A program made the translations under genes and the position numbers. A stretch of 64,000 bases of DNA from positions 4,077,568 through 4,141,567 of the forward strand of contig NZ_LT907982.1 of the NCBI RefSeq assembly GCF_900230215.1. Reading direction: 5' to 3'. Positions within the stretch are counted from its first letter, which is position 1, and each line of letters starts with the position of its first letter. Below the pieces are notes generated by a model that searched no databases, was not told where the DNA came from, and saw nothing but the letters and a program-made list of their open reading frames with translations. This stretch comes from Jatrophihabitans sp. GAS493 (GTDB lineage: Bacteria; Actinomycetota; Actinomycetes; Mycobacteriales; Jatrophihabitantaceae). Of this stretch, positions 1-64,000 are shown piece by piece.

Positions 1-135
1 AAGCAGATCGGACGGCGCCTGGGCATCAGTGAGAGCACCGTGAAGGTCCATTTGAGCAACATTTTCAAGCGGATCGGCGTGACCGACCGGACTTCGGCCG
101 CGATGTGGGCCCGCGAGAATCTCCCGGCGGAGTAG
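1..135 (+). CDS. LuxR/NarL-type response regulator, C-terminal end (partial)
   Basis: The window opens inside a reading frame that reads KQIGRRLGISESTVKVHLSN and continues for 45 codons to a TAG. This is the GerE/LuxR helix-turn-helix: GISESTVKVHL is the recognition-helix region and IFKRIGVTDRTSAA the closing helix. Proteins of this type bind DNA, usually as the output domain of a two-component response regulator. The receiver domain, if present, lies outside the window, so the signal and sensor kinase cannot be inferred. It converges on the CPBP protease gene with only 15 bp between stops. Confidence 0.85.
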   Translation, partial: KQIGRRLGISESTVKVHLSNIFKRIGVTDRTSAAMWARENLPAE

Positions 136-150
136 CCCCGCCGGCCGCGG

Positions 151-894
151 TCAGGCCGACAGCCGCCAGGCCAGCAACCCGAAGAGCACACCCAGCGCGT
201 TGGTGGCCCAATGCAGTCCGATGCTCGGCAACAGGCTGCCGCTTCGCCGGCGCAGCTCGCCGAAGACCACACCGCCGAGAGATGTGAAGATAACCGCGCC
301 GAGTACCGAGACGACCTGGGCGGCGCCGCTCGACCCGCCGAGCGCATTGCGAATGGCGTCGTTGCTCGCGGCCAGATTCAACGATGGCAGCACATGCCAG
401 CATCCGAAGAGCAGAGACGTCGAGATGAGTACCCAGCGCGGCTTCAGGACCCGGCTCAGCAGTCCCCAGAGGACAGAGCGGAACGCGACCTCCTCCAGCA
501 GCACCGTCCCGATCGGGATGCGCACGAAGGCCGTGAAGAACGCGGCCGCGGCACCGGTGTGATACCGGTCGTCGCGAAAGGCGTCACGGGTAAGCGGAAT
601 CAGCACGCCGACCAGGTAGACGAGCGCGACCAGAGCGATCAGCACGGCGGCCCAGCGCAGACCGGTACCGAGCCGGTCCCGGCCCAGCCCGAGCTCACTC
701 CAGCTCAGCCCGATCGCGCGGGCCAGCACCAACAGCACGACGGCGGCCAGCGGGCCGAGCCAGAGGCTGCTGCCGTGCACATAGTGGTCAGCCACGTTCA
801 GCGCGACAAGAAGGAGGATGACACCGCAGACGGCGAGCACAACGCCGCTACGCGATAGTTGCCGAGCCCCACCCTGAGGCGACGCCAACGTCAT
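151..894 (-). CDS. CPBP family intramembrane glutamic protease (CAAX/Abi-like)
   Basis: This is a multi-spanning membrane protein of about 247 residues. The three catalytic signatures of the CPBP/Rce1 family are all visible: EEVAFR (EExxxR), then FGCWH (FxxxH), then HWATN near the C-terminus. Family members cleave within the membrane, and bacterial members are linked to bacteriocin immunity, prenyl-type processing or regulated proteolysis. Here the substrate is unknown. I chose the ATG at 894. A GTG at 936 would add 14 polar residues, and neither start has a convincing Shine-Dalgarno. The nearest neighbours are unrelated. Confidence 0.8.
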   Translation of the reverse strand: MTLASPQGGARQLSRSGVVLAVCGVILLLVALNVADHYVHGSSLWLGPLAAVVLLVLARAIGLSWSELGLGRDRLGTGLRWAAVLIALVALVYLVGVLIPLTRDAFRDDRYHTGAAAAFFTAFVRIPIGTVLLEEVAFRSVLWGLLSRVLKPRWVLISTSLLFGCWHVLPSLNLAASNDAIRNALGGSSGAAQVVSVLGAVIFTSLGGVVFGELRRRSGSLLPSIGLHWATNALGVLFGLLAWRLSA

Positions 895-1016
895 TCGAAC
901 CCGAGGAGGAAGTCCCCCGGGGCCCCGGCAGACCACACCGCAGCGCCCACGACACAGCGCACGGCACGGCGACAGGTCACCATCCGATAGTAACGGGCTG
1001 CGTTGCGGTGGCTTGG

Positions 1017-2900
1017 CTACGCCGCCTGCTCACTCCATGAGTCCAGGGCACCGGCCGGCTCCAGTTGCCACTGGGCGAGCGGGCGACCGAAGTAATAGCC
1101 CTGGGCGAATCCGCAGCCCAGCGCTTGGAGAGTCTCGGCCTGGTAAGCGTTCTCGACCCCCTCGGCGATGATCGTCAGTTCCAACGCGTCAGCCAGGGCC
1201 ACGATCGTCTTCAGCACCGTCATCCGTTTGCCGCCGGAGGCGATGGAGGCGACGAACGACTGGTCGATCTTCAGGATGGTCGCCGGGAGATTGTCCAGCC
1301 GGCTCAGCGACGAGTAGCCGGTGCCGAAATCGTCGATGGCGATCTCCGCGCCCAATTCCCGCAACCGGCTCAGCGTGGCGATCACCTCTGGGTAGTCGGC
1401 GTCGAAGGTCGACTCGGTGACCTCGATGGTCAGGTGCTCGGCGCCGAGGCCGGTCTTGGCCAGGACCGCGGCGACGTTCTCCGCATACTGAGGATTGCGG
1501 AGCTCGTGCCCGGAGGCGTTGACGGCGATGCTGCGCGGCATTCCAGTGCGCCCCATATGAGCCGCCGTCGCTGCGCACGCCTGCTCGAGAACCCATTCGC
1601 CGAGCGGGTGGATCGCCCCACTCTTCTCGGCCTCGGGGATGAACCGGTCCGGCCCGACGAGGCCGCGGTCGGGGTGAATCCAGCGCACGAGTGCCTCATC
1701 GCCGACCACTCTGCCGGTGCGCAGGTCGACCACCGGCTGGAAGTGAACCGCGAACTCGCCGGCGGCGAGGGCACGGTAGATCTCCTCGGCCGCGCCATCG
1801 CTGACGTCGACGCCGTGCTGCGATGTGCGACCACCGCCGCGATTCTTCGAGTCGTAGAGAGCGAGGTCAGCCCGTCCGAGCAGCTTCGTGCGCGAATCGC
1901 CCTCGCGCAGTTCGGCCACGCCGACCGAACAGGCGATCTCGCCGATGACCGCCTGGCGCAGCTGGTCACCGAGCGCCGCGGCCTGATTGGCCGAATAGCC
2001 CGGAAGAATAAGCGCAAACTCGTCACCGCCCTGACGGCAGAGCAGCTGCCCAGGGGTGACGATCTGGCGCCAGGTGCCGGATACCGAGCAGAGCAGCCGG
2101 TCCCCCTCGCCGTGGCCGTGGACGTCGTTGACGGCCTTGAAGTCGTCGAGGTCGAGCAGCACGACTGAGAGCAGTTGGCCGTTTCGCTGGGCCTGAGTGA
2201 TCGTCTCACTCAGTCGGGAGTCGAACTTGCGCCGGTTGGCCAGCCCGGTCAACGAGTCTCGCTCGGCGGCGGCCGCAGCCCGAGCCAGCCAGGCGACGGT
2301 GCAGGCCACCGTGAAGAGAATCGCGTGCTGAATAGCGACATCCGACAACGGAAGGCCGGCCTTGCGAAAGGCGAAGCAGGCGCAGACCTCGATGAACAGC
2401 ACCTGGGGTAGCGCCTTCACCCAGGGAAAGAAGGAGGCACAGCCGACGGCCGGGAGCAGGTACAGATATGAGGTGTCCACGGTCGCACCGGGACGACCGA
2501 TGTAGCGAACCGACAGGGTGACCAGGATCGTCCCGCCGAAGATCAGGATCTGATCCTGCAGGCCGCCCAATTTGAAGTGGTGTCCAAAGCGCACGATCAG
2601 GTACCCGCCGACGATGCACATCGCGGCCAGCGTCCACTCGATCCAGCGCGTGGAGGGGGCGGAGGAGCCCAGCATCAGGGTGACGGCGCCGATGCTGCCG
2701 GCCAGGATGTAGGCGCTACCGGTGAAGAGCGCGAACAAGCGGTGCGAGCCGACCGCCGGGCTGCGGGTGGCCAGGGCCCAGGTCCGCTGCGCGCTCAGCG
2801 TGACAGCTGTCTTCTGGGTGTTCTTCTGGGTGTTCTTCTGGGTGTTCGGGGCAGCTTGAAGGAGTGCTTTACCACCGTAGGTACGCACACGACACTCCAT
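1017..2900 (-). CDS. Membrane-bound GGDEF-EAL protein (diguanylate cyclase/phosphodiesterase)
   Basis: This 627-residue protein is expected to make and/or break cyclic di-GMP. About 170 N-terminal residues form several hydrophobic segments (a MASE-like sensor). A GGDEF domain follows with an intact GGDEF signature, then an EAL domain with EALVRW, EVTES, DDFGTGYSS, KID and EGVE all present. Both catalytic domains therefore look competent. The RxxD inhibitory site expected just before GGDEF is absent (VTPGQLLCRQ is there instead), so product inhibition at the I-site is unlikely. The cytoplasmic N-terminus carries NTQK three times from a 12 bp tandem repeat. The ATG at 2900 lacks a clear ribosome site. 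Confidence 0.88.
   Translation of the reverse strand: MECRVRTYGGKALLQAAPNTQKNTQKNTQKTAVTLSAQRTWALATRSPAVGSHRLFALFTGSAYILAGSIGAVTLMLGSSAPSTRWIEWTLAAMCIVGGYLIVRFGHHFKLGGLQDQILIFGGTILVTLSVRYIGRPGATVDTSYLYLLPAVGCASFFPWVKALPQVLFIEVCACFAFRKAGLPLSDVAIQHAILFTVACTVAWLARAAAAAERDSLTGLANRRKFDSRLSETITQAQRNGQLLSVVLLDLDDFKAVNDVHGHGEGDRLLCSVSGTWRQIVTPGQLLCRQGGDEFALILPGYSANQAAALGDQLRQAVIGEIACSVGVAELREGDSRTKLLGRADLALYDSKNRGGGRTSQHGVDVSDGAAEEIYRALAAGEFAVHFQPVVDLRTGRVVGDEALVRWIHPDRGLVGPDRFIPEAEKSGAIHPLGEWVLEQACAATAAHMGRTGMPRSIAVNASGHELRNPQYAENVAAVLAKTGLGAEHLTIEVTESTFDADYPEVIATLSRLRELGAEIAIDDFGTGYSSLSRLDNLPATILKIDQSFVASIASGGKRMTVLKTIVALADALELTIIAEGVENAYQAETLQALGCGFAQGYYFGRPLAQWQLEPAGALDSWSEQAA
2809..2847. repeat. 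12 bp tandem repeat inside the GGDEF-EAL gene
   Basis: The unit TTCTTCTGGGTG (plus-strand view) occurs three times, the first copy with G in place of the first T. On the coding strand it gives NTQKNTQKNTQK near the N-terminus. A 12 bp unit keeps frame, so copy-number change would lengthen the cytoplasmic tail by four residues at a time. Confidence 0.9.
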
Positions 2901-3114
2901 TGTCTTGACCGAACGGTTGCTGTCTCCACAACAACGCCCTCAAGTCTGCCCCGTCGCGCTCACCTTGTCGCCACGAAATGAAGCAGGCTAGGCCGATGTG
3001 TCACCGATGTGTCACCGCACGTGCGGTATCGGATACCCGCCACGCCCGCGCCGTAGCCGCCAATGGCGTCGTACGCTGGGTGGACAATTCTGATCGAGGT
3101 CGGGAGCAGGTGCC

Positions 3115-3648
3115 ATGACAACGCTCGCCATCATCGCGCTGACGGCGTTTGCCGTCTTCGCGCTCGCCGGGGTGCTTGTGTTGAGATTCGTCTGGAGATC
3201 CCTGCGCCAGGTGCGCGCGCGGATGTTCGGGGCGCGCTCCTACGTCACCGCACCCGGGCCCCGCCGGGACGCGATCACGCTGCGTCGCCGGCTGGCCGAC
3301 GAGATGCGCTCGAGTCGTCAGATGCTCACCGCGGCCCCTGAGGCTCGAATGTTTCAGGCGCAGGCCGGGCCGGTGCTCATCGACATACTCACCACCGCCG
3401 GCGGCTTGGACGCCGAGCTGGCCGAGATCGAACGCTTCGTCGATCCCGGTCAGCAGCGAGCCGCGTTGGCGCTGGTCGCCCCGCAGGTGCAGCAGCTGAT
3501 CGACACCAGCTACTCCGCCCGCCAGACCATCCTGCGCACGGCGGCGGCCGACCGCGAACGGGACCTCGCCTCGCTGCGCGACACCGTCGCCAACGAAGCC
3601 GCGTCGCTGGCCTCCTATCAACGCAGCAAGGACGACCTCGCGCTCTAG
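3115..3648 (+). CDS. Hypothetical protein with single N-terminal membrane anchor
   Basis: A 177-residue protein that I do not recognise. Residues 5-25 are a clear membrane segment (IIALTAFAVFALAGVLVL), followed by a basic stretch (RSLRQVRARMFGAR) that suggests a cytoplasmic body. The remainder is charged, helical and probably coiled-coil. The start follows GGGAGCAGGTGCC, a good ribosome site. A long ORF on the opposite strand over the same interval has a shadow-like Arg/Gly/Gln composition and was set aside. The gene stands alone between the divergent GGDEF-EAL gene and a tandem-repeat tract. Confidence 0.7.
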   Translation: MTTLAIIALTAFAVFALAGVLVLRFVWRSLRQVRARMFGARSYVTAPGPRRDAITLRRRLADEMRSSRQMLTAAPEARMFQAQAGPVLIDILTTAGGLDAELAEIERFVDPGQQRAALALVAPQVQQLIDTSYSARQTILRTAAADRERDLASLRDTVANEAASLASYQRSKDDLAL

Positions 3649-3692
3649 TCATCCCCGGCACTCTGCCCCGCGTTGTCGGCTTGCTGTGCCAC

Positions 3693-3796
3693 GATGACAC
3701 GATGACCCGATGACCCGATGACCCGATGACCCGATGACCCGATGACCCGATGACCCGATGACCCGATGACCCGATGACCCGATGACCCGATGATCA
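3693..3796. repeat. 8 bp tandem repeat (VNTR), eleven perfect GATGACCC units
   Basis: The octamer GATGACCC is repeated perfectly eleven times from 3701 to 3788. It is flanked by one imperfect copy on each side (GATGACAC at 3693 and GATGATCA at 3789). The array sits between the stop of the anchored hypothetical protein and the start region of the winged-helix gene. Eight is not a multiple of three, and the array is perfect, both typical of slippage-prone loci. Confidence 0.95.
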
Positions 3797-3803
3797 GCAA
3801 GAC

Positions 3804-3857
3804 GTGATGCGCCAACCTGGTGTGATGCGCCACCCAGATGTGATGCGCCATGTTGGC
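3804..3857 (+). repeat. 18 bp tandem repeat carrying three GTGATG start candidates
   Basis: Three in-frame 18 bp units begin at 3804, 3822 and 3840, each starting GTGATGCGCCA. They translate as MMRQPG, VMRHPD and VMRHVG, so each unit offers a GTG and an ATG in the winged-helix reading frame. The units diverge after the shared 11-12 bases. Confidence 0.85.
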
Positions 3858-5006
3858 GACGACGAGCGTCGGGCTCGCCTGGGACGGCGGCACGCACTCG
3901 GTCCCGAGTCTGAAGTCGGTTCGCCCGAAGCCGTCACCCAGGCGATGACCGTGCTGCACTCCACCGAGCCCGCCACGGTCTATCTCTCCTGCTGGGCCCG
4001 CGGACGGTCGATCACCATCGACGATATCGACCGCGCCCTGTACGAGGACCGCAGCCTGGTGAAGCAACTGGCGATGCGACGCACCCTCTTCGTCTTCCCG
4101 CGCGAGCTTCTGCCGGCGGTCTGGCCCAGCGCATCGGCCCGGGTGGCCGGCACCGAGCGCGCGCGCATGTCCCGGGACGTGGTCAAGAGCGGTCTGGCCG
4201 CGGACGGCGACGACTGGCTCGACCGAGCCCGGGGCGAGGTCCTGGCCCTTCTCTGCGCCGCCCCATCGGGGTATCCGGCTACGGCGATCCGCCAGGGCGT
4301 GCCGATGATCGACCTGAAGGTGACCGGCTCCTCCGGCGAGGTCTGGTCGGCGTCACGGGTGCTTACCCATCTCGGTGCCACCGGCGACATCATGCGAGGA
4401 GTCAACGCCGGGCGCTGGAACACATCCCGTCCTCGCTGGACGCTGACGCGGCACTGGCTCGGCGAGCTCACCCCGGCCCTCGCTCCCGGGACGGCGGCGG
4501 CGGGGTACCGAGAGCTGGTGCGCCGCTGGCTATACACCTTCGGCCCGGGCACCGAAGCGGACATCGTCTGGTGGCTCGGAGCGACGAAGAGTGTGGTGCG
4601 GGCCGCTCTCACCGACCTCGACGCCGTACCGGTATCACTCGATGGCGGCGCAGTGGGTTGGCTGCTTGCGGACGATCTGGAGGTCGTGACCACCCCCGAG
4701 CCGTGGGCCGCGCTGCTGCCGGTACTGGATCCGGGCGTCATGGGGTGGCAGGGGCGGGACTTCTACCTCGGACCGCATCGCGAGCAGATCTTCGACACCC
4801 GGGGCAACGCCGGAACCACCGCCTGGGTGGACGGGCGGGTGGTCGGATGCTGGGTGCAGGACGAGGTGGGGGCCGTGCGCGTGCGACTGCTGGAGGCGGT
4901 CTCGGCCCGGGCCAACCGCGCGTTGCAGGACGAGGCGCGGCGTCTCACCGAATGGCTGGGCGGTGTCAGTATCGGCACCGTCTATCGCTCGGCGCTGATG
5001 AGATGA
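3843..5006 (+). CDS. Winged-helix DNA-binding protein (HTH_42 / AlkZ-like family)
   Basis: The protein is about 387 residues. It matches the actinobacterial HTH_42 family, which is related to the AlkZ/YcaQ DNA glycosylases. The family-typical opening is present (RRARLGRRHALGP, then VTQAMTVLHSTEPATVYLSCWAR), as is the block DRSLVKQLAMRRTLFVF. Family members bind DNA and some unhook interstrand crosslinks; I cannot confirm glycosylase activity here. I chose the third repeat copy (ATG at 3843) because homologous openings begin just before RRARL. Starts at 3804 or 3825 are equally open, and no strong Shine-Dalgarno decides the matter. The upstream 8 bp repeat may affect its expression. Confidence 0.75.
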   Translation: MRHVGDDERRARLGRRHALGPESEVGSPEAVTQAMTVLHSTEPATVYLSCWARGRSITIDDIDRALYEDRSLVKQLAMRRTLFVFPRELLPAVWPSASARVAGTERARMSRDVVKSGLAADGDDWLDRARGEVLALLCAAPSGYPATAIRQGVPMIDLKVTGSSGEVWSASRVLTHLGATGDIMRGVNAGRWNTSRPRWTLTRHWLGELTPALAPGTAAAGYRELVRRWLYTFGPGTEADIVWWLGATKSVVRAALTDLDAVPVSLDGGAVGWLLADDLEVVTTPEPWAALLPVLDPGVMGWQGRDFYLGPHREQIFDTRGNAGTTAWVDGRVVGCWVQDEVGAVRVRLLEAVSARANRALQDEARRLTEWLGGVSIGTVYRSALMR

Positions 5007-5018
5007 GTCCGACTCGAG

Positions 5019-5035
5019 CCACCGGTCAGCGGTGG
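5019..5035. terminator. Short hairpin between convergent genes
   Basis: CCACCG and CGGTGG form a perfect 6 bp stem with a 5 nt loop, 13 bp after the stop of the winged-helix gene. It overlaps the 3' end of the convergent RGCVC-like gene. There is no T tract, so it is only a candidate two-way terminator. Confidence 0.4.
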
Positions 5036-5202
5036 TCGACCTTGCGGCAGATGCACTGCCTGGACATCGCGTTGAGTTGCGTCGCCTTACAGAATCGCTG
5101 ACCGATCACATCGTGATTGGCCAGCGAGTGCTGGCAGACCGGGCAGGCTACCGTCGCTTCGGCCAAGACGTTCGTCGCGGTGCTGGGGTGGACGGATGTC
5201 AT
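5026..5202 (-). CDS. Small cysteine-rich protein, RGCVC-like
   Basis: A 58-residue protein beginning MTSVHPST. It contains CPVCQHSLANHDVIGQRFC and then SRQCICR. This layout (CPxC, H, D, IGxRxC, then a terminal xCxC) matches small actinobacterial proteins annotated as the RGCVC family, with the Gly replaced by Gln. Zinc binding through the cysteines and histidines is likely, and its function is unknown. The ATG at 5202 is preferred over longer starts at 5214 and 5283 because GATGAGG lies at the right distance. It runs tail to tail with the winged-helix gene. Confidence 0.6.
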   Translation of the reverse strand: MTSVHPSTATNVLAEATVACPVCQHSLANHDVIGQRFCKATQLNAMSRQCICRKVDHR

Positions 5203-5343
5203 CGTGCGCCTCATCGCTGACCATGTGTCACGGTCGGCCTCGTGAATCGTCGATGGCGGCGCCGGCAATGACGGCCGGCACACGAAGGAGCATCAACACC
5301 CTTACCCTACGCGCGATTGGCTACCTCGATCAGTCGGCGAGAG

Positions 5344-6186
5344 TCAGATCAGCAGCGTCGGGCTCGGTGCGGCGGCGGGCTGGCTGAGGCGAGCGAGGTG
5401 CAGGGTGAGGTCGGCGCTCACCGCCACCTGGGCCGGGAGAGCCTTGAGGATCAGATCGAACACCTCCGCCCGCGCTGAGGCGGGCAGTTCGAGATAGGCC
5501 GAGATCGTCGACAGATGGCCAACGTACTCGTGAGCCGGCAGCGTGAACCGGCGCTCAATCGTGGATTGCCGCACGTCGCTGAACTGAACTGATCTCATCA
5601 ACTCTGTGGCCGGCCACTGCAGCAGGCTCTGCTCCGGTGTTCCGTCCGGCGAGGGTACGTCGTCGGCGGCCACGAACCTCAGCTTGGCTGCGCGGACCGC
5701 CTGCTCAACGTCCGGGTCGGCGAGCCGGATCGGTCCGCCGAAGGAGGCGAACGTCCCGGACGGGTTGAGCAGTGCCGCGACCCGCGCCCAGCGTCGAACC
5801 GGCTCGGTCCAGTGAAGCGATGCCGCCGCGAAGACGAGATCGTAGGTGTTGATCAGCGGCGGGGTCAGCTGCGGGGTCAGCTGAGCAGTCAGCCGAGGTG
5901 TGAGCGGAAGGTCCTCGAAGGCGCCACAGATCGTCGCCACCGTCGGCGGGACGTGCTTCGCCAATTCGGTGAGCATCGCGGCGTCAGGGTCGGTTGCGGT
6001 GACGGCCACTCCGCGCCGAGCGAAGACCCGGGTGGCCTTGCCGGTGCCGGCACCGATCTCCAGTGCGGTCAGGACGGGCCGACCGGCGTAGGCCAGCACC
6101 GAGTCGACGACCTCGTCGGGATACCCGAAGCGATACTGCTCGTAGGCCGCAGCCACCGCCCCGAAGCGTCGTGCCCGTTCAGTCAC
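5344..6186 (-). CDS. Class I SAM-dependent methyltransferase
   Basis: A 280-residue protein with a GTG start. ALEIGAGTGKATRVFARRG is the SAM-binding motif I, followed by the acidic TATDPD of motif II. LVFAAASLHWTEP matches the motif of UbiE/trans-aconitate-type methyltransferases. The substrate cannot be predicted. An internal 12 bp repeat adds QLTPQLTP around residues 100-110, in a loop before the LVFAAASLHW block. The gene is divergent from the STAS gene and shares a roughly 135 bp promoter region with it. Confidence 0.85.
   Translation of the reverse strand: MTERARRFGAVAAAYEQYRFGYPDEVVDSVLAYAGRPVLTALEIGAGTGKATRVFARRGVAVTATDPDAAMLTELAKHVPPTVATICGAFEDLPLTPRLTAQLTPQLTPPLINTYDLVFAAASLHWTEPVRRWARVAALLNPSGTFASFGGPIRLADPDVEQAVRAAKLRFVAADDVPSPDGTPEQSLLQWPATELMRSVQFSDVRQSTIERRFTLPAHEYVGHLSTISAYLELPASARAEVFDLILKALPAQVAVSADLTLHLARLSQPAAAPSPTLLI
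5859..5894. repeat. 12 bp tandem repeat in the methyltransferase gene
   Basis: GCGGGGTCAGCT is repeated twice exactly (5859-5870 and 5871-5882), followed by a degenerate third unit. It encodes the four-residue repeat QLTP/QLTA and keeps the reading frame. Confidence 0.85.
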
Positions 6187-6322
6187 TCAGCAATACTGGC
6201 ATCGCCCGATGATGTCGGGCTGGTCGGTCTGTGATTAACGCAATGTTCTTCTGGACGCAGTCTCGCCGTGCGGGGACCCGAAATACGCTCTTCTGAATCA
6301 ATCTAGTTGTCAGGAGAATCCG

Positions 6323-6673
6323 ATGCGGGCTTCGGTCACCAGTACCCGACTGGCCGAGCAGTCTGTGCTCACGGTGACGGGTGACGTCGACTTCGGACTC
6401 GCGCCGTATGTGGACACTCCCCTGTTGAATGCGCTCGACCCCGAATCCGACTGCCGAGGCGTGGTCGTCGATCTGAGCGCGGTCGACTACATGGACTCGA
6501 TGGGGCTGAGTGTTCTCGTCCATGCCGCGAATCTCGCCGCCCGCGAGCGACGCACCTTCTCACTCGTCCTCGATCCCAACCAGCGGGTCGAGACGCTGCT
6601 GCGGATCACCGGTCTCACCGATGTCTTCGCTGTGCACAGCACGCTGGCCGAGGCGCTCGGCGCTCCGGCCTGA
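6323..6673 (+). CDS. STAS-domain anti-sigma factor antagonist (SpoIIAA/RsbV-like)
   Basis: A 116-residue single-domain protein. The core VVVDLSAVDYMDSMGLSVLVHAA contains the DS pair in which the serine is phosphorylated by a cognate anti-sigma kinase in SpoIIAA/RsbV proteins. It is predicted to release a sigma factor by partner switching. No anti-sigma kinase or sigma partner is adjacent, so the target is unknown. The start follows CAGGAGAATCCG, a good ribosome site. It is divergent from the methyltransferase gene. Confidence 0.88.
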   Translation: MRASVTSTRLAEQSVLTVTGDVDFGLAPYVDTPLLNALDPESDCRGVVVDLSAVDYMDSMGLSVLVHAANLAARERRTFSLVLDPNQRVETLLRITGLTDVFAVHSTLAEALGAPA

Positions 6674-6708
6674 GACGGCCACCTTCGGCCGCGTTAGAGT
6701 CGACCGTC

Positions 6709-6752
<44 letters not shown>

Positions 6753-6768
6753 TGAGGGAGACCCCCGC

Positions 6769-7158
6769 ATGACCAAGAGCGAAGCGGCGAGCAAGTCGCC
6801 ATCCGAACTGATCGACGGAAGAATCGCCGACCTGGGCGACTGGCGCGGTGAGACGCTCAGCCTGCTCCGCGGCCTGATCAAGGAGGCCGACCCGGAGGTC
6901 GTCGAGGAGTGGAAGTGGCGGGGCGTCCCGACCTGGTATCACGACGGCATGCTCTGCACCGGGGAGAGCTACAAGGCGATCGTCAAGGTGACCTTCGCCA
7001 AGGGGGCGAAGCTCGATGATCCGGCCAAGCTCTTCAACTCCAGCCTCGAAGGCAACATCCGCCGCGCCATCGACTTCCACGAGGGCGACGCCGTGAACGA
7101 GGCCGCCTTCAAGGCGCTGGTGCGGGCCGCGGTGGATCTCAACCAGTCGAAGGCCTAG
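6769..7158 (+). CDS. DUF1801 domain protein
   Basis: A 129-residue cytoplasmic protein. EEWKWRGVPTWYHDGMLCTGESYKAIVKVTF followed by KLFNSSLEGNIRRAIDF is the DUF1801/YdhG-like signature, in which the aromatic cluster surrounds a pocket of unknown use. The ATG follows a clear GGGAG site, itself preceded by the six-copy 7 bp repeat. No partner gene is evident, and the biochemical role of the family is unknown. Confidence 0.85.
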   Translation: MTKSEAASKSPSELIDGRIADLGDWRGETLSLLRGLIKEADPEVVEEWKWRGVPTWYHDGMLCTGESYKAIVKVTFAKGAKLDDPAKLFNSSLEGNIRRAIDFHEGDAVNEAAFKALVRAAVDLNQSKA

Positions 7159-7235
7159 CCGGAACCAGCAGCCCCGAGACGGTTCCCGGCACTTCCCGGT
7201 AGCCTCCTCTCGGTGTGACTGTGGCGCTCCCCCGC

Positions 7236-7250
7236 AAGCCGGGTCGGCTT
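7236..7250. terminator. Short hairpin between convergent genes
   Basis: AAGCC and GGCTT pair perfectly around a GGGTC loop, in the gap between the convergent DUF1801 and DUF1330 genes. The stem is only 5 bp and has no T run, so this is a weak terminator candidate. Confidence 0.3.
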
Positions 7251-7264
7251 AAGGCCGGGTCGGC

Positions 7265-7564
7265 TCAGGCCGCACCGGGCACGATGCGCAGGTCCCGCAC
7301 TGCTCCGCCGTCCAGCGCGGCCAGGGCCTGCTGATACTCAGCGCTGTCGTGGGCGCTGCGGGCCTGCTCCACCGACGCGAATTGGATGAGCACCGTGCGG
7401 GTCAGTTCGCCGGCCTCGTAGATCTGCTCGGGCAGGCCGCGGGCCAGGAAGGTGCCACCGGCTCCCACCAGCGCCGGCCCAGCCAGTTTCGCGTAAGCCG
7501 CGAGCTTGGCTTCGTCGATGATCTCCTTGTACGTGCTGATCCAGTAGGCAGTCATGACGTCCAT
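7265..7564 (-). CDS. DUF1330 domain protein
   Basis: A 99-residue ferredoxin-fold protein: MTAYWISTYKEIIDEAKLAAYAKLAGPAL at the start, then GGTFLARGLPEQIYEAGELTRTVLIQFASVEQARSAHDSAEYQQAL. This matches DUF1330, a dimeric alpha-beta barrel family related to ABM/YCII folds, with no firmly known reaction. Either Met near the start (residue 1 or 4) could be used. It lies between the convergent DUF1801 gene and the lipoprotein gene upstream. Confidence 0.8.
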   Translation of the reverse strand: MDVMTAYWISTYKEIIDEAKLAAYAKLAGPALVGAGGTFLARGLPEQIYEAGELTRTVLIQFASVEQARSAHDSAEYQQALAALDGGAVRDLRIVPGAA

Positions 7565-7597
7565 CCTGCCGGAAGCGGCCAGCTCGCTCTGACCGGG

Positions 7598-8053
7598 CTA
7601 GCCGACCCCACGCAGCACACATCGCATCGTCGGTTCGGCGGCGAAGGTGGCCGCCGCCGTCCAGTCGGCGGTTCCGCCAGCCGGGACGCTGACCTTGGTC
7701 GTGGCGTAGTCCAGCACGGTGGCCGACGTGGTGGTGAAGAAGACGGTGATCGTCAGGATGACCTTCTTCCCGCCGGTGTTCACCGCCTTCCCCTTGGCCT
7801 GCCAGCCGCCTGGCTTGGCGGTGCAGCTCGTGATCGACACCTGACGGCGCAGCTTCACGTCATTGGGGATCTGCCCCGGCGACGGCAGCGGGTTCTGCAC
7901 CGGAAGCGGGCTGGCCGAGGCCTTGCTCGCCGAGGTCTTCGCGGCCGAGGTCGGCGACTTGCTCGGGGGCGGTGTGGAGGTGGAGGAGGTGCAGCCGCAG
8001 AGCACCGCCGCGGTCGACAAGATGAGCAGAGCGGCGGTTACCTTTGCGAACAC
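7598..8053 (-). CDS. Secreted lipoprotein with FxLYD-like domain
   Basis: About 151 residues. The signal peptide ends in VLCGC, a lipobox with Cys as the lipidated residue, then a Ser/Thr/Pro/Lys/Ala-rich linker (roughly 40 residues). The C-terminal part (LRRQVSITSCTAKPGGWQAKGKAVNTGGKKVILTITVFF) resembles FxLYD-type beta domains. It should sit on the outer face of the membrane. I chose the GTG at 8053 over the ATG at 8077 because TAGGAG precedes it at ideal distance. It begins 37 bp after the giant surface protein gene on the same strand, so the two may be co-transcribed. Confidence 0.75.
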   Translation of the reverse strand: MFAKVTAALLILSTAAVLCGCTSSTSTPPPSKSPTSAAKTSASKASASPLPVQNPLPSPGQIPNDVKLRRQVSITSCTAKPGGWQAKGKAVNTGGKKVILTITVFFTTTSATVLDYATTKVSVPAGGTADWTAAATFAAEPTMRCVLRGVG

Positions 8054-8089
8054 ATGACTCCTAGTCGGACCGGACATGAAACGAGACTA

Positions 8090-11000
8090 TTACCCATCCT
8101 CACCCCGCCTGCGGATCAGGCCGGCGCCGGTCAGCAGCGCTCCGAGGAGTATGGCCAGCAGGCCGAACGATATCGACGGGCCGAGGGCCTGGACTCCGGT
8201 CGTGGAGAGATGCGGTGGCGTCGTCGTCGTAGCGGAGCCGCCGCCGTCACCGCCGACTTCAGCACCGCCCACCGCCGCGCCGATCACAACGATTGCGGTC
8301 GCGGACGGCGAACTCACCGGGGCTCGGTCGCCGGGCGGGGTCGCGGTCGCGGTGGCCGTATTGACGATGTCGCCGGCGGCGGCCTCAGCCTGCGTTATCT
8401 CATGGGGCGCCGCCGAGCAGGTAACCGATCGAGTCGGGGCCAGCGCGGCGGCCGGGCAACTGATCGCCCCCGCCCGGGCATCGTGGACGACCAGGTTGCT
8501 CAGCGTCACGTTGCCGGTGTTGGTGACCACAAACGTCCAGAGGATGGTGTCGCCGGGGCCGGTGACACCATCGCCGTTGTTGTCGATCACCTGGGCTCGC
8601 TTGACCAGCTCCAGGCTCGGGCCGGTGGGGAGGGCGACGGTGGCGCTCGAAGGGGGCGAGATGACCTGGCTACCGCCGCTGCCGCCCGCCGTGGTCGCGA
8701 TCACCGTTGCCGTGTTGTTCAGGGAGCCGGCGTCGAAGTCGGCCTGGGTGAGTATGTGTGGCTGATCGGCTGTGCAGGTCGTCGCCTCACCGGGAGGCAG
8801 GAGCGGCTGCGCGCAGGTGACCGCCCCGGCGACGCGGTCCACCACCGTCACCCGCAGTGTGAACGGCCCGGTGTTGGTGACCAGGAAGGTCCAGGACACC
8901 GCATCACCGACGTCGAGTGATCCGTTGTTGTTCGAGTCGGTCACGGTCGCCTGCTTGACCAGGCTGACCGACGGCGGTCCGACGAAGACGGGGATCAGCG
9001 CCGTCGACGGCGCTGAGGTCGTCGGCGTCCCGTCCGGATCCGTCGCGCTCGCGGTGGCGCTGTTGGAGATGACGCCGTTGTCGATGTCGGCCTGGGTGAC
9101 CACGTAGTCGGCGGTGCAGGTAAGTGAGCTGCCCGGCGGGATGGACGAGGTCGGGCAGACCGGGGTGAGCGCCGGTCCAGCCGGGGCGGCGAGGGTGTCG
9201 GCGATGCTGACGTCGTCCAAGGTGACGTTGCCCGTATTGGTCACCTCGAACTCGTAGCTCACCGATTCACCGGCTTTCGACACCAAGGTATTCAGCGAGG
9301 ACTTCACCACCGACAGCGCCGGCGCAGCGTTGGCCAGCACGGCCGCGGTAGACGAAGCGGAGTCGACGCTGGCGCCGGATGGGCCGATCGCACTGGCCAC
9401 CGCGCTGTTGTCGATCCGTCCGTGATCCATGTCAGCTTGGGTCACCCGGTAGGTCGAGGTGCAGGTTACGGCCGCGCCCGGGGCCACCGGGGTGGCCGGG
9501 CAGAGCACGGTCGGCGGCGGGCCGGCCGGCGCGGTGAAGGTGTCGGCGACCGAAAGAGCGGTGAGCGTGACGTTGCCGGTATTGGTGACTACGAAGGTGT
9601 ACGCGACGTCGGCTCCGGCCGCCACAACACTGGTCGGTGAGGCGGACTTGGCTACCGTCAACGCCGGTCCGGGTGGTACGACGACGTCGGCGGTCGAGGA
9701 GTTGGAGGCGACGTGCTGGCCGGCCGGGCCGACCACGTTGGCCACCGCCGAGTTGTCGACCCGCCCGTGGTCGACATCGGCCTGGGTCACCGTGTAGGTC
9801 GAGGTGCAGGTCGTGAAGGTGCCGGGTGCGAGGCTAGTCGCCGGACAGCTGATGGCGATGCCGGGGCCGGCCGGTGGGGCGAGGTTGTCGTCGATGGTCA
9901 GGTTGGTGACGCTGACGTTGCCGGTGTTGCTCACCACGAAGCTGTAGTCGACCGTCTGCCCGGCGGCGGTGATGGTGCTCGGGGTCGCCGACTTGGCCAG
10001 CGACACCGCCGGCGACTGGGTCGCGTTCACCGAGGCATTCGACGGGTTTGAGGTGACCGCCGATCCGGTCGGGTCAACTCCGCCGGCGGTGGCGCCATTG
10101 CCGACGCTGCCGTTGTCGAGGTCGGCCTGGGTGACCGCATAAGTTGAGGTGCAGGTCGTCGAATCGCCCGGCGCGAGGGTCGTGACCGGACACGATACCG
10201 CCAATACGGGAGCAGCCGGTGCGATCAGGGCGTCGGTGATGGCCAACTGCGAGATGGTGTCGTTGCCGGTGTTGGTGACCAGGAATTCATAGCTGATCTC
10301 ATCGCCGACCGCCGACACGCTGCCCGGGCCGGCGCTCTTGACCAGCGACAGGGCCGGCGTCTGCGGAATGGTGACGGTGGCGACGCTGTCGTTCGACCGG
10401 ACCGGGTCATCCGCCGGATCGGTGGCGGCGGCGTGCGCGGTGTTGCGGATCTGCCCGCTGTCCACGTCGGCCTGGGTGGCGGTGTAGCTGGCCAGACAGG
10501 TGGTGGTGCCGTGCGGGGCCAGGGTGGTCACCGGACAGGTGATCGGGGCCAGCGGCGGGGCGGCGGGCGAGTCGAAGGTGTCCTCGATAGCCAGCCCATG
10601 CAGGGTCACGTTGCCGGTGTTGGTCACCTGGAAGCTGTAGCCGACCACCGCGCCGGAGTCGGAGACCGTCGTCGGCGCCGCCGACTTGACCAGCGACAGT
10701 CCGGGGGCCGCCGGTACGGTGACCGTCGCGGTCGATGGGTCGGAGCTGACCACGGCGCCGCTGGGGGCCAGGCCGGTCGCGGTGGCCGAGTTGCCGACCG
10801 AGCCATGATCCACATCCGCCTGGGTGAGCAGATAGCTGGCCGTACAGGTGGTGCTCTGAGTCGGCGACAGGGCGGTCACCGGGCAGGAGACGGAGAGTGG
10901 CGGCCCCGCCGGAGCGGTGAGCAGGTCATCGACGGCCAGGCCGGTGATCGTGGTGTCTCCGCTGTTGGTCACCACGAAGGTGTAGTTCACCCGGTCACCG

Positions 11001-14000
11001 ACGGCCGTCTCCGTCGTCGGGCTCGCCGACTTCTTCAGCGTCAGGGCCGGGCTCTGGCTCACCGGAACCGACGCGGTCGAGTCGAGGGAGGCGACCGGAC
11101 TCCCGTCCGGTGCGGTGCCGGCCGCCGTGGCGTCGTTGTCGATCGACCCGTTGTCCACGTCGGCCTGGGTCGTCGTGTAGCTACCGGTGCAGAGCGCGGT
11201 GGCGTTGGGGGGCAGCGGCGCGGTCGGGCAGGCCACGGCCAGGGCCGGCCCGGCCGGGGCGTGCAGATGATCGGAGATGGAGAGGCCGGTCAGGGTCACG
11301 TTCCCCGTGTTGGTAAGGGCAAAGTCGTAGTCGATCGGTGCCCCCACGCCGACGACCGGGGCGGTGTAGATCGCCGACTTCACCAGCGCCAGCTCGCGGA
11401 TCTGGGTGACGGCGACGGTGGCGGTGGCCTGCGCGGAACTCACCGGGCCGCCGCCGGGTGTGACCCCGTTGGCCACCGCGACATTGGTGATCTGACCGCG
11501 GTCGAGGTCGGCCTGGGTGACGGAGTAGGTCGCGGTACAGGTCGAGGTCTCACCGGGCGCAATTGTCGCCGGGGCGCAGGCAGCCGGCGCCGACGCGCTC
11601 AGCAGTGGATCGTCGATGGCCAGCGAATTGACGCTGACGTTGCCGGTGTTGCGCACCTGGAAGCTGTATTGAATCGACTGGCCGAGGCGCTCGACGCTCG
11701 TCGGATCGGCCGTCTTGGTCAGCACGAGGGAGGCCGACGGGTTGATGACGACCGTCGCGGTGGAGGGGTTGGAGGTGACCACGCCGTCGCTGGGGTCGAG
11801 GCCGGTGACAGTCGCGGTATTGCTGATGACGCCGTTGTCGGCATCCGCCTGGGTCGCCAGGTAGGTGGCGTTGCAGGTCGTGCTGGCCAGCGAGGCCAGC
11901 GTGGTCTGCGCGCAGGTCACGCTCAATTCAGGACCGGCCGGCGCGGCGAAGACGTCCTGCACCGCGAGGCCGTGGATGGTGACACTGCCTGCGTTGGTCA
12001 CGATGAAGCGGTAGACGATCTGGTTCCCGGCGGTGGCGATCTGAGCCGGGGTCGCGGTCTTCTGCAGCAGCAGATCCAGGCTCGTGTTGGCGATCACGAT
12101 CGCCGTCGACGGGTTGGAGGACGCCGGATTGCCTTGCGCATCAAGGCCGTTGGCCGTCGCTGTGTCGGTGATGGTGCCGGTGTCGAAGTCGGCCTGCGTC
12201 GACACATAGCTGGAGAGGCAGGTGGTCGAGGCGCCGGGGGCGAGGATGGTCACCGGGCAGACCGCGGCCGAGGCCGGCCCGGCCGGGCTCACCTGCGTGT
12301 CGAGGATCGTCAGGTCGGAGATGGTCACGTTGCCGGTGTTGGTTACCGCAAACGCGTAGGTGACCGACTGCCCGACCGTGTCGATGCTCCCCGAAAGCGC
12401 CGACTTGATCAGCAGCATCGCCGGGTTCTGGGTAGCCGTCACGATCGCGGTCGAGGGTGCGGAGGTGACGGGCTGCCCCTGCGGATCGCTACCACCGGCG
12501 GTCGCGGTGTTGTCGATACCGCCGGCGTCGATGTCGGCTTGGGTGGTGGTGTAGTCGGCCGTGCAGGTCGTCGAGGCGCCCGGTGCCAGCGACGTGACGC
12601 TGCAGGCCGGGGCGGCCGCGCCGGCGAACATCGGATCGTCGATGGCGATGGCCCCCACCGACACGTTTCCGGTGTTGGTCACGGTGAAGGTGTAGGTGAG
12701 GACCTGTCCGGGCTCGGTCACGGTGCTGCGGGAGACCGATTTGACGAGCGTCAGCTCCGCGTTCTGGGCCACCGTCACCGTGCTGGTCGACGGCGGCGAC
12801 GTGATCGTCAAACCCGCCGGAGTCTGCGCGCTCGCGGTTGCGGTATTGACGATCGAGCCGTGGTCGATGTCGGTCTGGGTCGCGGTGTAGGTGGCGCTGC
12901 AGGTGATCTGCGCAGCGGGCGCGATGCTTCGCTGCGGGCAGCTCGCGATGACCGGCGGCCCGGCCGGGGCGGCCAGCGTGTCGTTGATCGACAGCAGGGA
13001 CATCGTCACGTTGCCGACGTTGCTGACCACGAAGGTGTAGGTGACCGGTTGCCCGGCGGTGGTGATCGTCGCCGGCGACGCCTTCTTCTCCACGCTCAGC
13101 GCGGGGGTGGCCGGCACCGCGACGATCACGGATGAGGGCGGGGAGGTGATCGGATTCCCCGACGGGGTGAGCCCGGTCGCGGTGGCCGTGTTGGTGATCG
13201 ACCCGCTGTCGATGTCGGTCTGGGTGACGACGTAGGAGGTGGTGCAGTCCGTCGCGGCCCCCGGAGCAAGGGTGGTCGCTGCGCAACTGATCCCGGCGCC
13301 GGTCGGGACGGCGGGGGGTGCGAACAGATCACCGATCGCCAGACCGCTTACCGTCACGTTGCCGGTGTTCGTGACGTGGAAGGTGTAGGCGATCGTGGAG
13401 CCCGCGGTCGTGACGGAGGTCGGGTTCGCCGTCTTTACCAGGTTGAGCAGGGGGGTCGCGTTCCCGGTCGCCGTTGCCGTCGCCGGTGGTGCCGTGACCG
13501 TGGCACCGCCGGGACCAACTCCGGACGCGGACGCAGTGTTCTGCACCGATCCCGCATCCAGGTCAGCCTGGGTCACCGCGTGGGTCGCGGTACAGGTCGT
13601 CTTGGCCGACGGGGCCAGGGTGCCCGTCGCGCAGAGCGGAGCGTTGGCGCCGGTGAACATCGGGTCGGTGACGGCAAGGCCCGCGATGGTCTGGTTGCCG
13701 TTGTTCGTCACCGTGAACGTGTACGTCAGCACTTGGCCGACGGTGTCGTAGATCGTCGGGCTGACCGTCTTGGCCAACTTCAGGGACGGGGCGGCGGCAA
13801 CGGTGACGCTCGCCGTGGACGGGTCGGAGACGACCGGACTCCGAGCCGGGTCCAATGCGTTGGCGGTGGCCGAATTGTTGATCGAACCGTTGTCGATATC
13901 GGCCTGGGTGGCGGTGTAGGTCGCGCTGCAGATGGTATTCGCGCCCGGCACGAGCACGGTGACCGGACAGGCGATCGGCGCCAATTGTGGGCCCGCCGGG

Positions 14001-17000
14001 GCGGCGAGCGTGTCGGCGACGGCGAGGTTGGTCACCGTCACGTTGCCGGTGTTGGTCACCGCGAAGGCGTAGGTGACGCTCTGGGTGGCCGCCGTGATCG
14101 TCGCCGGCGAGGCCGACTTGGTGATGCTCAGCGAAGCCTGCTGGGTGACGCCTACGGTGGCGGTCGACGGCGGCGAAGCAACCGCATTCCCGGCTGGGTC
14201 GATGGAGTGGGCCGTCGCCGAGTTGCTGATCGAGCCGTTGTCGACGTCGAGCTGGGTGACGCTGTGGCTGGCCGTGCAGACCATCACCGCGCCCGGCGGC
14301 AGCGATGAACTGGGACAGCTCACGGACAGCGCCGGACCGGCCGGCGGGGTCAACGAATCCGTGACGCCGTTGGCGCTCAGGGTCACGTTGCCGGTGTTGC
14401 GAATCGTGAAGGTGTACTGCACGATCTGGCCGACCGCGGTGACGGTGGCCGGTGTGGCCGCCTTGAGCAGGCTCAGCGACGGCCGCGGCGGCACCGCGAC
14501 GGCCACGGTGGCCGGCGGTGAGGTGATGGGTGCACCATCGGGCCCAGTTCCGCTCGCCGTCGCGCTGTTGCCGATCGTGCCGTTGTCGACGTCCGCCTGC
14601 GATGCGGTGTAGGTGGCGGTGCAGGTCAGACTGGCCCCGGGAGCCAGCGCCGTGGCCGGGCAGATCGGAGTCACCGGCGGGCCGGCGGGACTGCTGAAGG
14701 AGTCGGCGATCGAGACCCCGCTGATCGTGACGTTCCCCTGATTGGTGACCACGAAGGTGTAGACGACCTGCTCCCCGGCCCGGATCACGGTGGTCGGGGA
14801 GGACGTCTTGGCGACCGACAGCGCCGGCGACTGGTTCACCGTGACGAGGGCCGATGAGGAGTTGGAGGCCACCGAGGTGCCGGCCGGATTGGCGCCGCTG
14901 GCCACCGCGGTGTTGGCGATCGAGCCGTGGTCCACGTCGGCCTGGGACGCGGTGTAGGTCACCGTGCAGGTCGTCGTCGCCCCAGCCGCCAGCGTGGTCA
15001 CCGGACAGCTCACGACGCCGGAGAGTGGCCCCGCCGGAGCGTGGTTGATGTCGGTGACGGCGAGGTGGGTGATTGTCTGGTTGCCCGAGTTGGTCACGGC
15101 GAATGAGTACGTGATGACCTGGCCGGCCTGACTGATGGTGGCCGGCGCGGCGGACTTGGAGAGCGACAGGGCGGCGTTGGTCACCGCGTTCACCGTCGCG
15201 GTGGACTGGTTGGAGGTCACCGCGGAGCCTCCCGTGGCGGTGCCGGTGGCCGTCGCGGTGTTGTTGATCGAGCCGTTGTCGAGGTCGGCGGCCGTGGTGA
15301 GGTAGGTGGCCGAGCAGCTGGTGGACCCGTTGGGCGCGAGGCTGGTGGCCGCGCAGGTGATCGGCGTCAGTTGCGGTCCGGCGGGAGCGGCGAGTGAATC
15401 GCTGATCGCGATGCCAGAGACGGTCACGTTGCCGGTGTTCACCACGGTGAACGTGTACGTAATGGTCCGGCCCGCAGTGGCGAAGGAGGAGGGGCTGGCG
15501 GCTTTGGTCAGCTGCAGCCGGGGGCTGGTGGCGGCGGTGACGGTGGCTGTGCTCGGGGCGGAGGTGACCCGGGCGCCCTGTGGGGTCGTTCCGCTCGCGG
15601 TGGCGGTATTGACGATGGAGCCGCGATCCACATCGGCCTGGGTGCTCAGGTACGAGGCGGTGCAGACCGTCGCCGCACCGGGGGCAAGGGCGGCCGCCGC
15701 GCAGGTCGGCGCATGGACGCCGGTGAACATCGGATCGTTGACGGTAATGCCGGAGATGGTCGTCTGCCCGGAGTTCGTGACGGTGAAGGTGTAGCTGACG
15801 TTCTGCCCGGGGCCGCTGATGGTGGTCGGCGATGCTGCCTTGCTCAGGGTCAGCGCTGAGGTGACGTTCACCGTCACGGCGGCGGTCGACGGCGTGGAGG
15901 AGACCGTAGCCCCGGCTGGTGTGAGCGCCCTGGCCAGCGCGGTGTTGTTGATCGAGCCGTTGTCGACGTCGGCCTGGGTCGCGGTGTACGTCGCTGTGCA
16001 GCGCACGTTCGCTCCCGGCACCAGGGTCGCCGGTGGGCAACTGACGACCAGGGCCGGCGCGGCCGGGGCGGAGAGCGTGTCGGAGACTCCCACGCTGGAT
16101 AGCGTGACGTTGCCGGTGTTGGTGACCAGGAATTGGTAGCCGACCTGCTGGCCGAGGGCGGTGATGGTGGTCGGCGTCGCCGTCTTGACCAGGTTCAGCG
16201 AGGCGGTCGGGGGGATGGTGACCACCGCGGTCGAGGCCGGCGAGGTGACGGTGTTGCCCCCCGGGTCGCTGCCCTGCGCGACGGCCGAGTTCTTGATCGT
16301 GCCCTGGTCCACGTCGGCCTGGGTCGCGGTGTAGCTGGCGGTGCAGTTGGTACCCGCGCCCGGCGCCAGGGTCGTGGTGGCGCAGGTGACGGTCGGTGTC
16401 GGCCCGGCGGGCGAGGTCATCGCGTCGAGGATCGAGAGGTTGCGGATCGTGACGTTCCCGCTGTTGGTCACCGCGAAGGTGTAGGCCACCTTCTGCCCGG
16501 CCGCGGTGATCGTCGTCGGCAGCGCGGTCTTGGTCATCGTCAGCTTCGGGGACGCGCTCACCGAGACGGTGGCGGTGGACTGCGCCGAGGCGACCGCCCG
16601 CCCCTTGGTGTCGGTTGCGTTGGCGATGGCGGCGTTCTTGATCGAGCCGTTGTCGACGTCGACCTGGGTGACGGTGTACGTGGCCGTGCAGGTTGTCGCG
16701 GCGTTCGGGGCCAGCGTGCTGGTCGGACAGGTCACCGTCGGCGCCGGCCCGGCCGGCGCGCTGAACGTGTCGGTGATGGCCAGCGCGTTGAGCGTCAAGT
16801 TGCCGGTGTTGGTGACCAGGAACGAATAGGTGACCTTCTGCCCGGCGCCCGAGACGACCGTCGGCGAGGCGCTCTTGACCAGCGACAGCGATGCCCCCGG
16901 GGCCGCGGTCACACTGGCCACCGACGGGGTCGAGACGACCGCGGCGTTGGTGGGGTCCAGACCGGAGGCGGTGGCGGAGTTGGTGACCGACCCCTGATCG

Positions 17001-19336
17001 ATGTCGGCCTGGGTGGTGGCATAGGTCGCGGTGCAGGTCGTCGAGTCATTCGGGCCCAGCGTCGTCGTCGGGCAGGTGATCACCGGAACCGGGCCCGCCG
17101 GCGCGGTGAAGGTGTCGGCGATCGAGATGCCGTGGAGGGTCACGTTTCCGGAGTTGGTCACGACGAAGGAGTAGGCGATCGACTGTCCGGCCGCGGTCAC
17201 CGTCGTCGGCGCCGCCGTCTTGCGGATGGTCAGGGCCGGCGTGCGGGTGACGTTCACGGTGGCGGTGGAGGCGTTCGAGGCGACCGCTCCCCCGACGATG
17301 TCGGCGCCGTTGGCCACCGCGCTGTTCACGATGCTGCCGTTGTCCATGTCGGCCTGGGTCACCGGGTAGGTGGCGGTGCAGGTGGTCGAGGCGGTGGCGG
17401 CGAGGGTGGTGACCGGGCAGGTGATCACCGGAACCGGGCCCGCCGGCGCGGTGAGGGTGTCGGCGATCGAGATGGAGCTGATCGTCGAGTCGCCGGAGTT
17501 GGTTACCCGGAAGGAGTAGGTGACGGTCTTGCCGGCTGCGTTGACCGTCGTCGGGGTCGCCGTCTTGGCCAGGGTCAGGGCCGGACGGATGGTCGGCACC
17601 GGCACGGTCGAGGAGTTGGTCACCGTGCGGTTCAACGAATCCGCGCCGCTGACCGAAGCCGTGTTGCTGTTTCCGCTCACCGGGGCCGTCGCCGTGCAGG
17701 TGTAAGTGGTCGAGGCACCGGCCGCGAGAGTCCCGATGGCCCGGGCACAGCCGGCGGTGGTCGCGTCGGTGACCGCAACCGAGGCGAGGCTGGTGTTGCC
17801 GGTGTTGTTGACGGTGATCGTGTAGGTGACGGTCTCGCCGACGCGGTAGGCCGCCTTGTCGGCCGTCTTGCTGATGGAGATGGACGGGCTGAGGACGGTG
17901 ACCACGGCCTGCCCGGCCCCGGAGAGTGCGTCGCCCTGGGCATCCGTGCCGGAGACGTTGGCGACGTTGGTGAAGGTGCTCGACCCGGCGACCCCCGTGC
18001 AGGTGTACGTCGTGGTGCCGTTGAGGTTCCCGATGTTCTTGTTGCAGGCCGGGGTCACCGGGTCGTTGACGACCACGCTGGTCGCGGTGCTGCCGACGAC
18101 CGGATTGGTGACGCTGATCGTGTACGTGACCGTGTCCCCGGCATGCACCGTCGAGGGCGATGCCGTCTTGGTGATCTGCAGGACCGGGATGGGCACCGAC
18201 ATGACCAGTTCCTGGGCCAGGTAGGAGTCACCCGAGGTGCTGAAACTCAGGCTGGCCGCCGTGTCGCCCGGTTTGATCACGGTTGGCGCGACGGGGAATT
18301 GCTTGGCGTCGACCGAGAAGTTGTTGACCGCGGTGTTGGGGTAGGTGCTCTGCGCGAATGATGTGAAGAAGTTGGTGTTGGAGGCACCGGGACCGGCCGG
18401 GTCGGTCTGGGCCGTGCCGTTGATCGACAACTGATCACCGGTGATTCCCCAGTCACCCTCGTAGGCCACCACCCCGACCGTCGCCTGCCCGCTGACCCGG
18501 AACCCCGAGATCGATGTGGTCGTCGGCGAGTCGGTGGAGTTCTGCCGGACATGCCCGTCGTAGACGAAGACCTCCCGCTTGGTCGGCGCGTTCACCGGGT
18601 CGGCCGCGGGGTAGGAGTAGACGAGTACGAGCGACCAGCCGCCCATGCATCCGAAGCCGGCCGGCGTCCAGACATTCGCGGTGGTAATGGTCAGCGGGGT
18701 GCCCGTCGGGGCGTTGGCGAAGGAGGGCGTCACGTTCGCCGCCGCTGAGTAGAACTGGGGCTGGTTCACGGCGACGTTGCTGATCGTGTCTGCCGTGTAG
18801 CGCCCGGCGCCCACCGCGATCGTCGGGTTGGCCCCCACGGTCAGCTGCACCGGCGTGGAGGCGGCGGCACCGGGCGGCTGCACCGCGCTGGGCGAGTTGC
18901 TGGTGTTACAGCGCGATGTGACGGTGGAGTTGGTGCCGGTTCGGAAGACACCCGTGTCACCGGCCCAGAGCAGCCGCGCGTAGGCGATCGATGCCCCGGT
19001 CGGGATCGTCAGCCGGATGCTCGAGGAGTTGAACCAGTTCTTACCCGTGTCGGCGCCGGTCTGGGTCATATAGAAGTTGTCGTTGACGCCGCTGCTCTGG
19101 GTGCCGCTACGGGTTGTTGCCGAGGTGCAGGCGGTGTTGCCGGCCGGACAGGCGAGGTTGGCGTTGCCGGCCAGCAGGGCGTCGCCGTAGACCTGCTGAT
19201 CGAAGGCGAGCGAGAGGGGCGCCTCGACGGCGGCCTGCGCGGCGGGCGCGAAGCCGACACCGAGGCCGACGGCCAGCGCGGTGACGAGCAACGCGGCGAG
19301 AAAGCGCCGAGAACGTGCGAACTGCACCGATGGCAC
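8090..19336 (-). CDS. Giant repetitive LPXTG-like surface protein (DUF11/DUF7507-type)
   Basis: The protein has 3,748 residues. It starts with a Sec signal peptide (RRFLAALLVTALAVGLGVGF, cleavage near AQA-AVE). Next come an N-terminal beta domain of about 350 residues, two DUF11 domains (about 385-580), 25 tandem repeats of about 115 residues (about 584-3455), and two variant repeats containing DSNNNGSLDVGD and DNNGDGVTGPGD acidic loops. The C-terminus reads LSTTG near 3710, a hydrophobic helix, then RRRGEDG, which is the layout of a sortase substrate. A long cell-wall-anchored fibre or adhesin is the likely role. The GTG start follows GGGAGAGG. No sortase is in the window. Confidence 0.92.
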   Translation of the reverse strand: MPSVQFARSRRFLAALLVTALAVGLGVGFAPAAQAAVEAPLSLAFDQQVYGDALLAGNANLACPAGNTACTSATTRSGTQSSGVNDNFYMTQTGADTGKNWFNSSSIRLTIPTGASIAYARLLWAGDTGVFRTGTNSTVTSRCNTSNSPSAVQPPGAAASTPVQLTVGANPTIAVGAGRYTADTISNVAVNQPQFYSAAANVTPSFANAPTGTPLTITTANVWTPAGFGCMGGWSLVLVYSYPAADPVNAPTKREVFVYDGHVRQNSTDSPTTTSISGFRVSGQATVGVVAYEGDWGITGDQLSINGTAQTDPAGPGASNTNFFTSFAQSTYPNTAVNNFSVDAKQFPVAPTVIKPGDTAASLSFSTSGDSYLAQELVMSVPIPVLQITKTASPSTVHAGDTVTYTISVTNPVVGSTATSVVVNDPVTPACNKNIGNLNGTTTYTCTGVAGSSTFTNVANVSGTDAQGDALSGAGQAVVTVLSPSISISKTADKAAYRVGETVTYTITVNNTGNTSLASVAVTDATTAGCARAIGTLAAGASTTYTCTATAPVSGNSNTASVSGADSLNRTVTNSSTVPVPTIRPALTLAKTATPTTVNAAGKTVTYSFRVTNSGDSTISSISIADTLTAPAGPVPVITCPVTTLAATASTTCTATYPVTQADMDNGSIVNSAVANGADIVGGAVASNASTATVNVTRTPALTIRKTAAPTTVTAAGQSIAYSFVVTNSGNVTLHGISIADTFTAPAGPVPVITCPTTTLGPNDSTTCTATYATTQADIDQGSVTNSATASGLDPTNAAVVSTPSVASVTAAPGASLSLVKSASPTVVSGAGQKVTYSFLVTNTGNLTLNALAITDTFSAPAGPAPTVTCPTSTLAPNAATTCTATYTVTQVDVDNGSIKNAAIANATDTKGRAVASAQSTATVSVSASPKLTMTKTALPTTITAAGQKVAYTFAVTNSGNVTIRNLSILDAMTSPAGPTPTVTCATTTLAPGAGTNCTASYTATQADVDQGTIKNSAVAQGSDPGGNTVTSPASTAVVTIPPTASLNLVKTATPTTITALGQQVGYQFLVTNTGNVTLSSVGVSDTLSAPAAPALVVSCPPATLVPGANVRCTATYTATQADVDNGSINNTALARALTPAGATVSSTPSTAAVTVNVTSALTLSKAASPTTISGPGQNVSYTFTVTNSGQTTISGITVNDPMFTGVHAPTCAAAALAPGAATVCTASYLSTQADVDRGSIVNTATASGTTPQGARVTSAPSTATVTAATSPRLQLTKAASPSSFATAGRTITYTFTVVNTGNVTVSGIAISDSLAAPAGPQLTPITCAATSLAPNGSTSCSATYLTTAADLDNGSINNTATATGTATGGSAVTSNQSTATVNAVTNAALSLSKSAAPATISQAGQVITYSFAVTNSGNQTITHLAVTDINHAPAGPLSGVVSCPVTTLAAGATTTCTVTYTASQADVDHGSIANTAVASGANPAGTSVASNSSSALVTVNQSPALSVAKTSSPTTVIRAGEQVVYTFVVTNQGNVTISGVSIADSFSSPAGPPVTPICPATALAPGASLTCTATYTASQADVDNGTIGNSATASGTGPDGAPITSPPATVAVAVPPRPSLSLLKAATPATVTAVGQIVQYTFTIRNTGNVTLSANGVTDSLTPPAGPALSVSCPSSSLPPGAVMVCTASHSVTQLDVDNGSISNSATAHSIDPAGNAVASPPSTATVGVTQQASLSITKSASPATITAATQSVTYAFAVTNTGNVTVTNLAVADTLAAPAGPQLAPIACPVTVLVPGANTICSATYTATQADIDNGSINNSATANALDPARSPVVSDPSTASVTVAAAPSLKLAKTVSPTIYDTVGQVLTYTFTVTNNGNQTIAGLAVTDPMFTGANAPLCATGTLAPSAKTTCTATHAVTQADLDAGSVQNTASASGVGPGGATVTAPPATATATGNATPLLNLVKTANPTSVTTAGSTIAYTFHVTNTGNVTVSGLAIGDLFAPPAVPTGAGISCAATTLAPGAATDCTTSYVVTQTDIDSGSITNTATATGLTPSGNPITSPPSSVIVAVPATPALSVEKKASPATITTAGQPVTYTFVVSNVGNVTMSLLSINDTLAAPAGPPVIASCPQRSIAPAAQITCSATYTATQTDIDHGSIVNTATASAQTPAGLTITSPPSTSTVTVAQNAELTLVKSVSRSTVTEPGQVLTYTFTVTNTGNVSVGAIAIDDPMFAGAAAPACSVTSLAPGASTTCTADYTTTQADIDAGGIDNTATAGGSDPQGQPVTSAPSTAIVTATQNPAMLLIKSALSGSIDTVGQSVTYAFAVTNTGNVTISDLTILDTQVSPAGPASAAVCPVTILAPGASTTCLSSYVSTQADFDTGTITDTATANGLDAQGNPASSNPSTAIVIANTSLDLLLQKTATPAQIATAGNQIVYRFIVTNAGSVTIHGLAVQDVFAAPAGPELSVTCAQTTLASLASTTCNATYLATQADADNGVISNTATVTGLDPSDGVVTSNPSTATVVINPSASLVLTKTADPTSVERLGQSIQYSFQVRNTGNVSVNSLAIDDPLLSASAPAACAPATIAPGETSTCTATYSVTQADLDRGQITNVAVANGVTPGGGPVSSAQATATVAVTQIRELALVKSAIYTAPVVGVGAPIDYDFALTNTGNVTLTGLSISDHLHAPAGPALAVACPTAPLPPNATALCTGSYTTTQADVDNGSIDNDATAAGTAPDGSPVASLDSTASVPVSQSPALTLKKSASPTTETAVGDRVNYTFVVTNSGDTTITGLAVDDLLTAPAGPPLSVSCPVTALSPTQSTTCTASYLLTQADVDHGSVGNSATATGLAPSGAVVSSDPSTATVTVPAAPGLSLVKSAAPTTVSDSGAVVGYSFQVTNTGNVTLHGLAIEDTFDSPAAPPLAPITCPVTTLAPHGTTTCLASYTATQADVDSGQIRNTAHAAATDPADDPVRSNDSVATVTIPQTPALSLVKSAGPGSVSAVGDEISYEFLVTNTGNDTISQLAITDALIAPAAPVLAVSCPVTTLAPGDSTTCTSTYAVTQADLDNGSVGNGATAGGVDPTGSAVTSNPSNASVNATQSPAVSLAKSATPSTITAAGQTVDYSFVVSNTGNVSVTNLTIDDNLAPPAGPGIAISCPATSLAPGTFTTCTSTYTVTQADVDHGRVDNSAVANVVGPAGQHVASNSSTADVVVPPGPALTVAKSASPTSVVAAGADVAYTFVVTNTGNVTLTALSVADTFTAPAGPPPTVLCPATPVAPGAAVTCTSTYRVTQADMDHGRIDNSAVASAIGPSGASVDSASSTAAVLANAAPALSVVKSSLNTLVSKAGESVSYEFEVTNTGNVTLDDVSIADTLAAPAGPALTPVCPTSSIPPGSSLTCTADYVVTQADIDNGVISNSATASATDPDGTPTTSAPSTALIPVFVGPPSVSLVKQATVTDSNNNGSLDVGDAVSWTFLVTNTGPFTLRVTVVDRVAGAVTCAQPLLPPGEATTCTADQPHILTQADFDAGSLNNTATVIATTAGGSGGSQVISPPSSATVALPTGPSLELVKRAQVIDNNGDGVTGPGDTILWTFVVTNTGNVTLSNLVVHDARAGAISCPAAALAPTRSVTCSAAPHEITQAEAAAGDIVNTATATATPPGDRAPVSSPSATAIVVIGAAVGGAEVGGDGGGSATTTTPPHLSTTGVQALGPSISFGLLAILLGALLTGAGLIRRRGEDG
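8965..17590 (-). repeat. Tandem array of 25 divergent 345 bp coding repeats
   Basis: Each unit encodes about 115 residues with the pattern LxLxKxAxPTT, YxFxVTNTGNVT, DTxxAPAGP, CPxTTLAPGA, TCTATYxxTQADVDNGSIxNTATA. The span of 8.6 kb equals about 25 units of 345 bp. Copies differ in sequence and in a minor subtype (DPMFTGANAP replaces DTLAAPAGP in four units), so the array is old and maintained under selection rather than freshly expanded. Confidence 0.9.
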
Positions 19337-19548
19337 CGCCTCTCCCGCCGAAGTGTGCGTTTAGGCGACTAGCCGCCGACTGTAGCGTTTCAGCCTCGCC
19401 CCGCAACGGCCTAATCCCCGGAGGGTGATTGCACTTGGGCGCCTTCCCACCCACCCGGCGGTCTCCCTCGCACCGTGAAACCCTACTGGCTAGTAGTCTT
19501 CGCTGAAACCAACCGGCTGCGCGACAGCCATGCCCCTGAGGGAGAGCC
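19337..19548. promoter_or_regulatory. Divergent promoter region of giant protein and SRPBCC gene
   Basis: These 212 bp contain no open gene. They hold ribosome sites for both flanking genes (GGGAGAGG on the minus strand, GGGAGAG on the plus strand). I see no clear operator. Confidence 0.5.
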
Positions 19549-20082
19549 ATGCCGAGGCGAATGACCGTGTCCGAGAGCATCGTGATCGCGCTGGATCCGC
19601 AGGCCATCTACCCGCATCTCAGCGATCCGACGCAGACGCCCCGCTGGAGCCCGGAGAACACCGGCGCCACCGCCGCGTCAATCGGGGCGAACGGGCTGGC
19701 AGCCGGAGCGACGTTCGTGGGACGGAACAAGCGCCACGGCTTTCGCTGGTGTACTCAGTGCACGGTCACCGCCGCTGAGCCCGGGCGGCGCTTCGCCTTC
19801 CGCGCCCACAAGATGGGGCTCGGCACGCCTCGAGTCTCGGCACCGATCGCGAGCTGGGAGTACACGCTGGAGACGGTCGAGGGGGGTACCCGGGTCACTG
19901 AGACCTGGACCGACGACCGCACGAAATGGCCCGACGTCATCGCCGCCGTCTTCGACCGCATCGTCACCCGGAAGAAGTCCTTCGCCGAGTTCAACGCCCG
20001 CAACATCCACATCACCCTGCGCAACCTCAAGACGACGCTCGAGCAACAGCACCGGGTCCCCAGCGCGGACGGCCGGGCCTAG
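19549..20082 (+). CDS. SRPBCC family protein (polyketide cyclase/START-like)
   Basis: A 177-residue protein with a typical SRPBCC opening (SESIVIALDPQAIYPHLSDPTQTPRWSPEN). Middle strands include FRWCTQCTVTAAEPGRRFAFRAHK and the motif SWEYTLETVEGGTRVTETW. Such helix-grip proteins bind hydrophobic ligands in a cavity; here the ligand is unknown. It flanks the lipid-type catabolic block, which would fit a ligand carrier role, but that is inference. It converges on the SDR gene, overlapping its 3' end by four bases. Confidence 0.82.
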   Translation: MPRRMTVSESIVIALDPQAIYPHLSDPTQTPRWSPENTGATAASIGANGLAAGATFVGRNKRHGFRWCTQCTVTAAEPGRRFAFRAHKMGLGTPRVSAPIASWEYTLETVEGGTRVTETWTDDRTKWPDVIAAVFDRIVTRKKSFAEFNARNIHITLRNLKTTLEQQHRVPSADGRA

Positions 20083-20843
20083 ACCAGTTCGCTGCCACCG
20101 TCGACGTAGAGAACCTGGCCGGTGACGTAGCCTGCCTCCTCCCCGGCCAGGAAGGCTGCGGCGTTGGCGATATCCGCCGGTAGCCCGCCGCGACGCACCG
20201 GCAGGGCGGCCGCGACCGACTCGCGCAGCGAATCGATTGTCATGCCGATCCGCTGCGCGGTGGCCGAGGTCATCGCCGTCTCGATGAAGCCGGGGGCGAT
20301 CGCGTTCGCCGTTACCCCGTAGGGGCCAAGTTCGATGGCCAGCGTCTTGGTCAGCCCCTGCAGCCCGGCCTTGGCCGCCGAGTAATTGCTCTGCCCACGG
20401 TTGCCCAGAGCCGAGGTCGACGACATGCTGATAATGCGCCCGTAGCGCTGCTCGACCATATGCCGCTGCGCGAGCTGGCTGCAGATGAACGCACCGCCGA
20501 GATGGACGTTCATGACCGTCGACCAGTCGTCATCGCTCATCTTGAAGAGCAGGTTGTCCCGCAGAACACCGGCATTGTTCACCAGAATGTGCAGGCCGCC
20601 GAACTCACCGACCAGCTCGTCGACCACGGCCGACACCTCCTCCCGCCGGGTCACGTCGGCCCCGAAAGCACGGGCCGATCCGCCGGCGGCGACGATCTCA
20701 TCGGCCGTCCGCTGCGCGAGTGCGGCATTGAGATCGAGCACACCGACCTTCGCGCCATCCGCGGCCAGACGCGATGCGACGGCGGCGCCGATGCCTTGCG
20801 CCCCACCGGTGACCAGTGCGACGCGATTATGCAGACCTGGCAT
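20079..20843 (-). CDS. SDR family oxidoreductase, FabG-type
   Basis: About 254 residues starting MPGLHNRVALVTGGAQGIG. TGGAQGIG is the NAD(P) loop, NNAGV the central motif, and SSTSALGN...NYSAAK supplies the Ser-Tyr-Lys active site. A 3-hydroxyacyl-CoA or 3-oxoacyl reductase/dehydrogenase role fits the surrounding acyl-CoA genes. The ATG at 20843 follows GGAAGAGGAG, a near-perfect ribosome site, so the 20 extra upstream residues are dismissed. It lies 104 bp downstream of the FMN oxidoreductase gene with a candidate regulator site between them. Confidence 0.85.
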   Translation of the reverse strand: MPGLHNRVALVTGGAQGIGAAVASRLAADGAKVGVLDLNAALAQRTADEIVAAGGSARAFGADVTRREEVSAVVDELVGEFGGLHILVNNAGVLRDNLLFKMSDDDWSTVMNVHLGGAFICSQLAQRHMVEQRYGRIISMSSTSALGNRGQSNYSAAKAGLQGLTKTLAIELGPYGVTANAIAPGFIETAMTSATAQRIGMTIDSLRESVAAALPVRRGGLPADIANAAAFLAGEEAGYVTGQVLYVDGGSELV

Positions 20844-20923
20844 GTTTTGCTCCTCTTCCAGTTTGTGACGGCCCTCAGTGAAACCGACCGCGCGTCGGCC
20901 CACCAGGGCGGGCAGCGGCGCCC

Positions 20924-20939
20924 TTGGACTTCTCGACAG
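20924..20939. promoter_or_regulatory. Weak variant of the TTGGAG-N4-CTCCAA operator
   Basis: TTGGAC-TTCT-CGACAG lies 80 bp upstream of the FabG-type SDR start. It matches 8 of 12 consensus positions, and it shares the TTGGACT-NN-TCGACA core with the site at 30869. It may be a lower-affinity site or chance. Confidence 0.3.
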
Positions 20940-20947
20940 CCTGAGAA

Positions 20948-21883
20948 TCAGTCGCGGGCCGACTGGGCCAGCTCGCGAACCACATCGCGGAATTCAGTCA
21001 GCGTGCGTTCAAAGATCTCGGCCACCGACAGCACCTCGTCGATGCGACCGGCGACCTGGCCGAGCTGGGCCAGGCTCGACTCGAGGTCGCCTCCGTAGTA
21101 CAGCGTGGTGACCTGGGCCAGCACCGAGATCACGTCCGGATCCTCCATGTTTTCCAGGCGATTGGAGAGCTCGGTGCGCAGCACCCGCATCGGCCGTCCA
21201 ACGGCGCGGTTGATGAGGACGGTGTCGGTCTCGGCCGCGGCAACCACCGCCGCCTTGATGTTCTGATGCACAGCCGACTCCCGGGAGGCGAGCATGCGGG
21301 TGCCCATCTGCACTCCCTCCGCACCGAGAGCCAGCACCGACGCCAGGGAACGGCCGTCGACGATCCCTCCGGCCGCGATGACCGGGACGTTCACCCGCGA
21401 GGCCACCAGCGGCACCAGCACGGTGGTGGATACCTCACGGGGGCTCTTGAAGCCGGCCCCCTCGTTCCCTTCCACGATCAGCCCGTCCACACCGGCGGCG
21501 ACGGCTTTGAGCGCGGCAACCAGCGACGGCACGACGTGATAGACGGTCAATCCGGCCGCCTTGAGCATCGGTGTGTAGGTGGCCGGCGAGCCCGCCGAGG
21601 TCGTGATGAAGCGGACACCCTCGTCGATCACCATGTCGATCACCCGCGGATCCTTGGCGAAGAGCAGCGGGACGTTGATTCCGAACGGTTTGTCCGTTCG
21701 CTCCCGCACACCGCGGATGTCGCTGCGAACCTCCTCGAGTGAGAGCGAACCCGGCACCAGACCCATACCTCCGGCCTCCGACACCGCCGCGACCAGCTCG
21801 GCCCGGGCCACCCACCCCATCGGGGCGGAGAGGATCGGAATGGAGATGCCGAGAGCGCTGGTTACCCTATTCTCAAAGTACAT
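20948..21883 (-). CDS. FMN-dependent oxidoreductase, nitronate monooxygenase-like (2-nitropropane dioxygenase family)
   Basis: A 311-residue TIM-barrel flavoprotein. PILSAPMGWVARAELVAAVSEAGGMG opens the family, and VIAAGGIVDGRSLASVLALGAEGVQMGTRML is the phosphate-binding FMN motif. The catalytic histidine motif of class I nitronate monooxygenases (EAGGH) is replaced by EGNEGAGFKSP, so true nitronate oxidation is doubtful. An enoyl-CoA- or other CoA-linked reduction is a reasonable alternative in this neighbourhood. The start codon lies inside a strong inverted repeat and has no Shine-Dalgarno, which suggests a short or absent leader. Confidence 0.78.
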   Translation of the reverse strand: MYFENRVTSALGISIPILSAPMGWVARAELVAAVSEAGGMGLVPGSLSLEEVRSDIRGVRERTDKPFGINVPLLFAKDPRVIDMVIDEGVRFITTSAGSPATYTPMLKAAGLTVYHVVPSLVAALKAVAAGVDGLIVEGNEGAGFKSPREVSTTVLVPLVASRVNVPVIAAGGIVDGRSLASVLALGAEGVQMGTRMLASRESAVHQNIKAAVVAAAETDTVLINRAVGRPMRVLRTELSNRLENMEDPDVISVLAQVTTLYYGGDLESSLAQLGQVAGRIDEVLSVAEIFERTLTEFRDVVRELAQSARD

Positions 21884-21898
21884 TCTGCGAGAATAGGG
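21865..21898. promoter_or_regulatory. 10 bp inverted repeat overlapping the FMN oxidoreductase start
   Basis: CCCTATTCTC (21865-21874) and GAGAATAGGG (21889-21898) are perfect reverse complements with 14 bases between them. A second nested palindrome, ATTCT-GCG-AGAAT (21882-21894), overlaps the start codon. This looks like a dimeric repressor operator. Confidence 0.6.
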
Positions 21899-21938
21899 AG
21901 GCGCACCTCGTTCTCCTAGGGCGTTGCGGCCACGCGTT

Positions 21939-21966
21939 GTGCGATCTCACAGGCGAGTTCTCGCAC
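21939..21966. terminator. Imperfect hairpin after the long acyl-CoA dehydrogenase operon
   Basis: GTGCGA (21939-21944) pairs with TCGCAC (21961-21966), with further inner CTC/GAG pairing. It lies just beyond the last gene of the minus-strand nine-gene operon. There is no T tract. Confidence 0.35.
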
Positions 21967-21992
21967 GGCCGGCGCCGCACCAGCCGGTGTCA

Positions 21993-22020
21993 ATCAGCTG
22001 GCGTCGATCAGCTGGCGTCG
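21993..22020. repeat. 14 bp direct repeat at an acyl-CoA dehydrogenase stop codon
   Basis: ATCAGCTGGCGTCG occurs twice in tandem. The second copy covers the last codons of the dehydrogenase, and the first lies just past the stop, so the duplication copied the gene's end. Confidence 0.85.
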
Positions 22021-23111
22021 ATCACCAGTTGGGCCAGTCGCTCGAGGTGCCGCGGCGATCCACCGAAGAGATGTCGATCGGCCGTGGAGCGTTTGAAGTA
22101 CAGGTGCGCGGCATGCTCCCAGGTGAAGCCGATGCCCCCGTGTACCTGAATCGCTCCGGCCGTCACGTCGGCGGCGGTCTGCGAGCAGGCGACGTGCGCC
22201 AGGCTGGCGGCGATGCGGGTGTCGTCGACGGCGGCATCGAAGGCCCAACCGGCGTGATATGCGGCTGACCGGGCGTGCTCGACCTGCACGAGCATGTCGG
22301 CGCAGCGGTGCTTCACCGCCTGGAACGACCCGATTGGCCGACCGAACTGCAGCCGGGTCTTGGCGTATTCGACCGAGAGGTCGAGCATGCGTTCAGCCGT
22401 GCCCAGCTGCTCGGCGGCCAGCAGGGCCACCGCGCGATCGGTGCCTGATTCCACGGCTTGGCGCCCAGCCCCCGGCGCGCCGACGAGCCGGGCCGGCACC
22501 GCGGCGAAGTCGAGAACGCCTTGGCGCCGGGTCGCATCCAGCGAGCCCATCGGCGTGCGGCTCAAGCCGGGCTGCGTGACGTCGACGAGGAACAACGACT
22601 CGTCGGCCAGCACCAGCAGCTGATCGGCGTCGCAGCCGTCGAGCACATGTGCCGCGCTTCCCTCCAGGGTCCAGGCGGCAGCGTCCTGGTGAGCACTGAC
22701 GCCCGACACCGCGGGCAGCCAGGCTCCGTGGCGATCGGTGGCGACTACGGCCAGCATGGACTCACCAGCGCAGACGCCGGGCAGCAACTTCTGGGCCAGA
22801 GTTACATCCCCGCTCGCCAGCAGCACCGGCACCGCTAATCCGGCCACGGCCAGAAACGGCGTCTGGGCCAGCGAGCGACCAAGCTCCTCGGCCACGAGCT
22901 GCAGTTCCACCACACCCGCACCTCCCCCGCCCAGCTCCTCCGGCACACCCAGACCGATCAGGCCGAGTTCGCCGAGTTCCCGCCAGCGCGCGCGGTCGAG
23001 TTCGGTGGCGACCGAGGCCCCCCGGGCCATCGACTCGGGCCACGACGTGGCGATCACCTTCGCGGCCAGGTCGCGCAGGGCCAGCTGCTCCGACGAGAAT
23101 TCGAATTCCAT
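22008..23111 (-). CDS. Acyl-CoA dehydrogenase, small-subunit type
   Basis: About 367 residues starting MEFEFSSEQLALRDLAAKV. The family end QVHGGIGFTWEHAAHLYFKRS is present. The FAD motif FSEPGAGSD and the C-terminal catalytic glutamate context are absent, as in one partner of actinobacterial heteromeric dehydrogenases (FadE28/FadE29 type). Its likely partner is the larger dehydrogenase two genes upstream. I chose the ATG at 23111 because the longer form would translate the GGAGGAGAAGAAGG ribosome site. It is the last gene of the operon. Confidence 0.85.
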   Translation of the reverse strand: MEFEFSSEQLALRDLAAKVIATSWPESMARGASVATELDRARWRELGELGLIGLGVPEELGGGGAGVVELQLVAEELGRSLAQTPFLAVAGLAVPVLLASGDVTLAQKLLPGVCAGESMLAVVATDRHGAWLPAVSGVSAHQDAAAWTLEGSAAHVLDGCDADQLLVLADESLFLVDVTQPGLSRTPMGSLDATRRQGVLDFAAVPARLVGAPGAGRQAVESGTDRAVALLAAEQLGTAERMLDLSVEYAKTRLQFGRPIGSFQAVKHRCADMLVQVEHARSAAYHAGWAFDAAVDDTRIAASLAHVACSQTAADVTAGAIQVHGGIGFTWEHAAHLYFKRSTADRHLFGGSPRHLERLAQLVIDAS

Positions 23112-23128
23112 AACCTTCTTCTCCTCCA

Positions 23129-23887
23129 TCAGAACGTGCCGCCGTCCACGACTATGCGTTGATCGGTCAGGTACTGCGCACCCGATCCGACGAGAAAGCA
23201 GACGACGGCGGCGACGTCGCTCGGGGCACAGACGCGCCCGAACGGCGACTCCGCGTCGGCGTCGCGGATGTCCTCCATGCCACGCGTCGCCCGCATCATG
23301 CGCTGCCCCATGTCGGTGTCGACGAGGCCCGGAGCCACGATGTTGACGTGCACGCCCCGGTCTCGCTCCTCCATGGCTAGCGTGTGGGCCAGCGCCTCGA
23401 CGGCGGCCTTCCCCATCGAATACGGTGCACCGCCGGCCATGTGATGTCGGGTGGCGATGCTGGAGATGAAGACGATGTCGGAGCGGGCGTTGCGGCGCAG
23501 ATGCGGCAGCGCCGCGCGGCTGAGCTGGTGCGGCCCGACCGCGTGTACCTCCAGCAGTCGGCGCACCTCCTCGACGCTCGTGCCGGCCACGTCATGACCC
23601 CGACTGGCAATGCCCGCGTTGTGCACCAGGATGTCGAGCTGGCCGAAGTCCTCGACCACCTGGGCGATGAGGCGCTGCGCACCGTCGACGTCGGCGACAT
23701 CGCTGCAGTAGGCCTTGCCGTAGGAGGGCAGCGCGGCCACGGCAGCCTCAGCCGACTTCACGTCCTTGCGGTAGGTGATCGCGACGGCCGCGCCGGCGGC
23801 CGACAACGCCTGGCTGATGCCGAGGCCGATTCCGCGCCCGGCCCCGGTGACCAGGGCGACCCGACCAGCGAGAGGAGCATCAGCCAC
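23129..23887 (-). CDS. SDR family oxidoreductase
   Basis: About 252 residues starting GTG (MADAPLAGRVALVTGAGRGIG). The nucleotide loop TGAGRGIG, HNAG and the active site SSIATRH...PYSMGK are complete. VAPGLVDTDMGQRMMRATRG follows. A hydroxyacyl-CoA dehydrogenase or ketoreductase role is likely. The GTG at 23887 has GAGGTG ahead of it and overlaps the stop of the upstream dehydrogenase by 8 bases, which argues for translational coupling. The much longer open frame upstream is the neighbour's shadow. Confidence 0.85.
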   Translation of the reverse strand: MADAPLAGRVALVTGAGRGIGLGISQALSAAGAAVAITYRKDVKSAEAAVAALPSYGKAYCSDVADVDGAQRLIAQVVEDFGQLDILVHNAGIASRGHDVAGTSVEEVRRLLEVHAVGPHQLSRAALPHLRRNARSDIVFISSIATRHHMAGGAPYSMGKAAVEALAHTLAMEERDRGVHVNIVAPGLVDTDMGQRMMRATRGMEDIRDADAESPFGRVCAPSDVAAVVCFLVGSGAQYLTDQRIVVDGGTF

Positions 23888-25073
23888 GGGGCACCTCGCG
23901 CCACGGGATGCGAGTATCGACGCGGATGTCGCCGGGCAGACCCAGCACGCGTTCGCCGATGAGGTTGCGCAGGATCTCGGCCGATCCACCCTCGATCGTG
24001 TTCGCCCGGGCGCGAAGGTGCTTGCGCTGCAAGGGGGTCGGGTCATCGCCGTCGTCGTATTGCCGTTCGTAGGATCCGTACAGCGTCGCCTCCACACCCA
24101 GCAGCTCCATGCAGAACTCGTAGACGTGCTGGTTCAGTTCAGCGCCGTAGAGCTTGCCGATGGAGCCGCGCGGTCCGGCGTCGGCCCGGCCGTGTTCGGC
24201 GCGCTCCCGGTCACCGGAGAGGCGGTTCACCTCGGCGTCTACGAAGAGCTGGGTGAGCCGCGAACGTAGCGCCGGCGTGTGCAGCTCCGGGCGGGAACGC
24301 CACAGCTGGAACGCATCGGCGATGGTGCCGGCGTTGCGCACGCTGGAGCCGCCGCCGATCGCGTTGCGCTCGTTCATCAACGTCGTCATCGCCACCGACC
24401 AACCGGCGCCGACCTCGCCGAGGCGCCAGCCATCGGGGATGTAGGCCTGCTGCAGGTAGACCTCGTTGAATTCGGCCTCGCCGTTCATCTGGCGCAGCGG
24501 CCGCACCTCGACTCCCGGCGCCTGCATGTCGATGACGAAGTACGTCATTCCCTTATGTTTGGGCACATCCGGATCGGTACGGGCCAGCAGCAGGCCATAC
24601 CGCGCCTTATGCGCCGCACTGGTCCAGACCTTCTGCCCGTCGATGAGCCAGCCATCCCCGCTCCGCACGGCCCGAGTGGCCAGACCGGCGAGGTCAGACC
24701 CCGCGCCGGGCTCGCTGAAGAGCTGACACCAGATCTCGTCGCAGATGTAGAGCGGGCGCAGCAACTTATGCTGCAGCTCCACCGACGCGTGCCCGACCAG
24801 TGTCGGGGCCGCCATGCCGTAACCCATCGGATTGAGCCAAAACACCTCCGGCCCGCCGGCCGCCTGCAGGATCGTGTCACTCACCGACTGCAGGCCGGGG
24901 GCAACACCCAGCCCACCCAACCCGACCGGGAATTGCACCCAGGCCAGTCCCGCGTCGAAGCATGCCTCGAGAAACTCGCGCTGGGAAACCTGCTCGGGTG
25001 GATACTCGGCGACCACCTGCAGTGCGGTCGAGCTCACTAACTCACGTTGATCCACGGTGCTGCCTCTCGTCAT
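23880..25073 (-). CDS. Acyl-CoA dehydrogenase, large-subunit type
   Basis: A 397-residue protein. CQLFSEPGAGSDLAGLATRAV is the FAD-contact motif, VWTSAAHKARYGLLLARTDP the substrate-domain block, and NTIEGGSAEILRNLIGERVLGL the C-terminal motif, where the Glu before GG sits at the usual catalytic position. It oxidises an acyl-CoA to the enoyl-CoA. The ATG at 25073 overlaps the TGA of the dienoyl reductase gene (ATGA). It probably pairs with the small type at 22008. Confidence 0.9.
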   Translation of the reverse strand: MTRGSTVDQRELVSSTALQVVAEYPPEQVSQREFLEACFDAGLAWVQFPVGLGGLGVAPGLQSVSDTILQAAGGPEVFWLNPMGYGMAAPTLVGHASVELQHKLLRPLYICDEIWCQLFSEPGAGSDLAGLATRAVRSGDGWLIDGQKVWTSAAHKARYGLLLARTDPDVPKHKGMTYFVIDMQAPGVEVRPLRQMNGEAEFNEVYLQQAYIPDGWRLGEVGAGWSVAMTTLMNERNAIGGGSSVRNAGTIADAFQLWRSRPELHTPALRSRLTQLFVDAEVNRLSGDRERAEHGRADAGPRGSIGKLYGAELNQHVYEFCMELLGVEATLYGSYERQYDDGDDPTPLQRKHLRARANTIEGGSAEILRNLIGERVLGLPGDIRVDTRIPWREVPRG

Positions 25074-25954
25074 CGGGTGCCGGACACGGCGTCGGCCGGC
25101 ACGGCATCCGGCACTCTGTCCGGCACGGCATCCGGCATTTTGTCCAATGCCGTACCCACCGCGTTGTTGAACAGCGCCGACCCGCTGAGTCCCTGACCAC
25201 CGTCGACGATCACCTGGGCGCCGGTGACGTAGGCGGCCAGCGGCGAGCAGAGCACGACGGCCATCGCCGCTATCTCCTCCAACTCCGCGTAGCGCCCGAG
25301 CGGAACCATCGACGTCCAAGTCTCCTCCCCGGCGACGTCACCGAGGCGGCGCATACCCTCTGTCCCCGCGGTCGGTCCGGGCACGATGGAGTTGGAGCGG
25401 ATGCCGTAGCGACCCCACTCCAGCGCCAGATTACGCATCAGGCTGTCGACGCCGGCTTTGGCCGCGCCGACGTGGGCCTGATAAGCGAAGGGGAGGTAAG
25501 CCTGGGCGGCGGAGACGAAGAGCAGCGCCCCACGGGTGCGACGCAACTGGTCGAAGGCGGCCCGGGAGGTGTTGAAACTCCCCAGCAGATCGATATCGAC
25601 GACGGTGCGAAACCCGTTCGGGCTGAGATTCTCCGCCGCGGCCACGAAGTTGCCGGCAGCACCGCAGACGACCACGTCGGCGGGGCCGGCGCTCCGCTCG
25701 CTCGCGTCCAGGGCCGCCGCCAACTGCTCGGCATCGCGGACGTCGGCGACCTGGGTGAGCACACGATGTCCGAATCCGTTCAGCTGCTCGGCGGCACCGG
25801 CCAGCCGGTCGGCGCTGCGCCCGCAGATGGCCACGTCGGCACCGAGGGCGGCGAAGGCCGACGCGATCCCGAGATTGATACCGCTTCCGCCGCCGGTGAC
25901 GAAGACGACTCGGCCGGCGAACAGGTCAAGCGGTAGGAACTTGGTTACATCCAC
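25070..25954 (-). CDS. 2,4-dienoyl-CoA reductase, SDR type (DECR2-like)
   Basis: A 294-residue SDR. Cofactor loop TGGGSGINLG. The usual YxxxK tyrosine is absent (AHVGAAKAGVD), as in DECR reductases, and IVPGPTAGTEGMRRLGD is almost the peroxisomal DECR2 signature. The family reduces 2,4-dienoyl-CoA with NADPH, so the substrate of this pathway probably carries, or acquires, an unsaturation next to the beta-oxidation double bond. The tail has a short PDAVPDRVPDAV repeat from a local 12-24 bp duplication. It is coupled to the downstream dehydrogenase by ATGA. Confidence 0.88.
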   Translation of the reverse strand: MDVTKFLPLDLFAGRVVFVTGGGSGINLGIASAFAALGADVAICGRSADRLAGAAEQLNGFGHRVLTQVADVRDAEQLAAALDASERSAGPADVVVCGAAGNFVAAAENLSPNGFRTVVDIDLLGSFNTSRAAFDQLRRTRGALLFVSAAQAYLPFAYQAHVGAAKAGVDSLMRNLALEWGRYGIRSNSIVPGPTAGTEGMRRLGDVAGEETWTSMVPLGRYAELEEIAAMAVVLCSPLAAYVTGAQVIVDGGQGLSGSALFNNAVGTALDKMPDAVPDRVPDAVPADAVSGTR

Positions 25955-25967
25955 GAAGCAGGCCTCT

Positions 25968-26321
25968 CTAGGGTGTATCGGTGAGCAGGGACGGGCGGGC
26001 GACCGCCAGTTTTGCCCGTACGGTTCGGGTGATCACGTCGCGTACGAGCGGGTTGCGGTAGTCCAGTGACCCCGACCGCAGTCGCTGGGCGAGCTCGGTC
26101 TCATCGGCACAGCCGATCAGCTCCAGGTCACGGTCATGGTGACGGGCCAGCTCCGGCCCGAGCGTGAGTTCGCGGCGGACGACGGCCAGCACGTTGGCCG
26201 ACACCCGCACGTAGAAGCGCAGGTCGTCGTCGGCGGCCGGAAGCATCGATTCGGTAAGGAACTCCTCGACCGCGGCCAGCAGGTCGATCGCCGACGGCAC
26301 GTCGTGGGGTGTCTGGCTCAC
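25968..26321 (-). CDS. DUF6285 protein (LvaB-like partner of a kinase)
   Basis: About 117 residues beginning SQTPHDVPSAIDLLAAVEEFLTESMLP. This matches DUF6285, small helical proteins nearly always encoded beside an APH-family kinase. In Pseudomonas putida levulinate catabolism, LvaB is such a small partner needed by the LvaA kinase. The GTG start overlaps the kinase TGA (GTGA), so the pair is translated together. The longer frame running into the kinase gene is a shadow. Confidence 0.8.
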   Translation of the reverse strand: MSQTPHDVPSAIDLLAAVEEFLTESMLPAADDDLRFYVRVSANVLAVVRRELTLGPELARHHDRDLELIGCADETELAQRLRSGSLDYRNPLVRDVITRTVRAKLAVARPSLLTDTP

Positions 26322-27292
26322 GCGGTCGCCTCCAGCAGGGACCACTCGACTTCGCAGACGCGCCGACCGAGCGCGGCCAGCTCCACCGAGCGGGTGGTTC
26401 CGCGCAGGTGCCGCATCGTCTGTCCAAGGCAGATGACGCCCCAGCGCAGTGTGGCCAGCGCCTCGAACCAGTGCAGTTCCTCGACGCTGACGACCAGCCC
26501 GGTCTGGGCGGCGTAGGCATCCAGCAGCGGCTCGTACTCGCCCAGTCCGGCCACTGGCCGCGGGCCACCGAATCGCCAGCTCGAAGCGCAGAGCCATCCC
26601 AGGTCCTCGCGCGGGTCACCGGTATGGGCCAACTCCCAGTCCAGCACCGCGCGCAGCCCGGACTCGTCGACGATCAGGTTCCCGAGGCGGAAGTCGCCGT
26701 GCAGGATGACCTCCGGCACCGCAGCCGGGCGATGGTCGTCCAACCAACGCAGCCCCAGCTCGAAGGCCGGATGGGGTTGGCCATAGGAATCCAGCGCATC
26801 ACGCCAGCGTGCGACCTCGTCACCGGCGGCGACCAGCGCGGCCGGCGCGTGGTCGAGGGGGATGCGGTGCAATCGGCCCAGCGCGTCGCCGAGCTGCGCC
26901 GGTAGTAGCGTGCGGGCGCGGGCGAGCTCCCGGTCGTGCAGGATGCGCTTGGGCAGCGTGCGGCCGTCGACGAACTCCATCAGCAGGAAAGGGGCGCCGA
27001 GCGTGGCGAGTCCGCTCTCCACGGCGTGTACCCGCGGAGCGCAGACGCCACCCGCGCCGGCGATCGAGAGCAGCTCGGCCTCGACATCCAGCGGGTGACC
27101 GGCTCCGAGGGTGTCGCCGTCGACTCGCAGCACATAGCGGGTCTCGGCGACCTCGACCAGGAACGTCGCCCGCGAGGCGCCGCCGGTGAGCCGGCGCAGC
27201 GTCACGTCGTCCGTCGGGTCGGCCAGACCCAGCTCCACCAACAGCTTGCCGACGGCCTGCGGCGACGGTGACGCCGCGAGGTCAGCGCTCAT
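26318..27292 (-). CDS. APH-family phosphotransferase (LvaA / ACAD10-kinase-like)
   Basis: About 324 residues starting MSADLAASP. LTGGASRATFLVEV is the nucleotide loop, VILHGDFRLGNLIV the catalytic loop (HGDxxxxN), and AVLDWELAHTGDPREDLGWL the metal-binding DWE block. These are the residues of acyl-CoA-linked kinases such as LvaA and the ACAD10/11 kinase domain, which phosphorylate 4-hydroxyacyl-CoA, not antibiotics. It is coupled to a dehydrogenase upstream (ATGA at 27289-27292) and to DUF6285 downstream (GTGA). Confidence 0.87.
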   Translation of the reverse strand: MSADLAASPSPQAVGKLLVELGLADPTDDVTLRRLTGGASRATFLVEVAETRYVLRVDGDTLGAGHPLDVEAELLSIAGAGGVCAPRVHAVESGLATLGAPFLLMEFVDGRTLPKRILHDRELARARTLLPAQLGDALGRLHRIPLDHAPAALVAAGDEVARWRDALDSYGQPHPAFELGLRWLDDHRPAAVPEVILHGDFRLGNLIVDESGLRAVLDWELAHTGDPREDLGWLCASSWRFGGPRPVAGLGEYEPLLDAYAAQTGLVVSVEELHWFEALATLRWGVICLGQTMRHLRGTTRSVELAALGRRVCEVEWSLLEATA

Positions 27293-28467
27293 CGGGACGG
27301 TTCCTCGGAGCGGTTCCACGGAGCCTTGCCCTGGTCGGCCAGGATCCGGCGGGCCACCACCATGCGGTGCACCTCGTCGGGTCCGTCGTAGATACGGGCG
27401 TAGCGCGCTTCGCGATACATCAGATCAAGCGGGGTGTCCTCGGTGAGGCCGAGCGCCCCGTGCACCTGGATCGCGCGGTCGATGACGTTGTGCAGCATCC
27501 GGGCGCCCCAGAACTTGATGAGGCTGATCTCCACCGCGGCTCGTCCGTCGAGGTCGTAGGCACGGGCTGCGTCGAGCGTCATCAGCCGCGCCGCCTGGAT
27601 CTCCGCCGCCGATTCGGCGATATAACGCTGGATCTCGCCCTTCTCGGCGAGGTAGGACCCGTGTGCGAAGCGGGACTTCGCCCGATCGCACATGAGCTCG
27701 AAGGCCCGCTGTGCCTGGCCGAGCCAGCGCATGCAGTGGAAGATCCGACCGGGCCCCAGCCGGCGCTGGGCCACCACGAAACCGTCGCCCCGTGCGCCGA
27801 CCAGGCTGTCGACCGGCACCCGGACGTCGGTGAGGCTGATCTCGCAGTGGTCACCGAGCGTGGTGCCCATCGTCTGCAGAACACGGTCGATCTTCAGCCC
27901 CGGGGTGTCCATCGGGACGAGGATGGCCGACAGCGCGCGGTGTGCGTCGACGCCCGCGGGCTCAGTGCGGGCGAAGACGGTGGTGAATCCGGCCCGGCTG
28001 GCCCCGGTGGTGAACCACTTGTGCGCATTGACGACCCACTCGTCGCCATCCAGGCTGGCGTGGCTGCGGATCTGGGTCGGGTCGGAGCCGGCCACGTCGG
28101 GTTCCGTCATCGCGACACAGGGCAGCACGCGTCCGGCGACCATCGGGTCCAGCCACCGCTCTCGCTGGGCGGCGGTCCCGAATAGTTGCAGCATGATCGA
28201 GTCCTGCGTGGTGCTGGTTCCGGTGGCGAGCTGACCGAAGTAGGAGCGGCCGATGATCTCGTTCACCAGCACGTACTCCATGAACGGCAGGCCACCGCCA
28301 CCGATCTCAGCCGGATGTCCCAGCGCCCACAGCCCGTCTCGCTGCGCGGTCCCCTGCAACTGGGCCATCGCCGCCTCGGCGGCCGGCCCTCCGGCCAGCA
28401 GCACTGATTCGGCCGGGATCACCGTCTCGTCGATGAACGCCCGCATCCTCGACTGCAGTTCGTTCAT
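27289..28467 (-). CDS. Acyl-CoA dehydrogenase, ACAD10/11- or LvaC-like
   Basis: A 392-residue protein. VAMTEPDVAGSDPTQIRS is the FAD motif, and YREARYARIYDGPDEVHRMVVARRIL near the C-terminus is typical of the ACAD10/11 group, with Asp where standard dehydrogenases carry the catalytic Glu. In Lva and ACAD10/11 chemistry this type removes phosphate from 4-phosphoacyl-CoA to give an enoyl-CoA. Its translational coupling to the APH kinase supports that use. The start overlaps the stop of the next dehydrogenase (ATGA). Confidence 0.87.
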   Translation of the reverse strand: MNELQSRMRAFIDETVIPAESVLLAGGPAAEAAMAQLQGTAQRDGLWALGHPAEIGGGGLPFMEYVLVNEIIGRSYFGQLATGTSTTQDSIMLQLFGTAAQRERWLDPMVAGRVLPCVAMTEPDVAGSDPTQIRSHASLDGDEWVVNAHKWFTTGASRAGFTTVFARTEPAGVDAHRALSAILVPMDTPGLKIDRVLQTMGTTLGDHCEISLTDVRVPVDSLVGARGDGFVVAQRRLGPGRIFHCMRWLGQAQRAFELMCDRAKSRFAHGSYLAEKGEIQRYIAESAAEIQAARLMTLDAARAYDLDGRAAVEISLIKFWGARMLHNVIDRAIQVHGALGLTEDTPLDLMYREARYARIYDGPDEVHRMVVARRILADQGKAPWNRSEEPSR

Positions 28468-29693
28468 GCTCGTCGCCGCTGTTCGAAGGGCAGATTCTTC
28501 TCGGGATCGCTATCCCGGCTCAGCCCCAGCAGGCGTTCTCCGATGATGTTGCGCTGAATCTCCGACGTGCCGCCGGCGATGCTGATGGTCTTCATGGCCA
28601 GGAACTGCTGGACGGCATCCGGTGCCGGCCCACTCGTCGGCCAACCGACTATGGAGACCGGATCGATGTCACCGGCCAGCGTGCCGGCCCACTCATCGAG
28701 GTCAGCGTTGGCCAGCTTGCGTACCGACCCCTCGGCGCCGGGGGCCGAGTCCCCGGCTTCGGCGTGCGAGCGGATCGTCGTCATCTGCAGGACCTTCTCC
28801 GCCACATGCAGCCTTAGCAGTTCATCGCGCAGCACCGGTCGTTCCCAGGCTCCCGTGCGCTGGGCCAGTCCGGCCAGCGCGGCGGCCCGTCCCGGCCCGA
28901 CCGACGGACGCCCGCTGATGCCGTTACGTTCGGACATCAGGGTGCTGATGGCCACCGCCCAGCCGTTGTTCAATTCGCCGAGCAGCGCCTCCGTGGGAAC
29001 CACGACATCGGTGAGGAAGACCTCATTGAACTCGGCCTCCCCGGTCATCTGACGCAGCGGACGCGGCGTCACGCCGGCGGAGTGCATATCGAGCAGGAAG
29101 TAGCTGATCCCCTTGTGTTTAGGCAGGGTTGGGTCGGTGCGGGCCATCAGCAACCCGAAGTCGGAGATGTGCGCGAAGGAGCTCCAGACCTTCTGGCCGT
29201 TGACCAGCCACCCGCCCGCATCGTGCTCGACGGCCCGGGTCGACAGCGACGCCAGGTCCGATCCAGCGCCGGGTTCGCTGAAGAGCTGGCACCAGCGCTC
29301 CCGCCCCAGGGCCAACGGCGGGAGGAAGCGCTGCTTCTGCTCGTCGGTGCCCCACTGCAGAATGGTCGCGCCGGCGAGGGCCAGGCCGACGAAGTCGGAT
29401 TCCGGCCGGCCGGCCCGGTGGTCGGAGAGTGCCTCGGAGACACCGGCGGCCTGCTCTGGGGTGAGACCCAATCCGCGGTATTCGATCGGCCAGGTCGGAG
29501 TCGCCAGGCCGGCCTCACCCAGTTTGACGAACCACTCGGCGCTGCGCTGCTCGTCGGCCAGGATCGCGTCGACGAGCTCCCACTGCCCCAGTTCGGAGGC
29601 CTGCAGCCAGTCCTCGGGGAGATTGCCGGCCAACCAGGCCCGAGCGATCGTGGCGATCTCGGCCGCCGACGCGGCGGCACCGATCTCGATCAT
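28464..29693 (-). CDS. Acyl-CoA dehydrogenase, large-subunit type
   Basis: A 409-residue protein. CQLFSEPGAGSDLASLSTRAVEHD is the FAD motif and TISIAGGTSEIQRNIIGERLLGL the C-terminal motif. The usual catalytic Glu position reads Ala-Gly (IAGGTS), so a different residue must act as base, as in some heteromeric or long-chain dehydrogenases, or the activity depends on its partner. The likely partner is the small-type dehydrogenase that overlaps its start by ATGA. Together they would form an alpha2-beta2 enzyme. Confidence 0.88.
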   Translation of the reverse strand: MIEIGAAASAAEIATIARAWLAGNLPEDWLQASELGQWELVDAILADEQRSAEWFVKLGEAGLATPTWPIEYRGLGLTPEQAAGVSEALSDHRAGRPESDFVGLALAGATILQWGTDEQKQRFLPPLALGRERWCQLFSEPGAGSDLASLSTRAVEHDAGGWLVNGQKVWSSFAHISDFGLLMARTDPTLPKHKGISYFLLDMHSAGVTPRPLRQMTGEAEFNEVFLTDVVVPTEALLGELNNGWAVAISTLMSERNGISGRPSVGPGRAAALAGLAQRTGAWERPVLRDELLRLHVAEKVLQMTTIRSHAEAGDSAPGAEGSVRKLANADLDEWAGTLAGDIDPVSIVGWPTSGPAPDAVQQFLAMKTISIAGGTSEIQRNIIGERLLGLSRDSDPEKNLPFEQRRRA

Positions 29694-30814
29694 GCCGATA
29701 CCTCCTGCAGCAGAAAGGGTTCTAGCCGAGCTCGGTGCGCGGCCGGGTCACCCAGCAGGGCCTGGGTGGCCCGCGCGCGCCGCAGGAAGAGGTGGGCGTC
29801 GTGTTCCCAGGTGAACCCGATTCCGCCGTGCAGCTGAATCATGTCCTTCGCGGTCTGCAGGAAGGCCGGCCCGCAGTAGGCGGCGGCGACGCTCGCCCCC
29901 ATCGCGGCTGCTTCGCTGCCCGGTTGCTGCCAGGCGGCCCAGTACACCGCTGAGCGGGCCAGCTCGACCCGGACCGCCATGTCGGCCAGCCGGTGCTTCA
30001 CGGCTTGGAATGCCCCGATCTCGCGGCCGAACTGCCGCCGGGTGCGGGCATACTCGGCGGTGATCTCGGTGGCCCGCTCGCTGGCGCCGAGTTGCTCGGC
30101 GGCCAGGTAGATCGAGGAGTTGATCAGCATCTTCTCGATCGCCGATGCGCCGGCACCGGCGGCACCGATTCGGCGTCCGGGTGCACCGTCGAACTCCAGC
30201 GCGGCGATGGCGCGGGTCTGGTCGAGCACCGCCAGCGGGCTTCGCCGCACACCCTCGTCCGACTGGACAGCGAAGAGGGAGAGGCCGTCGGCCTCCCGCG
30301 CCGCCACGATCAGAACGTCGGCCTCGGCCCCGTCGAGCACCAGCGCCTTCGCACCCGAGATCCGTCCGCGGGCGTCAGCGGTCGCGCTCACCGCCGTGTT
30401 CAATGCCCGGTTGTCGAATCGTCCATCGGCCTCGACGACCGCCAGCGCCAGGGTCAGCTCGCCCTCGGCAACCGCCGGCAGCACCTCGTGGGCGTAGGCA
30501 TCGTCATCGGCGGCCAGGATCGTCTGAACCCCGAGGACGGCCGTGGAGAGGAACGGCCCGCCGAGCAGTACCCGCCCGGTCTCCTCGGCCACGATCGCCA
30601 ACTCGACCGGTGAAGCGCCGGCTCCCCCGAAGACCTCCGGGATGGCGAGGGACTGCAGCCCGGCCTGGCGGGCCAGGTCGCGCCACAGTTTCGGGTCATG
30701 ACGGGTTCCGGATTCGGCGAGGTCGCGGGCGGATCTCAGGGACGCGCGCGCTTCCAGCATCCGTCGCACGCTCGATCGCAGGCTGCGTTGTTCATCGGTC
30801 CAGGCGAACTCCAT
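29690..30814 (-). CDS. Acyl-CoA dehydrogenase, small-subunit type
   Basis: About 374 residues starting MEFAWTDEQRSLRSSVRRML. It ends with MIQLHGGIGFTWEHDAHLFLRRAR. It lacks FSEPGAGSD and the catalytic-Glu segment, the pattern of the non-catalytic or cofactor-sharing subunit of heteromeric actinobacterial dehydrogenases. It is the first gene of the nine-gene minus-strand operon. The ATG at 30814 is preferred to the only upstream alternative at 30940, although no good ribosome site is seen. A divergent promoter to the HpaB gene lies upstream. Confidence 0.85.
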   Translation of the reverse strand: MEFAWTDEQRSLRSSVRRMLEARASLRSARDLAESGTRHDPKLWRDLARQAGLQSLAIPEVFGGAGASPVELAIVAEETGRVLLGGPFLSTAVLGVQTILAADDDAYAHEVLPAVAEGELTLALAVVEADGRFDNRALNTAVSATADARGRISGAKALVLDGAEADVLIVAAREADGLSLFAVQSDEGVRRSPLAVLDQTRAIAALEFDGAPGRRIGAAGAGASAIEKMLINSSIYLAAEQLGASERATEITAEYARTRRQFGREIGAFQAVKHRLADMAVRVELARSAVYWAAWQQPGSEAAAMGASVAAAYCGPAFLQTAKDMIQLHGGIGFTWEHDAHLFLRRARATQALLGDPAAHRARLEPFLLQEVSA

Positions 30815-30868
30815 GTGAATCAGCTTGGAGGAGCGGGCGTCCAGTTCCAACGCGCCGCCGCCGGGGCT

Positions 30869-30884
30869 TTGGACTGTTCGACAA
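30869..30884. promoter_or_regulatory. Degenerate TTGGAG-N4-CTCCAA operator
   Basis: TTGGAC-TGTT-CGACAA matches 9 of 12 positions of the palindrome seen elsewhere in the block. It lies between the divergent dehydrogenase operon (54 bp from its start) and the HpaB gene (110 bp from its start). Confidence 0.4.
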
Positions 30885-30994
30885 AGGCCTGCCGTCAGGG
30901 CCTGCGGGCTCACTTGACGCCGGTTCGCCGAACAACGCACTATCGCGAAAGGTCGCCATAAACGTGGCGTCCGCGATGAAGGGAAACTCCGCCC

Positions 30995-32374
30995 ATGATG
31001 ACAGGCGAGGAATACAAGGCCTCCCTCAACGACGGTCGCAAGATCTACTTCGAAGGCCGGCTGGTGGAGAATCAGGCGACTGAGCCTGCCTTCGCGGTTG
31101 CCGTGCAGGCCACCGCCGACGGGTACGACAAGTACTACACATCCGAGCCGGGCGCGGTGAATCCGATGGTTACCGCGCCGCGCAGCCAGGACGAGCTGCG
31201 CAGCCGGATTCCGATCCTTGTCGAATTGGACCAGGCCCTCAACGTCACCTACCAGTCACTGATGACGCTGCTCGTCGCCGCGCCTCGGATCCGGCCGGTG
31301 TCGCCTGAACTCGCGGAGCGGATCGAGACGTATGTCGAGGACGCCAAGCTGCGCGACATCCGGGTCACCGAGTGCATCACCGACGCCAAGGGCGATCGCA
31401 GTCAGTCTCCGATCGGGCAGGAGGATCCCGACGCCTATGTGCGGGTGGTAGAGCGGCGCGAGGACGGCGTAGTGGTCCGTGGGGCGAAGCTGCACATCAC
31501 CGCCGCCTCGCTCGGCCACGAGCTGATGGTCATGCCGACCAAGAAGATGAAGCCGGGCGAGGAGGAGTGGGCCATCGCCTGTGCCATCCCGGTGAACTCT
31601 CCGGGTGTGTCGATCATCAACACGACGAACGATCCACGCGGGCGTGACCGCCGCGACTATCCGGTCAGTGATCGGCTGGCCACCCCGGACGGTTTCGTGA
31701 TTCTGGACGACGTCTTCGTCCCCTGGGACCGGGTCTTCCTGGACGGGCAGGTGGAGCATGCCGCCGTCTTCGCCCACTCCCTGGGACTGTGGGAACGTCT
31801 GGGCGGAACGTCGTTCATGTGCGAGCAGGCCGACGAACTGGTTGGCCTGGCTCACCTCATCGCCGAGGCCAACGGGCTGAGCAAGGTGTCGCACATCCGC
31901 GAGAAGATCGACGAGATGATGATCCACGCGACCATGCTGCGGGCCGGACTGGAGGCCGCACTCTCCAAGGCTCACAAGACGCCGGAGGGTTACTACTACC
32001 CGGACGAGCTGTACACCAACGCCGTGAAATACCAGGGCGCGGCGAACTTCAACATGATGGTGCGCCACCTGCACGACATCGCCGGCGGCGGAGCGATCAC
32101 CGCGCCCTCCGTAGCCGACTTCGACAACCCGGCCACCGCGGCCTATGTCGAGAAGTACATGCAGGCGTACCCCGCCTTCTCCGGCCGCTATCGCACCCAG
32201 TTGTTCCATGCGATCCGCGACCTCACCGCTGACGCCCACGGCGGGTGGCACCTGGTCACCAACCTGCAGTCCGGCGGCGGCCTCTTCGCGCAGCGGCTGG
32301 TCACTCGCAAGCACTACGACATCGCGCGGGCCCGAGCGCTGGCCCTCAAGGTCGCCGGCATCAGCGGGGCCTGA
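30995..32374 (+). CDS. HpaB-family flavin-dependent hydroxylase (4-hydroxyphenylacetate 3-hydroxylase family)
   Basis: A 459-residue protein starting MMTGEEYKASLNDGRKIYFEGRLV. VTECITDAKGDRSQSP and VVRGAKLHITAASLGHELMVMPTKKM are the FAD- and substrate-site blocks of the HpaB/AbfD superfamily. The cluster cysteines of 4-hydroxybutyryl-CoA dehydratase (CxxxC and a later Cys) are missing, so an FADH2-dependent monooxygenase is more likely. No HpaC-type flavin reductase is nearby. A paralogue of the same length lies at 39355. It is divergent from the dehydrogenase operon. Confidence 0.82.
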   Translation: MMTGEEYKASLNDGRKIYFEGRLVENQATEPAFAVAVQATADGYDKYYTSEPGAVNPMVTAPRSQDELRSRIPILVELDQALNVTYQSLMTLLVAAPRIRPVSPELAERIETYVEDAKLRDIRVTECITDAKGDRSQSPIGQEDPDAYVRVVERREDGVVVRGAKLHITAASLGHELMVMPTKKMKPGEEEWAIACAIPVNSPGVSIINTTNDPRGRDRRDYPVSDRLATPDGFVILDDVFVPWDRVFLDGQVEHAAVFAHSLGLWERLGGTSFMCEQADELVGLAHLIAEANGLSKVSHIREKIDEMMIHATMLRAGLEAALSKAHKTPEGYYYPDELYTNAVKYQGAANFNMMVRHLHDIAGGGAITAPSVADFDNPATAAYVEKYMQAYPAFSGRYRTQLFHAIRDLTADAHGGWHLVTNLQSGGGLFAQRLVTRKHYDIARARALALKVAGISGA

Positions 32375-32428
32375 GGCAGTCCGCACATCCAGCGAGCACA
32401 TTTGCCCACCGGGCCGCACAATGTATCG

Positions 32429-33217
32429 GTGGACGGCCGGGGGCGTGCGGTAGGCGTTCGTCGCGGTCCGGTGCCGCTGTGGTCTGCGCTCGGCTTGGTG
32501 CTCGCCGCACCCGCGCTCACCTGGTGGGCGATCGGACCCATCGGCCGGCATTGGCCCGACCACGAGTTCGGGCCGTACCACGTGCCGCTCGGGCTGGAAC
32601 GAACCGTCGGCGTTGCCGCCGTCGTGATCGTCGCCGCTGCGGTCGTCGGCATCGCGGGGTCCTACCGTGGCCACCGGTCTGCCGAACGAGGCCCGACACG
32701 CTCAGCAACAGCATTGCTGGCTGCGGCGGGTGCGCTCGTCGCGGCCGCGTGGCGGGAGGAGACGGCCGGAGTTGTCGGCGCCAACATCGGCGGTGGACTG
32801 CTGCTGCTGGTCGGCCCAATCGCCATAGCTGCGCTGCTGGTCGCAGCCGTCCGTCTCGAACACCGCGCCCGCGGCGTGACAATGCGCCACCCACGGCTTC
32901 TCATCTGCCTTGCGGCGCTCACCGCGCCGGTGTTGTTCGTCGTGCCCGTCGGTCTGACCTCCTACGACCAGACGATCGGCGTCATCAGCGATCACGAATA
33001 CGCAACCCCGCAACCGGGCGACGCGCACAGCGAGGTCCGCGAGCGGCTCGGGCGGCCGCTGCGCGAGCCGGTTGACTGGCTCTTCGCGCCGACGCCGTCC
33101 GAAACGGCCTGCGAGTACTACGAAGGCCCGAGCTCGGGCATCGACCCGACGATCTACCAGTTCTGTTACCGCGATGAGCTTCTGGTATCCAAGCAGACCA
33201 GCCACGGCCCGCACTGA
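32429..33217 (+). CDS. Hypothetical integral membrane protein
   Basis: About 262 residues (GTG at 32429; a TTG at 32402 would add 9). Four hydrophobic segments are visible (WSALGLVLAAPALTWWA, VGVAAVVIVAAAVVGIAG, ATALLAAAGALVAAA plus GGGLLLLVGPIAIAALLVAAV, LLICLAALTAPVLFVVPVG). A roughly 75-residue extracytoplasmic tail follows with paired cysteines (ACEYYEG...YQFCYRDELLVSK). The tail resembles small outer-domain folds such as SmpA, but I do not assign it. There is no visible link to the catabolic genes around it. Confidence 0.65.
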   Translation: MDGRGRAVGVRRGPVPLWSALGLVLAAPALTWWAIGPIGRHWPDHEFGPYHVPLGLERTVGVAAVVIVAAAVVGIAGSYRGHRSAERGPTRSATALLAAAGALVAAAWREETAGVVGANIGGGLLLLVGPIAIAALLVAAVRLEHRARGVTMRHPRLLICLAALTAPVLFVVPVGLTSYDQTIGVISDHEYATPQPGDAHSEVRERLGRPLREPVDWLFAPTPSETACEYYEGPSSGIDPTIYQFCYRDELLVSKQTSHGPH

Positions 33218-33288
33218 CTCCCGCGGCAGATCGGCTCAGGTCTATATGTTCGGTCGGTCAGGTCGGGCTCGGTGCGCGGTGCCGCCGC

Positions 33289-34035
33289 TCAGGCCGGGAG
33301 GCTCTCGTGGGCGGTGTCAGCGAACTCGTTCGCCCCGAAGTAAGCCGACTCAACGCGGCCCTGCTCCTTGAGCAACTGGGCCGCACTGCCCTCGAGCACG
33401 ATTCGCCCGTGGTTGAGCACGATGGCCCGATCCGAGACCGACAGTGCCAGGGCAACGTGCTGCTCGACCAGGACGACCGCGATCCCCTCGTCCTTGGCCA
33501 GATCGCGAATACCGGGAAGCATTTCCTGGACGATGATCGGGGCCAGCCCGAGGCTCATCTCGTCGATCAGCAGGATCTTCGGCTCGGCCAGCAGCGCCTT
33601 GCCGATGGCCAGCATCTGCTGCTCGCCACCGGAGAGGAGACCGGCTTTGCGGGACTGCAGATTCCGCAGCGCGGGGAAGCGATCCAGCACGAACTGCTCC
33701 CGTGTCTTGCTGGGCTTGGCCCGAGCCATCCGGAAGTGCTCCCGCACGGTTAGGTCAGCGAAGACGCCGCGGTCGTCGGGCACCAGCATCAGCCCGGCCC
33801 GCACCAGCGACGTCGTGCGCCGCGAGGTGACCTCCCGGCCGAGGGCGGTGACCGAACCACCCATCAGGTCGATCAGCCCGACCATCGACAGCAGCGAGGT
33901 CGTCTTGCCCGCACCGTTCGGTCCGAGCAGGGCGATCACCTCGCCCCGCTCGACGGTGAGGGAGAAGTCACGGATCGCGGCCACCCGGTTGTAACCGGCG
34001 GTGATCGCATCTGCCTGCAGGACAACGTCAGCCAT
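33289..34035 (-). CDS. LivF-type ABC transporter ATP-binding protein
   Basis: About 248 residues starting MADVVLQADAITAGYNRVAAIRD. Walker A LLGPNGAGKTTSLL, signature LLSGGEQQMLAIGKALL, Walker B ILLIDEMSLGL and the H-loop VVLVEQHV are all intact. It powers the Liv-type importer with the second ATPase and the fused permease upstream. The ATG at 34035 overlaps the stop of livG by 8 bases. It is the last gene of the transporter operon. Confidence 0.9.
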   Translation of the reverse strand: MADVVLQADAITAGYNRVAAIRDFSLTVERGEVIALLGPNGAGKTTSLLSMVGLIDLMGGSVTALGREVTSRRTTSLVRAGLMLVPDDRGVFADLTVREHFRMARAKPSKTREQFVLDRFPALRNLQSRKAGLLSGGEQQMLAIGKALLAEPKILLIDEMSLGLAPIIVQEMLPGIRDLAKDEGIAVVLVEQHVALALSVSDRAIVLNHGRIVLEGSAAQLLKEQGRVESAYFGANEFADTAHESLPA

Positions 34036-34813
34036 GGTTCGCCTCAATCGGAACTCCGAGATAGGCCGCGATGACGGCCGGATCATTGCGAGCCTCGTCT
34101 GCGGTGCCCCGGAAAATCAGCTTCCCGAACTCCAGGACGTAGATCGTGTCGCAGACGCTGAGCACCAGGCCCATGTCGTGATCGATGAGCAGCGCTCCGG
34201 GACCGGTGTCGACGATGCGCCGGATACGTCCGGCGAACTCCTCGCTCTCGGCGCTATCCAGACCGGCCGCCGGTTCGTCCAGCAGCAGGGTGGAGCACCC
34301 GCCGGCCAGTGCGCGGGCGACCCCGACCAACTTCTGCTGCCCGAGCGTCAGGTCACCAGCCCGTACGCCGCCCGAACCGGGTAGTCCCACGATCTCGAGC
34401 GCTCGCTCGACCATCGCCGTTCCGGGATCGTGGCGCAGGAAGAGGTCGCGGAAGATGGTGGATGGTCGCGGTGGGCGCGCCCCGGCCAGGATGTTCTCGG
34501 CCACCGTCAGGCTGGCGAACAACTCCCCCGACTGCCAGGTGCGCGACAGCCCCGCGGCCCGGCGCTGATGCGGTCGTAGCGAATCGATCCGCCGGCCGCC
34601 CATCGAGATCTCCCCGCTGGCTTTCGCGAATCCGGTGAGCGCGTCGACGAAGCTGGTCTTCCCGGCACCGTTCGGGCCGATGAGCCCGACGATCTGCCCC
34701 GGTGGCACCGAGATCGACACGTCCTGGTTAGCGACCACGCCGCCGTAACGGACGGTGATGCCGCGGGCCTGCAGCCCGTCGGAGGAACTGGTAACCGGCT
34801 CAGTGCTGGACAT
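34028..34813 (-). CDS. LivG-type ABC transporter ATP-binding protein
   Basis: About 261 residues starting MSSTEPVTSSSDGLQARGITVRYGGVVANQDVS. Walker A IGPNGAGKTS, signature LTLGQQKLVGVARALAGG, Walker B TLLLDEPAAGL and the LivG C-terminal IRRIVDTGPGALLIDHDMGLVLSVCDTIYVL are present. The start overlaps the permease stop by 14 bases. It pairs with LivF as the nucleotide-binding heterodimer. Confidence 0.9.
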   Translation of the reverse strand: MSSTEPVTSSSDGLQARGITVRYGGVVANQDVSISVPPGQIVGLIGPNGAGKTSFVDALTGFAKASGEISMGGRRIDSLRPHQRRAAGLSRTWQSGELFASLTVAENILAGARPPRPSTIFRDLFLRHDPGTAMVERALEIVGLPGSGGVRAGDLTLGQQKLVGVARALAGGCSTLLLDEPAAGLDSAESEEFAGRIRRIVDTGPGALLIDHDMGLVLSVCDTIYVLEFGKLIFRGTADEARNDPAVIAAYLGVPIEANHG

Positions 34814-36824
34814 GCGCGGCACTCCTCTCAGCCGGAACCGGCGTACGCACCGGCTCGGTTGGCGGACTCAGCGGTGGGTGGCTGCTGCGCTCGGACATCC
34901 ACCGGCGGACCCAGTCGATCTGCCGGACGGTCTCGCCGGCGATGCCACTCGGGTTGATGATCGCGGTGAGGATCAGGGCCAGGCCGGAGATCAGCGCGTA
35001 GATGTTCCCGGTGTCCCAGATCTGGTTGATGATCGTGTAGACGATCCCGAGCGGGGCCAGGCAGCCGGCCACCGCCGCGCCGCCCCACGAGGTGATGCCG
35101 CCCAGGTAGGCGATCGCCAGCACCTGCAGGCCGACGAAGACGGTGAACGAGGCGGCCGACAGCTGCCCGTGCCCGTAGCCCAGCAGGCAGCCGGCGACCC
35201 CGGCGATGAAGGCCGAGAGCGCGAAGCCGATCAGCTTGGTGAAGCGGACGTTGATACCGGCCGACGCCGCGGCCCGCTCATTGGCCCGGACGGCCAGGAA
35301 GGCCCGCCCGAGGTCACCGGAGACGATACGGACGAAGAAGAGGACCACGATAACGGCGATGACCAGCACCATGATCGAGAAGGAGAGGCGGCTGACGTCG
35401 CGACCGGCCCGAATCGAGAAGTTGATACCGAAGAGGTGGGGATCGGCGATCGGATTCCCCTCGGCCGGAGTGAGGCTGTAGTTGTTGAAGACGAAGCGTT
35501 CGATGGCCAGCGCCGCGGCCAGCGTGACGATCGCCAACTGCGCACCGCGGATCCGTAGCGCCGGCAGCGCGACGATCACGCCCAGCGCCGAGGCGACGAG
35601 GGCCGAGAAGAGAATCGCCAGCGGGAACGGCCAATTCCAGTTCGTGGTCACCTTCGACAGGGCGAAACCGGCGGCACCGGCGAAGGCGGCCTGAGCCAGC
35701 GAGATCTGGCCGAGGTAGCCGGTGATGAGTACGTAGGAGAGCGCCAGCAGCATCATGACGATCGACGTCGTGAGCCCGAAGCGGTACACGCCGTTGGTCA
35801 GCGCCAGGCCGGCCCCGACAACGACGACCACGATCGTGGCCGGAATCGGGCGGATACGGGGAATCGTCACGTCAGGCAGCCGCATCGTCTGCAGCGAACC
35901 GCGGGAGGGCAGCCGCTTACCGATGGCGAAGAGGATGATCATGACGATGATGAACGGCACGACCTGATCGATTCCCGCGGCCGCCCACTTCGGCCACCAG
36001 GTGTAGGTGACCATGAACGTGAGGATCGACTGCAGCGCACCGAGCAGCAGACCGGCGATGGTGGCGACCACGATCGAGGACATCCGGGCGACGAGCATGA
36101 CCGCCAGCGCCGGCACGACGTAGAGCGTGTAGTTGGTCGGGTTGATGCCGGTGAGCGGGCTGGCCAGGATGACACCGATGGTGCTCAACGCCGAGGCGAG
36201 CACCAGCGCGACTCCGGCCAGGCGGTCCGGCGAGAATCCCATCAGAATCGCCGCGCGCTCGTTGTCCGAGGCGGCACGAGTGGCAACGCCGGCCCGGGTG
36301 AATCGCAGGTAGGCCCAGATGAGCGCCGACAGCACCACCATGACCGCCGCCATCAGGATCTCGGCCAGGGCGATCGGTGCGCCGAAGATGATGTACGTCG
36401 TGTCCGGCATGAGGGCGGGCACCTGGACGGTGTCCGAGCCGAAACGGATGATCACCAGCGCCTGCAGGGTGATCATGAGGGCCACCGACACGACCACCTG
36501 GGCCAGCGCCGGGGCGCGGCGGACGGGACGGAAGACCAGGTAGTGGACGAGGATGCCGACGAGCACTGCGGAGGCGATACCGATGGCCATCGCCGGCGCT
36601 GTGGTCATCGGCTGGTTTCCCAGTTGGATCGAGCCGATCGGCAGCACCAGCTTGCCGTCGATACGCAGCTGGGCGTAGACGTAGCCGCCCCACATGGCGA
36701 TGGCACCCATCGCGAAGTTGATGATGCCGGTCGCCCGGTAGACGAGCACGAGGCCGTTGGCCAGGCCGACGTAGATCGCGCCTAGCCCCAGTCCCAATAC
36801 TGCGAACTGCAGATACGTGCCCAT
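34800..36824 (-). CDS. Fused LivH-LivM permease of a Liv-type ABC importer
   Basis: This 674-residue protein combines two permeases that are usually separate. Residues 1 to about 290 are LivH-like (GAIYVGLANGLVLVYRATGIINFAMGAIAMWGGY). After a linker with RLPSRGSLQTMRLPDVTIPRIRP, about 320-674 are LivM-like (YVLITGYLGQISLAQAAFAGAAGFA and FLAVRANERAAASAGINV). It carries substrate across the membrane with LivF, LivG and the lipoprotein LivK. The ATG at 36824 has GGTAGGAG ahead of it. In this catabolic context it likely imports a carboxylic acid rather than leucine. Confidence 0.9.
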   Translation of the reverse strand: MGTYLQFAVLGLGLGAIYVGLANGLVLVYRATGIINFAMGAIAMWGGYVYAQLRIDGKLVLPIGSIQLGNQPMTTAPAMAIGIASAVLVGILVHYLVFRPVRRAPALAQVVVSVALMITLQALVIIRFGSDTVQVPALMPDTTYIIFGAPIALAEILMAAVMVVLSALIWAYLRFTRAGVATRAASDNERAAILMGFSPDRLAGVALVLASALSTIGVILASPLTGINPTNYTLYVVPALAVMLVARMSSIVVATIAGLLLGALQSILTFMVTYTWWPKWAAAGIDQVVPFIIVMIILFAIGKRLPSRGSLQTMRLPDVTIPRIRPIPATIVVVVVGAGLALTNGVYRFGLTTSIVMMLLALSYVLITGYLGQISLAQAAFAGAAGFALSKVTTNWNWPFPLAILFSALVASALGVIVALPALRIRGAQLAIVTLAAALAIERFVFNNYSLTPAEGNPIADPHLFGINFSIRAGRDVSRLSFSIMVLVIAVIVVLFFVRIVSGDLGRAFLAVRANERAAASAGINVRFTKLIGFALSAFIAGVAGCLLGYGHGQLSAASFTVFVGLQVLAIAYLGGITSWGGAAVAGCLAPLGIVYTIINQIWDTGNIYALISGLALILTAIINPSGIAGETVRQIDWVRRWMSERSSHPPLSPPTEPVRTPVPAERSAAHVQH

Positions 36825-36900
36825 GTGACTCCTACCTTGTCCTCGGTACAGCGGCTTGCTCGGAACGACTAGAGAGAAAGTGCCGGAAATACTGGAGGGT

Positions 36901-36933
36901 GCGGCTGCCGGCGGCGGGGACGCCGGCAGCCGC
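36901..36933 (-). terminator. 13 bp perfect hairpin between livK and the permease gene
   Basis: GCGGCTGCCGGCG (36901-36913) is perfectly complementary to CGCCGGCAGCCGC (36921-36933) across a 7-base loop. It starts 9 bp after the livK stop on the transcribed minus strand. There is no T tract, so it may act as an attenuator and mRNA stabiliser, giving more LivK than permease. Confidence 0.75.
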
Positions 36934-36941
36934 ACTCATCG

Positions 36942-38222
36942 TCAGGTGCTCGGGAGAACCGACGTGTCCAGGTCGAAGTAGCCGTCCGGCTCGCCGGGCT
37001 TGAGCGTCCCGTCCTTCTGGACGACGAAGTAGATCGCCTGGTGGCTGCACGCGGTCGGTGCACCCGGCCACTGCTTGCCGTCGCAGGTGATCTTTCCGCC
37101 GGCGAACATCTGCAGGTCCTTCACCTGGCTCATCGCGGTCGAGACCGCGCTGGCCGTGATGTCACCAGTGATTCCGTCCATGACCTGGGCCAGTGTTACC
37201 AGGCCGGCGAAGGAGTAGAGCGAACGAGCCGACTGCTCCCCCGGGTGTCCGGTGGCCTTCATCGACGCGGCGAACGCGTCGAGCTGCGCCTGAATGGCCG
37301 GCGGTGCGTAGGAACGCGAGCTCGGGATCCACAGCCGGGGCTGCGATACCGAACCGGCGGCCGACTCGCCCATCTTGGCTACGAACTGTGAGCAGGAGCC
37401 GGCGAAGATCGTGCCCTGGAAACCCTGGGCGCGAAGCGCGGTGAACAGCTTGGTGCAGCCGTCCTCGGAGAGGGCGATGATGCCGCCGACCTCGGGCTTG
37501 CTCTTCAGCTGGGCCGCGGCGGCAACCGTGTAGTTGACGCTCGTCTCGTCCAGATACTGAACCTGGACGTTGAGGCCCAGGTTCTTGGCGATCGGATTGA
37601 TCAGCGAGTTCACGTAGGTGTGTGTGGCCGGCGCATCGACGATGGCCAGCGAGGCGTTCGTCTTGCCCAGCTTCTTGATGATGGTCATCGAGCCGACCGC
37701 GCTGACCGCCGTCGGGCCCGTGAGGTAGAAGCCGAGCGGGTACGGCGTGGTGTCCATCAGGCCGGAGCCGGCCAGTGTGCCGACCACCGGAATCTTGGCC
37801 GCCATCAGAATCGGCTTCTCGCCGCCCATGCTGGTGTCGTAGGCGTCGAGGACCACCGGGTAGTTCTTCGAGACGAACCCGTTGGCACAGTTGACCGAAG
37901 TCTCGGGGCTGCCGTCACCGGCGCAGAGATCCACCTTCAGCTTGTGGCCGTTGATGCCGCCAAGCACGTTGTTGATGTAGTACTCGGCAGCCTCCACGCC
38001 GTAACCGGTCTGTGGGAACGCTGCCGCGCCGTTCATCGGGGCCTGGGCGCCGATGGTGATGGTCGAGCCGGTAGCGACCTTGCCGGCCGCCAGGCTTCCG
38101 GTGGACGCCGCGTTCGAACCAGAGCTACTCGTTGACGAGCTGCTGCAGCCGCTGACGACCAGAAGTGCGGTCACCGCAGCTGCGGCCACCGCCAACGATC
38201 TCTTTCTTTTGATGCGAAGCAC
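36942..38222 (-). CDS. LivK-type substrate-binding lipoprotein
   Basis: About 426 residues. SLAVAAAAVTALLVVSGC is a lipoprotein signal with lipobox VSGC, followed by a Ser-rich tether. The mature protein matches Peripla_BP_6 (GAQAPMNGAAAFPQTGYGVEAAEYYIN...GINGHKLKVDLCAGDG). It captures substrate outside the cell for the Liv importer. The GTG at 38222 with GGAGGAAC is the start; the extra upstream codons are the ribosome-site region. Its promoter region carries a perfect TTGGAG-N4-CTCCAA palindrome. Confidence 0.9.
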   Translation of the reverse strand: MLRIKRKRSLAVAAAAVTALLVVSGCSSSSTSSSGSNAASTGSLAAGKVATGSTITIGAQAPMNGAAAFPQTGYGVEAAEYYINNVLGGINGHKLKVDLCAGDGSPETSVNCANGFVSKNYPVVLDAYDTSMGGEKPILMAAKIPVVGTLAGSGLMDTTPYPLGFYLTGPTAVSAVGSMTIIKKLGKTNASLAIVDAPATHTYVNSLINPIAKNLGLNVQVQYLDETSVNYTVAAAAQLKSKPEVGGIIALSEDGCTKLFTALRAQGFQGTIFAGSCSQFVAKMGESAAGSVSQPRLWIPSSRSYAPPAIQAQLDAFAASMKATGHPGEQSARSLYSFAGLVTLAQVMDGITGDITASAVSTAMSQVKDLQMFAGGKITCDGKQWPGAPTACSHQAIYFVVQKDGTLKPGEPDGYFDLDTSVLPST

Positions 38223-38354
38223 CGTTCCTCCATATGAGTTGTCGAGCAATGCTGGAAAGTCCCAGCAATGTCAGGTCTGCGGGCCCGCTTTCCGCCGCTG
38301 GAGGTGAGCCTCTGCGCAGTGCAATGGACTGTCAACGAAGTGACTCAGGCCTCA

Positions 38355-38370
38355 TTGGAGCGGGCTCCAA
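38355..38370. promoter_or_regulatory. Perfect TTGGAG-CGGG-CTCCAA operator before the Liv operon
   Basis: The half-sites are exact reverse complements with four bases between. It lies 132 bp upstream of the livK start. The same palindrome recurs at 40814, 45781, 50520 and 56609. Confidence 0.7.
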
Positions 38371-38437
38371 ACGAATGTGTGAGGTTCGCGCGGTACCGAT
38401 GCGCAATCGACACAGGCGATACGCACAGCGATACTTG

Positions 38438-38461
38438 CCGACCCGCTGGCCGACCCGCTGG
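38438..38461. repeat. 12 bp tandem repeat CCGACCCGCTGG (two copies)
   Basis: Two exact adjacent copies in the livK upstream region, followed by a partial third. They lie beyond the operator from the gene's point of view. Confidence 0.8.
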
Positions 38462-38576
38462 GCGACACATCGGCCGGCTGGGGCGGGTAGAGGCACCGCC
38501 TGCGAGCGTTCTGGTGGACCTGATCGCCGAATGCGGCGGGCGCGGAATCAACCCGGTTGGAGAAAAGCTCAACCCT

Positions 38577-39329
38577 TTAGGTCTTGAGGTAGCCGCCATC
38601 GAGAACGATCGACTCACCGGTGTGGAAGATCTGGGTCGGGTCGGCCAGAAAAGCGGCCACCGCTGCAAAATCCTCCGACCGGCCAAATCGACCGAGCGGC
38701 GTGCGGGCCACGATCCGCCCGCGCAGCTTCTCCGAGGCCTGGCTGGTCAGGTCAGTGTCGACCCAGCCGGGCAGCAGCACATTGGAACGTATCCCGGCGC
38801 GGGCGTATTCGATCGCGATCGTCTGCATCAACGCGACCACCGCTGCCTTGCTCGCGCTGTACGGCGCGAAGTTGCGCATGCCGTGCCGGGCGGCGATCGA
38901 GGAGACGGCCACCAGCGCACCGCCCTCACCATGCTCGAGCATGTGCGCGACCGCGGCCCGCATCGTCGCGACCACACCGTCGACGTTCACCGCCATCACC
39001 CGGTGCCACTCCTCGGTGCTCTGCTCATGGAATGGTGCGGCGACCGAGGAGATACCGGCGTTGGCGAAGACCGCGTGTATCGGGCCGGCGCGCTCGATGG
39101 CCTGGGCGAACGCCAGCGCTACCTGCGTCTCGTCGCTGACGTCGCAGGCGAAGCTGTGCACCGCCACCCCGTGGACACCCAGCCGCTGCACGGCGGCGGC
39201 ACTGGCCACCTCGTCGCGGGCGAGGATCACCACCGCCGCCCCGGCTCGGGCAACGCCCTCGGCCAAGCCCAGGCCGATGCCCCGGTTCCCGCCGGTGATG
39301 ACCACCGTTCGACCGCTGAGCGAGGTCAT
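38577..39329 (-). CDS. SDR family oxidoreductase
   Basis: A 250-residue SDR: VVITGGNRGIGLG cofactor loop, FANAGI, and the active site VSSIAARH...PYSASK, then LLPGWVDTDLTSQA. A hydroxyacyl- or alcohol dehydrogenase acting with the adjacent HpaB-family gene is plausible. It begins 25 bp after the HpaB stop on the same strand, so the two form an operon probably driven from the operator at 40814. Confidence 0.85.
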   Translation of the reverse strand: MTSLSGRTVVITGGNRGIGLGLAEGVARAGAAVVILARDEVASAAAVQRLGVHGVAVHSFACDVSDETQVALAFAQAIERAGPIHAVFANAGISSVAAPFHEQSTEEWHRVMAVNVDGVVATMRAAVAHMLEHGEGGALVAVSSIAARHGMRNFAPYSASKAAVVALMQTIAIEYARAGIRSNVLLPGWVDTDLTSQASEKLRGRIVARTPLGRFGRSEDFAAVAAFLADPTQIFHTGESIVLDGGYLKT

Positions 39330-39354
39330 CTACGGCGACCCAGTTGCCGGCGGC

Positions 39355-40737
39355 TCATTCCTTCGGGCTCAACCCGGCCGCCTCACGGGCCATCGCCACC
39401 GACTCCTTCATCGGGTAGTGCTTACGGGTGACGATGCGCTGCGCATAGAGGCCGCCGCCGGACTGCACGTTCGTCACGTAGTGCCAGCCGCCGAAGGCAT
39501 CGGCGACCATGTCCCGGATGGCGTGCATGATCCGCAATCGGTCCTCCCCGGAGACGTCGGGGTTTCCGGTCATGTACTGACGGATATGCCCCTCGAGTTC
39601 AGGCAGTTCGAGGTCGCCGATCGTCGGCGCGGTCAGCACCGAGCCACCCGCGATGTCGATCAGATTCCGGGCCATCGTGTTGAACTCGGCCGCCCCGTGG
39701 TACTTCGCGGCGTTCGTGTAGAGCTCATCGGGGTAGACGAACCCGTCTTCGGTGCTACGCGCGTGCGCGATGGCCGCCTCGAGCCCGGAGCGCACCAGCG
39801 TGGCGTAGATGACCAGCTCGCTGATCTTCTCCTTCACGTGCGCGACCCGCCCCAACCCGTTGGCCTCGGAGACCAATTCGGCCAGCCCGACCAGCAGGTC
39901 GGCGTCATGAGCCATCTCGGCCACCCCGCCCAATCGCTCCCAGAGCCCCAGCGAATGCGCGAAGAGAGCGGAGAACTCCGTCTGCCCATCGAGGAAGATG
40001 CGCTCGTTGGGGACGAAGACATCGTCGAAGATCACGAAGCAATCCGGCATCTGCCGCTTGCGCGACATCGGGTAGTGACGGTCATCCTCACCCCGGAACG
40101 CGTACGTGGTGTTGATCGTCGACAGTCCCGGGGCGTTAGCCGGCACGGCACAGGCGATCGCGTAGTCCTCCTCGCCCGGCCCCATCTTCTTGGTCGGCAT
40201 CACGAAGAGTTCGTGGGCTAGTGATGCGCCGGTGATGTGCAGCTTGGCCCCCCGGATGACGACACCATCGGGGCGGCGCTCGACGACCCGCAGGTAGGCG
40301 TCGACGTCCTGCTGCTTGCTCGGCGAGAGCGCGCGATGGCCCTTGGCATCGGTGATGCACTCAGTCACGCGCAGGTCGTTGTCGGCCACGTAGTCCAGGT
40401 GGGCCCGTACCCGTTCGGCGTACTCCGGGTGCGCCGCCTGCAGCTGGGGCAGCACGGTGCGCAGGGTCATCACCGAGGTGAAGGTCGTGTGCGCCAGCAT
40501 GTCCACCCCGCGCAGCAGACCGACGATCTCGCGCAGCGCGGCCGCCGACCGCGGTGGGGCGAGCAGCGGATTACGCGCACCCGGATCGTCTGAGTAGAAC
40601 GTGTCGTAGCAGTCGGCGACCAGTCCGACGGCGATCCGGGTCGTCGGATCGGTCGTCAGGTCCTCGATCCGCCGCCCATCGATGTAGCTGACCCGACCGT
40701 CAGCAAGGGAATCCACATACTGTTTGCCACCGAGCAC
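39355..40737 (-). CDS. HpaB-family flavin-dependent hydroxylase, second copy
   Basis: A 460-residue paralogue of the protein at 30995, starting MLGGKQYVDSLADGRVSYIDGRRIED. It contains VTECITDAKGHRALSP and VIRGAKLHITGASLAHELFVMPTKKMGPGEEDYAIAC. Again the AbfD iron-sulfur cysteines are missing. Both copies may act on one pathway at different steps, since their divergence is considerable. The GTG start at 40737 follows AGAGGAG. The SDR at 38577 lies downstream in the same operon. Confidence 0.82.
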   Translation of the reverse strand: MLGGKQYVDSLADGRVSYIDGRRIEDLTTDPTTRIAVGLVADCYDTFYSDDPGARNPLLAPPRSAAALREIVGLLRGVDMLAHTTFTSVMTLRTVLPQLQAAHPEYAERVRAHLDYVADNDLRVTECITDAKGHRALSPSKQQDVDAYLRVVERRPDGVVIRGAKLHITGASLAHELFVMPTKKMGPGEEDYAIACAVPANAPGLSTINTTYAFRGEDDRHYPMSRKRQMPDCFVIFDDVFVPNERIFLDGQTEFSALFAHSLGLWERLGGVAEMAHDADLLVGLAELVSEANGLGRVAHVKEKISELVIYATLVRSGLEAAIAHARSTEDGFVYPDELYTNAAKYHGAAEFNTMARNLIDIAGGSVLTAPTIGDLELPELEGHIRQYMTGNPDVSGEDRLRIMHAIRDMVADAFGGWHYVTNVQSGGGLYAQRIVTRKHYPMKESVAMAREAAGLSPKE

Positions 40738-40813
40738 TGTGCTACTCCTCTAGGTCTGTGCGGCCATCATGACGAGCATTGGACGACTTCTTCCAGGGGC
40801 CGCCCGCAGCTGC

Positions 40814-40829
40814 TTGGAGAAACCTCCAC
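40814..40829. promoter_or_regulatory. TTGGAG-AAAC-CTCCAC operator before the second HpaB gene
   Basis: Matches 11 of 12 palindrome positions and lies 76 bp upstream of the HpaB start, in the 95 bp gap after the ligase stop. Confidence 0.65.
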
Positions 40830-40832
40830 CGC

Positions 40833-42461
40833 CTAAACGGCGCCGCCGCCGACGGCCGCAACCCCGGGGCTCCAGTCGGTGAGTTCGCGCTTGAGGACCT
40901 TGCCACTGGCGTTCTTCGGTAGCTCGGATACGAACCAGTACTCCGTCGGAACCTTGTACCGACCCAGATGCTCGTTGCTGTACGCGTAGAGCTCGGCGGG
41001 CGTGGTCTGGACGCCCGGCCGCACGACGACCCAGGCCCGCACCGCCTCGCCCCAGTGATCATCCGGCACGCCGACGACGGCGATCTCCGAGACGGCGGCG
41101 TGCTCGGAGAGGACGTGCTCGATCTCCAGCGGGTAGACGTTCTCGCCGCCGCGGATGATCATGTCGTTGGCCCGGCCGTTGAGCCAGAGATAACCCTCTT
41201 CGTCGAGGTAGCCGAGGTCACCGGCCCGAAACCAGCCGTCGCCGGGCAGTGACTGGGCACTGCGCTCGGGCATCGCCAGGTACCCGGACATCGTGCAGTT
41301 GTTGCGGGTCACGATCTCCCCCACCGTCCCGGTCGGCACGTCGTTGAGGTCCTCATCGCAGATGCGCATCTCGATGCCGACGCCGGGGCGACCCACCGAA
41401 CCGAGCAGCCGCTCCTCCCCGGCCGCGGCCCGGCGGTGATCGGCCGGGGTGAGCCAACTGGCCGATCCGTTCTCGGTCCCGGCTCCGAAGCAGTTGGTGA
41501 AATCGCACCCGAACAGCTCCATCGCCTCACGCAGCAGAGCCGGCGGCATCGGTGCGGCCCCGTAGCTGATGATGCGCAGCTGGTCGTAGTTCGCCTCGCG
41601 GGCCCCCGGCACGTTCATCACCGTCTGCAGCATGGTCGGGACCAGGAAGACCGCGGTCGGGCCGTCGGGCCGGGCCAGCCAGGACTGCACCTCAACCGGC
41701 TCGAACTGTTCGAGGAGCAGGATCGGGACGGCGAAGTAGATGCACATCAAGGTCTGGAAGTAGCCGGCCGAGTGAAACAGCGGCGACGAGGTGAGGTACA
41801 CGTCGCTGCGGCTCATCGACGTCTCGAGCAGTTGGACGATGCAGACCGAGTGGGTCATCCGGTAGGAGGTCTGCACGCCCTTCGGCATCCCGGTCGTCCC
41901 GCTGGTGAAGGCCAGAATCGCGATGTCCTCAGCTCCCGCCTGCTTGGGTGCGGGCTCGGCGTCCGGACGGCCGAGGAGCAGATCCTCGTAGAACCCGGCC
42001 TCCTCGGTCTTGCGGTCGAGACAGACGACGTGCTCGAGCGAGGCGTGCTGGTCCTGGATGCCGGCCAGCAGTTCGGTGTAGCGCCCCGAGTGGAAGAGCA
42101 CCTTCGGCTCACCGCGGGAGAGCAGCACGTCGGCCTCCCGCCGGCTGAGCCGGAAATTCAGCGGCATGAAGGTGGCGCCGAGCTTCAGGGTCGCCAGCAG
42201 CACCTCGACGTGACGCAGGCCGTCGGTCGCCATCGTCGCCACCCGGTCGCCGGGCCCGATACCCTGCTCGCGCAGCAGGTCGACGAGCTGGTTCACCCGA
42301 TGATTGAGCTGGTTGTAGGTCACCCGCCGGCCGTCGCCCAGGATCAGGGCCGTCGTGTCGCCGGCCCGCCGCGCCGCCAGGCGCAGCCAATCACCGGGCA
42401 GCACGTTGAACGAGGTGTAACTTCCATCGCCTTGGTAAGTCGTTATCGGTACCGATTGCAC
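40833..42461 (-). CDS. Acyl-CoA ligase (AMP-forming, FadD-like)
   Basis: A 542-residue adenylate-forming enzyme. ILAFTSGTTGMPKGV is the P-loop-like motif, YGAAPMPPALLREAM and FGAGTENGSASW the ATP pocket, GWFRAGDLGYLDEEGYLWL and RGGENVYPLEIEHVL the hinge blocks, and LPKNASGKVLKREL carries the catalytic Lys. It activates a carboxylic acid to its CoA thioester. It is the last of three related ligases transcribed leftward from 45691; the next gene up ends 27 bp before its start. Confidence 0.9.
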   Translation of the reverse strand: MQSVPITTYQGDGSYTSFNVLPGDWLRLAARRAGDTTALILGDGRRVTYNQLNHRVNQLVDLLREQGIGPGDRVATMATDGLRHVEVLLATLKLGATFMPLNFRLSRREADVLLSRGEPKVLFHSGRYTELLAGIQDQHASLEHVVCLDRKTEEAGFYEDLLLGRPDAEPAPKQAGAEDIAILAFTSGTTGMPKGVQTSYRMTHSVCIVQLLETSMSRSDVYLTSSPLFHSAGYFQTLMCIYFAVPILLLEQFEPVEVQSWLARPDGPTAVFLVPTMLQTVMNVPGAREANYDQLRIISYGAAPMPPALLREAMELFGCDFTNCFGAGTENGSASWLTPADHRRAAAGEERLLGSVGRPGVGIEMRICDEDLNDVPTGTVGEIVTRNNCTMSGYLAMPERSAQSLPGDGWFRAGDLGYLDEEGYLWLNGRANDMIIRGGENVYPLEIEHVLSEHAAVSEIAVVGVPDDHWGEAVRAWVVVRPGVQTTPAELYAYSNEHLGRYKVPTEYWFVSELPKNASGKVLKRELTDWSPGVAAVGGGAV

Positions 42462-42488
42462 GTCAGAACTCCAATGAAAGTCGGTAAA

Positions 42489-44099
42489 TCAGGGCTGGAG
42501 GCGAAGCTCCCGCTTGAGGATCTTGCCGCTGGCGTTGGTGGGCAGGGCGTCGACGAATCGGAATTCCGCCGGCACCTTGAACTTGGCCAGCCGGGCAACG
42601 CAGTGTTCGCGCAACTCGTCGGGCGTGACGACCACACCTTGGCGAACGGTAACGAAGGCCCGCACGATCTCCCCCCAGTGCTCGTCGGCGACGCCGATCA
42701 CCGCGCTCTGCACCACCGCGGGGTGTTCGGCCAGCACGGTCTCGATCTCGCTCGGGTAGACGTTCTCACCACCGCGAATGATCATGTCCTTCTTGCGTCC
42801 GTGCAGATACAGGTAGCCGTTCTTGCCCACGTAGGCCATGTCACCGGCCCGGAACCAGCCGTCGCGGAAGGCCCGCGCCGTCTCCTCGGGCATGTCCAGG
42901 TAGCCGTCCATCAGCATGTCGCTGCGGGTGGCGATCTCGCCGACCTCGCCCACCGGGACGTCGTTCATGTCGTCATCCACCAGCCGGAACGCCACGCCGT
43001 GCGAGGGCTTGCCGATGGAACCGAGCAGCTCCGGCTCGCCGGCCATCGCCCGGCGATGGTCGGCCGCGGAGAGGACGGCCTGCAGGCCGGCCTCGGTGCC
43101 GGCGCCGAAGGCATTGATGAAGTCGCAGCCGAAGACGTCCATTGCCCGCCGCAGCAGGGTCGGTGACATGGGCGAGGCGCCATAGTAGATGCAGCGCAGG
43201 TTCCTCAGTTGCAGTCCGTCGACCTCTGGCCGCTGCAGCAGCATGCTGATCATGGTCGGCACCATGAACATCGCGGTGATCTCGTCCTTGACCAGGATCG
43301 GAAGGAGATCGTCCGGGCTGAACTGCGGCAGGATCAGCGACGTGAAGCCGTACCACACGCTGGCCAGCAGGGCGCAGACTCCGCTGATATGGAAGGTCGG
43401 GGCGGCGACGTAGCGCAGGTCGTCGGTACGCAGGTCGTAGTCGGCGATGTGCCCGGCGATCATCGCCTTGATCATCCGTTGGGACTGCACCACACCCTTG
43501 GGTAGCCCGGTCGTTCCGGAGGTGAAGGCCAATCCGATCGTGTCAGTGTCGGAGGAGACGACGGGCGGTTCGACGTCCACGCCGCAGGCCAGCAGTTGCG
43601 CATACTCGCTCTGCTCACCGTCACCGTCACCGTCGCCGTTACCGTCGAAGGCCACGTAGATCCGGATGCTCTCCACGGTGTCGGCGAAGCCGGCGAGCAG
43701 ATCGGCGTAGGCGGAATCGTAGAAGAGGGCGACCGGCTGGGCTCGTTCGATGAGCACCGCGACCTCCGGCCGGGTGAGGCGGTAGTTCAGCGGCACGTAG
43801 ACGGCCCCGAGTTTTAACGCGGCTAGCACAACCTCGATGTAGCAGTTGGAGTCGAGGGCGAAGACCGCGAGGCGATCCCCCTTCCCCACCCCACGGGCGG
43901 CCAGCGCTGACGCCAGTCGATTCACCCGCGAGTTGACCTCGGAGAAGGTCAGAAAAGACTGGTCCGGGAAGAGGAAGCAGGGCTTGTCGGGGTCACGGGC
44001 GGCGCTGAGGGGCAGCGCCTCACCAAGCGTGATTCGCAGGCTTGAGGCCAAGGCCGGGGTCGCCAGATACCCTCGGGCGGCATCCAAATTTTCAGTCAT
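42489..44099 (-). CDS. Acyl-CoA ligase (AMP-forming, FadD-like)
   Basis: A 536-residue protein with LAFTSGTTGLPKGV, YYGASPMSPTLLRRAM, FGAGTEAGLQAV, GWFRAGDMAYVGKNGYLYL and LPTNASGKILKREL. It is clearly a paralogue of its downstream neighbour. The stretch DGNGDGDGDGEQ near residue 150 comes from a hexanucleotide repeat and marks a surface loop. The start overlaps the upstream ligase stop (ATGA). Confidence 0.9.
   Translation of the reverse strand: MTENLDAARGYLATPALASSLRITLGEALPLSAARDPDKPCFLFPDQSFLTFSEVNSRVNRLASALAARGVGKGDRLAVFALDSNCYIEVVLAALKLGAVYVPLNYRLTRPEVAVLIERAQPVALFYDSAYADLLAGFADTVESIRIYVAFDGNGDGDGDGEQSEYAQLLACGVDVEPPVVSSDTDTIGLAFTSGTTGLPKGVVQSQRMIKAMIAGHIADYDLRTDDLRYVAAPTFHISGVCALLASVWYGFTSLILPQFSPDDLLPILVKDEITAMFMVPTMISMLLQRPEVDGLQLRNLRCIYYGASPMSPTLLRRAMDVFGCDFINAFGAGTEAGLQAVLSAADHRRAMAGEPELLGSIGKPSHGVAFRLVDDDMNDVPVGEVGEIATRSDMLMDGYLDMPEETARAFRDGWFRAGDMAYVGKNGYLYLHGRKKDMIIRGGENVYPSEIETVLAEHPAVVQSAVIGVADEHWGEIVRAFVTVRQGVVVTPDELREHCVARLAKFKVPAEFRFVDALPTNASGKILKRELRLQP
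43615..43647. repeat. Hexanucleotide repeat (GTCACC-type) in a ligase gene
   Basis: About five imperfect copies of a GTCACC-like 6 bp unit encode the acidic loop GNGDGDGDG. The frame is maintained. Confidence 0.8.
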
Positions 44100-45691
44100 G
44101 ATCTTCCTCCGGGAGAGGTGATGGTCTCCAGCGCCGCGGTGCCGGAAGGGCTGGGGGTGACCGCCAGCTGGCGAAGCGCGTCCTTGCGGATTTTGCCGGT
44201 GCCGTTGCGCGGGAGCGCGGCCAGCAGGTAGAAGTCGACCGGGACCTTGTAGCCGGCCAGGTGATCACGGCAGAGCAGTTCGAGGTCCAGGGGCGACGGC
44301 GGGTCACCGCGGTACTCGACGAAGGCAACCGGCAGCTCGCCCCAGTACGGGTCCGGGCGTCCGACGACGGCGGCCGCGGTCACCGAGGCCGGCCGGGAGA
44401 GTACGGTCTCGATCTCGGCCACGTAGATGTTCTCGCCGCCGCGAATGATCACGTCACGGCTGCGCCCGCCGAGCGTCAGGTACCCGTGCTCATCGAAGTA
44501 GCCGAGGTCACCGCTGAAGAACCACCCGTCCCGCAGGGCGATCCTGGTCTCTTCCGGATCGTCGAGATAGCCGCTCATCACGACGTCGGTGCGGGCGGCG
44601 ATGTGGCCGACGACGCCGGCCGCCACCTCGATGCCGTCCTCGTCGAGGATGCGCAGATCGACGCCGATGATCGACTGACCGACCGTGGTGAGCAGGTCGA
44701 TCTCGCCGGCCAGCGCCCGGCGGTGGTCCTCCGGACGGAGGTAGCTCTGCAGGTTCGACTCGGTCCCCGAGCCGTAGAGGTTCCAGAAATCGCACTCCGG
44801 CCAGCGGGCCAGTGCCCGCTGCAGCAGCGCCGGTGGCATCGGGGCACCGCCGTAGAGAATCTGCCGCATGCGCTCGGAGGCAGCGGCCGGCCGCTCCAGG
44901 TCGAGAATCGCGTTGATCATGGTGGGCACCAGGAAGCATCCGGTGAGCAGACCTGAGCTCATCGCCTCATCGGTGACCTGTGGATCGAACTGCTCGGTGA
45001 TCAGGGAGGCGCACCCGACGGTCAGCTGGCCGAGCACGACGAAGAGGCCGGCGGCATGAAACAGTGGCGAGGCCGTGTAGCGCACCTCGCCCGGCTTCGG
45101 CAGACACTCCCAGAGCTGGGCCGCGACGGCCTTGACCATGCGGTGCGACTGCAGGACGCCCTTCGGCTGCCCGGTCGTTCCGCTGGTGAACATGATGATG
45201 AGAATGTCGTCGTCGGCCACACTGATGCGCACCTCACCCGAGTCACCCTGACTGATCAGGTCGGAGAGGTCATCGCCGAGCGATCCGTCCAGTGACAACA
45301 ACTGCGGTGGGGCCGGCAGTGCTTCAACGAGGCTGCGCCCCACGGCGACGTAGCGATCGCAGACGAAGAGGAAGTCGGCATCCGCGCGCCCCATCAGGGT
45401 CTGCAGCTCCTCATCGACCAACCGGAAGTTCAGCGGGACGAAGGTCGCGCCGAGCTTGAGGCAGGCCAGGAAGAGCTCCACGTACTCAAAGGTGTCGACC
45501 GAGAGCACAGCGACCCGGGTCGCCTTGACCACCCCTCGCGCGGCGAGGGAGTTGGCCAGCCGGTTGACCCGCTCCTCGACCTCCGCGAAGGTACGACCAG
45601 ACCCAGCCGGATCGAGCAGACAGGGCAGCGTCGGAAAGAGCCGGGCGGAACGGGTGATGGCCTGGCCAACTCCGAAGTCCGGACGCTGCAT
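44096..45691 (-). CDS. Acyl-CoA ligase (AMP-forming, FadD-like)
   Basis: A 531-residue protein with IIMFTSGTTGQPKGV, LYGGAPMPPALLQRAL, LYGSGTESNLQSY, GWFFSGDLGYFDEHGYLTL and LPRNGTGKIRKDAL. It is the first gene of the three-ligase operon and has an operator palindrome 89 bp upstream. The three ligases share about the same architecture but differ in the substrate-pocket blocks, suggesting different acids or successive pathway intermediates. Confidence 0.9.
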   Translation of the reverse strand: MQRPDFGVGQAITRSARLFPTLPCLLDPAGSGRTFAEVEERVNRLANSLAARGVVKATRVAVLSVDTFEYVELFLACLKLGATFVPLNFRLVDEELQTLMGRADADFLFVCDRYVAVGRSLVEALPAPPQLLSLDGSLGDDLSDLISQGDSGEVRISVADDDILIIMFTSGTTGQPKGVLQSHRMVKAVAAQLWECLPKPGEVRYTASPLFHAAGLFVVLGQLTVGCASLITEQFDPQVTDEAMSSGLLTGCFLVPTMINAILDLERPAAASERMRQILYGGAPMPPALLQRALARWPECDFWNLYGSGTESNLQSYLRPEDHRRALAGEIDLLTTVGQSIIGVDLRILDEDGIEVAAGVVGHIAARTDVVMSGYLDDPEETRIALRDGWFFSGDLGYFDEHGYLTLGGRSRDVIIRGGENIYVAEIETVLSRPASVTAAAVVGRPDPYWGELPVAFVEYRGDPPSPLDLELLCRDHLAGYKVPVDFYLLAALPRNGTGKIRKDALRQLAVTPSPSGTAALETITSPGGRS

Positions 45692-45780
45692 TCGTGCTCC
45701 CTACCCGTATGGCGGATTCTGTGTGCCCGGTCACGCTAGCGCCGCCCCCACACTTCGGCGAGAGTCCGGCCGGTGCCCGT

Positions 45781-45796
45781 TTGGAGTTCCATCCAA
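45781..45796. promoter_or_regulatory. TTGGAG-TTCC-ATCCAA operator before the ligase operon
   Basis: Matches 11 of 12 consensus positions, with extra outer symmetry (CGTTTGGA paired with TCCAAACG). It lies 89 bp upstream of the first ligase start, in a 110 bp gap. Confidence 0.65.
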
Positions 45797-45801
45797 ACGG
45801 T

Positions 45802-47415
45802 TCACCGGTCGCTGTGCCGACCCTCCAGCCCGTGCGCCCGCGCGTCCCAGCAGTCCGGCCCGATGCCCGCCTTACGCAGCTCGCCCTTCTGCACCCGTTC
45901 GGTCGGGGTGAGCGGCAGTGTCTGGAAAATCTCTATGTAACGCGGCACCATGAAGTACGGCAGTCGCTCGCGCAGGGCGGCGTGCAGGGCGGCGAGATCG
46001 AGCTTCGCCGCCGGCTCCAGCTGCAGGCAGGCCATGACCTCCTGCTCACCGTCGGGACTGTTGACCCCGACAACGGCGGCCAGCTTCACTTCGGGGTGCC
46101 GCATGATCTCCGCCTCCACCTCGACCGACGAGATGTTCTCACCGCGCCGCCGGATCGCGTCGACGTTGCGGTCGACGTAGAAGAAGCGATCCTCTTCGTC
46201 CTGGCGCACCAGGTCGCCGGAGTGCAGCCATAGATTGCGCCACTTGAGCGCCGTCGCCTCCGGGTTGTGCTGGTACTCAAGCATCGTCGACCAGGGCTCA
46301 CGGGGGCGCACGATCAACTCGCCGATCTCGCCCCGTGGCACGTCCAGGTCGTTGGCGTCGACCACCCGGGCCTCGAAGTCCGGCCGCACCCGTCCGCTGC
46401 AGAACGGCAGATCCTCGCCATAGCGTGCGGCCAGGGCCAGCACCGCTTCGGTCTGACCGAGGCCGCCGGCGATCTCGACCCCGAACCGCTTCTTGAACGT
46501 CTCGTTCTCGTTGACGATCGGCGCCATCACCACCTTGCAGAGCGTGGTCTCCGCATCGTCGGGTCGCTCCGGCTGGGCCAGCACGAAGTTCACCATCGCC
46601 GCGATCATCGTCGTCTGGGTCGCGCTGAAACGACGCACGTCGTCCCAGAAACCGGTGGCCGTGAACCGCTCGACCAGCGCCGCCGCGCCGCCGACCTGAA
46701 GTGGCGCGAGCACCCCGGTCCACTGCCCGGCGATGTGGAACTGCGGCAGTGTCACCAGCACGACGTCGTCGAGGGTGGCCAGCCCCCAGTGCTCGACGCT
46801 GACGTAGCTGAAGCCCAGCCCGTGCGGCTGCACCACACCCTTGGACGGGCCAGTGGTCCCCGACGTGTACACGATCGCCGATCGATGCCAGACCTGAACC
46901 GGCTCCTCGGCTCCGCCACCGGGGCCGTCGGTGAGCACGGCGTCGAAATCCAGCACCTCGAAGCGTCCGGGGGGCAGCGCGGCACCGGTGCCGCCGCGAA
47001 CAATCACCCGCCGTAGCGCGGGGACGTCGGCCTCGATGAGGGCCAGCCGCTCGCAGTACTGATCCTCGATGACCATGGTGTCGGCATCCGAGTTGTTGAT
47101 GACGTGGGTTAGCAGGCCGCCACGGTAGGCGGTGTTCACCTGGGCCTGCACGCGGCCGTGGTAGTTCGCCCCCAGCCAGGTCAGCACGTGGTCCACGTGG
47201 TTGTCGAGCATCAGCAGCACGGCCTGCTGCCAGCCGATGCCCAGCTCGCGCAGCGCCGAGCCACGGCGATCGGCCTCGCCCGCCAGTTCGGCGTAGCTGA
47301 CCCGGCGATGGCCATCGAGTAGTGCCGTCCGGTCGGGCCAGCGCCGCGCCCCGGCATCGAGCAGCGCGGGAATCGTGCGGTCAGTGAGGGGTACGTGCAG
47401 ATCGACCGAATTCAT
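45802..47415 (-). CDS. Acyl-CoA ligase (AMP-forming, CaiC/crotonobetaine-type)
   Basis: A 537-residue ligase from a different subgroup than the other three. It carries IVYTSGTTGPSKGVVQPHGLG, GGLGQTEAVLALAARYG, LWLHSGDLVRQDEEDRFFYVDR and RRRGENISSVEVEAEIM. The usual terminal GK motif reads TPTERVQKGELR, as in CaiC-like enzymes. It activates small or polar carboxylic acids in characterised relatives. The gene sits 33 bp after the PucR regulator on the same strand, with a strong hairpin in between. Confidence 0.87.
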   Translation of the reverse strand: MNSVDLHVPLTDRTIPALLDAGARRWPDRTALLDGHRRVSYAELAGEADRRGSALRELGIGWQQAVLLMLDNHVDHVLTWLGANYHGRVQAQVNTAYRGGLLTHVINNSDADTMVIEDQYCERLALIEADVPALRRVIVRGGTGAALPPGRFEVLDFDAVLTDGPGGGAEEPVQVWHRSAIVYTSGTTGPSKGVVQPHGLGFSYVSVEHWGLATLDDVVLVTLPQFHIAGQWTGVLAPLQVGGAAALVERFTATGFWDDVRRFSATQTTMIAAMVNFVLAQPERPDDAETTLCKVVMAPIVNENETFKKRFGVEIAGGLGQTEAVLALAARYGEDLPFCSGRVRPDFEARVVDANDLDVPRGEIGELIVRPREPWSTMLEYQHNPEATALKWRNLWLHSGDLVRQDEEDRFFYVDRNVDAIRRRGENISSVEVEAEIMRHPEVKLAAVVGVNSPDGEQEVMACLQLEPAAKLDLAALHAALRERLPYFMVPRYIEIFQTLPLTPTERVQKGELRKAGIGPDCWDARAHGLEGRHSDR

Positions 47416-47420
47416 GAGTT

Positions 47421-47450
47421 GAGCAGAACAGGTCGGCGCAGGTTCTGCTC
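47421..47450 (-). promoter_or_regulatory. 9 bp hairpin between pucR-type regulator and caiC-like ligase
   Basis: GAGCAGAAC (47421-47429) pairs perfectly with GTTCTGCTC (47442-47450) over a 12-base loop. It overlaps the regulator's stop codon and ends five bases before the ligase ATG, in place of a Shine-Dalgarno. It may be an attenuator, a translation switch or a protein-binding site. Confidence 0.6.
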
Positions 47451-49344
47451 AGACTTCCTCGGTCGCGTTTGTGGTAGTCGACAGCCTCGACAGGCCAGTG
47501 GCGAAGAGGCTCTGCGCCTGTAGCGCCACCGAGACAGTCAGCAGCGCATCCAGCCGTTCGGGCTCGATCGAGGAGACCTCGCGGATGCGGTTGAGGCGGT
47601 ATCGCACCGTGTTCTCGTGAACCCCGAGAGTCGCCGCGGTGGCCCGGATCTGGGCCTGGCTGCCGACGAAGGCCCGCAGTGTCTCGACGAGGGCACCGGC
47701 GTTCGCCTCGTCGTGCTCCACCAGCGGGCTGAGCAGATCCTCGGCGTGCTTTAGCGCGCCCTGGATGCCGTCCCGGCGGGTGACCAGCCGGATCAGTTCC
47801 AGGTCACGGGCGAAGACCAGCCGTGATTCGGTCGCCGCGTCGCGCAGCAACCCGGCGATCTCGCGAATCTTCTCGGCCGCCGTCGGAAGTTCACCGAGTG
47901 AACGGCAGGGGTCGGAGACCACCGCGAATCGAACCCCGAAGCGTTCGTTGAGGGGTGCGAAGGCGTGACTCAGCGCCTCCGCCAGTGCGGCGCCGGCCGC
48001 CCCCGTCTCGGTCACCGGTACTTCGAGCAGCAGCAGGTCGGCACCCGGGACCCCGGTATAGGCCACGCATTTCGCGCACCCGTCGAGCGACTTGGAGACC
48101 AGCTGCGCGGCCGAGCTGCGCCGGGTGTTGCCGGTCGCGTCGATGTCGTCGAAGCCGTCGGCGTACTGCAGGCGTAGCACCACGTGGCGCCGGTCGACAT
48201 CGAAGCCGAAGGACTCGGCGCGGGTGGTCAGCGACTCCAGATCGCGCCGCCCGTAGAGGATGTCGGCGAAGTACTCCTCGCGCTCCTGGCGGTAGATGTC
48301 GGCGTTGCGCTGATCGGAGAGCAGCTTGAGCGAGACCGCCATGGCGGCCTGCTCCAGGGCCTTCGAGTCGACCTGGCTGAAGGATCGCCCCAGTTCGCAG
48401 AGTTCGAGGTAGCCGACGCACTCCCGGTCGATCAGCATGCGGACCAGTAGCCGGCGGCAGCGCAGTTCGGGGGTGGCGCGCATCATCACCGTCGATCGGC
48501 CGTCATCCAACGCACCGAGCGCGTCCTGGACCCACTGCAGTTCCACCTGGGCCGGGGTGATCGCCGGACACGCCTTCATCTCCAGCGACTCCGGAGAGGC
48601 CCAGGAGAGCATCTCCAGCTTCGGCCCGTAGAGCACCACCGGCTTGCCCAGCAGTTCGACGATCAGCGACAGGATGGCGTCGATGTCGGCGCCGTCCAGT
48701 ACCGCCCGAGTCACCCGGTTGTGCACGGCCGCCGACGCCCCGAGCACCTGGCGCTGCTCGTCGATGATGCGGGCCCGCTCGCCGAGTTGCTTGTAGAGCC
48801 AGCCCTGCCGCACGGCCAGCGCGCTCAGCCCGGCGAAGGCCTGCGCGAGCTTCACGTCACGGTTGGTGTACTCGTGCCGCTCGCCCTGATTGTCGACGTA
48901 GATGATTCCGATGACCTCGCCGCCCACCACGAGGGGGACGCCGAGCATGTCGAGAACTCCCCACTGGCGCATGGTGCGCTGAATGGTGCGCGGATCCTGG
49001 GTGGCGTTCTGGACGAGGACGGGAGCCGCGGTACGCACGATCTCGGCGGTGAACTGGTCGTCGTCGACGCCGGCCACCAGCCGGCTGACCCCAGCGTCGA
49101 TGCGCCGCCCCACGCAGTAACCGACCTGGCCCTGGAAGCGGCCGTCGTCGCGGCGCAGGTACACCGAGCAGCGACTGACCTTCAGCAGTTCGCAGAGGCG
49201 CTGCCCGACCAGCCGAAGCACGTCGTTGATCTCGGCTGAGTCGCTGGTAGTGAGTAGCGCGACCTCCTCGAAGGCGCCCACAACCTCACCGTAGAGCTCG
49301 CCGGAACCAGCGGACTCGAGAGCGAAGAGCTCTGAAATTGTCAC
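47449..49344 (-). CDS. GAF-PucR family transcriptional regulator
   Basis: About 631 residues. An N-terminal GAF domain (EINDVLRLVGQRLCELLKVSRCSVYLRRDDGRFQGQVGY to GVPLVVGGEVIGIIYVDNQG) should sense a small molecule. A middle PucR/CdaR-like region follows, and the C-terminus FVGSQAQIRATAATLGVHENTVRYRLNRIREVSSIEPERLDAL is the HTH_30 DNA-binding domain. I chose the GTG at 49344 because ACAGGAG precedes it at six bases. It is the only dedicated regulator in the catabolic block and the best candidate reader of the shared palindrome, which is inference. Confidence 0.87.
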   Translation of the reverse strand: MTISELFALESAGSGELYGEVVGAFEEVALLTTSDSAEINDVLRLVGQRLCELLKVSRCSVYLRRDDGRFQGQVGYCVGRRIDAGVSRLVAGVDDDQFTAEIVRTAAPVLVQNATQDPRTIQRTMRQWGVLDMLGVPLVVGGEVIGIIYVDNQGERHEYTNRDVKLAQAFAGLSALAVRQGWLYKQLGERARIIDEQRQVLGASAAVHNRVTRAVLDGADIDAILSLIVELLGKPVVLYGPKLEMLSWASPESLEMKACPAITPAQVELQWVQDALGALDDGRSTVMMRATPELRCRRLLVRMLIDRECVGYLELCELGRSFSQVDSKALEQAAMAVSLKLLSDQRNADIYRQEREEYFADILYGRRDLESLTTRAESFGFDVDRRHVVLRLQYADGFDDIDATGNTRRSSAAQLVSKSLDGCAKCVAYTGVPGADLLLLEVPVTETGAAGAALAEALSHAFAPLNERFGVRFAVVSDPCRSLGELPTAAEKIREIAGLLRDAATESRLVFARDLELIRLVTRRDGIQGALKHAEDLLSPLVEHDEANAGALVETLRAFVGSQAQIRATAATLGVHENTVRYRLNRIREVSSIEPERLDALLTVSVALQAQSLFATGLSRLSTTTNATEEV

Positions 49345-49423
49345 CGATCGCTCCTGTCCGTCCGCCATGCGGCCGCCGCGGCTGGGCCGCGCACGCTCAT
49401 GACCTCTCCCACAGTGTGCACCT

Positions 49424-50428
49424 TCATCCCGCCCGGTCGAGTGCGTGTAAAGCGGCGGCGGCCAGAACCGAGACCTGCTCACGCTGCCATTCGACGTCAA
49501 ACCCGTCGTCGCCCATGGCACCGGTCTGGTACCGCTGGTAGATGCCCTCGCTGATGCAGGTCAGGCGCCACAGGGCGAAGGCGAGGTAGTAGTCGAGGCC
49601 GTCCACGGCCCGCCCGGTTGCCCGGGCGTACAGCTCCACCAGCTCGTCCCGGCGCAGAAATCCGGGGTGGGCGGTGGGTGATTCGAGCAGCTCGACCTCG
49701 CCCGGTTCGCGCCAGGTGGCCAGCAGCCAGCCCAGGTCGGCCATCGTGTCGCCGAGGGTCGCCAGCTCCCAATCCAGGACGGCGTTCACCCGACCGTCCG
49801 GGGCCAGCAGCAGGTTGCCCGGACGGTAGTCGCCATGAACGAGCCCGGTGAATCGCTGCACCGGGATCGTCCGCGACAGGCGGCGGTGCACCTCGTCGAC
49901 CATCGGCAGGTCCCGCCCGGTGGATGCGTGGAACTGATGGTGCCAGCGCTTGAGCTGGCGCTGCAGGTACTGCCCGCGGCGGGCCAGGGTGTTCAACCCG
50001 ATCGCGTCCAGGTCGAGCAGGTGGATGCGGGCCAGCACGTCGATGAGCTCGGCCGACGCCGCCGCACGGGCGGGCCGCGGGTAGGCGCCGCCGTCGGAGT
50101 CGGTGGTCACCACGACACCGGGCACCAGGTTCATCACGTAGAACGGCGCCCCGATGACGTCAAGGTCCTCGCAGTGACCGAAGGTCGTCGGGACCGGCAC
50201 CGGCGTATCGGCCAGCGCGCTGATGATCCGATGCTCACGCCCCATGTCGTGGGCTGACTGCAGCACCCCGCCGGTCGGTGGACGGCGCAGCACATAGCTG
50301 CGCCCGGCCGAGTCGTCGACCCGGTAGGTCAGGTTCGACCGTCCCCCGGCGATCAGGGTGAGCGTCAGCGGTGGGCTCACCGCAATCGATGCGCTCTCCA
50401 ACCACTCGACCAGCCGCTGCTCGTCCAT
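49424..50428 (-). CDS. APH-family phosphotransferase, second copy
   Basis: About 334 residues starting MDEQRLVEWLESASIAV. LIAGGRSNLTYRV is the nucleotide loop, GLVHGDYRPGNLLLAPDGRVNAVLDWELATLGDTMADLGWLL the catalytic and metal blocks. This is the acyl-CoA kinase-like type (ACAD10/LvaA group). Unlike the copy at 26318 it has no DUF6285 neighbour. The start follows GGGAGGTG. It is divergent from a crotonase gene with an operator palindrome between them. Confidence 0.85.
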   Translation of the reverse strand: MDEQRLVEWLESASIAVSPPLTLTLIAGGRSNLTYRVDDSAGRSYVLRRPPTGGVLQSAHDMGREHRIISALADTPVPVPTTFGHCEDLDVIGAPFYVMNLVPGVVVTTDSDGGAYPRPARAAASAELIDVLARIHLLDLDAIGLNTLARRGQYLQRQLKRWHHQFHASTGRDLPMVDEVHRRLSRTIPVQRFTGLVHGDYRPGNLLLAPDGRVNAVLDWELATLGDTMADLGWLLATWREPGEVELLESPTAHPGFLRRDELVELYARATGRAVDGLDYYLAFALWRLTCISEGIYQRYQTGAMGDDGFDVEWQREQVSVLAAAALHALDRAG

Positions 50429-50519
50429 CGCACGGTCACCTCCCTGAGTGAAAACACCTTGCTTGAGCGCGATTAGAGCATCGCGGCGGCATCGCCCCCG
50501 CAGGCCGGCGACGGGCGGT

Positions 50520-50535
50520 TTGGAGCAATCTCCAA
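50520..50535. promoter_or_regulatory. Perfect TTGGAG-CAAT-CTCCAA operator, divergent promoter
   Basis: Exact palindrome 91 bp from the kinase start on the minus strand and 56 bp from the crotonase start on the plus strand. The layout matches the site at 56609. Confidence 0.7.
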
Positions 50536-50591
50536 GCCGGCTCAATCCGCGACGTTCTCGGGTTGGACCGCGATCGCTAAGGTCAGCAGTC

Positions 50592-51410
50592 ATGAGCGAC
50601 TGGCAAGAAATAGGCAGCCACCCATTCCTCGGCGTCGGACTGCGTGACGGCGCCGCGCGCGTCGAGTTTCGCCGCCCGGCCCAGCTCAACGCCTTCGACT
50701 CCGAACTCTCGGTCGAGCTACTGCGTGTGCTGCGTGAACTGGGCGCCGACGACTCGGTGCGCAGCATCCTGATCACCGGTGCCGGACGGGCCTTCTCGGC
50801 CGGCGCCGACATCAAGAGCGAGTTCGGCGGCGAATCCGGGCCGCCCCCTGCGGGCGAGATCGAGCGGGGGCTGCGCGAAGTCAGCAACACCACGATCATG
50901 GTGCTGCGGGAGATGCCCAAGCCCGTGGTGGCGGCGGTGAACGGGGCGGCGGCCGGCATCGGCTGCTCGCTGGCACTGGCCTGCGACCTGGTGGTCGCCT
51001 CGCAGTCGGCCTTCTTCCTGCTCGCCTTCGCCAATCTCGGCCTCACCGCCGATGGCGGCGCCAGTCTGACCGTGCCGGCCCGGGTCGGCATGGGACGAGC
51101 GTTCGTGATGGCGCTGCTGGCCGAACGGGTGCCCGCCGCCGAGGCGCTGAGCTGGGGCCTGGCCGATCGGGTGGTGGCCGACGACGAACTGGTCGGGGTG
51201 ACCGAGGAGCTGGCCCTGCGCCTCGCCGCCGGCCCGACGCTCTCATACGCTGCCACCAAGCAGCTGATCAACCGCAGCGCCCTCGGCGGGTTGTCCGAGC
51301 AGTTGGATCTCGAGGCCACTCTGCAGGGCAAGATGACCGCCACCGAAGACTTCGCCGCCGCGACGGTCGCCTTCACGCAGAAGCAGCGCCCGACCTTCAC
51401 CGGGCGCTAG
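50592..51410 (+). CDS. Crotonase-family enoyl-CoA isomerase (PaaG-like)
   Basis: A 272-residue crotonase starting MSDWQEIGSHPFLGVGLRDGA. AVNGAAAGIGCSLALACD is the oxyanion-hole block. Both glutamates used by enoyl-CoA hydratases are replaced (GCSLA; FLLAFANLG), while LTADGGAS keeps the Asp of PaaG-type double-bond isomerases. It therefore more likely moves double bonds than hydrates them. A tandem 22 bp repeat begins at its stop codon. Confidence 0.85.
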   Translation: MSDWQEIGSHPFLGVGLRDGAARVEFRRPAQLNAFDSELSVELLRVLRELGADDSVRSILITGAGRAFSAGADIKSEFGGESGPPPAGEIERGLREVSNTTIMVLREMPKPVVAAVNGAAAGIGCSLALACDLVVASQSAFFLLAFANLGLTADGGASLTVPARVGMGRAFVMALLAERVPAAEALSWGLADRVVADDELVGVTEELALRLAAGPTLSYAATKQLINRSALGGLSEQLDLEATLQGKMTATEDFAAATVAFTQKQRPTFTGR

Positions 51411-51454
51411 GTATACGACAAGCAAGGTTTGGGTATACGACTAGCAAGGTTTGG
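51411..51454. repeat. 22 bp tandem repeat between crotonase and HNH genes
   Basis: Two copies starting GTATACGACA (51411) and GTATACGACT (51433) follow the crotonase stop immediately and differ at one base. They lie 23 bp from the stop of the convergent HNH gene. Confidence 0.9.
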
Positions 51455-51476
51455 CCCGACGCCCGAGCCAAGTCCT

Positions 51477-52799
51477 TTATGCGGCGGCGCGGTTGTGCTG
51501 TGTTGATTGGTGTTCGGGGTTGGGTTGCCCTGGTGGGTCGGGCGGGCGGCTGGGGTAGCGGTGTCCGGTCGGGGTGGTGGTGATGACCTCCCCCGGGCAC
51601 TCCGGGTTGAGGTTTTGGGTCCAGTCGGGGGCCTGCTTCGCGTGGTTGCAGGCTTCGCACAGCCCCTGCCCGTTGGTAACACTGGTCGGGCCGCCGTCGG
51701 CCGCCGGTTGGATGTGGTCGGCGTGGCGGATCGGGGCATCACACCACGGGGTGCGGCAGGTTTGGTCACGCAGCAACAGGAAGTGACGCTGGTTGGCGGT
51801 AAACAGCCGGGATTGGGTCTCCATCGCCGCTAACTGGTGGGTGTCAGGGTGGGTGTAGAGGCGGCGCAGGAACATCGCCGTCTCCCCGCTGGGGTCGGTG
51901 ACCATCCGCCGGGCGAGCCCGGCGGGGATCGTCCCGGCCCCGATGAGGTGAGCCGGTTCGTCCGTGCCGGTGCCTGATGTGAAGAGGGCCTGGTCGGTGA
52001 TGATCAGGTTCACCGCGACCGGAACATCTACGGCACGGGCTTGCCCAGTGAGACGCTCCACGAACGTATCGGCCATCACCTGACCCCGGCTGCGGTCTTC
52101 CGATCCGACCCCGACCACGGTGGAGGCATGGGAGTGAAGCGCGGCGTAAGAGGCGACACCCTGCGATACCGGCAGCAGGGCACTGACCCGGACCATGCAA
52201 TCCGGCGCCGGGCGAATCGACACCCGCCGATCCTGCTCAGCCTGAGCCAACCGGCCCACATACCCGTGCGGGTCGAGACGGTAGGCGATCTTCTTGACCA
52301 GGTCCAGGGCCTGACGGTGACCCAATGGCTCCAACTGCGGCGCGACCTCCGCGTCGACGGCCGCTCGGTGTTCCGGACTCAGCCAGCTGGTCTGCCCAAC
52401 GATCTGCAGCACCCTCCACTCCGGCACAGCGCCGGCCGCCAGCCGCTCGAAGGTGGCGGGGAGTTCCGTGGTGAGGGTGACCGCTTGGCTGATATAGCAG
52501 GTGGCCTGGTGGGGCGATATCCGCCGGGCCAACGCGACCTGCGCCGCCACCCCGCGTCCGGCCCGCTGCCCCGCCACTCCGGCCGCCACCCCAGCTGCGA
52601 CGTGACCGGCTCGCTGCGACACCACAAACTTCGCCGTTGCCCGGGCCTGCGCAGCCGCAGCCACCGCCTTGATCTCCTCCAACAACCGGATCTGATCAAT
52701 CAACTCCGCAGCAGAGTCGGCCTCGGGGGCCTCGGCGAGTGCGTCCTTGATCGCAACAAGCATCGCCGCGCGGGACGGCACTTGATGGCGGGAGAACAT
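51477..52799 (-). CDS. DUF222 / HNH endonuclease protein (REP13E12-like)
   Basis: A 440-residue protein with an N-terminal DUF222 region (SAAELIDQIRLLEEIKAVAAAAQARATAKFVV...AQVALARRISPHQA). The C-terminal HNH nuclease reads CRTPWCDAPIRHADHIQPAADGGPTSVTNGQGLCEACNHAKQAPDW. Such genes occur in many copies in actinobacterial chromosomes and behave like selfish or mobile-associated elements. It interrupts an otherwise coherent catabolic block, and its upstream flank is notably AT-rich, both signs of insertion. Its role is unproven. Confidence 0.87.
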   Translation of the reverse strand: MFSRHQVPSRAAMLVAIKDALAEAPEADSAAELIDQIRLLEEIKAVAAAAQARATAKFVVSQRAGHVAAGVAAGVAGQRAGRGVAAQVALARRISPHQATCYISQAVTLTTELPATFERLAAGAVPEWRVLQIVGQTSWLSPEHRAAVDAEVAPQLEPLGHRQALDLVKKIAYRLDPHGYVGRLAQAEQDRRVSIRPAPDCMVRVSALLPVSQGVASYAALHSHASTVVGVGSEDRSRGQVMADTFVERLTGQARAVDVPVAVNLIITDQALFTSGTGTDEPAHLIGAGTIPAGLARRMVTDPSGETAMFLRRLYTHPDTHQLAAMETQSRLFTANQRHFLLLRDQTCRTPWCDAPIRHADHIQPAADGGPTSVTNGQGLCEACNHAKQAPDWTQNLNPECPGEVITTTPTGHRYPSRPPDPPGQPNPEHQSTQHNRAAA

Positions 52800-52939
52800 G
52801 CGTTTGATTATACCGCCCGTAGACGAGAAGGCAAATCCGACTAGGACAGTTTAGCCTTATTTAATATGGGAAAATTTGCGAGTCGCGCCCGGCTGATGGC
52901 TCGATGTGCTGCGTCCTGCCAGCTGCCAGCGCAGGTGGA
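52800..52939. other. AT-rich gap upstream of the HNH gene
   Basis: About 140 bp without a gene, with an AT-rich stretch around 52845-52875 (TTTAATATGGGAAAATTTGC) that stands out from the GC-rich surroundings. It probably carries the HNH promoter or marks an insertion boundary. Confidence 0.5.
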
Positions 52940-53707
52940 TCAGCGGCCCCGCCAGACCGGCTCTCGCTTCTCGGCGAAGGCGGTCGCCCCTTCGATTGCG
53001 TCGCTGGAGTGGGCCACCGGGTCTGCGATAGCGTCCTGCAGATCCCAGGCCTGCGAGCTTGACCAGTCGCGGGACTCGACGATGATCCGCTTGCTGGCAA
53101 TGACTGCGAGCGGGCCATTGGCCGCCACCTGGCCGGCCAGCTCGAGCGCCGCAGTGAGCGCATCCCCGTCGTCGACGAGGCGGTTGACCAGTCCCAGTTC
53201 GCAGGCCCGCTCGGCACTGAAGTGATTCCCCAGCAGGGCGAACTCCATCGCCTGGTGGTACGGGATCCGCTGGGGAAGCCGGAGCAGGCCGCCGCCACCG
53301 GCGACCAGGCTGCGCCGCACCTCGGGGATGCCAAAGCTAGCCCCCTTAGCCGCGACGACGAGGTCGCAGGCGAGAACGATCTCGAAGCCCCCGGCCAGCG
53401 CGTAACCCTCGACCGCTGCGATCAATGGCTTGGCCGGCGGCCCGTTCACCAGGCCGGCGAAGCCGCGCCCTTCGACGATCGGGAGTTCGCCCCGGACAAA
53501 GGCCTTGAGATCCATGCCGGCGCAGAAGGTGCCGCCGGCGCCGGTGATGATGCCGACCCGGAGCTCGTCGTCGGACTCCAGCTCGTCCAGGGCGGTCGAG
53601 ATTCCCTGCGCTACAGCCAGGTTGACCGCGTTACGAGCCTGGGGGCGGTCGATGCAGATGATCAACGCACCACCCTGGCGGGTGGCGGTGACTTCGGGCG
53701 CGTCCAT
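52940..53707 (-). CDS. Enoyl-CoA hydratase (crotonase family)
   Basis: A 255-residue crotonase. AVEGYALAGGFEIVLACD and GASFGIPEVRRSL retain both glutamates used for water addition in enoyl-CoA hydratases, unlike the other crotonases of the block. It hydrates trans-2-enoyl-CoA to the 3-hydroxyacyl-CoA. It is the last gene of a minus-strand set running from the crotonase at 56515 through thiolase and SDR. GCAGGA lies before its start. Confidence 0.88.
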   Translation of the reverse strand: MDAPEVTATRQGGALIICIDRPQARNAVNLAVAQGISTALDELESDDELRVGIITGAGGTFCAGMDLKAFVRGELPIVEGRGFAGLVNGPPAKPLIAAVEGYALAGGFEIVLACDLVVAAKGASFGIPEVRRSLVAGGGGLLRLPQRIPYHQAMEFALLGNHFSAERACELGLVNRLVDDGDALTAALELAGQVAANGPLAVIASKRIIVESRDWSSSQAWDLQDAIADPVAHSSDAIEGATAFAEKREPVWRGR

Positions 53708-53718
53708 GGTTCCTGCAG

Positions 53719-54480
53719 CTACCGTGCGGCCATGCGGATCGAGCCGTCGAGCCGGATCGTCTCGCCGTTGAGCATCGGATTGCCGATGATGTGTTCGACC
53801 AGCGAGGCGTACTCGTCCGGATAGCCGAGACGGCTCGGGTGGGGAACCTGGCGCCCCAGCGACGCCTTGGCGTCTTCCGGGAGCGAGGCCAGCAGCGGCG
53901 TCTCGAAGAGCCCGGGCGCGATGGTGACGACCCGGACCTGACGCTCGGCCAGTTCGCGGGCGATGGGCAGCGTCATGCCGACGATCCCGGCCTTGGACGC
54001 GGCGTAGGCCGCCTGCCCGATCTGGCCGTCGAAGGCCGCGACCGAAGCGGTGTTGACGATGACCCCGCGTTCCTCACCGAGCAGGTCCTGAGCCAGGATC
54101 CGCTCGGCCGCCAAGCGCAGCACATTGAAGGTGCCGATCAGGTTGACCTCGATGGTTCGGCGGAAGGAGTCCAGCGGGAAGGGACCCTTCTTGCCGACGA
54201 CCTTGGCCGGCGGCCCGATACCGGCGCAGTTGACGACGATACGCAGCGGTGGCCCCTCGATCACGAGGTCGAGGGCAGCGGTGACGGCGTCCGGATCGGT
54301 GACGTCACCAGGCGCAAACAGGGCCCCACCCCCGAGCTCGTCGGCGACTTGGGCGCCGGCCGAGCTCGGCAGGTCGATGATGACGACGCGGGCGCCGGCC
54401 AGGGCCAGCCGCTTGGCGGTGGCCAGCCCCAGGCCGGAGGCTCCGCCGGTGATGAGTGCGGTCGATTCAGTGATTTGCAC
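53719..54480 (-). CDS. 3-hydroxyacyl-CoA dehydrogenase, SDR type (HSD17B10-like)
   Basis: A 253-residue SDR with a GTG start. [43 protein letters not shown] and [21 protein letters not shown] are the features of the type II 3-hydroxyacyl-CoA dehydrogenase group. It oxidises the 3-hydroxyacyl-CoA made by the adjacent hydratase, and the thiolase upstream would cleave the product. Together they form a complete beta-oxidation half-cycle. Confidence 0.88.
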
Positions 54481-54489
54481 AGTGATCCC

Positions 54490-55683
54490 TTACAGGTTTT
54501 CGATGATGGTGGCGTTGGCCATACCGCCACCCTCGCACATGGTCTGCAAGCCGTAACGGCCGCCGGTCTGCTCCAGGTGGTTCACCATGGTCGTCATCAG
54601 CCTCAGCCCGGAGGCGCCCAGCGGGTGCCCGAGCGCGATCGCCCCACCGCGCGGGTTGAGCCGGGCGGGGTCGGCGTTGAACTCGTGCGCCCAGACCAGG
54701 GGCACCGGAGCGAAGGCCTCGTTGACCTCGTAGGTGTCGATGTCGTCGATGCTCAGACCGCTGCGCTGCAGCACCTTCCTCGTCGCCGGCAACACGCCGG
54801 TGAGCATGAGCAGCGGGTCGTCGCCGCTCACTCCGAACGCGGCGAAGCGGGCTCGGGGAGTGAGTCCGAGACGGGACGCGGTCTCGGCCTCCATGATCAG
54901 CGCGGCCGAGGCCCCGTCGCTGAGCGGCGAGGAGTTGCCCGGGGTTATCTGCCAGGCCAATTCGGGGAACCGCTCAGCCAGCGCGGCATCGTAGAAGGAG
55001 GACTTGAGTCCCGCCAGACCTTCGACGGTGGTACTGGGGCGGATGGTCTGGTCAACCGTGTGCCAGCTGCTCAACCCATCGGCGTCGGTGACCTCGATCG
55101 GCACGATCTCCTTGGCGAAGAGCCCGGTGGCCTGAGCCTGCGCGGCCCGGGTGTGCGAGCGCGCGGAGAACTCGTCGGACTGCTGCCGGTCCAGCTTCCA
55201 CCGGGCGGCGATCAATTCGGCCGAGATTCCCTGGCTGACCAAACCATCCGGATAGCGAAGCCCCAGCCGGGAACCCCACGGGTCCTCACCGAGCATCGGA
55301 GAGAACATCGGCACCCGCGACATGGACTCCACACCACAGGCGATGACGATGTCGTAGGCGCCGGCCAGCACGCCCTGAGCAGCGAAATGGGCCGCCTGCT
55401 GGCTCGACCCGCACTGGCGGTCGATGGTGGTGGCCGGGATGGACTCGGGCAGCCCGGCGGCCAACACCGCACTGCGGGTGACGTTCATCGACTGCTGACC
55501 GGCCTGCGAGACGCAGCCACCGATGACGTCGTCGACGGTGGCCGGGTCGATGCCGGTGCGCTCCACGAGCGCGGCGAGGGTCGCGGCCAGTAGGTCCACC
55601 GGGTGCACCCCGCTGAGCGCTCCACGAGCTTTGCCGCGACCCGATGCGGTCCGGATGATGTCGACAATTACCGCGTCACGCAC
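54490..55683 (-). CDS. Thiolase (acetyl-CoA acyltransferase)
   Basis: A 397-residue thiolase starting with GTG. The acylated Cys lies in IDRQCGSSQQAAHF, the base block is NPRGGAIALGHPLGASGLR, and the second Cys lies in MCEGGGMANATI. All catalytic positions are intact. It cleaves 3-oxoacyl-CoA to a chain shortened by two carbons (or by propionyl-CoA after a methyl branch). GAAGGGAAG precedes the start. Confidence 0.92.
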   Translation of the reverse strand: MRDAVIVDIIRTASGRGKARGALSGVHPVDLLAATLAALVERTGIDPATVDDVIGGCVSQAGQQSMNVTRSAVLAAGLPESIPATTIDRQCGSSQQAAHFAAQGVLAGAYDIVIACGVESMSRVPMFSPMLGEDPWGSRLGLRYPDGLVSQGISAELIAARWKLDRQQSDEFSARSHTRAAQAQATGLFAKEIVPIEVTDADGLSSWHTVDQTIRPSTTVEGLAGLKSSFYDAALAERFPELAWQITPGNSSPLSDGASAALIMEAETASRLGLTPRARFAAFGVSGDDPLLMLTGVLPATRKVLQRSGLSIDDIDTYEVNEAFAPVPLVWAHEFNADPARLNPRGGAIALGHPLGASGLRLMTTMVNHLEQTGGRYGLQTMCEGGGMANATIIENL

Positions 55684-55711
55684 GGAGTCTTCCCTTCGTT
55701 GTATTGGACAT

Positions 55712-56515
55712 TCAGCGATTGCGATACTGCGGCGGCCGCTTGGCCAGAAACGCGGCTACCGCCTCCGACTGGTCATCGGTCAACGCGGTCAGCACCTGCT
55801 GGCGATTCTCGAACTCGATCGTCGCGGCGAGATTCGCCGTGGCCATTGCGATCCACATGGCCTGCTTGGTGAGTTCGACCGAGAAGGGTGCGTTGAGCTT
55901 GATCTGCTCGGCCTTGGCCAGCGCCGCCGGTAGCAGCTGCGCCGGGGCGTGCACCTCAGTGAGCAGGCCGATGCGCAGCGCCTCGGCGGCATCGAAGCGC
56001 CGTCCGGTGAGCATCAGCTCGTGCGCGCGGCCGGCACCGACGATACGCGGCAGCAGCCACGACGTGCCGAGATCGCAGGCCGAGAAGCCGGCTCGGATGA
56101 AGGAGACCGCGAAGATCGCGCCCTCGGCCGCGATTCGGATATCGCTGCCCAGTACGAGCGCGAGCCCGCCGCCGGCGGCCGCCCCGTTCACCGCGGCGAT
56201 CACCGGCTGACGCAGTGTCTGCAGCCGCAGCGTGAGGTTGGCTATCTCGCGCTGACGATCCAGGGTGCGGCGCAATTCGCCCTCGTCCTCGACCAGCTCG
56301 TCGTCGCCGTAGCCGGAGAGCTCCAGTCCGGCACAGAAGGCCCGCCCGGCGCCGGTGATGACAAGCACCCGGCAGTCCCTGTCACGCTCGACCCGCTCCA
56401 ACGCGGCGGTGAGTTCGCCGACCAGCTGATGGGTGAGCGTGTTCAGCGCGTCGGGGCGGTTGAGGGTCAGCTGTAGGACCCCATCAGCCGGCGTCGAGAC
56501 CTCGACCAGCGCCAT
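55712..56515 (-). CDS. Crotonase-family protein (probable enoyl-CoA isomerase)
   Basis: About 267 residues starting MALVEVSTPADGVLQLTLNRPDAL. AVNGAAAGGGLALVLGSDIRIAAEGAIFAVSF lacks both hydratase glutamates; a downstream Asp (FSACDLGTSW) could serve as in PaaG/ECI isomerases. It is the first gene of a minus-strand operon with thiolase, SDR and hydratase, and divergent from a second thiolase operon. The operator at 56609 lies 93 bp upstream. Confidence 0.85.
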   Translation of the reverse strand: MALVEVSTPADGVLQLTLNRPDALNTLTHQLVGELTAALERVERDRDCRVLVITGAGRAFCAGLELSGYGDDELVEDEGELRRTLDRQREIANLTLRLQTLRQPVIAAVNGAAAGGGLALVLGSDIRIAAEGAIFAVSFIRAGFSACDLGTSWLLPRIVGAGRAHELMLTGRRFDAAEALRIGLLTEVHAPAQLLPAALAKAEQIKLNAPFSVELTKQAMWIAMATANLAATIEFENRQQVLTALTDDQSEAVAAFLAKRPPQYRNR

Positions 56516-56608
56516 ACCTGTGTGCTCCGCTCTGCAGTCCGGTTTGGTGACCTTGGGCCCATCCTCGGTCACCGGTGCCGATCGTCGACAGCCCGGACCG
56601 CCCCGTCA

Positions 56609-56624
56609 CTGGAGAAACCTCCAG
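56609..56624. promoter_or_regulatory. CTGGAG-AAAC-CTCCAG operator, divergent promoter
   Basis: A perfectly symmetric palindrome, one base pair shifted from consensus in the outer position of each arm (C/G in place of T/A). It lies 93 bp from the minus-strand crotonase start and 54 bp from the thiolase start. Confidence 0.7.
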
Positions 56625-56678
56625 AGGCGACCGCCACGGTAGGTGCTGCCACCCGGGCCGTCGACTTATCTTGCATCT

Positions 56679-57857
56679 ATGTCTGAAGTCATGATTGTCG
56701 AAGCGGTCCGGTCAGCGGTGGGACGCCGCAATGGTGAACTCTCCACCCTGCACCCGGCCAATCTCCTCGCCGCCGTCCAAGCGGCCCTCATCGAGCGCTC
56801 CGGCGTCGACTCAGCCGAGGTCGGCCAGGTGATCGGTGGCTGCGTCAGCCAGATCGGCGAGCAGTCCACCAACGTGACCCGCACCGCGTGGCTCACCGCC
56901 GGCCTCTCCCAGCAAGTCGCGGCGACCACCATCGACGCGCAGTGCGGCTCCTCCCAGCAGGCCACCGCGCTGGCCGGTGCCCTGGTCGGCAGCGGCCTGG
57001 TCGGCTTGGCGGTCGGCTGCGGCGTCGAGAGCATGAGCCGGATTCCGATCGGTTCGGCGATGCGCGAAGAACTCGGACTGGGCTTCCCGATCCCGGCGGA
57101 GTACAGCAACCACATCGAGTTCACCTCGCAGTTCGAGGGTGCCGAGCGGATCGCCGAGAAGTGGGGCATCACCCGCGCCGACGCCGACGAGTTCGGCCTC
57201 GCCTCCCAGGAGAAGGCCAAGCGAGCCTGGCAGGAGGGGCGCTTCACCGGGCAGATAGTCCCGGTCGCCGCCCCACTGCGCAATGAAGACGGATCGGTCT
57301 CCGAGCAGACCCGCTTGGTCACCACCGACGGGGGCCTGCGCGAGACGACGCTCGAGGGGCTGGCCAAGCTAAAGCCGGTAGCTCGGCCGGATGGCGTCCA
57401 CACCGCCGGCAATGCCTCGCAGATCTCCGACGGTGCCGGAGCGGTGCTGGTCGCCAGCAGCACCAGAGTCGAGGATCTGGGGCTGCGCGCACGGGCCCGG
57501 GTGGTAGACACCTGTCTGGTCGGTAGCGACCCGGTGCTGATGCTCACCGGTCCGATCCCGGCCACCGACCTGCTGCTGCAGCGCAACGGCCTGGGCGTCG
57601 ATGACATCGACGTCTATGAGATCAACGAGGCCTTCGCGTCGGTCGTGCTGGCCTGGCAGCGTGAGCTCGGGGTCGACCCGGCCAAGATCAATCCCAATGG
57701 CGGAGCCATCGCACTGGGGCACCCATTGGGCGGCACCGGCGCGGTGCTCATCACCAAGGCCCTCAACGAGCTCGAGCGCATTCAGGGGCGCTACGCGCTC
57801 ATTACCATGTGCTGCGGAGGCGGCCTCGGCACCGGCATGCTCATCGAGCGGGTCTGA
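56679..57857 (+). CDS. Thiolase (acetyl-CoA acyltransferase), second copy
   Basis: A 392-residue thiolase starting MSEVMIVEAVRSAVGRRNGELSTLHPANLLAAV. Cys in IDAQCGSSQQATALAG, NPNGGAIALGHPLGGTGAVLI, and the second Cys in MCCGGGLGTGML are present. It is a close relative of the thiolase at 54490, so the two copies may serve different chain lengths. It heads a three-gene plus-strand operon. Confidence 0.92.
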   Translation: MSEVMIVEAVRSAVGRRNGELSTLHPANLLAAVQAALIERSGVDSAEVGQVIGGCVSQIGEQSTNVTRTAWLTAGLSQQVAATTIDAQCGSSQQATALAGALVGSGLVGLAVGCGVESMSRIPIGSAMREELGLGFPIPAEYSNHIEFTSQFEGAERIAEKWGITRADADEFGLASQEKAKRAWQEGRFTGQIVPVAAPLRNEDGSVSEQTRLVTTDGGLRETTLEGLAKLKPVARPDGVHTAGNASQISDGAGAVLVASSTRVEDLGLRARARVVDTCLVGSDPVLMLTGPIPATDLLLQRNGLGVDDIDVYEINEAFASVVLAWQRELGVDPAKINPNGGAIALGHPLGGTGAVLITKALNELERIQGRYALITMCCGGGLGTGMLIERV

Positions 57858-57860
57858 CCG

Positions 57861-58724
57861 GTGACCTATCAACACATCCGCTATGAGGTCACCGACCACA
57901 TAGCGACGGTCACGCTGAACCGCCCAGAGCGGCTGAATGCCTTCATCTTCGAAATGGGCGACGAGATCATGGCCGCGATGGATCGCATCGACGCCGACGA
58001 CGACGTCCGCGCGGTGGTCTTCACCGGCGCCGGTCGCGCCTACTGCGCCGGAGCCGACCTCGCCGGCGGCACCGAAATCTTCGAACACGACACCGCGGAG
58101 TTCTCGATGGAGCGCGACGCCGACTACGGCGGCACCCTGGCGCGTCGCTTCTACGAGAGCACCAAACCGCTCATCGCAGCCATCAACGGGCCGGCGGTGG
58201 GTATCGGCATCAGCTCGACCCTGCCGATGGATATCCGGCTGGCCTCCGAGACGGCCCGGATCGGGTTCGTCTTCACCCGTCGCGGACTCGTCCCCGAGGC
58301 CTGCTCGAGCTGGTTTCTGCCGAAGATTGTGGGCATAAGTCGGGCCGCCGAGTGGATCTACAGTGGCCGGATCATGGATGCCGACGAGGCACTGCGGGCC
58401 GGCCTGGTGCGCAGCGTGCACCCGGTCGACGAGCTCCTTCCGGCGGCCTACGCGCTGGCCCACGAGCTCACCGACGCCAGTTCCCCGGTAGCGGTGGCGA
58501 TCTCGCGCCGGATGCTCTGGCGCATGCTGGGGGCGAGCACGCCGTCGTATGCCCACGAACTGGACTCACGCGGCATCTTCTCCCTCGGACGTGAGCCCGA
58601 TGCCGCCGAGGGCGTCTCGTCCTTCCTGCAGAAGCGCCCAGCCGAGTTCCCGATGAGCGTCTCGACGGACCTGCCGGAGTACTTCCAGGCGTGGCGCAAG
58701 ATTCCCGATCCCGAGTTCCTTTGA
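57861..58724 (+). CDS. Crotonase-family enoyl-CoA hydratase/isomerase
   Basis: A 287-residue crotonase with a GTG start three bases after the thiolase stop. [18 protein letters not shown] and [24 protein letters not shown] match a common actinobacterial EchA subgroup, in which the first hydratase Glu is Ser and a Glu is kept in VPEACSS. An isomerase or specialised hydratase is likely. Translational coupling to the thiolase is probable. Confidence 0.87.
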
Positions 58725-58743
58725 GTCGGGCCGGAGTAGTGAT

Positions 58744-59907
58744 ATGACCGGTCCCCTGGCCGGACTTCGAGTGGTGGAACTGGGCAGCATCGGACCGGGC
58801 CCGCACGCGGCGATGGTGCTTGCCGATCTCGGAGCCGACGTCGTGCGCATCGACCGGCCCGGCACCGACCCGTACCCGATTCCGGTCGGCGTCCCCGATC
58901 CGATGCTGCGGGGACGCCGCTCGGTCGCCCTCGATCTCAAGCAGGAACGCGATCGCGAGACTCTGCTGGAGCTGGCCGCGGTGGCCGACGTACTCATCGA
59001 GGGGTACCGCCCGGGAGTGGCCGAACGCCTCGGAGTCGGGCCGCAGGAGTGCCACGCCCGAAATTCAGGGCTCATCTACGCCCGGGTCACCGGCTGGGGT
59101 CAACAGGGCCCGCTGGCCCAGCGGGCCGGTCACGACATCAACTACCTCTCGCTCACCGGAAATCTTCAGGCGATCGGGCGCCGCGATGGGCGACCAGTGC
59201 CTCCGCTGAACCTGGTTGCCGACTTCGGCGGCGGTTCGATGCTGGCTCTGGTCGGCATCCTTGCCGCCATCTTCGAGCGAGGTCACTCCGGCCAGGGGCA
59301 GGTCGTCGACGTGGCGATGACCGACGGCGCCGGCCTGCTGGCGCAGATGATCTGGACCTACCGGGGAGTCGGCGCCTGGTCGGATGAGCGGGGGGTCAAC
59401 CTCCTCGACGGCGGGGCCCCCTTCTACGACACCTACGAATGCGCTGACGGCAAGTACCTCGCGGTCGGAGCCATTGAGCCGGCCTTCTTCCGAATCCTCT
59501 GCACCGGTCTGGAACTTCCCTATGAGGAGAGCTACGACCACACTGATCGCGAGGGGTGGCCCGAGCTGCGGAGCACCCTGACCCGCACCATCGCGACCCG
59601 TCCACGCGACGAATGGGCGACCGTCTTCGCCGGCACCGACGGCTGCGTAACGCCAGTCCTCGACTTCGCCGAAGCGCCGCAGCATCCACAACTCGCTGCG
59701 CGGGAAGCCTTCATCGAACTGGGCGGGATCGTGCAGCCGGCGCCCGCGCCGCGCTTCTCCCGGACGCCGGCCGGCCGTCCCACCCTGGCCCCGGAGTCGG
59801 GTGCGCAGACCGCCGAGGTGATCACGCAGTGGCTGGGGCGCACCCCGCCGAACGTGGTGGCCGAAGCTACCGTTGCTGCAGCGAACGGTTCGGTCGGAGC
59901 TGGCTGA
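58744..59907 (+). CDS. Alpha-methylacyl-CoA racemase (class III CoA-transferase family)
   Basis: A 387-residue protein: [40 protein letters not shown] is the AMACR opening. The residues used by the mycobacterial racemase are present: His in AGHDINYLS, Asp in NLVADFGGG and Glu in VGAIEPAFF. It interconverts 2R- and 2S-methylacyl-CoA, which strongly suggests that the pathway's substrate is methyl-branched. Its 3' end overlaps the convergent propeller protein gene by 41 bp. Confidence 0.9.
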
Positions 59908-61819
59908 GCGCGACCGGCCGGGCATCCCCGCTCATCCCACCGGCCAGAGTGAAGGCGCGCACCCGTCCGTCCCCGGAGCCGATGTAGACGCTGCCGTTGA
60001 CCACGGTCGGTGCGGCGAAGAAGAACGTGCCACCCGCGGTGTAGGTCCAGAGAACTCCGCCGTAGGAGGCGTCGAGGGCATAGAGCTGGTCGGAGTAGTT
60101 GGCCCCGTAGACGACACCGTGCGCGACCGTGACCGACGCCCCGACCAACCCGCTGGTGGTGGCATCCCAGACGATCGTTCCGGTGCTGGCCCGAAGCGCG
60201 TAGATGTGGCTGTTACTGGCTCCGACGTAGACCAGACCGTTGGCGACCGCCGCTGAGCCGTAGACGGTGGCGCCGAGCGCGTTCGTCCACACCACGGCAC
60301 CGCTGACCGCATTCAACGCATATACCTTCGAGTCGTCGGAACCGACGTAGACGACTCCGTTGACCACAGCCGGCACGCCCTCGACGATGCCGCCGGTGAG
60401 GTAGCGCCAGTCCAGGGCCCCGGACGTCGCGTCGAGGGCGTAGACGTAATCATCGTTCGAGCCGACGTAGAGGATGCCGTTGGAGACCATCGGGGAGGAG
60501 TAGATCGCCCCGCCGGTCGCGTAGCTCCAGACCACGGCCCCAGTCGTCGCGTTCAGCGCGTAGACACTGCCGTCGTAGGAGCCGATGTAGAGGATCCCGT
60601 TGACGACCACCGGGGACGAGGAGAGACCGGTGCCGACCGAACGGCTCCACAGAAGTGCGCCGGAGGTGGAGTTCACGGCGTAGACCGTGCCGGCGGCGGA
60701 GCCGACGTAGATGACGCCCTTGGTGGCATTTGGAGTGCTGTATCCGCCCCCGGCCGCGGCGTACTTCCACTTCAGCGCACCGGTCGTGGCGTCGACCGCG
60801 GAGAGACCGTTCGATGCTGACAGGATGTAGGCGTTCCCGCCGTAGACCGTCACCGAACTCGAGATCGCCGAGCCCGGCGAGTAGGCCCAGGCCTGCCCGA
60901 TGCCGCCCACATTCGAAGTATTAAGCGTGTTTTCATAAGGGTTGTACCGGCCGCCACTGGCCTTGAACCCGAGTTGCGTCCAACTCGTGCGGACCACGAA
61001 CGACACCTGCGCCCCGAGGCCACTGTGGCGTCCCTCCGCGCTGATCCAACTCGTTCCCGGCTGGGCTGAAGCCGGGATGACCAGGCTGGCGTAATTGAAG
61101 TTGCCAGTGGAGTTGGTGGAGACCAACACCTGGTCGGTCAATCCGAAGTAGAGGTCGACGAGTTCGTTGGCGCCGAAGCCGGCCCCGGAGACGGTCACTG
61201 TGGTGGTCGGCGACCCGCTGGCCGCGCTCAGCACGACGCTCGTGGTCACCGTGAAGGTCCCGGCGCTGACGGTCGAACCGGAGGAGGTCACGCTCACCGC
61301 ACCGGTGCTGGCGCCGACGGGAACCGGCACCGTCAATTTCGTCGCCGAGACCACCGTGGCGGTGGCGACCACACCATGGAAGGAGACCGTCGCCGGTGCG
61401 GTGAATCCGGTTCCGTTCACCGTCACCACGGTGCCCAGCCCACCCGACGTCGGCGAGATGGAGGTGACGGTCGCGGCCACGACCAGCGCCTGCGTGCTGG
61501 TGGCCTTCGCATCCGGCGCGACGGCGGTGACCACTCCGGTGGTCGCCCCGGCCGGAACTACGGCCGTGAGCTGAGTGGCCGAGACGACCTTGTAACTGAG
61601 CTTGGTCGCGTGGATCTGGACCTGGGATACCTTGCTCAGGCCGGTGCCGTTGATGGTGATGGACTTCCCGGCCGAGGTCTTGGCCGGCGACACCGAACTG
61701 ATCGTCATCGAGGTCGCCGCCGCCGCCGGGACGGCTGCGACGATCGAACCGGCTACTACGACGGCGGTCGCCAGCACCACGGCGGCGATCCGGTTGAAGC
61801 TTCTCGGCACCGTGCTCAT
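59867..61819 (-). CDS. Secreted IPT/TIG plus PQQ-like beta-propeller protein
   Basis: A 650-residue protein with a Sec signal peptide ([26 protein letters not shown]). Two or three IPT/TIG beta-sandwiches follow ([24 protein letters not shown] and [21 protein letters not shown]). Residues from about 300 form a propeller of seven to eight blades with the repeat [17 protein letters not shown]. The function is probably extracellular binding or cell-surface structure. No PQQ-enzyme catalytic residues were identified. GGGGG precedes the ATG. Confidence 0.85.
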
Positions 61820-61932
61820 GGCAAGCCCCCAATACGACGGCCTGCGCGACGTAATTTATGCGCAATCAATCAGCCTCGTTGCCGACGGATTGAACAGCGC
61901 AGGGCCTAGGAATCGTCTGTGGGCGGAGTATG
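61820..61932. promoter_or_regulatory. Gap upstream of the propeller gene
   Basis: A short stretch with an AT-rich patch (GACGTAATTTATGCGCA) that may hold the propeller promoter. No operator is recognised. Confidence 0.4.
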
Positions 61933-63234
61933 TCAAAGGGCGGCCGGCGGCTGGTCGGCGCCCCACCCCAGCTGGTCGCGGCCCCACCCCAGCTGGTCGC
62001 GGCGGCGGGTCAGGAAGGCGGTCTCAGCAGTATTGCCGGCAAGCGCAATGGCGCTGTCGTAGGCCTCCCGCGCCTGCTCACGGCGCTCCAGTCGCCGCAG
62101 CAGATCGGCCCGGGTCGCGTGGTAGGCGTGGTAGCCGGCCAACTCGCCGCCGAGGCGATCGACGGCGGCCAGCGCCACCTCTGGACCATCGAGTTCAGCA
62201 ACGGCGATGGCCCGGTTGAGGGCGACGATCGGCGAGGGATCGATGCGCAGCAACTGGTCGTAGAGGGCCACGACCTGCGACCAATCGGTCGTCTGAGCTT
62301 GCCGGGCCGAGGTGTGCACCGCGTTGATGGCCGCGAGGATCTGGTAGCGCCCCGCCGCCTGCCCGGCGGCACTGGCCGCGAGTCGCTCCCGCACCAGGGC
62401 ATGACCCTCAGCGATCAGTGCCGGATCCCAGCTGGCACGGTCCTGCTCACCGAGGGTCACCAGTTCCCCGCTCGCTGAGATCCGGGCCGTGCGCCGGGCG
62501 TCGGTCAGCAGCATCAACGCCAGCAGGCCGGCCACCTCTCCATCCTCCGGCCGGAGGCTGCGCAGCAGCCGGGTCAGCCTGATCGCCTCGGTGGTGAGGT
62601 CGTGACGTACCGGATCGCTGTCAGGGCCCGTCGCCAGGTATCCCTCGTTGAAGACGAGATAGAGGACGGTGAGTACTCCGCCGACGCGGCCCGGGAGATC
62701 CTCGGCCGACGGCAGCCGATAGGGAATGCGGGCGGCCTTGATCTTGGCCTTGGCGCGGGTGATCCGCTGCCCCACGGTGCTCTCCTGCACCAGGAAGGCG
62801 CGGGCGATCTCGGCGACGGTGAGACCGCCGACCATGCGTAGCGTCAGCGCGACCCGGGTCTGCAGCGCCAGCGCGGGGTGGCAGCAGGTGAAGATCAGTC
62901 GAAGCCGCTCGTCCTCGATGGCGCCGAGCGGCTCGGGCGGCTCGGGCGGCTCGTAGTAGTAGGACATCTGCGCCTCCTGCTGCTTCTCCCCCCGCTTCTT
63001 CTCCCGTCGGATGCGGTCTATGGCGCGGCGGTTGGCGGTGGTGGTCAGCCACGCGCCGGGGTTCGGCGGTACCCCGTCGGATGGCCACCGCTGCACCGCG
63101 ATCGCGAACGCCTCGGCCGCCGCCTCCTCAGCGACGTCGAGGTCACCGAAGTGCCTCGTCAGCGCGGCCACCACCCGGGCCCACTCCTCGTGGTGAGCCC
63201 GGGTGATCGCCTCGTCCGCGTCGCTCTGGCTCAC
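61933..63234 (-). CDS. ECF sigma factor with TPR-like C-terminus (ECF42-like)
   Basis: A 433-residue protein. The sigma-2 region (EWARVVAALTRHFGDLDVAEEAAAEAFAIAVQRWP...GAWLTTTANRRAIDRIRRE) and sigma-4 region (LTLRMVGGLTVAEIARAFLVQESTVGQRITRAKAKIK) are clear. A long helical extension with TPR-like repeats then replaces an anti-sigma factor. Members of this group (DUF6596, ECF42) are encoded with DGPF/YCII proteins, as here. The C-terminus ends with RDQLGWG twice, from a 21 bp repeat. The GTG start overlaps the partner's stop (GTGA). Confidence 0.88.
   Translation of the reverse strand: MSQSDADEAITRAHHEEWARVVAALTRHFGDLDVAEEAAAEAFAIAVQRWPSDGVPPNPGAWLTTTANRRAIDRIRREKKRGEKQQEAQMSYYYEPPEPPEPLGAIEDERLRLIFTCCHPALALQTRVALTLRMVGGLTVAEIARAFLVQESTVGQRITRAKAKIKAARIPYRLPSAEDLPGRVGGVLTVLYLVFNEGYLATGPDSDPVRHDLTTEAIRLTRLLRSLRPEDGEVAGLLALMLLTDARRTARISASGELVTLGEQDRASWDPALIAEGHALVRERLAASAAGQAAGRYQILAAINAVHTSARQAQTTDWSQVVALYDQLLRIDPSPIVALNRAIAVAELDGPEVALAAVDRLGGELAGYHAYHATRADLLRRLERREQAREAYDSAIALAGNTAETAFLTRRRDQLGWGRDQLGWGADQPPAAL
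61960..62001. repeat. 21 bp tandem repeat in the sigma factor C-terminus
   Basis: Two exact copies of a 21 bp unit beginning GCCCCACCCCAGC encode the heptapeptide RDQLGWG twice near the end of the sigma factor. Frame is kept. Confidence 0.9.
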
Positions 63235-63563
63235 AGGCTCACGAACGGCCGCACCTCGACCTTTCGATTGCAGTGCTTCGACCCTTCGGTGGCGAGCTTG
63301 AGCGCCACGTCCAGGTCTGGGGCCTCGAAGATCCAGAAGCCGGCGAGGTACTCCTTCGACTCCACGAATGGCCCGTCGGTGAAGATCGCTTCTCCGTTGC
63401 GGTTGTCGATGACGGTAGCCGTGCTGGGTGCGGCCAGGCCGCCGGCGAAGACCCAGTAGCCCTCGGCCATCATCCGGTCGTTGAAGGCGTCGATGGCGGC
63501 CATCTCGGTCTCGTCGGCCAATCCGGGGATCTGATCGTGGATCACGGAAATCAGGTATTGCAT
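63231..63563 (-). CDS. DGPF/YCII-related protein
   Basis: A 110-residue protein with MQYLISVIHDQIPGLADETEMAAIDAFNDRMMAEGYWVFAGGLAAPSTATVIDNRNGEAIFTDGPFVESKEYLAGFWIFEAPDL. TDGPFVESKEYLAGFWI is the DGPF motif of YCII-like proteins that accompany ECF42 sigma factors; mechanistic roles are not settled. The start follows CAGGAG, and the gene couples with the sigma factor. Confidence 0.9.
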   Translation of the reverse strand: MQYLISVIHDQIPGLADETEMAAIDAFNDRMMAEGYWVFAGGLAAPSTATVIDNRNGEAIFTDGPFVESKEYLAGFWIFEAPDLDVALKLATEGSKHCNRKVEVRPFVSL

Positions 63564-63618
63564 CTGAAGGTCATCTCCTGTGGTCTGGGACGCGCCATTG
63601 GCGCCCGTTCACCCCTTC

Positions 63619-63645
63619 TACGAACGCAACCGGCTCAATCCGACA
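63619..63645 (-). promoter_or_regulatory. Candidate ECF42-type promoter of the DGPF-sigma pair
   Basis: On the minus strand TGTCGG (63640-63645) and CGTA (63619-63622) are separated by 17 bases, upstream of the DGPF gene. The reported ECF42 consensus has TGTCGA at -35 and a CG-type -10. This site differs by one base at -35, so autoregulation is a hypothesis. Confidence 0.45.
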
Positions 63646-63680
63646 CCGGCCTCGGAACTCGTTCCAGAAACGGGTCGCGG

Positions 63681-64000
63681 TCAGCCCGTGCTCGCCGCTG
63701 GGCGCACGGATAGGACCGGGCATTCGGCCGCGAGGATGATCTGCTGCGCATTGCTGCCCAGTAGCGCCATCCGTACCGGTGATCGTCGACGTAGTCCGAC
63801 GACGATGAGGTCCGTCTGGCGCTCGGAAGCGATCTTCAAGATGGCGTCGGCGGCATTGACGGCGTCCACCACCTGGACAATCTCATGCGGGATTCCCTCG
63901 GCTACCAGCCCGCTCCGCACGTCGTCGAGATCCTTCTCATCGGCCGAGGTGACGGAGGCCGCGTTGTTGCCGGTGCGGACATTGACCACGACGAGCGACG
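63681..64000 (-). CDS. Universal stress protein family, partial (N-terminus beyond window)
   Basis: The reading frame continues upstream past an apparent start into SLVVVNVRTGNN, the first beta strand of a UspA domain, so the gene is cut by the window edge. The C-terminal motif DLIVVGLRRRSPVRMALLGSNAQQIILAAECPVLSVRP carries the GxxG-type ATP loop typical of Usp proteins. It probably helps cells under stress or low energy. Its 3' end lies 36 bases from the candidate sigma promoter. Confidence 0.87.
   Translation of the reverse strand, partial: SLVVVNVRTGNNAASVTSADEKDLDDVRSGLVAEGIPHEIVQVVDAVNAADAILKIASERQTDLIVVGLRRRSPVRMALLGSNAQQIILAAECPVLSVRPAASTG

Follow-up and report, generated by a model that had tools for sequence, protein, structure and literature searches.

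What do two HpaB-family flavoproteins do inside a block of CoA genes? The question is raised by the window analyzed here, a 64,000-nucleotide stretch of the Jatrophihabitans sp. GAS493 genome (4.08–4.14 Mb). An earlier note, made from the sequence alone, had described the two as paralogues, and both open reading frames (ORFs) are present as given. HpaBl A (positions 30995–32374, plus strand) comprises 459 residues and HpaBl B (39355–40737, minus strand) 460, with 55% identity between them, and the VTECITDAKG and KLHIT(A/G)ASL blocks were found in both alike. Pfam domains PF11794 and PF03241 matched both proteins with E-values of 1e-45 to 1e-64, well past chance, and the two are the only HpaB-family genes found in the whole genome (two PF03241 matches; two protein matches). 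With 173–185 bits against a cut-off of 480 bits and 96–103 bits against a cut-off of 885 bits, respectively, they remained below the NCBIfam equivalogs HpaB-1 and HpaB-2. The Pfam profile Acyl-CoA_dh_M scored 20.3 bits for HpaBl B, below its cut-off of 33.3 bits, and did not match HpaBl A at 0.001. Long stretches are conserved across 22 HpaBl orthologues, which suggests that HpaBl is an enzyme. All 15 loci with a named host belong to Actinomycetota; these hosts are a partial list, and the genome contigs were scanned with two peptide patterns. In phmmer, a P450 ORF of genome G178 weakly matched a 103-residue ORF at 32145–32453 (28 bits). This small ORF covers the end of HpaBl A in a different frame, and the match is taken to be an artefact, since the query ORF in G178 likewise runs into the HpaBl gene there.

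The placement of HpaBl was determined in two trees, one of 62 rows (10 near-identical rows omitted) and one of 76 rows (20 of 72 earlier rows dropped, including the long-branch row pl_Dietzia_L046, and 24 added). Both separated the HpaB-type enzymes from HpaBl, 4-hydroxybutyryl-CoA dehydratase (4HBD, AbfD) and a second Cys-less group (support of 100/99 and 100/100, respectively). On the 4HBD/AbfD side of this split, HpaBl formed its own clade apart from 4HBD; it lies outside the phenol-hydroxylase clade, so that the placement named in the earlier note as refuting its reading did not occur. The 76-row set held 27 HpaBl rows, fewer than the 36 genes of the reductase count below, with some later-found members omitted, and the long-branch row X_L123 was assigned to no group. 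In both trees, HpaBl A fell into an A-type sub-clade that also holds proteins from Pseudonocardia and further genomes, and HpaBl B belongs to a sub-clade of its own (L012 86%, G500 85%). The second Cys-less group sat with 4HBD in the free tree (98/93, 76 rows). Despite this separation, a single Cys-less clade was not rejected (p-AU 0.146), and the branching order of the two Cys-less groups relative to 4HBD is therefore unsettled.

The residues of the active site set HpaBl apart from both neighbours. None of the 27 HpaBl rows has any of C99, C103, C299 and H292, the [4Fe-4S] ligands of 4HBD, whereas all 14 4HBD rows have all four; a further alignment likewise gave 0/23 HpaBl rows. The lack of the AbfD iron-sulfur cysteines that the earlier note had read from HpaBl A and B holds for all three, and the ligand histidine is absent as well. 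The H292 position (E267 in HpaBl) is occupied by E in 25 rows and Q in two. Y296 and E455, said to have been named by Zhang et al. in 2015 as the radical-forming residues of 4HBD, are replaced in 27/27 rows by G/S and T/S/A, respectively; in an HMM alignment the E455 place shifts to a neighbouring residue, again non-acidic. Apart from a lone C99 in X_L123, the cluster cysteines are confined to the 4HBD clade. HpaBl as a degenerate AbfD was rejected on this distribution, and its lack of the cysteines should not be taken as loss; provided that the tree is not rooted on the 4HBD stem, one gain there accounts for the cysteines and is the parsimonious course of events.

Conversely, six residues are common to HpaBl and 4HBD and nearly missing in HpaB-type enzymes, namely H188, R293, N367, K370, D386 and T394 (1u8v numbers). 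H188, R293, K370 and T394 were present in 27/27 HpaBl and 14/14 4HBD rows, as compared with 0/22, 0/22, 0/22 and 1/22 HpaB-type rows, respectively. The TDxKG block is also shared with 4HBD, and a T/S at the flavin-side position T190 with the HpaB-type monooxygenases (HpaB, TftD, PnpA, HadA, SgcC). The R-Y-H phenol triad of the latter, named in PMC10816480, is absent in all 27 HpaBl rows: R100 is a gap or another residue, Y104 is replaced by V/T/I/L/A and H142 by E/Q/F. An HpaBl structure model (pLDDT 89.7) matched the 4HBD structures best (6vjr, Z 43.1; 1u8v, Z 42.6), at 26–28% identity, followed by HpaB-type structures (Z 36–40, at most 40.4) and acyl-CoA dehydrogenases (Z about 24).

Within the window, the two genes are flanked by CoA and transport genes on the minus strand. 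Divergent from HpaBl A lie overlapping genes for a small-subunit-like (29690–30814; NCBIfam IpdE2, 1.1e-54) and a large-subunit-like acyl-CoA dehydrogenase (28464–29693; NCBIfam pimC_large, 1.5e-60), homologues of which adjoin A-type HpaBl genes. The names IpdE2 and PimCD were not adopted: the scores lie far below the cut-offs, so that the names hint at a heteromeric acyl-CoA dehydrogenase of a bulky or dioic acid. A second pair consists of a small-subunit-like protein (22008–23129; 43% identical to 29690–30814) and a large-subunit-like one (ORF 23880–25319; PF02770 and PF00441; 40% identical to 28464–29693), whose start codon is probably further inside the ORF. Downstream of HpaBl A are Liv-type genes, labelled from sequence reading as LivF-like (33289–34086) and LivG-like ATPases (34028–34822) and a fused LivHM-like permease (34800–36935), and a substrate-binding protein (36942–38249; PF13458, 5.3e-24); LivF-like homologues of 61–65% identity stand beside A-type HpaBl genes in eight loci. 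HpaBl B is accompanied by an SDR gene (38577–39329) and an acyl-CoA ligase gene (40833–42461), both with homologues near its relatives in L012 (65% and 79%, respectively) and G500 (58% and 76%). Three more acyl-CoA ligases follow at 42489–44099 (homologues of 60–69% near A-type HpaBl), 44096–45691 and 45802–47415 (PF00501). Module A comprises HpaBl A, the acyl-CoA dehydrogenase pair, the Liv genes and the FadD gene at 42489, and adjoins module B, which comprises HpaBl B, the SDR at 38577 and the FadD gene at 40833. An NMO/FabK-like FMN enzyme (20948–21883, minus strand; PF03060) has homologues in G702 and G750 that lie close to the A-type clusters there (65% identity), and a regulator with GAF and PucR-type domains is encoded at 47449–49521 (minus strand; PF01590, PF13556). 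Further CoA genes occupy 52940–59907, with crotonases at 52940, 55712 and 57861, an SDR at 53719, thiolases at 54490 and 56643 and a CoA-transferase III at 58744–59907.

As the earlier note had stated, ring-cleavage enzymes are missing here: among 32 Pfam-scanned window proteins there was neither a ring-cleavage dioxygenase nor a P450 or a Rieske oxygenase. Three ligases and four acyl-CoA dehydrogenases were compared with NCBIfam instead, and the set also excludes the Liv permease and ATPases, 51477–52799 and small ORFs.

The CoA context recurs at other HpaBl loci. Within 8 kb, acyl-CoA dehydrogenase genes were found at 23 of 32 other loci, compared with 3 of 20 comparison stretches hand-picked at round coordinates in five genomes, and acyl-CoA ligase genes at 24 of 32 compared with 1 of 20 (the near-identical loci L005 and L006 counted separately). 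The first 20 loci, found partly by likeness to HpaBl A, gave 18/20 and 16/20, respectively, and the 12 later ones 5/12 and 8/12; acyl-CoA dehydrogenase genes were thus absent within 8 kb at seven of the later loci, and L105, L110 and L140 had neither gene in that range. The suggestion of a CoA-bound substrate is supported by these genes at most loci, by the placement on the 4HBD side and by the six signature residues, and a CoA thioester is the candidate substrate.

Is HpaBl coupled to a flavin reductase? The earlier remark that none is encoded nearby agrees with the absence of PF01613 from the window; the two PF01613 genes of the genome lie at 1.02 and 1.08 Mb. Across loci, a reductase gene within 1.5 kb was found for 0/36 HpaBl genes versus 11/22 HpaB-type genes (Fisher 3e-6), and for 0/25 4HBD-type genes, one of which is X_L123. 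Fifteen loci that were duplicates or nearly identical were left out of the count, as were scores below 120 bits; the 36 genes were hand-counted from 51 HpaBl rows after removal of place repeats and half-genes, and flanks were short at some loci (L008, L011, L105). The reductase HMM seeds came partly from HpaB-type and second-group loci; phmmer with seeds L102, L103 and L107 alone recovered the reductases of these HpaB-type loci as well. Somewhere in the genome, a reductase was present in 20/20 HpaBl hosts tested, yet also in 13/14 controls. In G051 and G454, reductases lie about 26–35 kb from HpaBl. Since 4HBD-type genes are also without one, the missing neighbour fits a non-oxygenase equally, and it was rejected as proof of any reaction: 11/22 HpaB-type and 25/25 4HBD-type genes lack it too.

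The second Cys-less group consists of plasmid proteins of R. opacus PD630 and R. pyridinivorans and of L054–L059, L102, L103, L111, L112 and L122. The cluster cysteines are absent and the signature residues shared by HpaBl and 4HBD present, and, unlike HpaBl, the group retains H292 (12/12) and K300 (11/12, R in one). CoA genes were seen near five of six loci viewed (L038, L039, L102, L103, L112), and none were recognised around the L111 gene. In L102 and L103, the second-group gene shares 4 bases with an HpaC-type reductase ORF. An acyl-CoA ligase ORF comes next, with a 4-base overlap in L102 and at a distance of 76 bases in L103, by ORF ends that were set mechanically. A reductase within 1.5 kb was found in 2/13 loci. 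The relatives coupled to a reductase thus stand outside HpaBl, in a group that keeps H292 and mostly K300 and has the reductase adjacent in so few loci, and this counts against hydroxylation by HpaBl. Database labels on such genes may mislead, as exemplified by the R. opacus PD630 plasmid member, which is labelled '4-hydroxybutyryl-CoA dehydratase' in one record and, in a second record, '4-hydroxyphenylacetate 3-hydroxylase N-terminal domain-containing'; both the Fe-S ligands and the phenol triad are absent from it.

Some HpaBl genes have oxygenase-like neighbours. Of 28 PF20510 homogentisate-dioxygenase-like genes, six lie about 4 kb or less from HpaBl, in six of 25 genomes, as compared with about 0.08 expected when 37 HpaBl genes are assumed in 150 Mb (rounded). 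Four of the six belong to one conserved cluster, with acyl-CoA dehydrogenase, alpha/beta hydrolase and ligase genes nearby; counted as three independent cases, the proximity has a probability of about 8e-5. One of the six, in G553, is a full HgmA and is accompanied by an FAA hydrolase. The earlier note had allowed for an aliphatic substrate; the dioxygenase-like genes point to a ring in the substrate at the loci that carry them. P450 genes near HpaBl were found in G178 (Pfam) and in L017 and G553 (similarity only), and these P450s could themselves hydroxylate there.

We infer that HpaBl, a separate Fe-S-free lineage of the HpaB fold on the 4HBD side, may hydroxylate bulky acids, probably with a ring, that are bound to CoA as thioesters, a reading to which we give close to even chances and which leads the others. 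The Liv transporter would import the acids, FadD-type ligases would activate them to CoA thioesters and the heteromeric acyl-CoA dehydrogenases would desaturate the acyl-CoAs. The most likely reaction of HpaBl would be a two-component hydroxylation, dependent on FADH2 and O2, at the ring or enoyl system of the acyl-CoA; a reductase presumably encoded elsewhere would deliver the reduced flavin in trans. The reductase overlap in the second Cys-less group and the dioxygenase-like genes beside HpaBl speak for this reading. Against it stand the lack of a reductase next to any of the 36 HpaBl genes, the later loci with no acyl-CoA dehydrogenase or ligase gene, the missing ring-cleavage gene of the window and the P450 genes at some loci. 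For a thioester-bound substrate, the fold offers a precedent in SgcC (4oo2), according to its PDB title a hydroxylase of carrier-protein-bound beta-tyrosine; unlike HpaBl, SgcC falls within the HpaB-type clade and has the triad. The pair is probably an undescribed enzyme kind for bulky-acid breakdown, and among open-licence full texts on HpaB or 4HBD with CoA, flavin or cysteine, judged by titles and passages, no publication on Cys-less 4HBD-side proteins was found.

Somewhat less probable, although a serious competitor, is that HpaBl acts on CoA thioesters as an O2-independent flavin enzyme. It might catalyse a redox-neutral shift or elimination, such as a double-bond isomerisation or a gamma-elimination, or else desaturate its substrate in an ETF-linked reaction. 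E267, which occupies the site of the Fe ligand H292, would serve as acid/base. The position beside 4HBD, the E or Q at this site, the shared lack of a neighbouring reductase and the frequent acyl-CoA dehydrogenase genes would all fit. BbuA, the gamma-butyrobetainyl-CoA TMA lyase, offers a possible analogy: according to PMC8364193, it is an acyl-CoA dehydrogenase-family, flavin-only enzyme with very low identity to 4HBD that performs a C4 elimination on the CoA thioester. However, E455 of 4HBD is exchanged, some second-group members adjoin a reductase and dioxygenase-like genes stand next to HpaBl.

An ordinary two-component phenol hydroxylase of the 4-HPA 3-monooxygenase type, with its reductase elsewhere, is improbable. 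The HpaB_N and HpaB domains and the two distant PF01613 genes would suit it, but it is contradicted by the placement outside the HpaB-type clade and the missing triad, and the NCBIfam scores fall far short. Still harder to credit is a non-catalytic subunit of an acyl-CoA dehydrogenase complex, for which the frequent proximity and the occasional ORF overlap (G148, L017, G354) could be cited: 9/32 loci have no acyl-CoA dehydrogenase gene within 8 kb, and the long conserved stretches speak for an enzyme. A 4HBD-type Fe-S enzyme is the least likely reading, as C99, C103, C299, H292, Y296 and E455 are all replaced or missing, even though the nearest solved structures are 4HBDs.

Two archaeal carbon-fixation cycles and the fermentations of clostridia have 4HBD as a key enzyme, and to our knowledge it is an open question how its radical machinery arose inside an oxygenase fold. 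HpaBl and the second Cys-less group could be surviving intermediates on the way from an HpaB-type oxygenase to 4HBD, with HpaBl as the CoA-thioester hydroxylase of that lineage, a proposal that we consider possible but rather unlikely. The six-residue CoA-thioester signature would have come first (HpaBl), then H292 and K300 (second group) and finally the cysteines, Y296 and E455. If this were true, the 4HBD lineage would hold O2-using as well as radical enzymes. With two Fe-S-free groups on the 4HBD side, one of them partly reductase-linked, the origin of the radical machinery becomes a question that can be assayed.

The observation that the window carries two HpaB-family paralogues within a CoA block, with no flavin reductase nearby, proved real. 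HpaBl A (30995-32374, + strand, 459 aa) and HpaBl B (39355-40737, - strand, 460 aa), the two HpaB-fold flavoproteins, each matched PF11794 and PF03241 and were 55% identical. They were the only HpaB-family genes found in the complete 4.88-Mb actinobacterial genome, and both scored far below the NCBIfam HpaB cut-offs. Both are surrounded by CoA genes (acyl-CoA dehydrogenases (ACAD), four acyl-CoA ligases, SDRs, crotonases, thiolases and a CoA-transferase), and the block also contains a Liv-type ABC transporter. A Pfam search of the window for PF01613 flavin reductases gave 0 matches.

Among solved structures, 4-hydroxybutyryl-CoA dehydratase (4HBD, AbfD) ranked first in phmmer searches with HpaBl A or B and with a 22-row HpaBl profile. 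The profile matched 6vjr and 1u8v with E-values of 2.1e-76 and 2e-70, with Thermus HpaB behind (1.3e-57). The predicted structure of HpaBl A (mean pLDDT 89.7) gave a Z-score of 43.1 against 6vjr (2.8 Å, 456 aligned residues) and 42.6 against 1u8v, as compared to 40.4 and below for HpaB-type oxygenases and about 24 for acyl-CoA dehydrogenases. Since the preference of this model for 4HBD over HpaB-type enzymes is a small margin, the tree is the stronger evidence. In 62-row and 76-row trees, rooted at the midpoint only, HpaBl, a second Cys-less group, 4HBD and the HpaB-type proteins each occupied one side of a branch. The earlier note had proposed such a tree; the trees placed HpaBl outside the HpaB-type clade, as a group of its own on the 4HBD side, and the branch separating the HpaB-type proteins from the other three groups had support of 100/99 (62 rows) and 100/100 (76 rows). 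The second Cys-less group joined 4HBD in the free tree (99/98 and 98/93, respectively); a topology uniting both Cys-less groups was not rejected (p-AU 0.146). One long-branch family member beside 4HBD (L123:1387-2934, genome G699) has C99 and H292 (1u8v numbering, as below) without the other ligands.

Residues were counted in the 76-row alignment (27 HpaBl, 14 4HBD, 12 second-group and 22 HpaB-type rows). The [4Fe-4S] ligands of 4HBD (C99, C103, C299 and H292) and its radical-forming residues Y296 and E455 were all present in 14/14 4HBD rows. C99, C103, C299 and H292 were absent from 27/27 HpaBl rows, which agrees with the reported lack of the AbfD iron-sulfur cysteines. The place of H292 was taken by E in 25 rows and Q in 2, that of Y296 by G in 26 and S in 1, and that of E455 by T in 25, S in 1 and A in 1. 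H188, R293, N367, K370 and T394 were retained in all 27 HpaBl rows and D386 in 25; the corresponding counts in the 22 HpaB-type rows were 0, 0, 1, 0, 1 and 3. The second Cys-less group kept the same five residues in its 12 rows, D386 in 11, and also had H292 (12/12) and K300 (11/12). Thus, the four groups form a graded series from HpaB-type through HpaBl and the second group to 4HBD. It is our guess that the six retained residues touch CoA. R100, Y104 and H142, described as substrate-binding in HpaB in PMC10816480, were missing from 27/27 HpaBl rows. HpaBl A and B are neither phenol hydroxylases nor 4HBD.

HpaBl proper is sporadic: counting the own genome in every survey, it occurs in 4/61 relatives, 4/396 genomes across the phylum and 12/397 in the order (rows of at least 292 bits). 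Hosts with a name comprise Pseudonocardia, Actinomadura, Microtetraspora, Rhodococcoides, Nocardiopsis, Acidimicrobiaceae and, in addition, two MAGs whose names are less exact. In 8 of the first 20 loci (L004-L010, L016) and in genome G702, A-type HpaBl was followed by a Liv substrate-binding protein, LivHM, LivG and LivF; in G750 the substrate-binding protein lay behind the Liv genes. Homologues of the ACAD pair and of ligase 42489 often stood divergently on the opposite side, as in the window. B-type HpaBl was accompanied by homologues of ligase 40833 and SDR 38577 (L012, G500). With both neighbour sets present, the window looks like two HpaBl modules side by side. A second paralogue, of a sub-clade other than B, was located about 4 kb from the A-type gene in G051 and directly adjoined it in G702 and G750. 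The two paralogues of different sub-clades in G702 (L137:8598-12154) and G750 (L139:8812-12381) lie between an acyl-CoA dehydrogenase and the Liv genes, and may act together or in sequence.

Within 8 kb, an ACAD was found at 18 of the first 20 HpaBl loci versus 3/20 comparison stretches, and a ligase at 16 versus 1/20. In another twelve loci, many of which belong to different sub-clades or are second copies, an ACAD was present in 5 and a ligase in 8, giving 23 and 24 of all 32 loci, respectively. Three of the twelve had neither within this distance; in one (L110), a carboxyl-transferase gene immediately precedes HpaBl. The link of HpaBl to CoA metabolism stands, and is strongest for A-type and dioxygenase-type clusters.

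Other features of the window were also recorded. A 3748-aa ORF (8090-19336, - strand) with 28 DUF7507 and 9 DUF11 stretches is probably a large surface protein. A FabK/NMO-like FMN protein (20948-21883) may be another redox partner in the pathway; homologues with 65% identity lie close to the A-type clusters in both G702 and G750. The two acyl-CoA dehydrogenase pairs in 22008-30814 are duplicates of each other (40% identity between the large subunits and 43% between the small ones) and had PimCD and IpdE2 as nearest curated names, with scores far below cut-off. By Pfam, 25070-28467 holds an ACAD (27289), an APH-type kinase (26318), a DUF6285 protein (25968) and an SDR (25070). In its order this set resembles LvaC-LvaA-LvaB-LvaD, which PMC6692424 assigns to 4-hydroxyacyl-CoA phosphorylation; the DUF6285 protein is, at a guess, the LvaB counterpart.

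With regard to the reaction, hydroxylation of a CoA-bound ring or enoyl group with reduced flavin and O2 is given close to an even chance. A reductase would supply reduced flavin in trans, the flavin would react with O2 on HpaBl, and the resulting hydroperoxide would hydroxylate the CoA-bound group; the product would then enter beta-oxidation-like cleavage or, at loci that have one, be taken over by a dioxygenase. This reading is weakened chiefly by the absence of a reductase beside HpaBl: a flavin-reductase ORF lay within 1.5 kb of 0/36 HpaBl genes and 0/25 4HBD-type genes, versus 2/13 second-group and 11/22 HpaB-type genes. Alternatively, HpaBl-bound FAD could shift or remove an acyl-chain hydrogen without O2, with E267 (HpaBl numbering, at the place of H292) as base. 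This would be comparable in kind to BbuA as described in PMC8364193, and we hold it to be possible, at distinctly less than even chance.

Hydroxylation is favoured chiefly by the coupling of second-group members to a reductase and by the dioxygenase neighbours of HpaBl. In two Pseudonocardia genomes (L102 in G454, L103 in G456), a second-group Cys-less gene and an ORF for an HpaC-type reductase share 4 bases (PF01613, 2.5e-43 and 1.8e-42), and an acyl-CoA ligase ORF follows, overlapping in L102 and 76 bases on in L103. This three-gene row (L102:9635-13223; L103:7593-11654) is a candidate CoA-thioester monooxygenase system. It follows that some 4HBD-side Cys-less protein probably uses reduced flavin in the company of a CoA ligase.

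As for the dioxygenases, the genes that come after HpaBl in G354, L013, L014 and L015 encode an ACAD, a cupin resembling homogentisate dioxygenase and an alpha/beta hydrolase, and a ligase gene is close by; the iron-ligand residues His, Glu and His can be seen in these cupins. G553 encodes a full HgmA (391.9 and 234.3 bits) on one strand with a FAA hydrolase, a P450-like gene, a regulator, HpaBl and an ACAD pair (L142:3518-12446), an arrangement that suggests a joint ring-degradation operon. A weaker homogentisate-dioxygenase-like gene lies near HpaBl in G178. Overall, 6/28 PF20510 matches in 25 genomes lay within about 4 kb of HpaBl, with about 0.08 expected. Since the two PF20510 matches of the own genome lie at 1.39 and 2.29 Mb, far from the window, the ring-cleavage context is only indirect for the latter. 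HpaBl A and B are a new variant inside the HpaB/4HBD superfamily and, judging from sequence and gene context, probably act on CoA thioesters.
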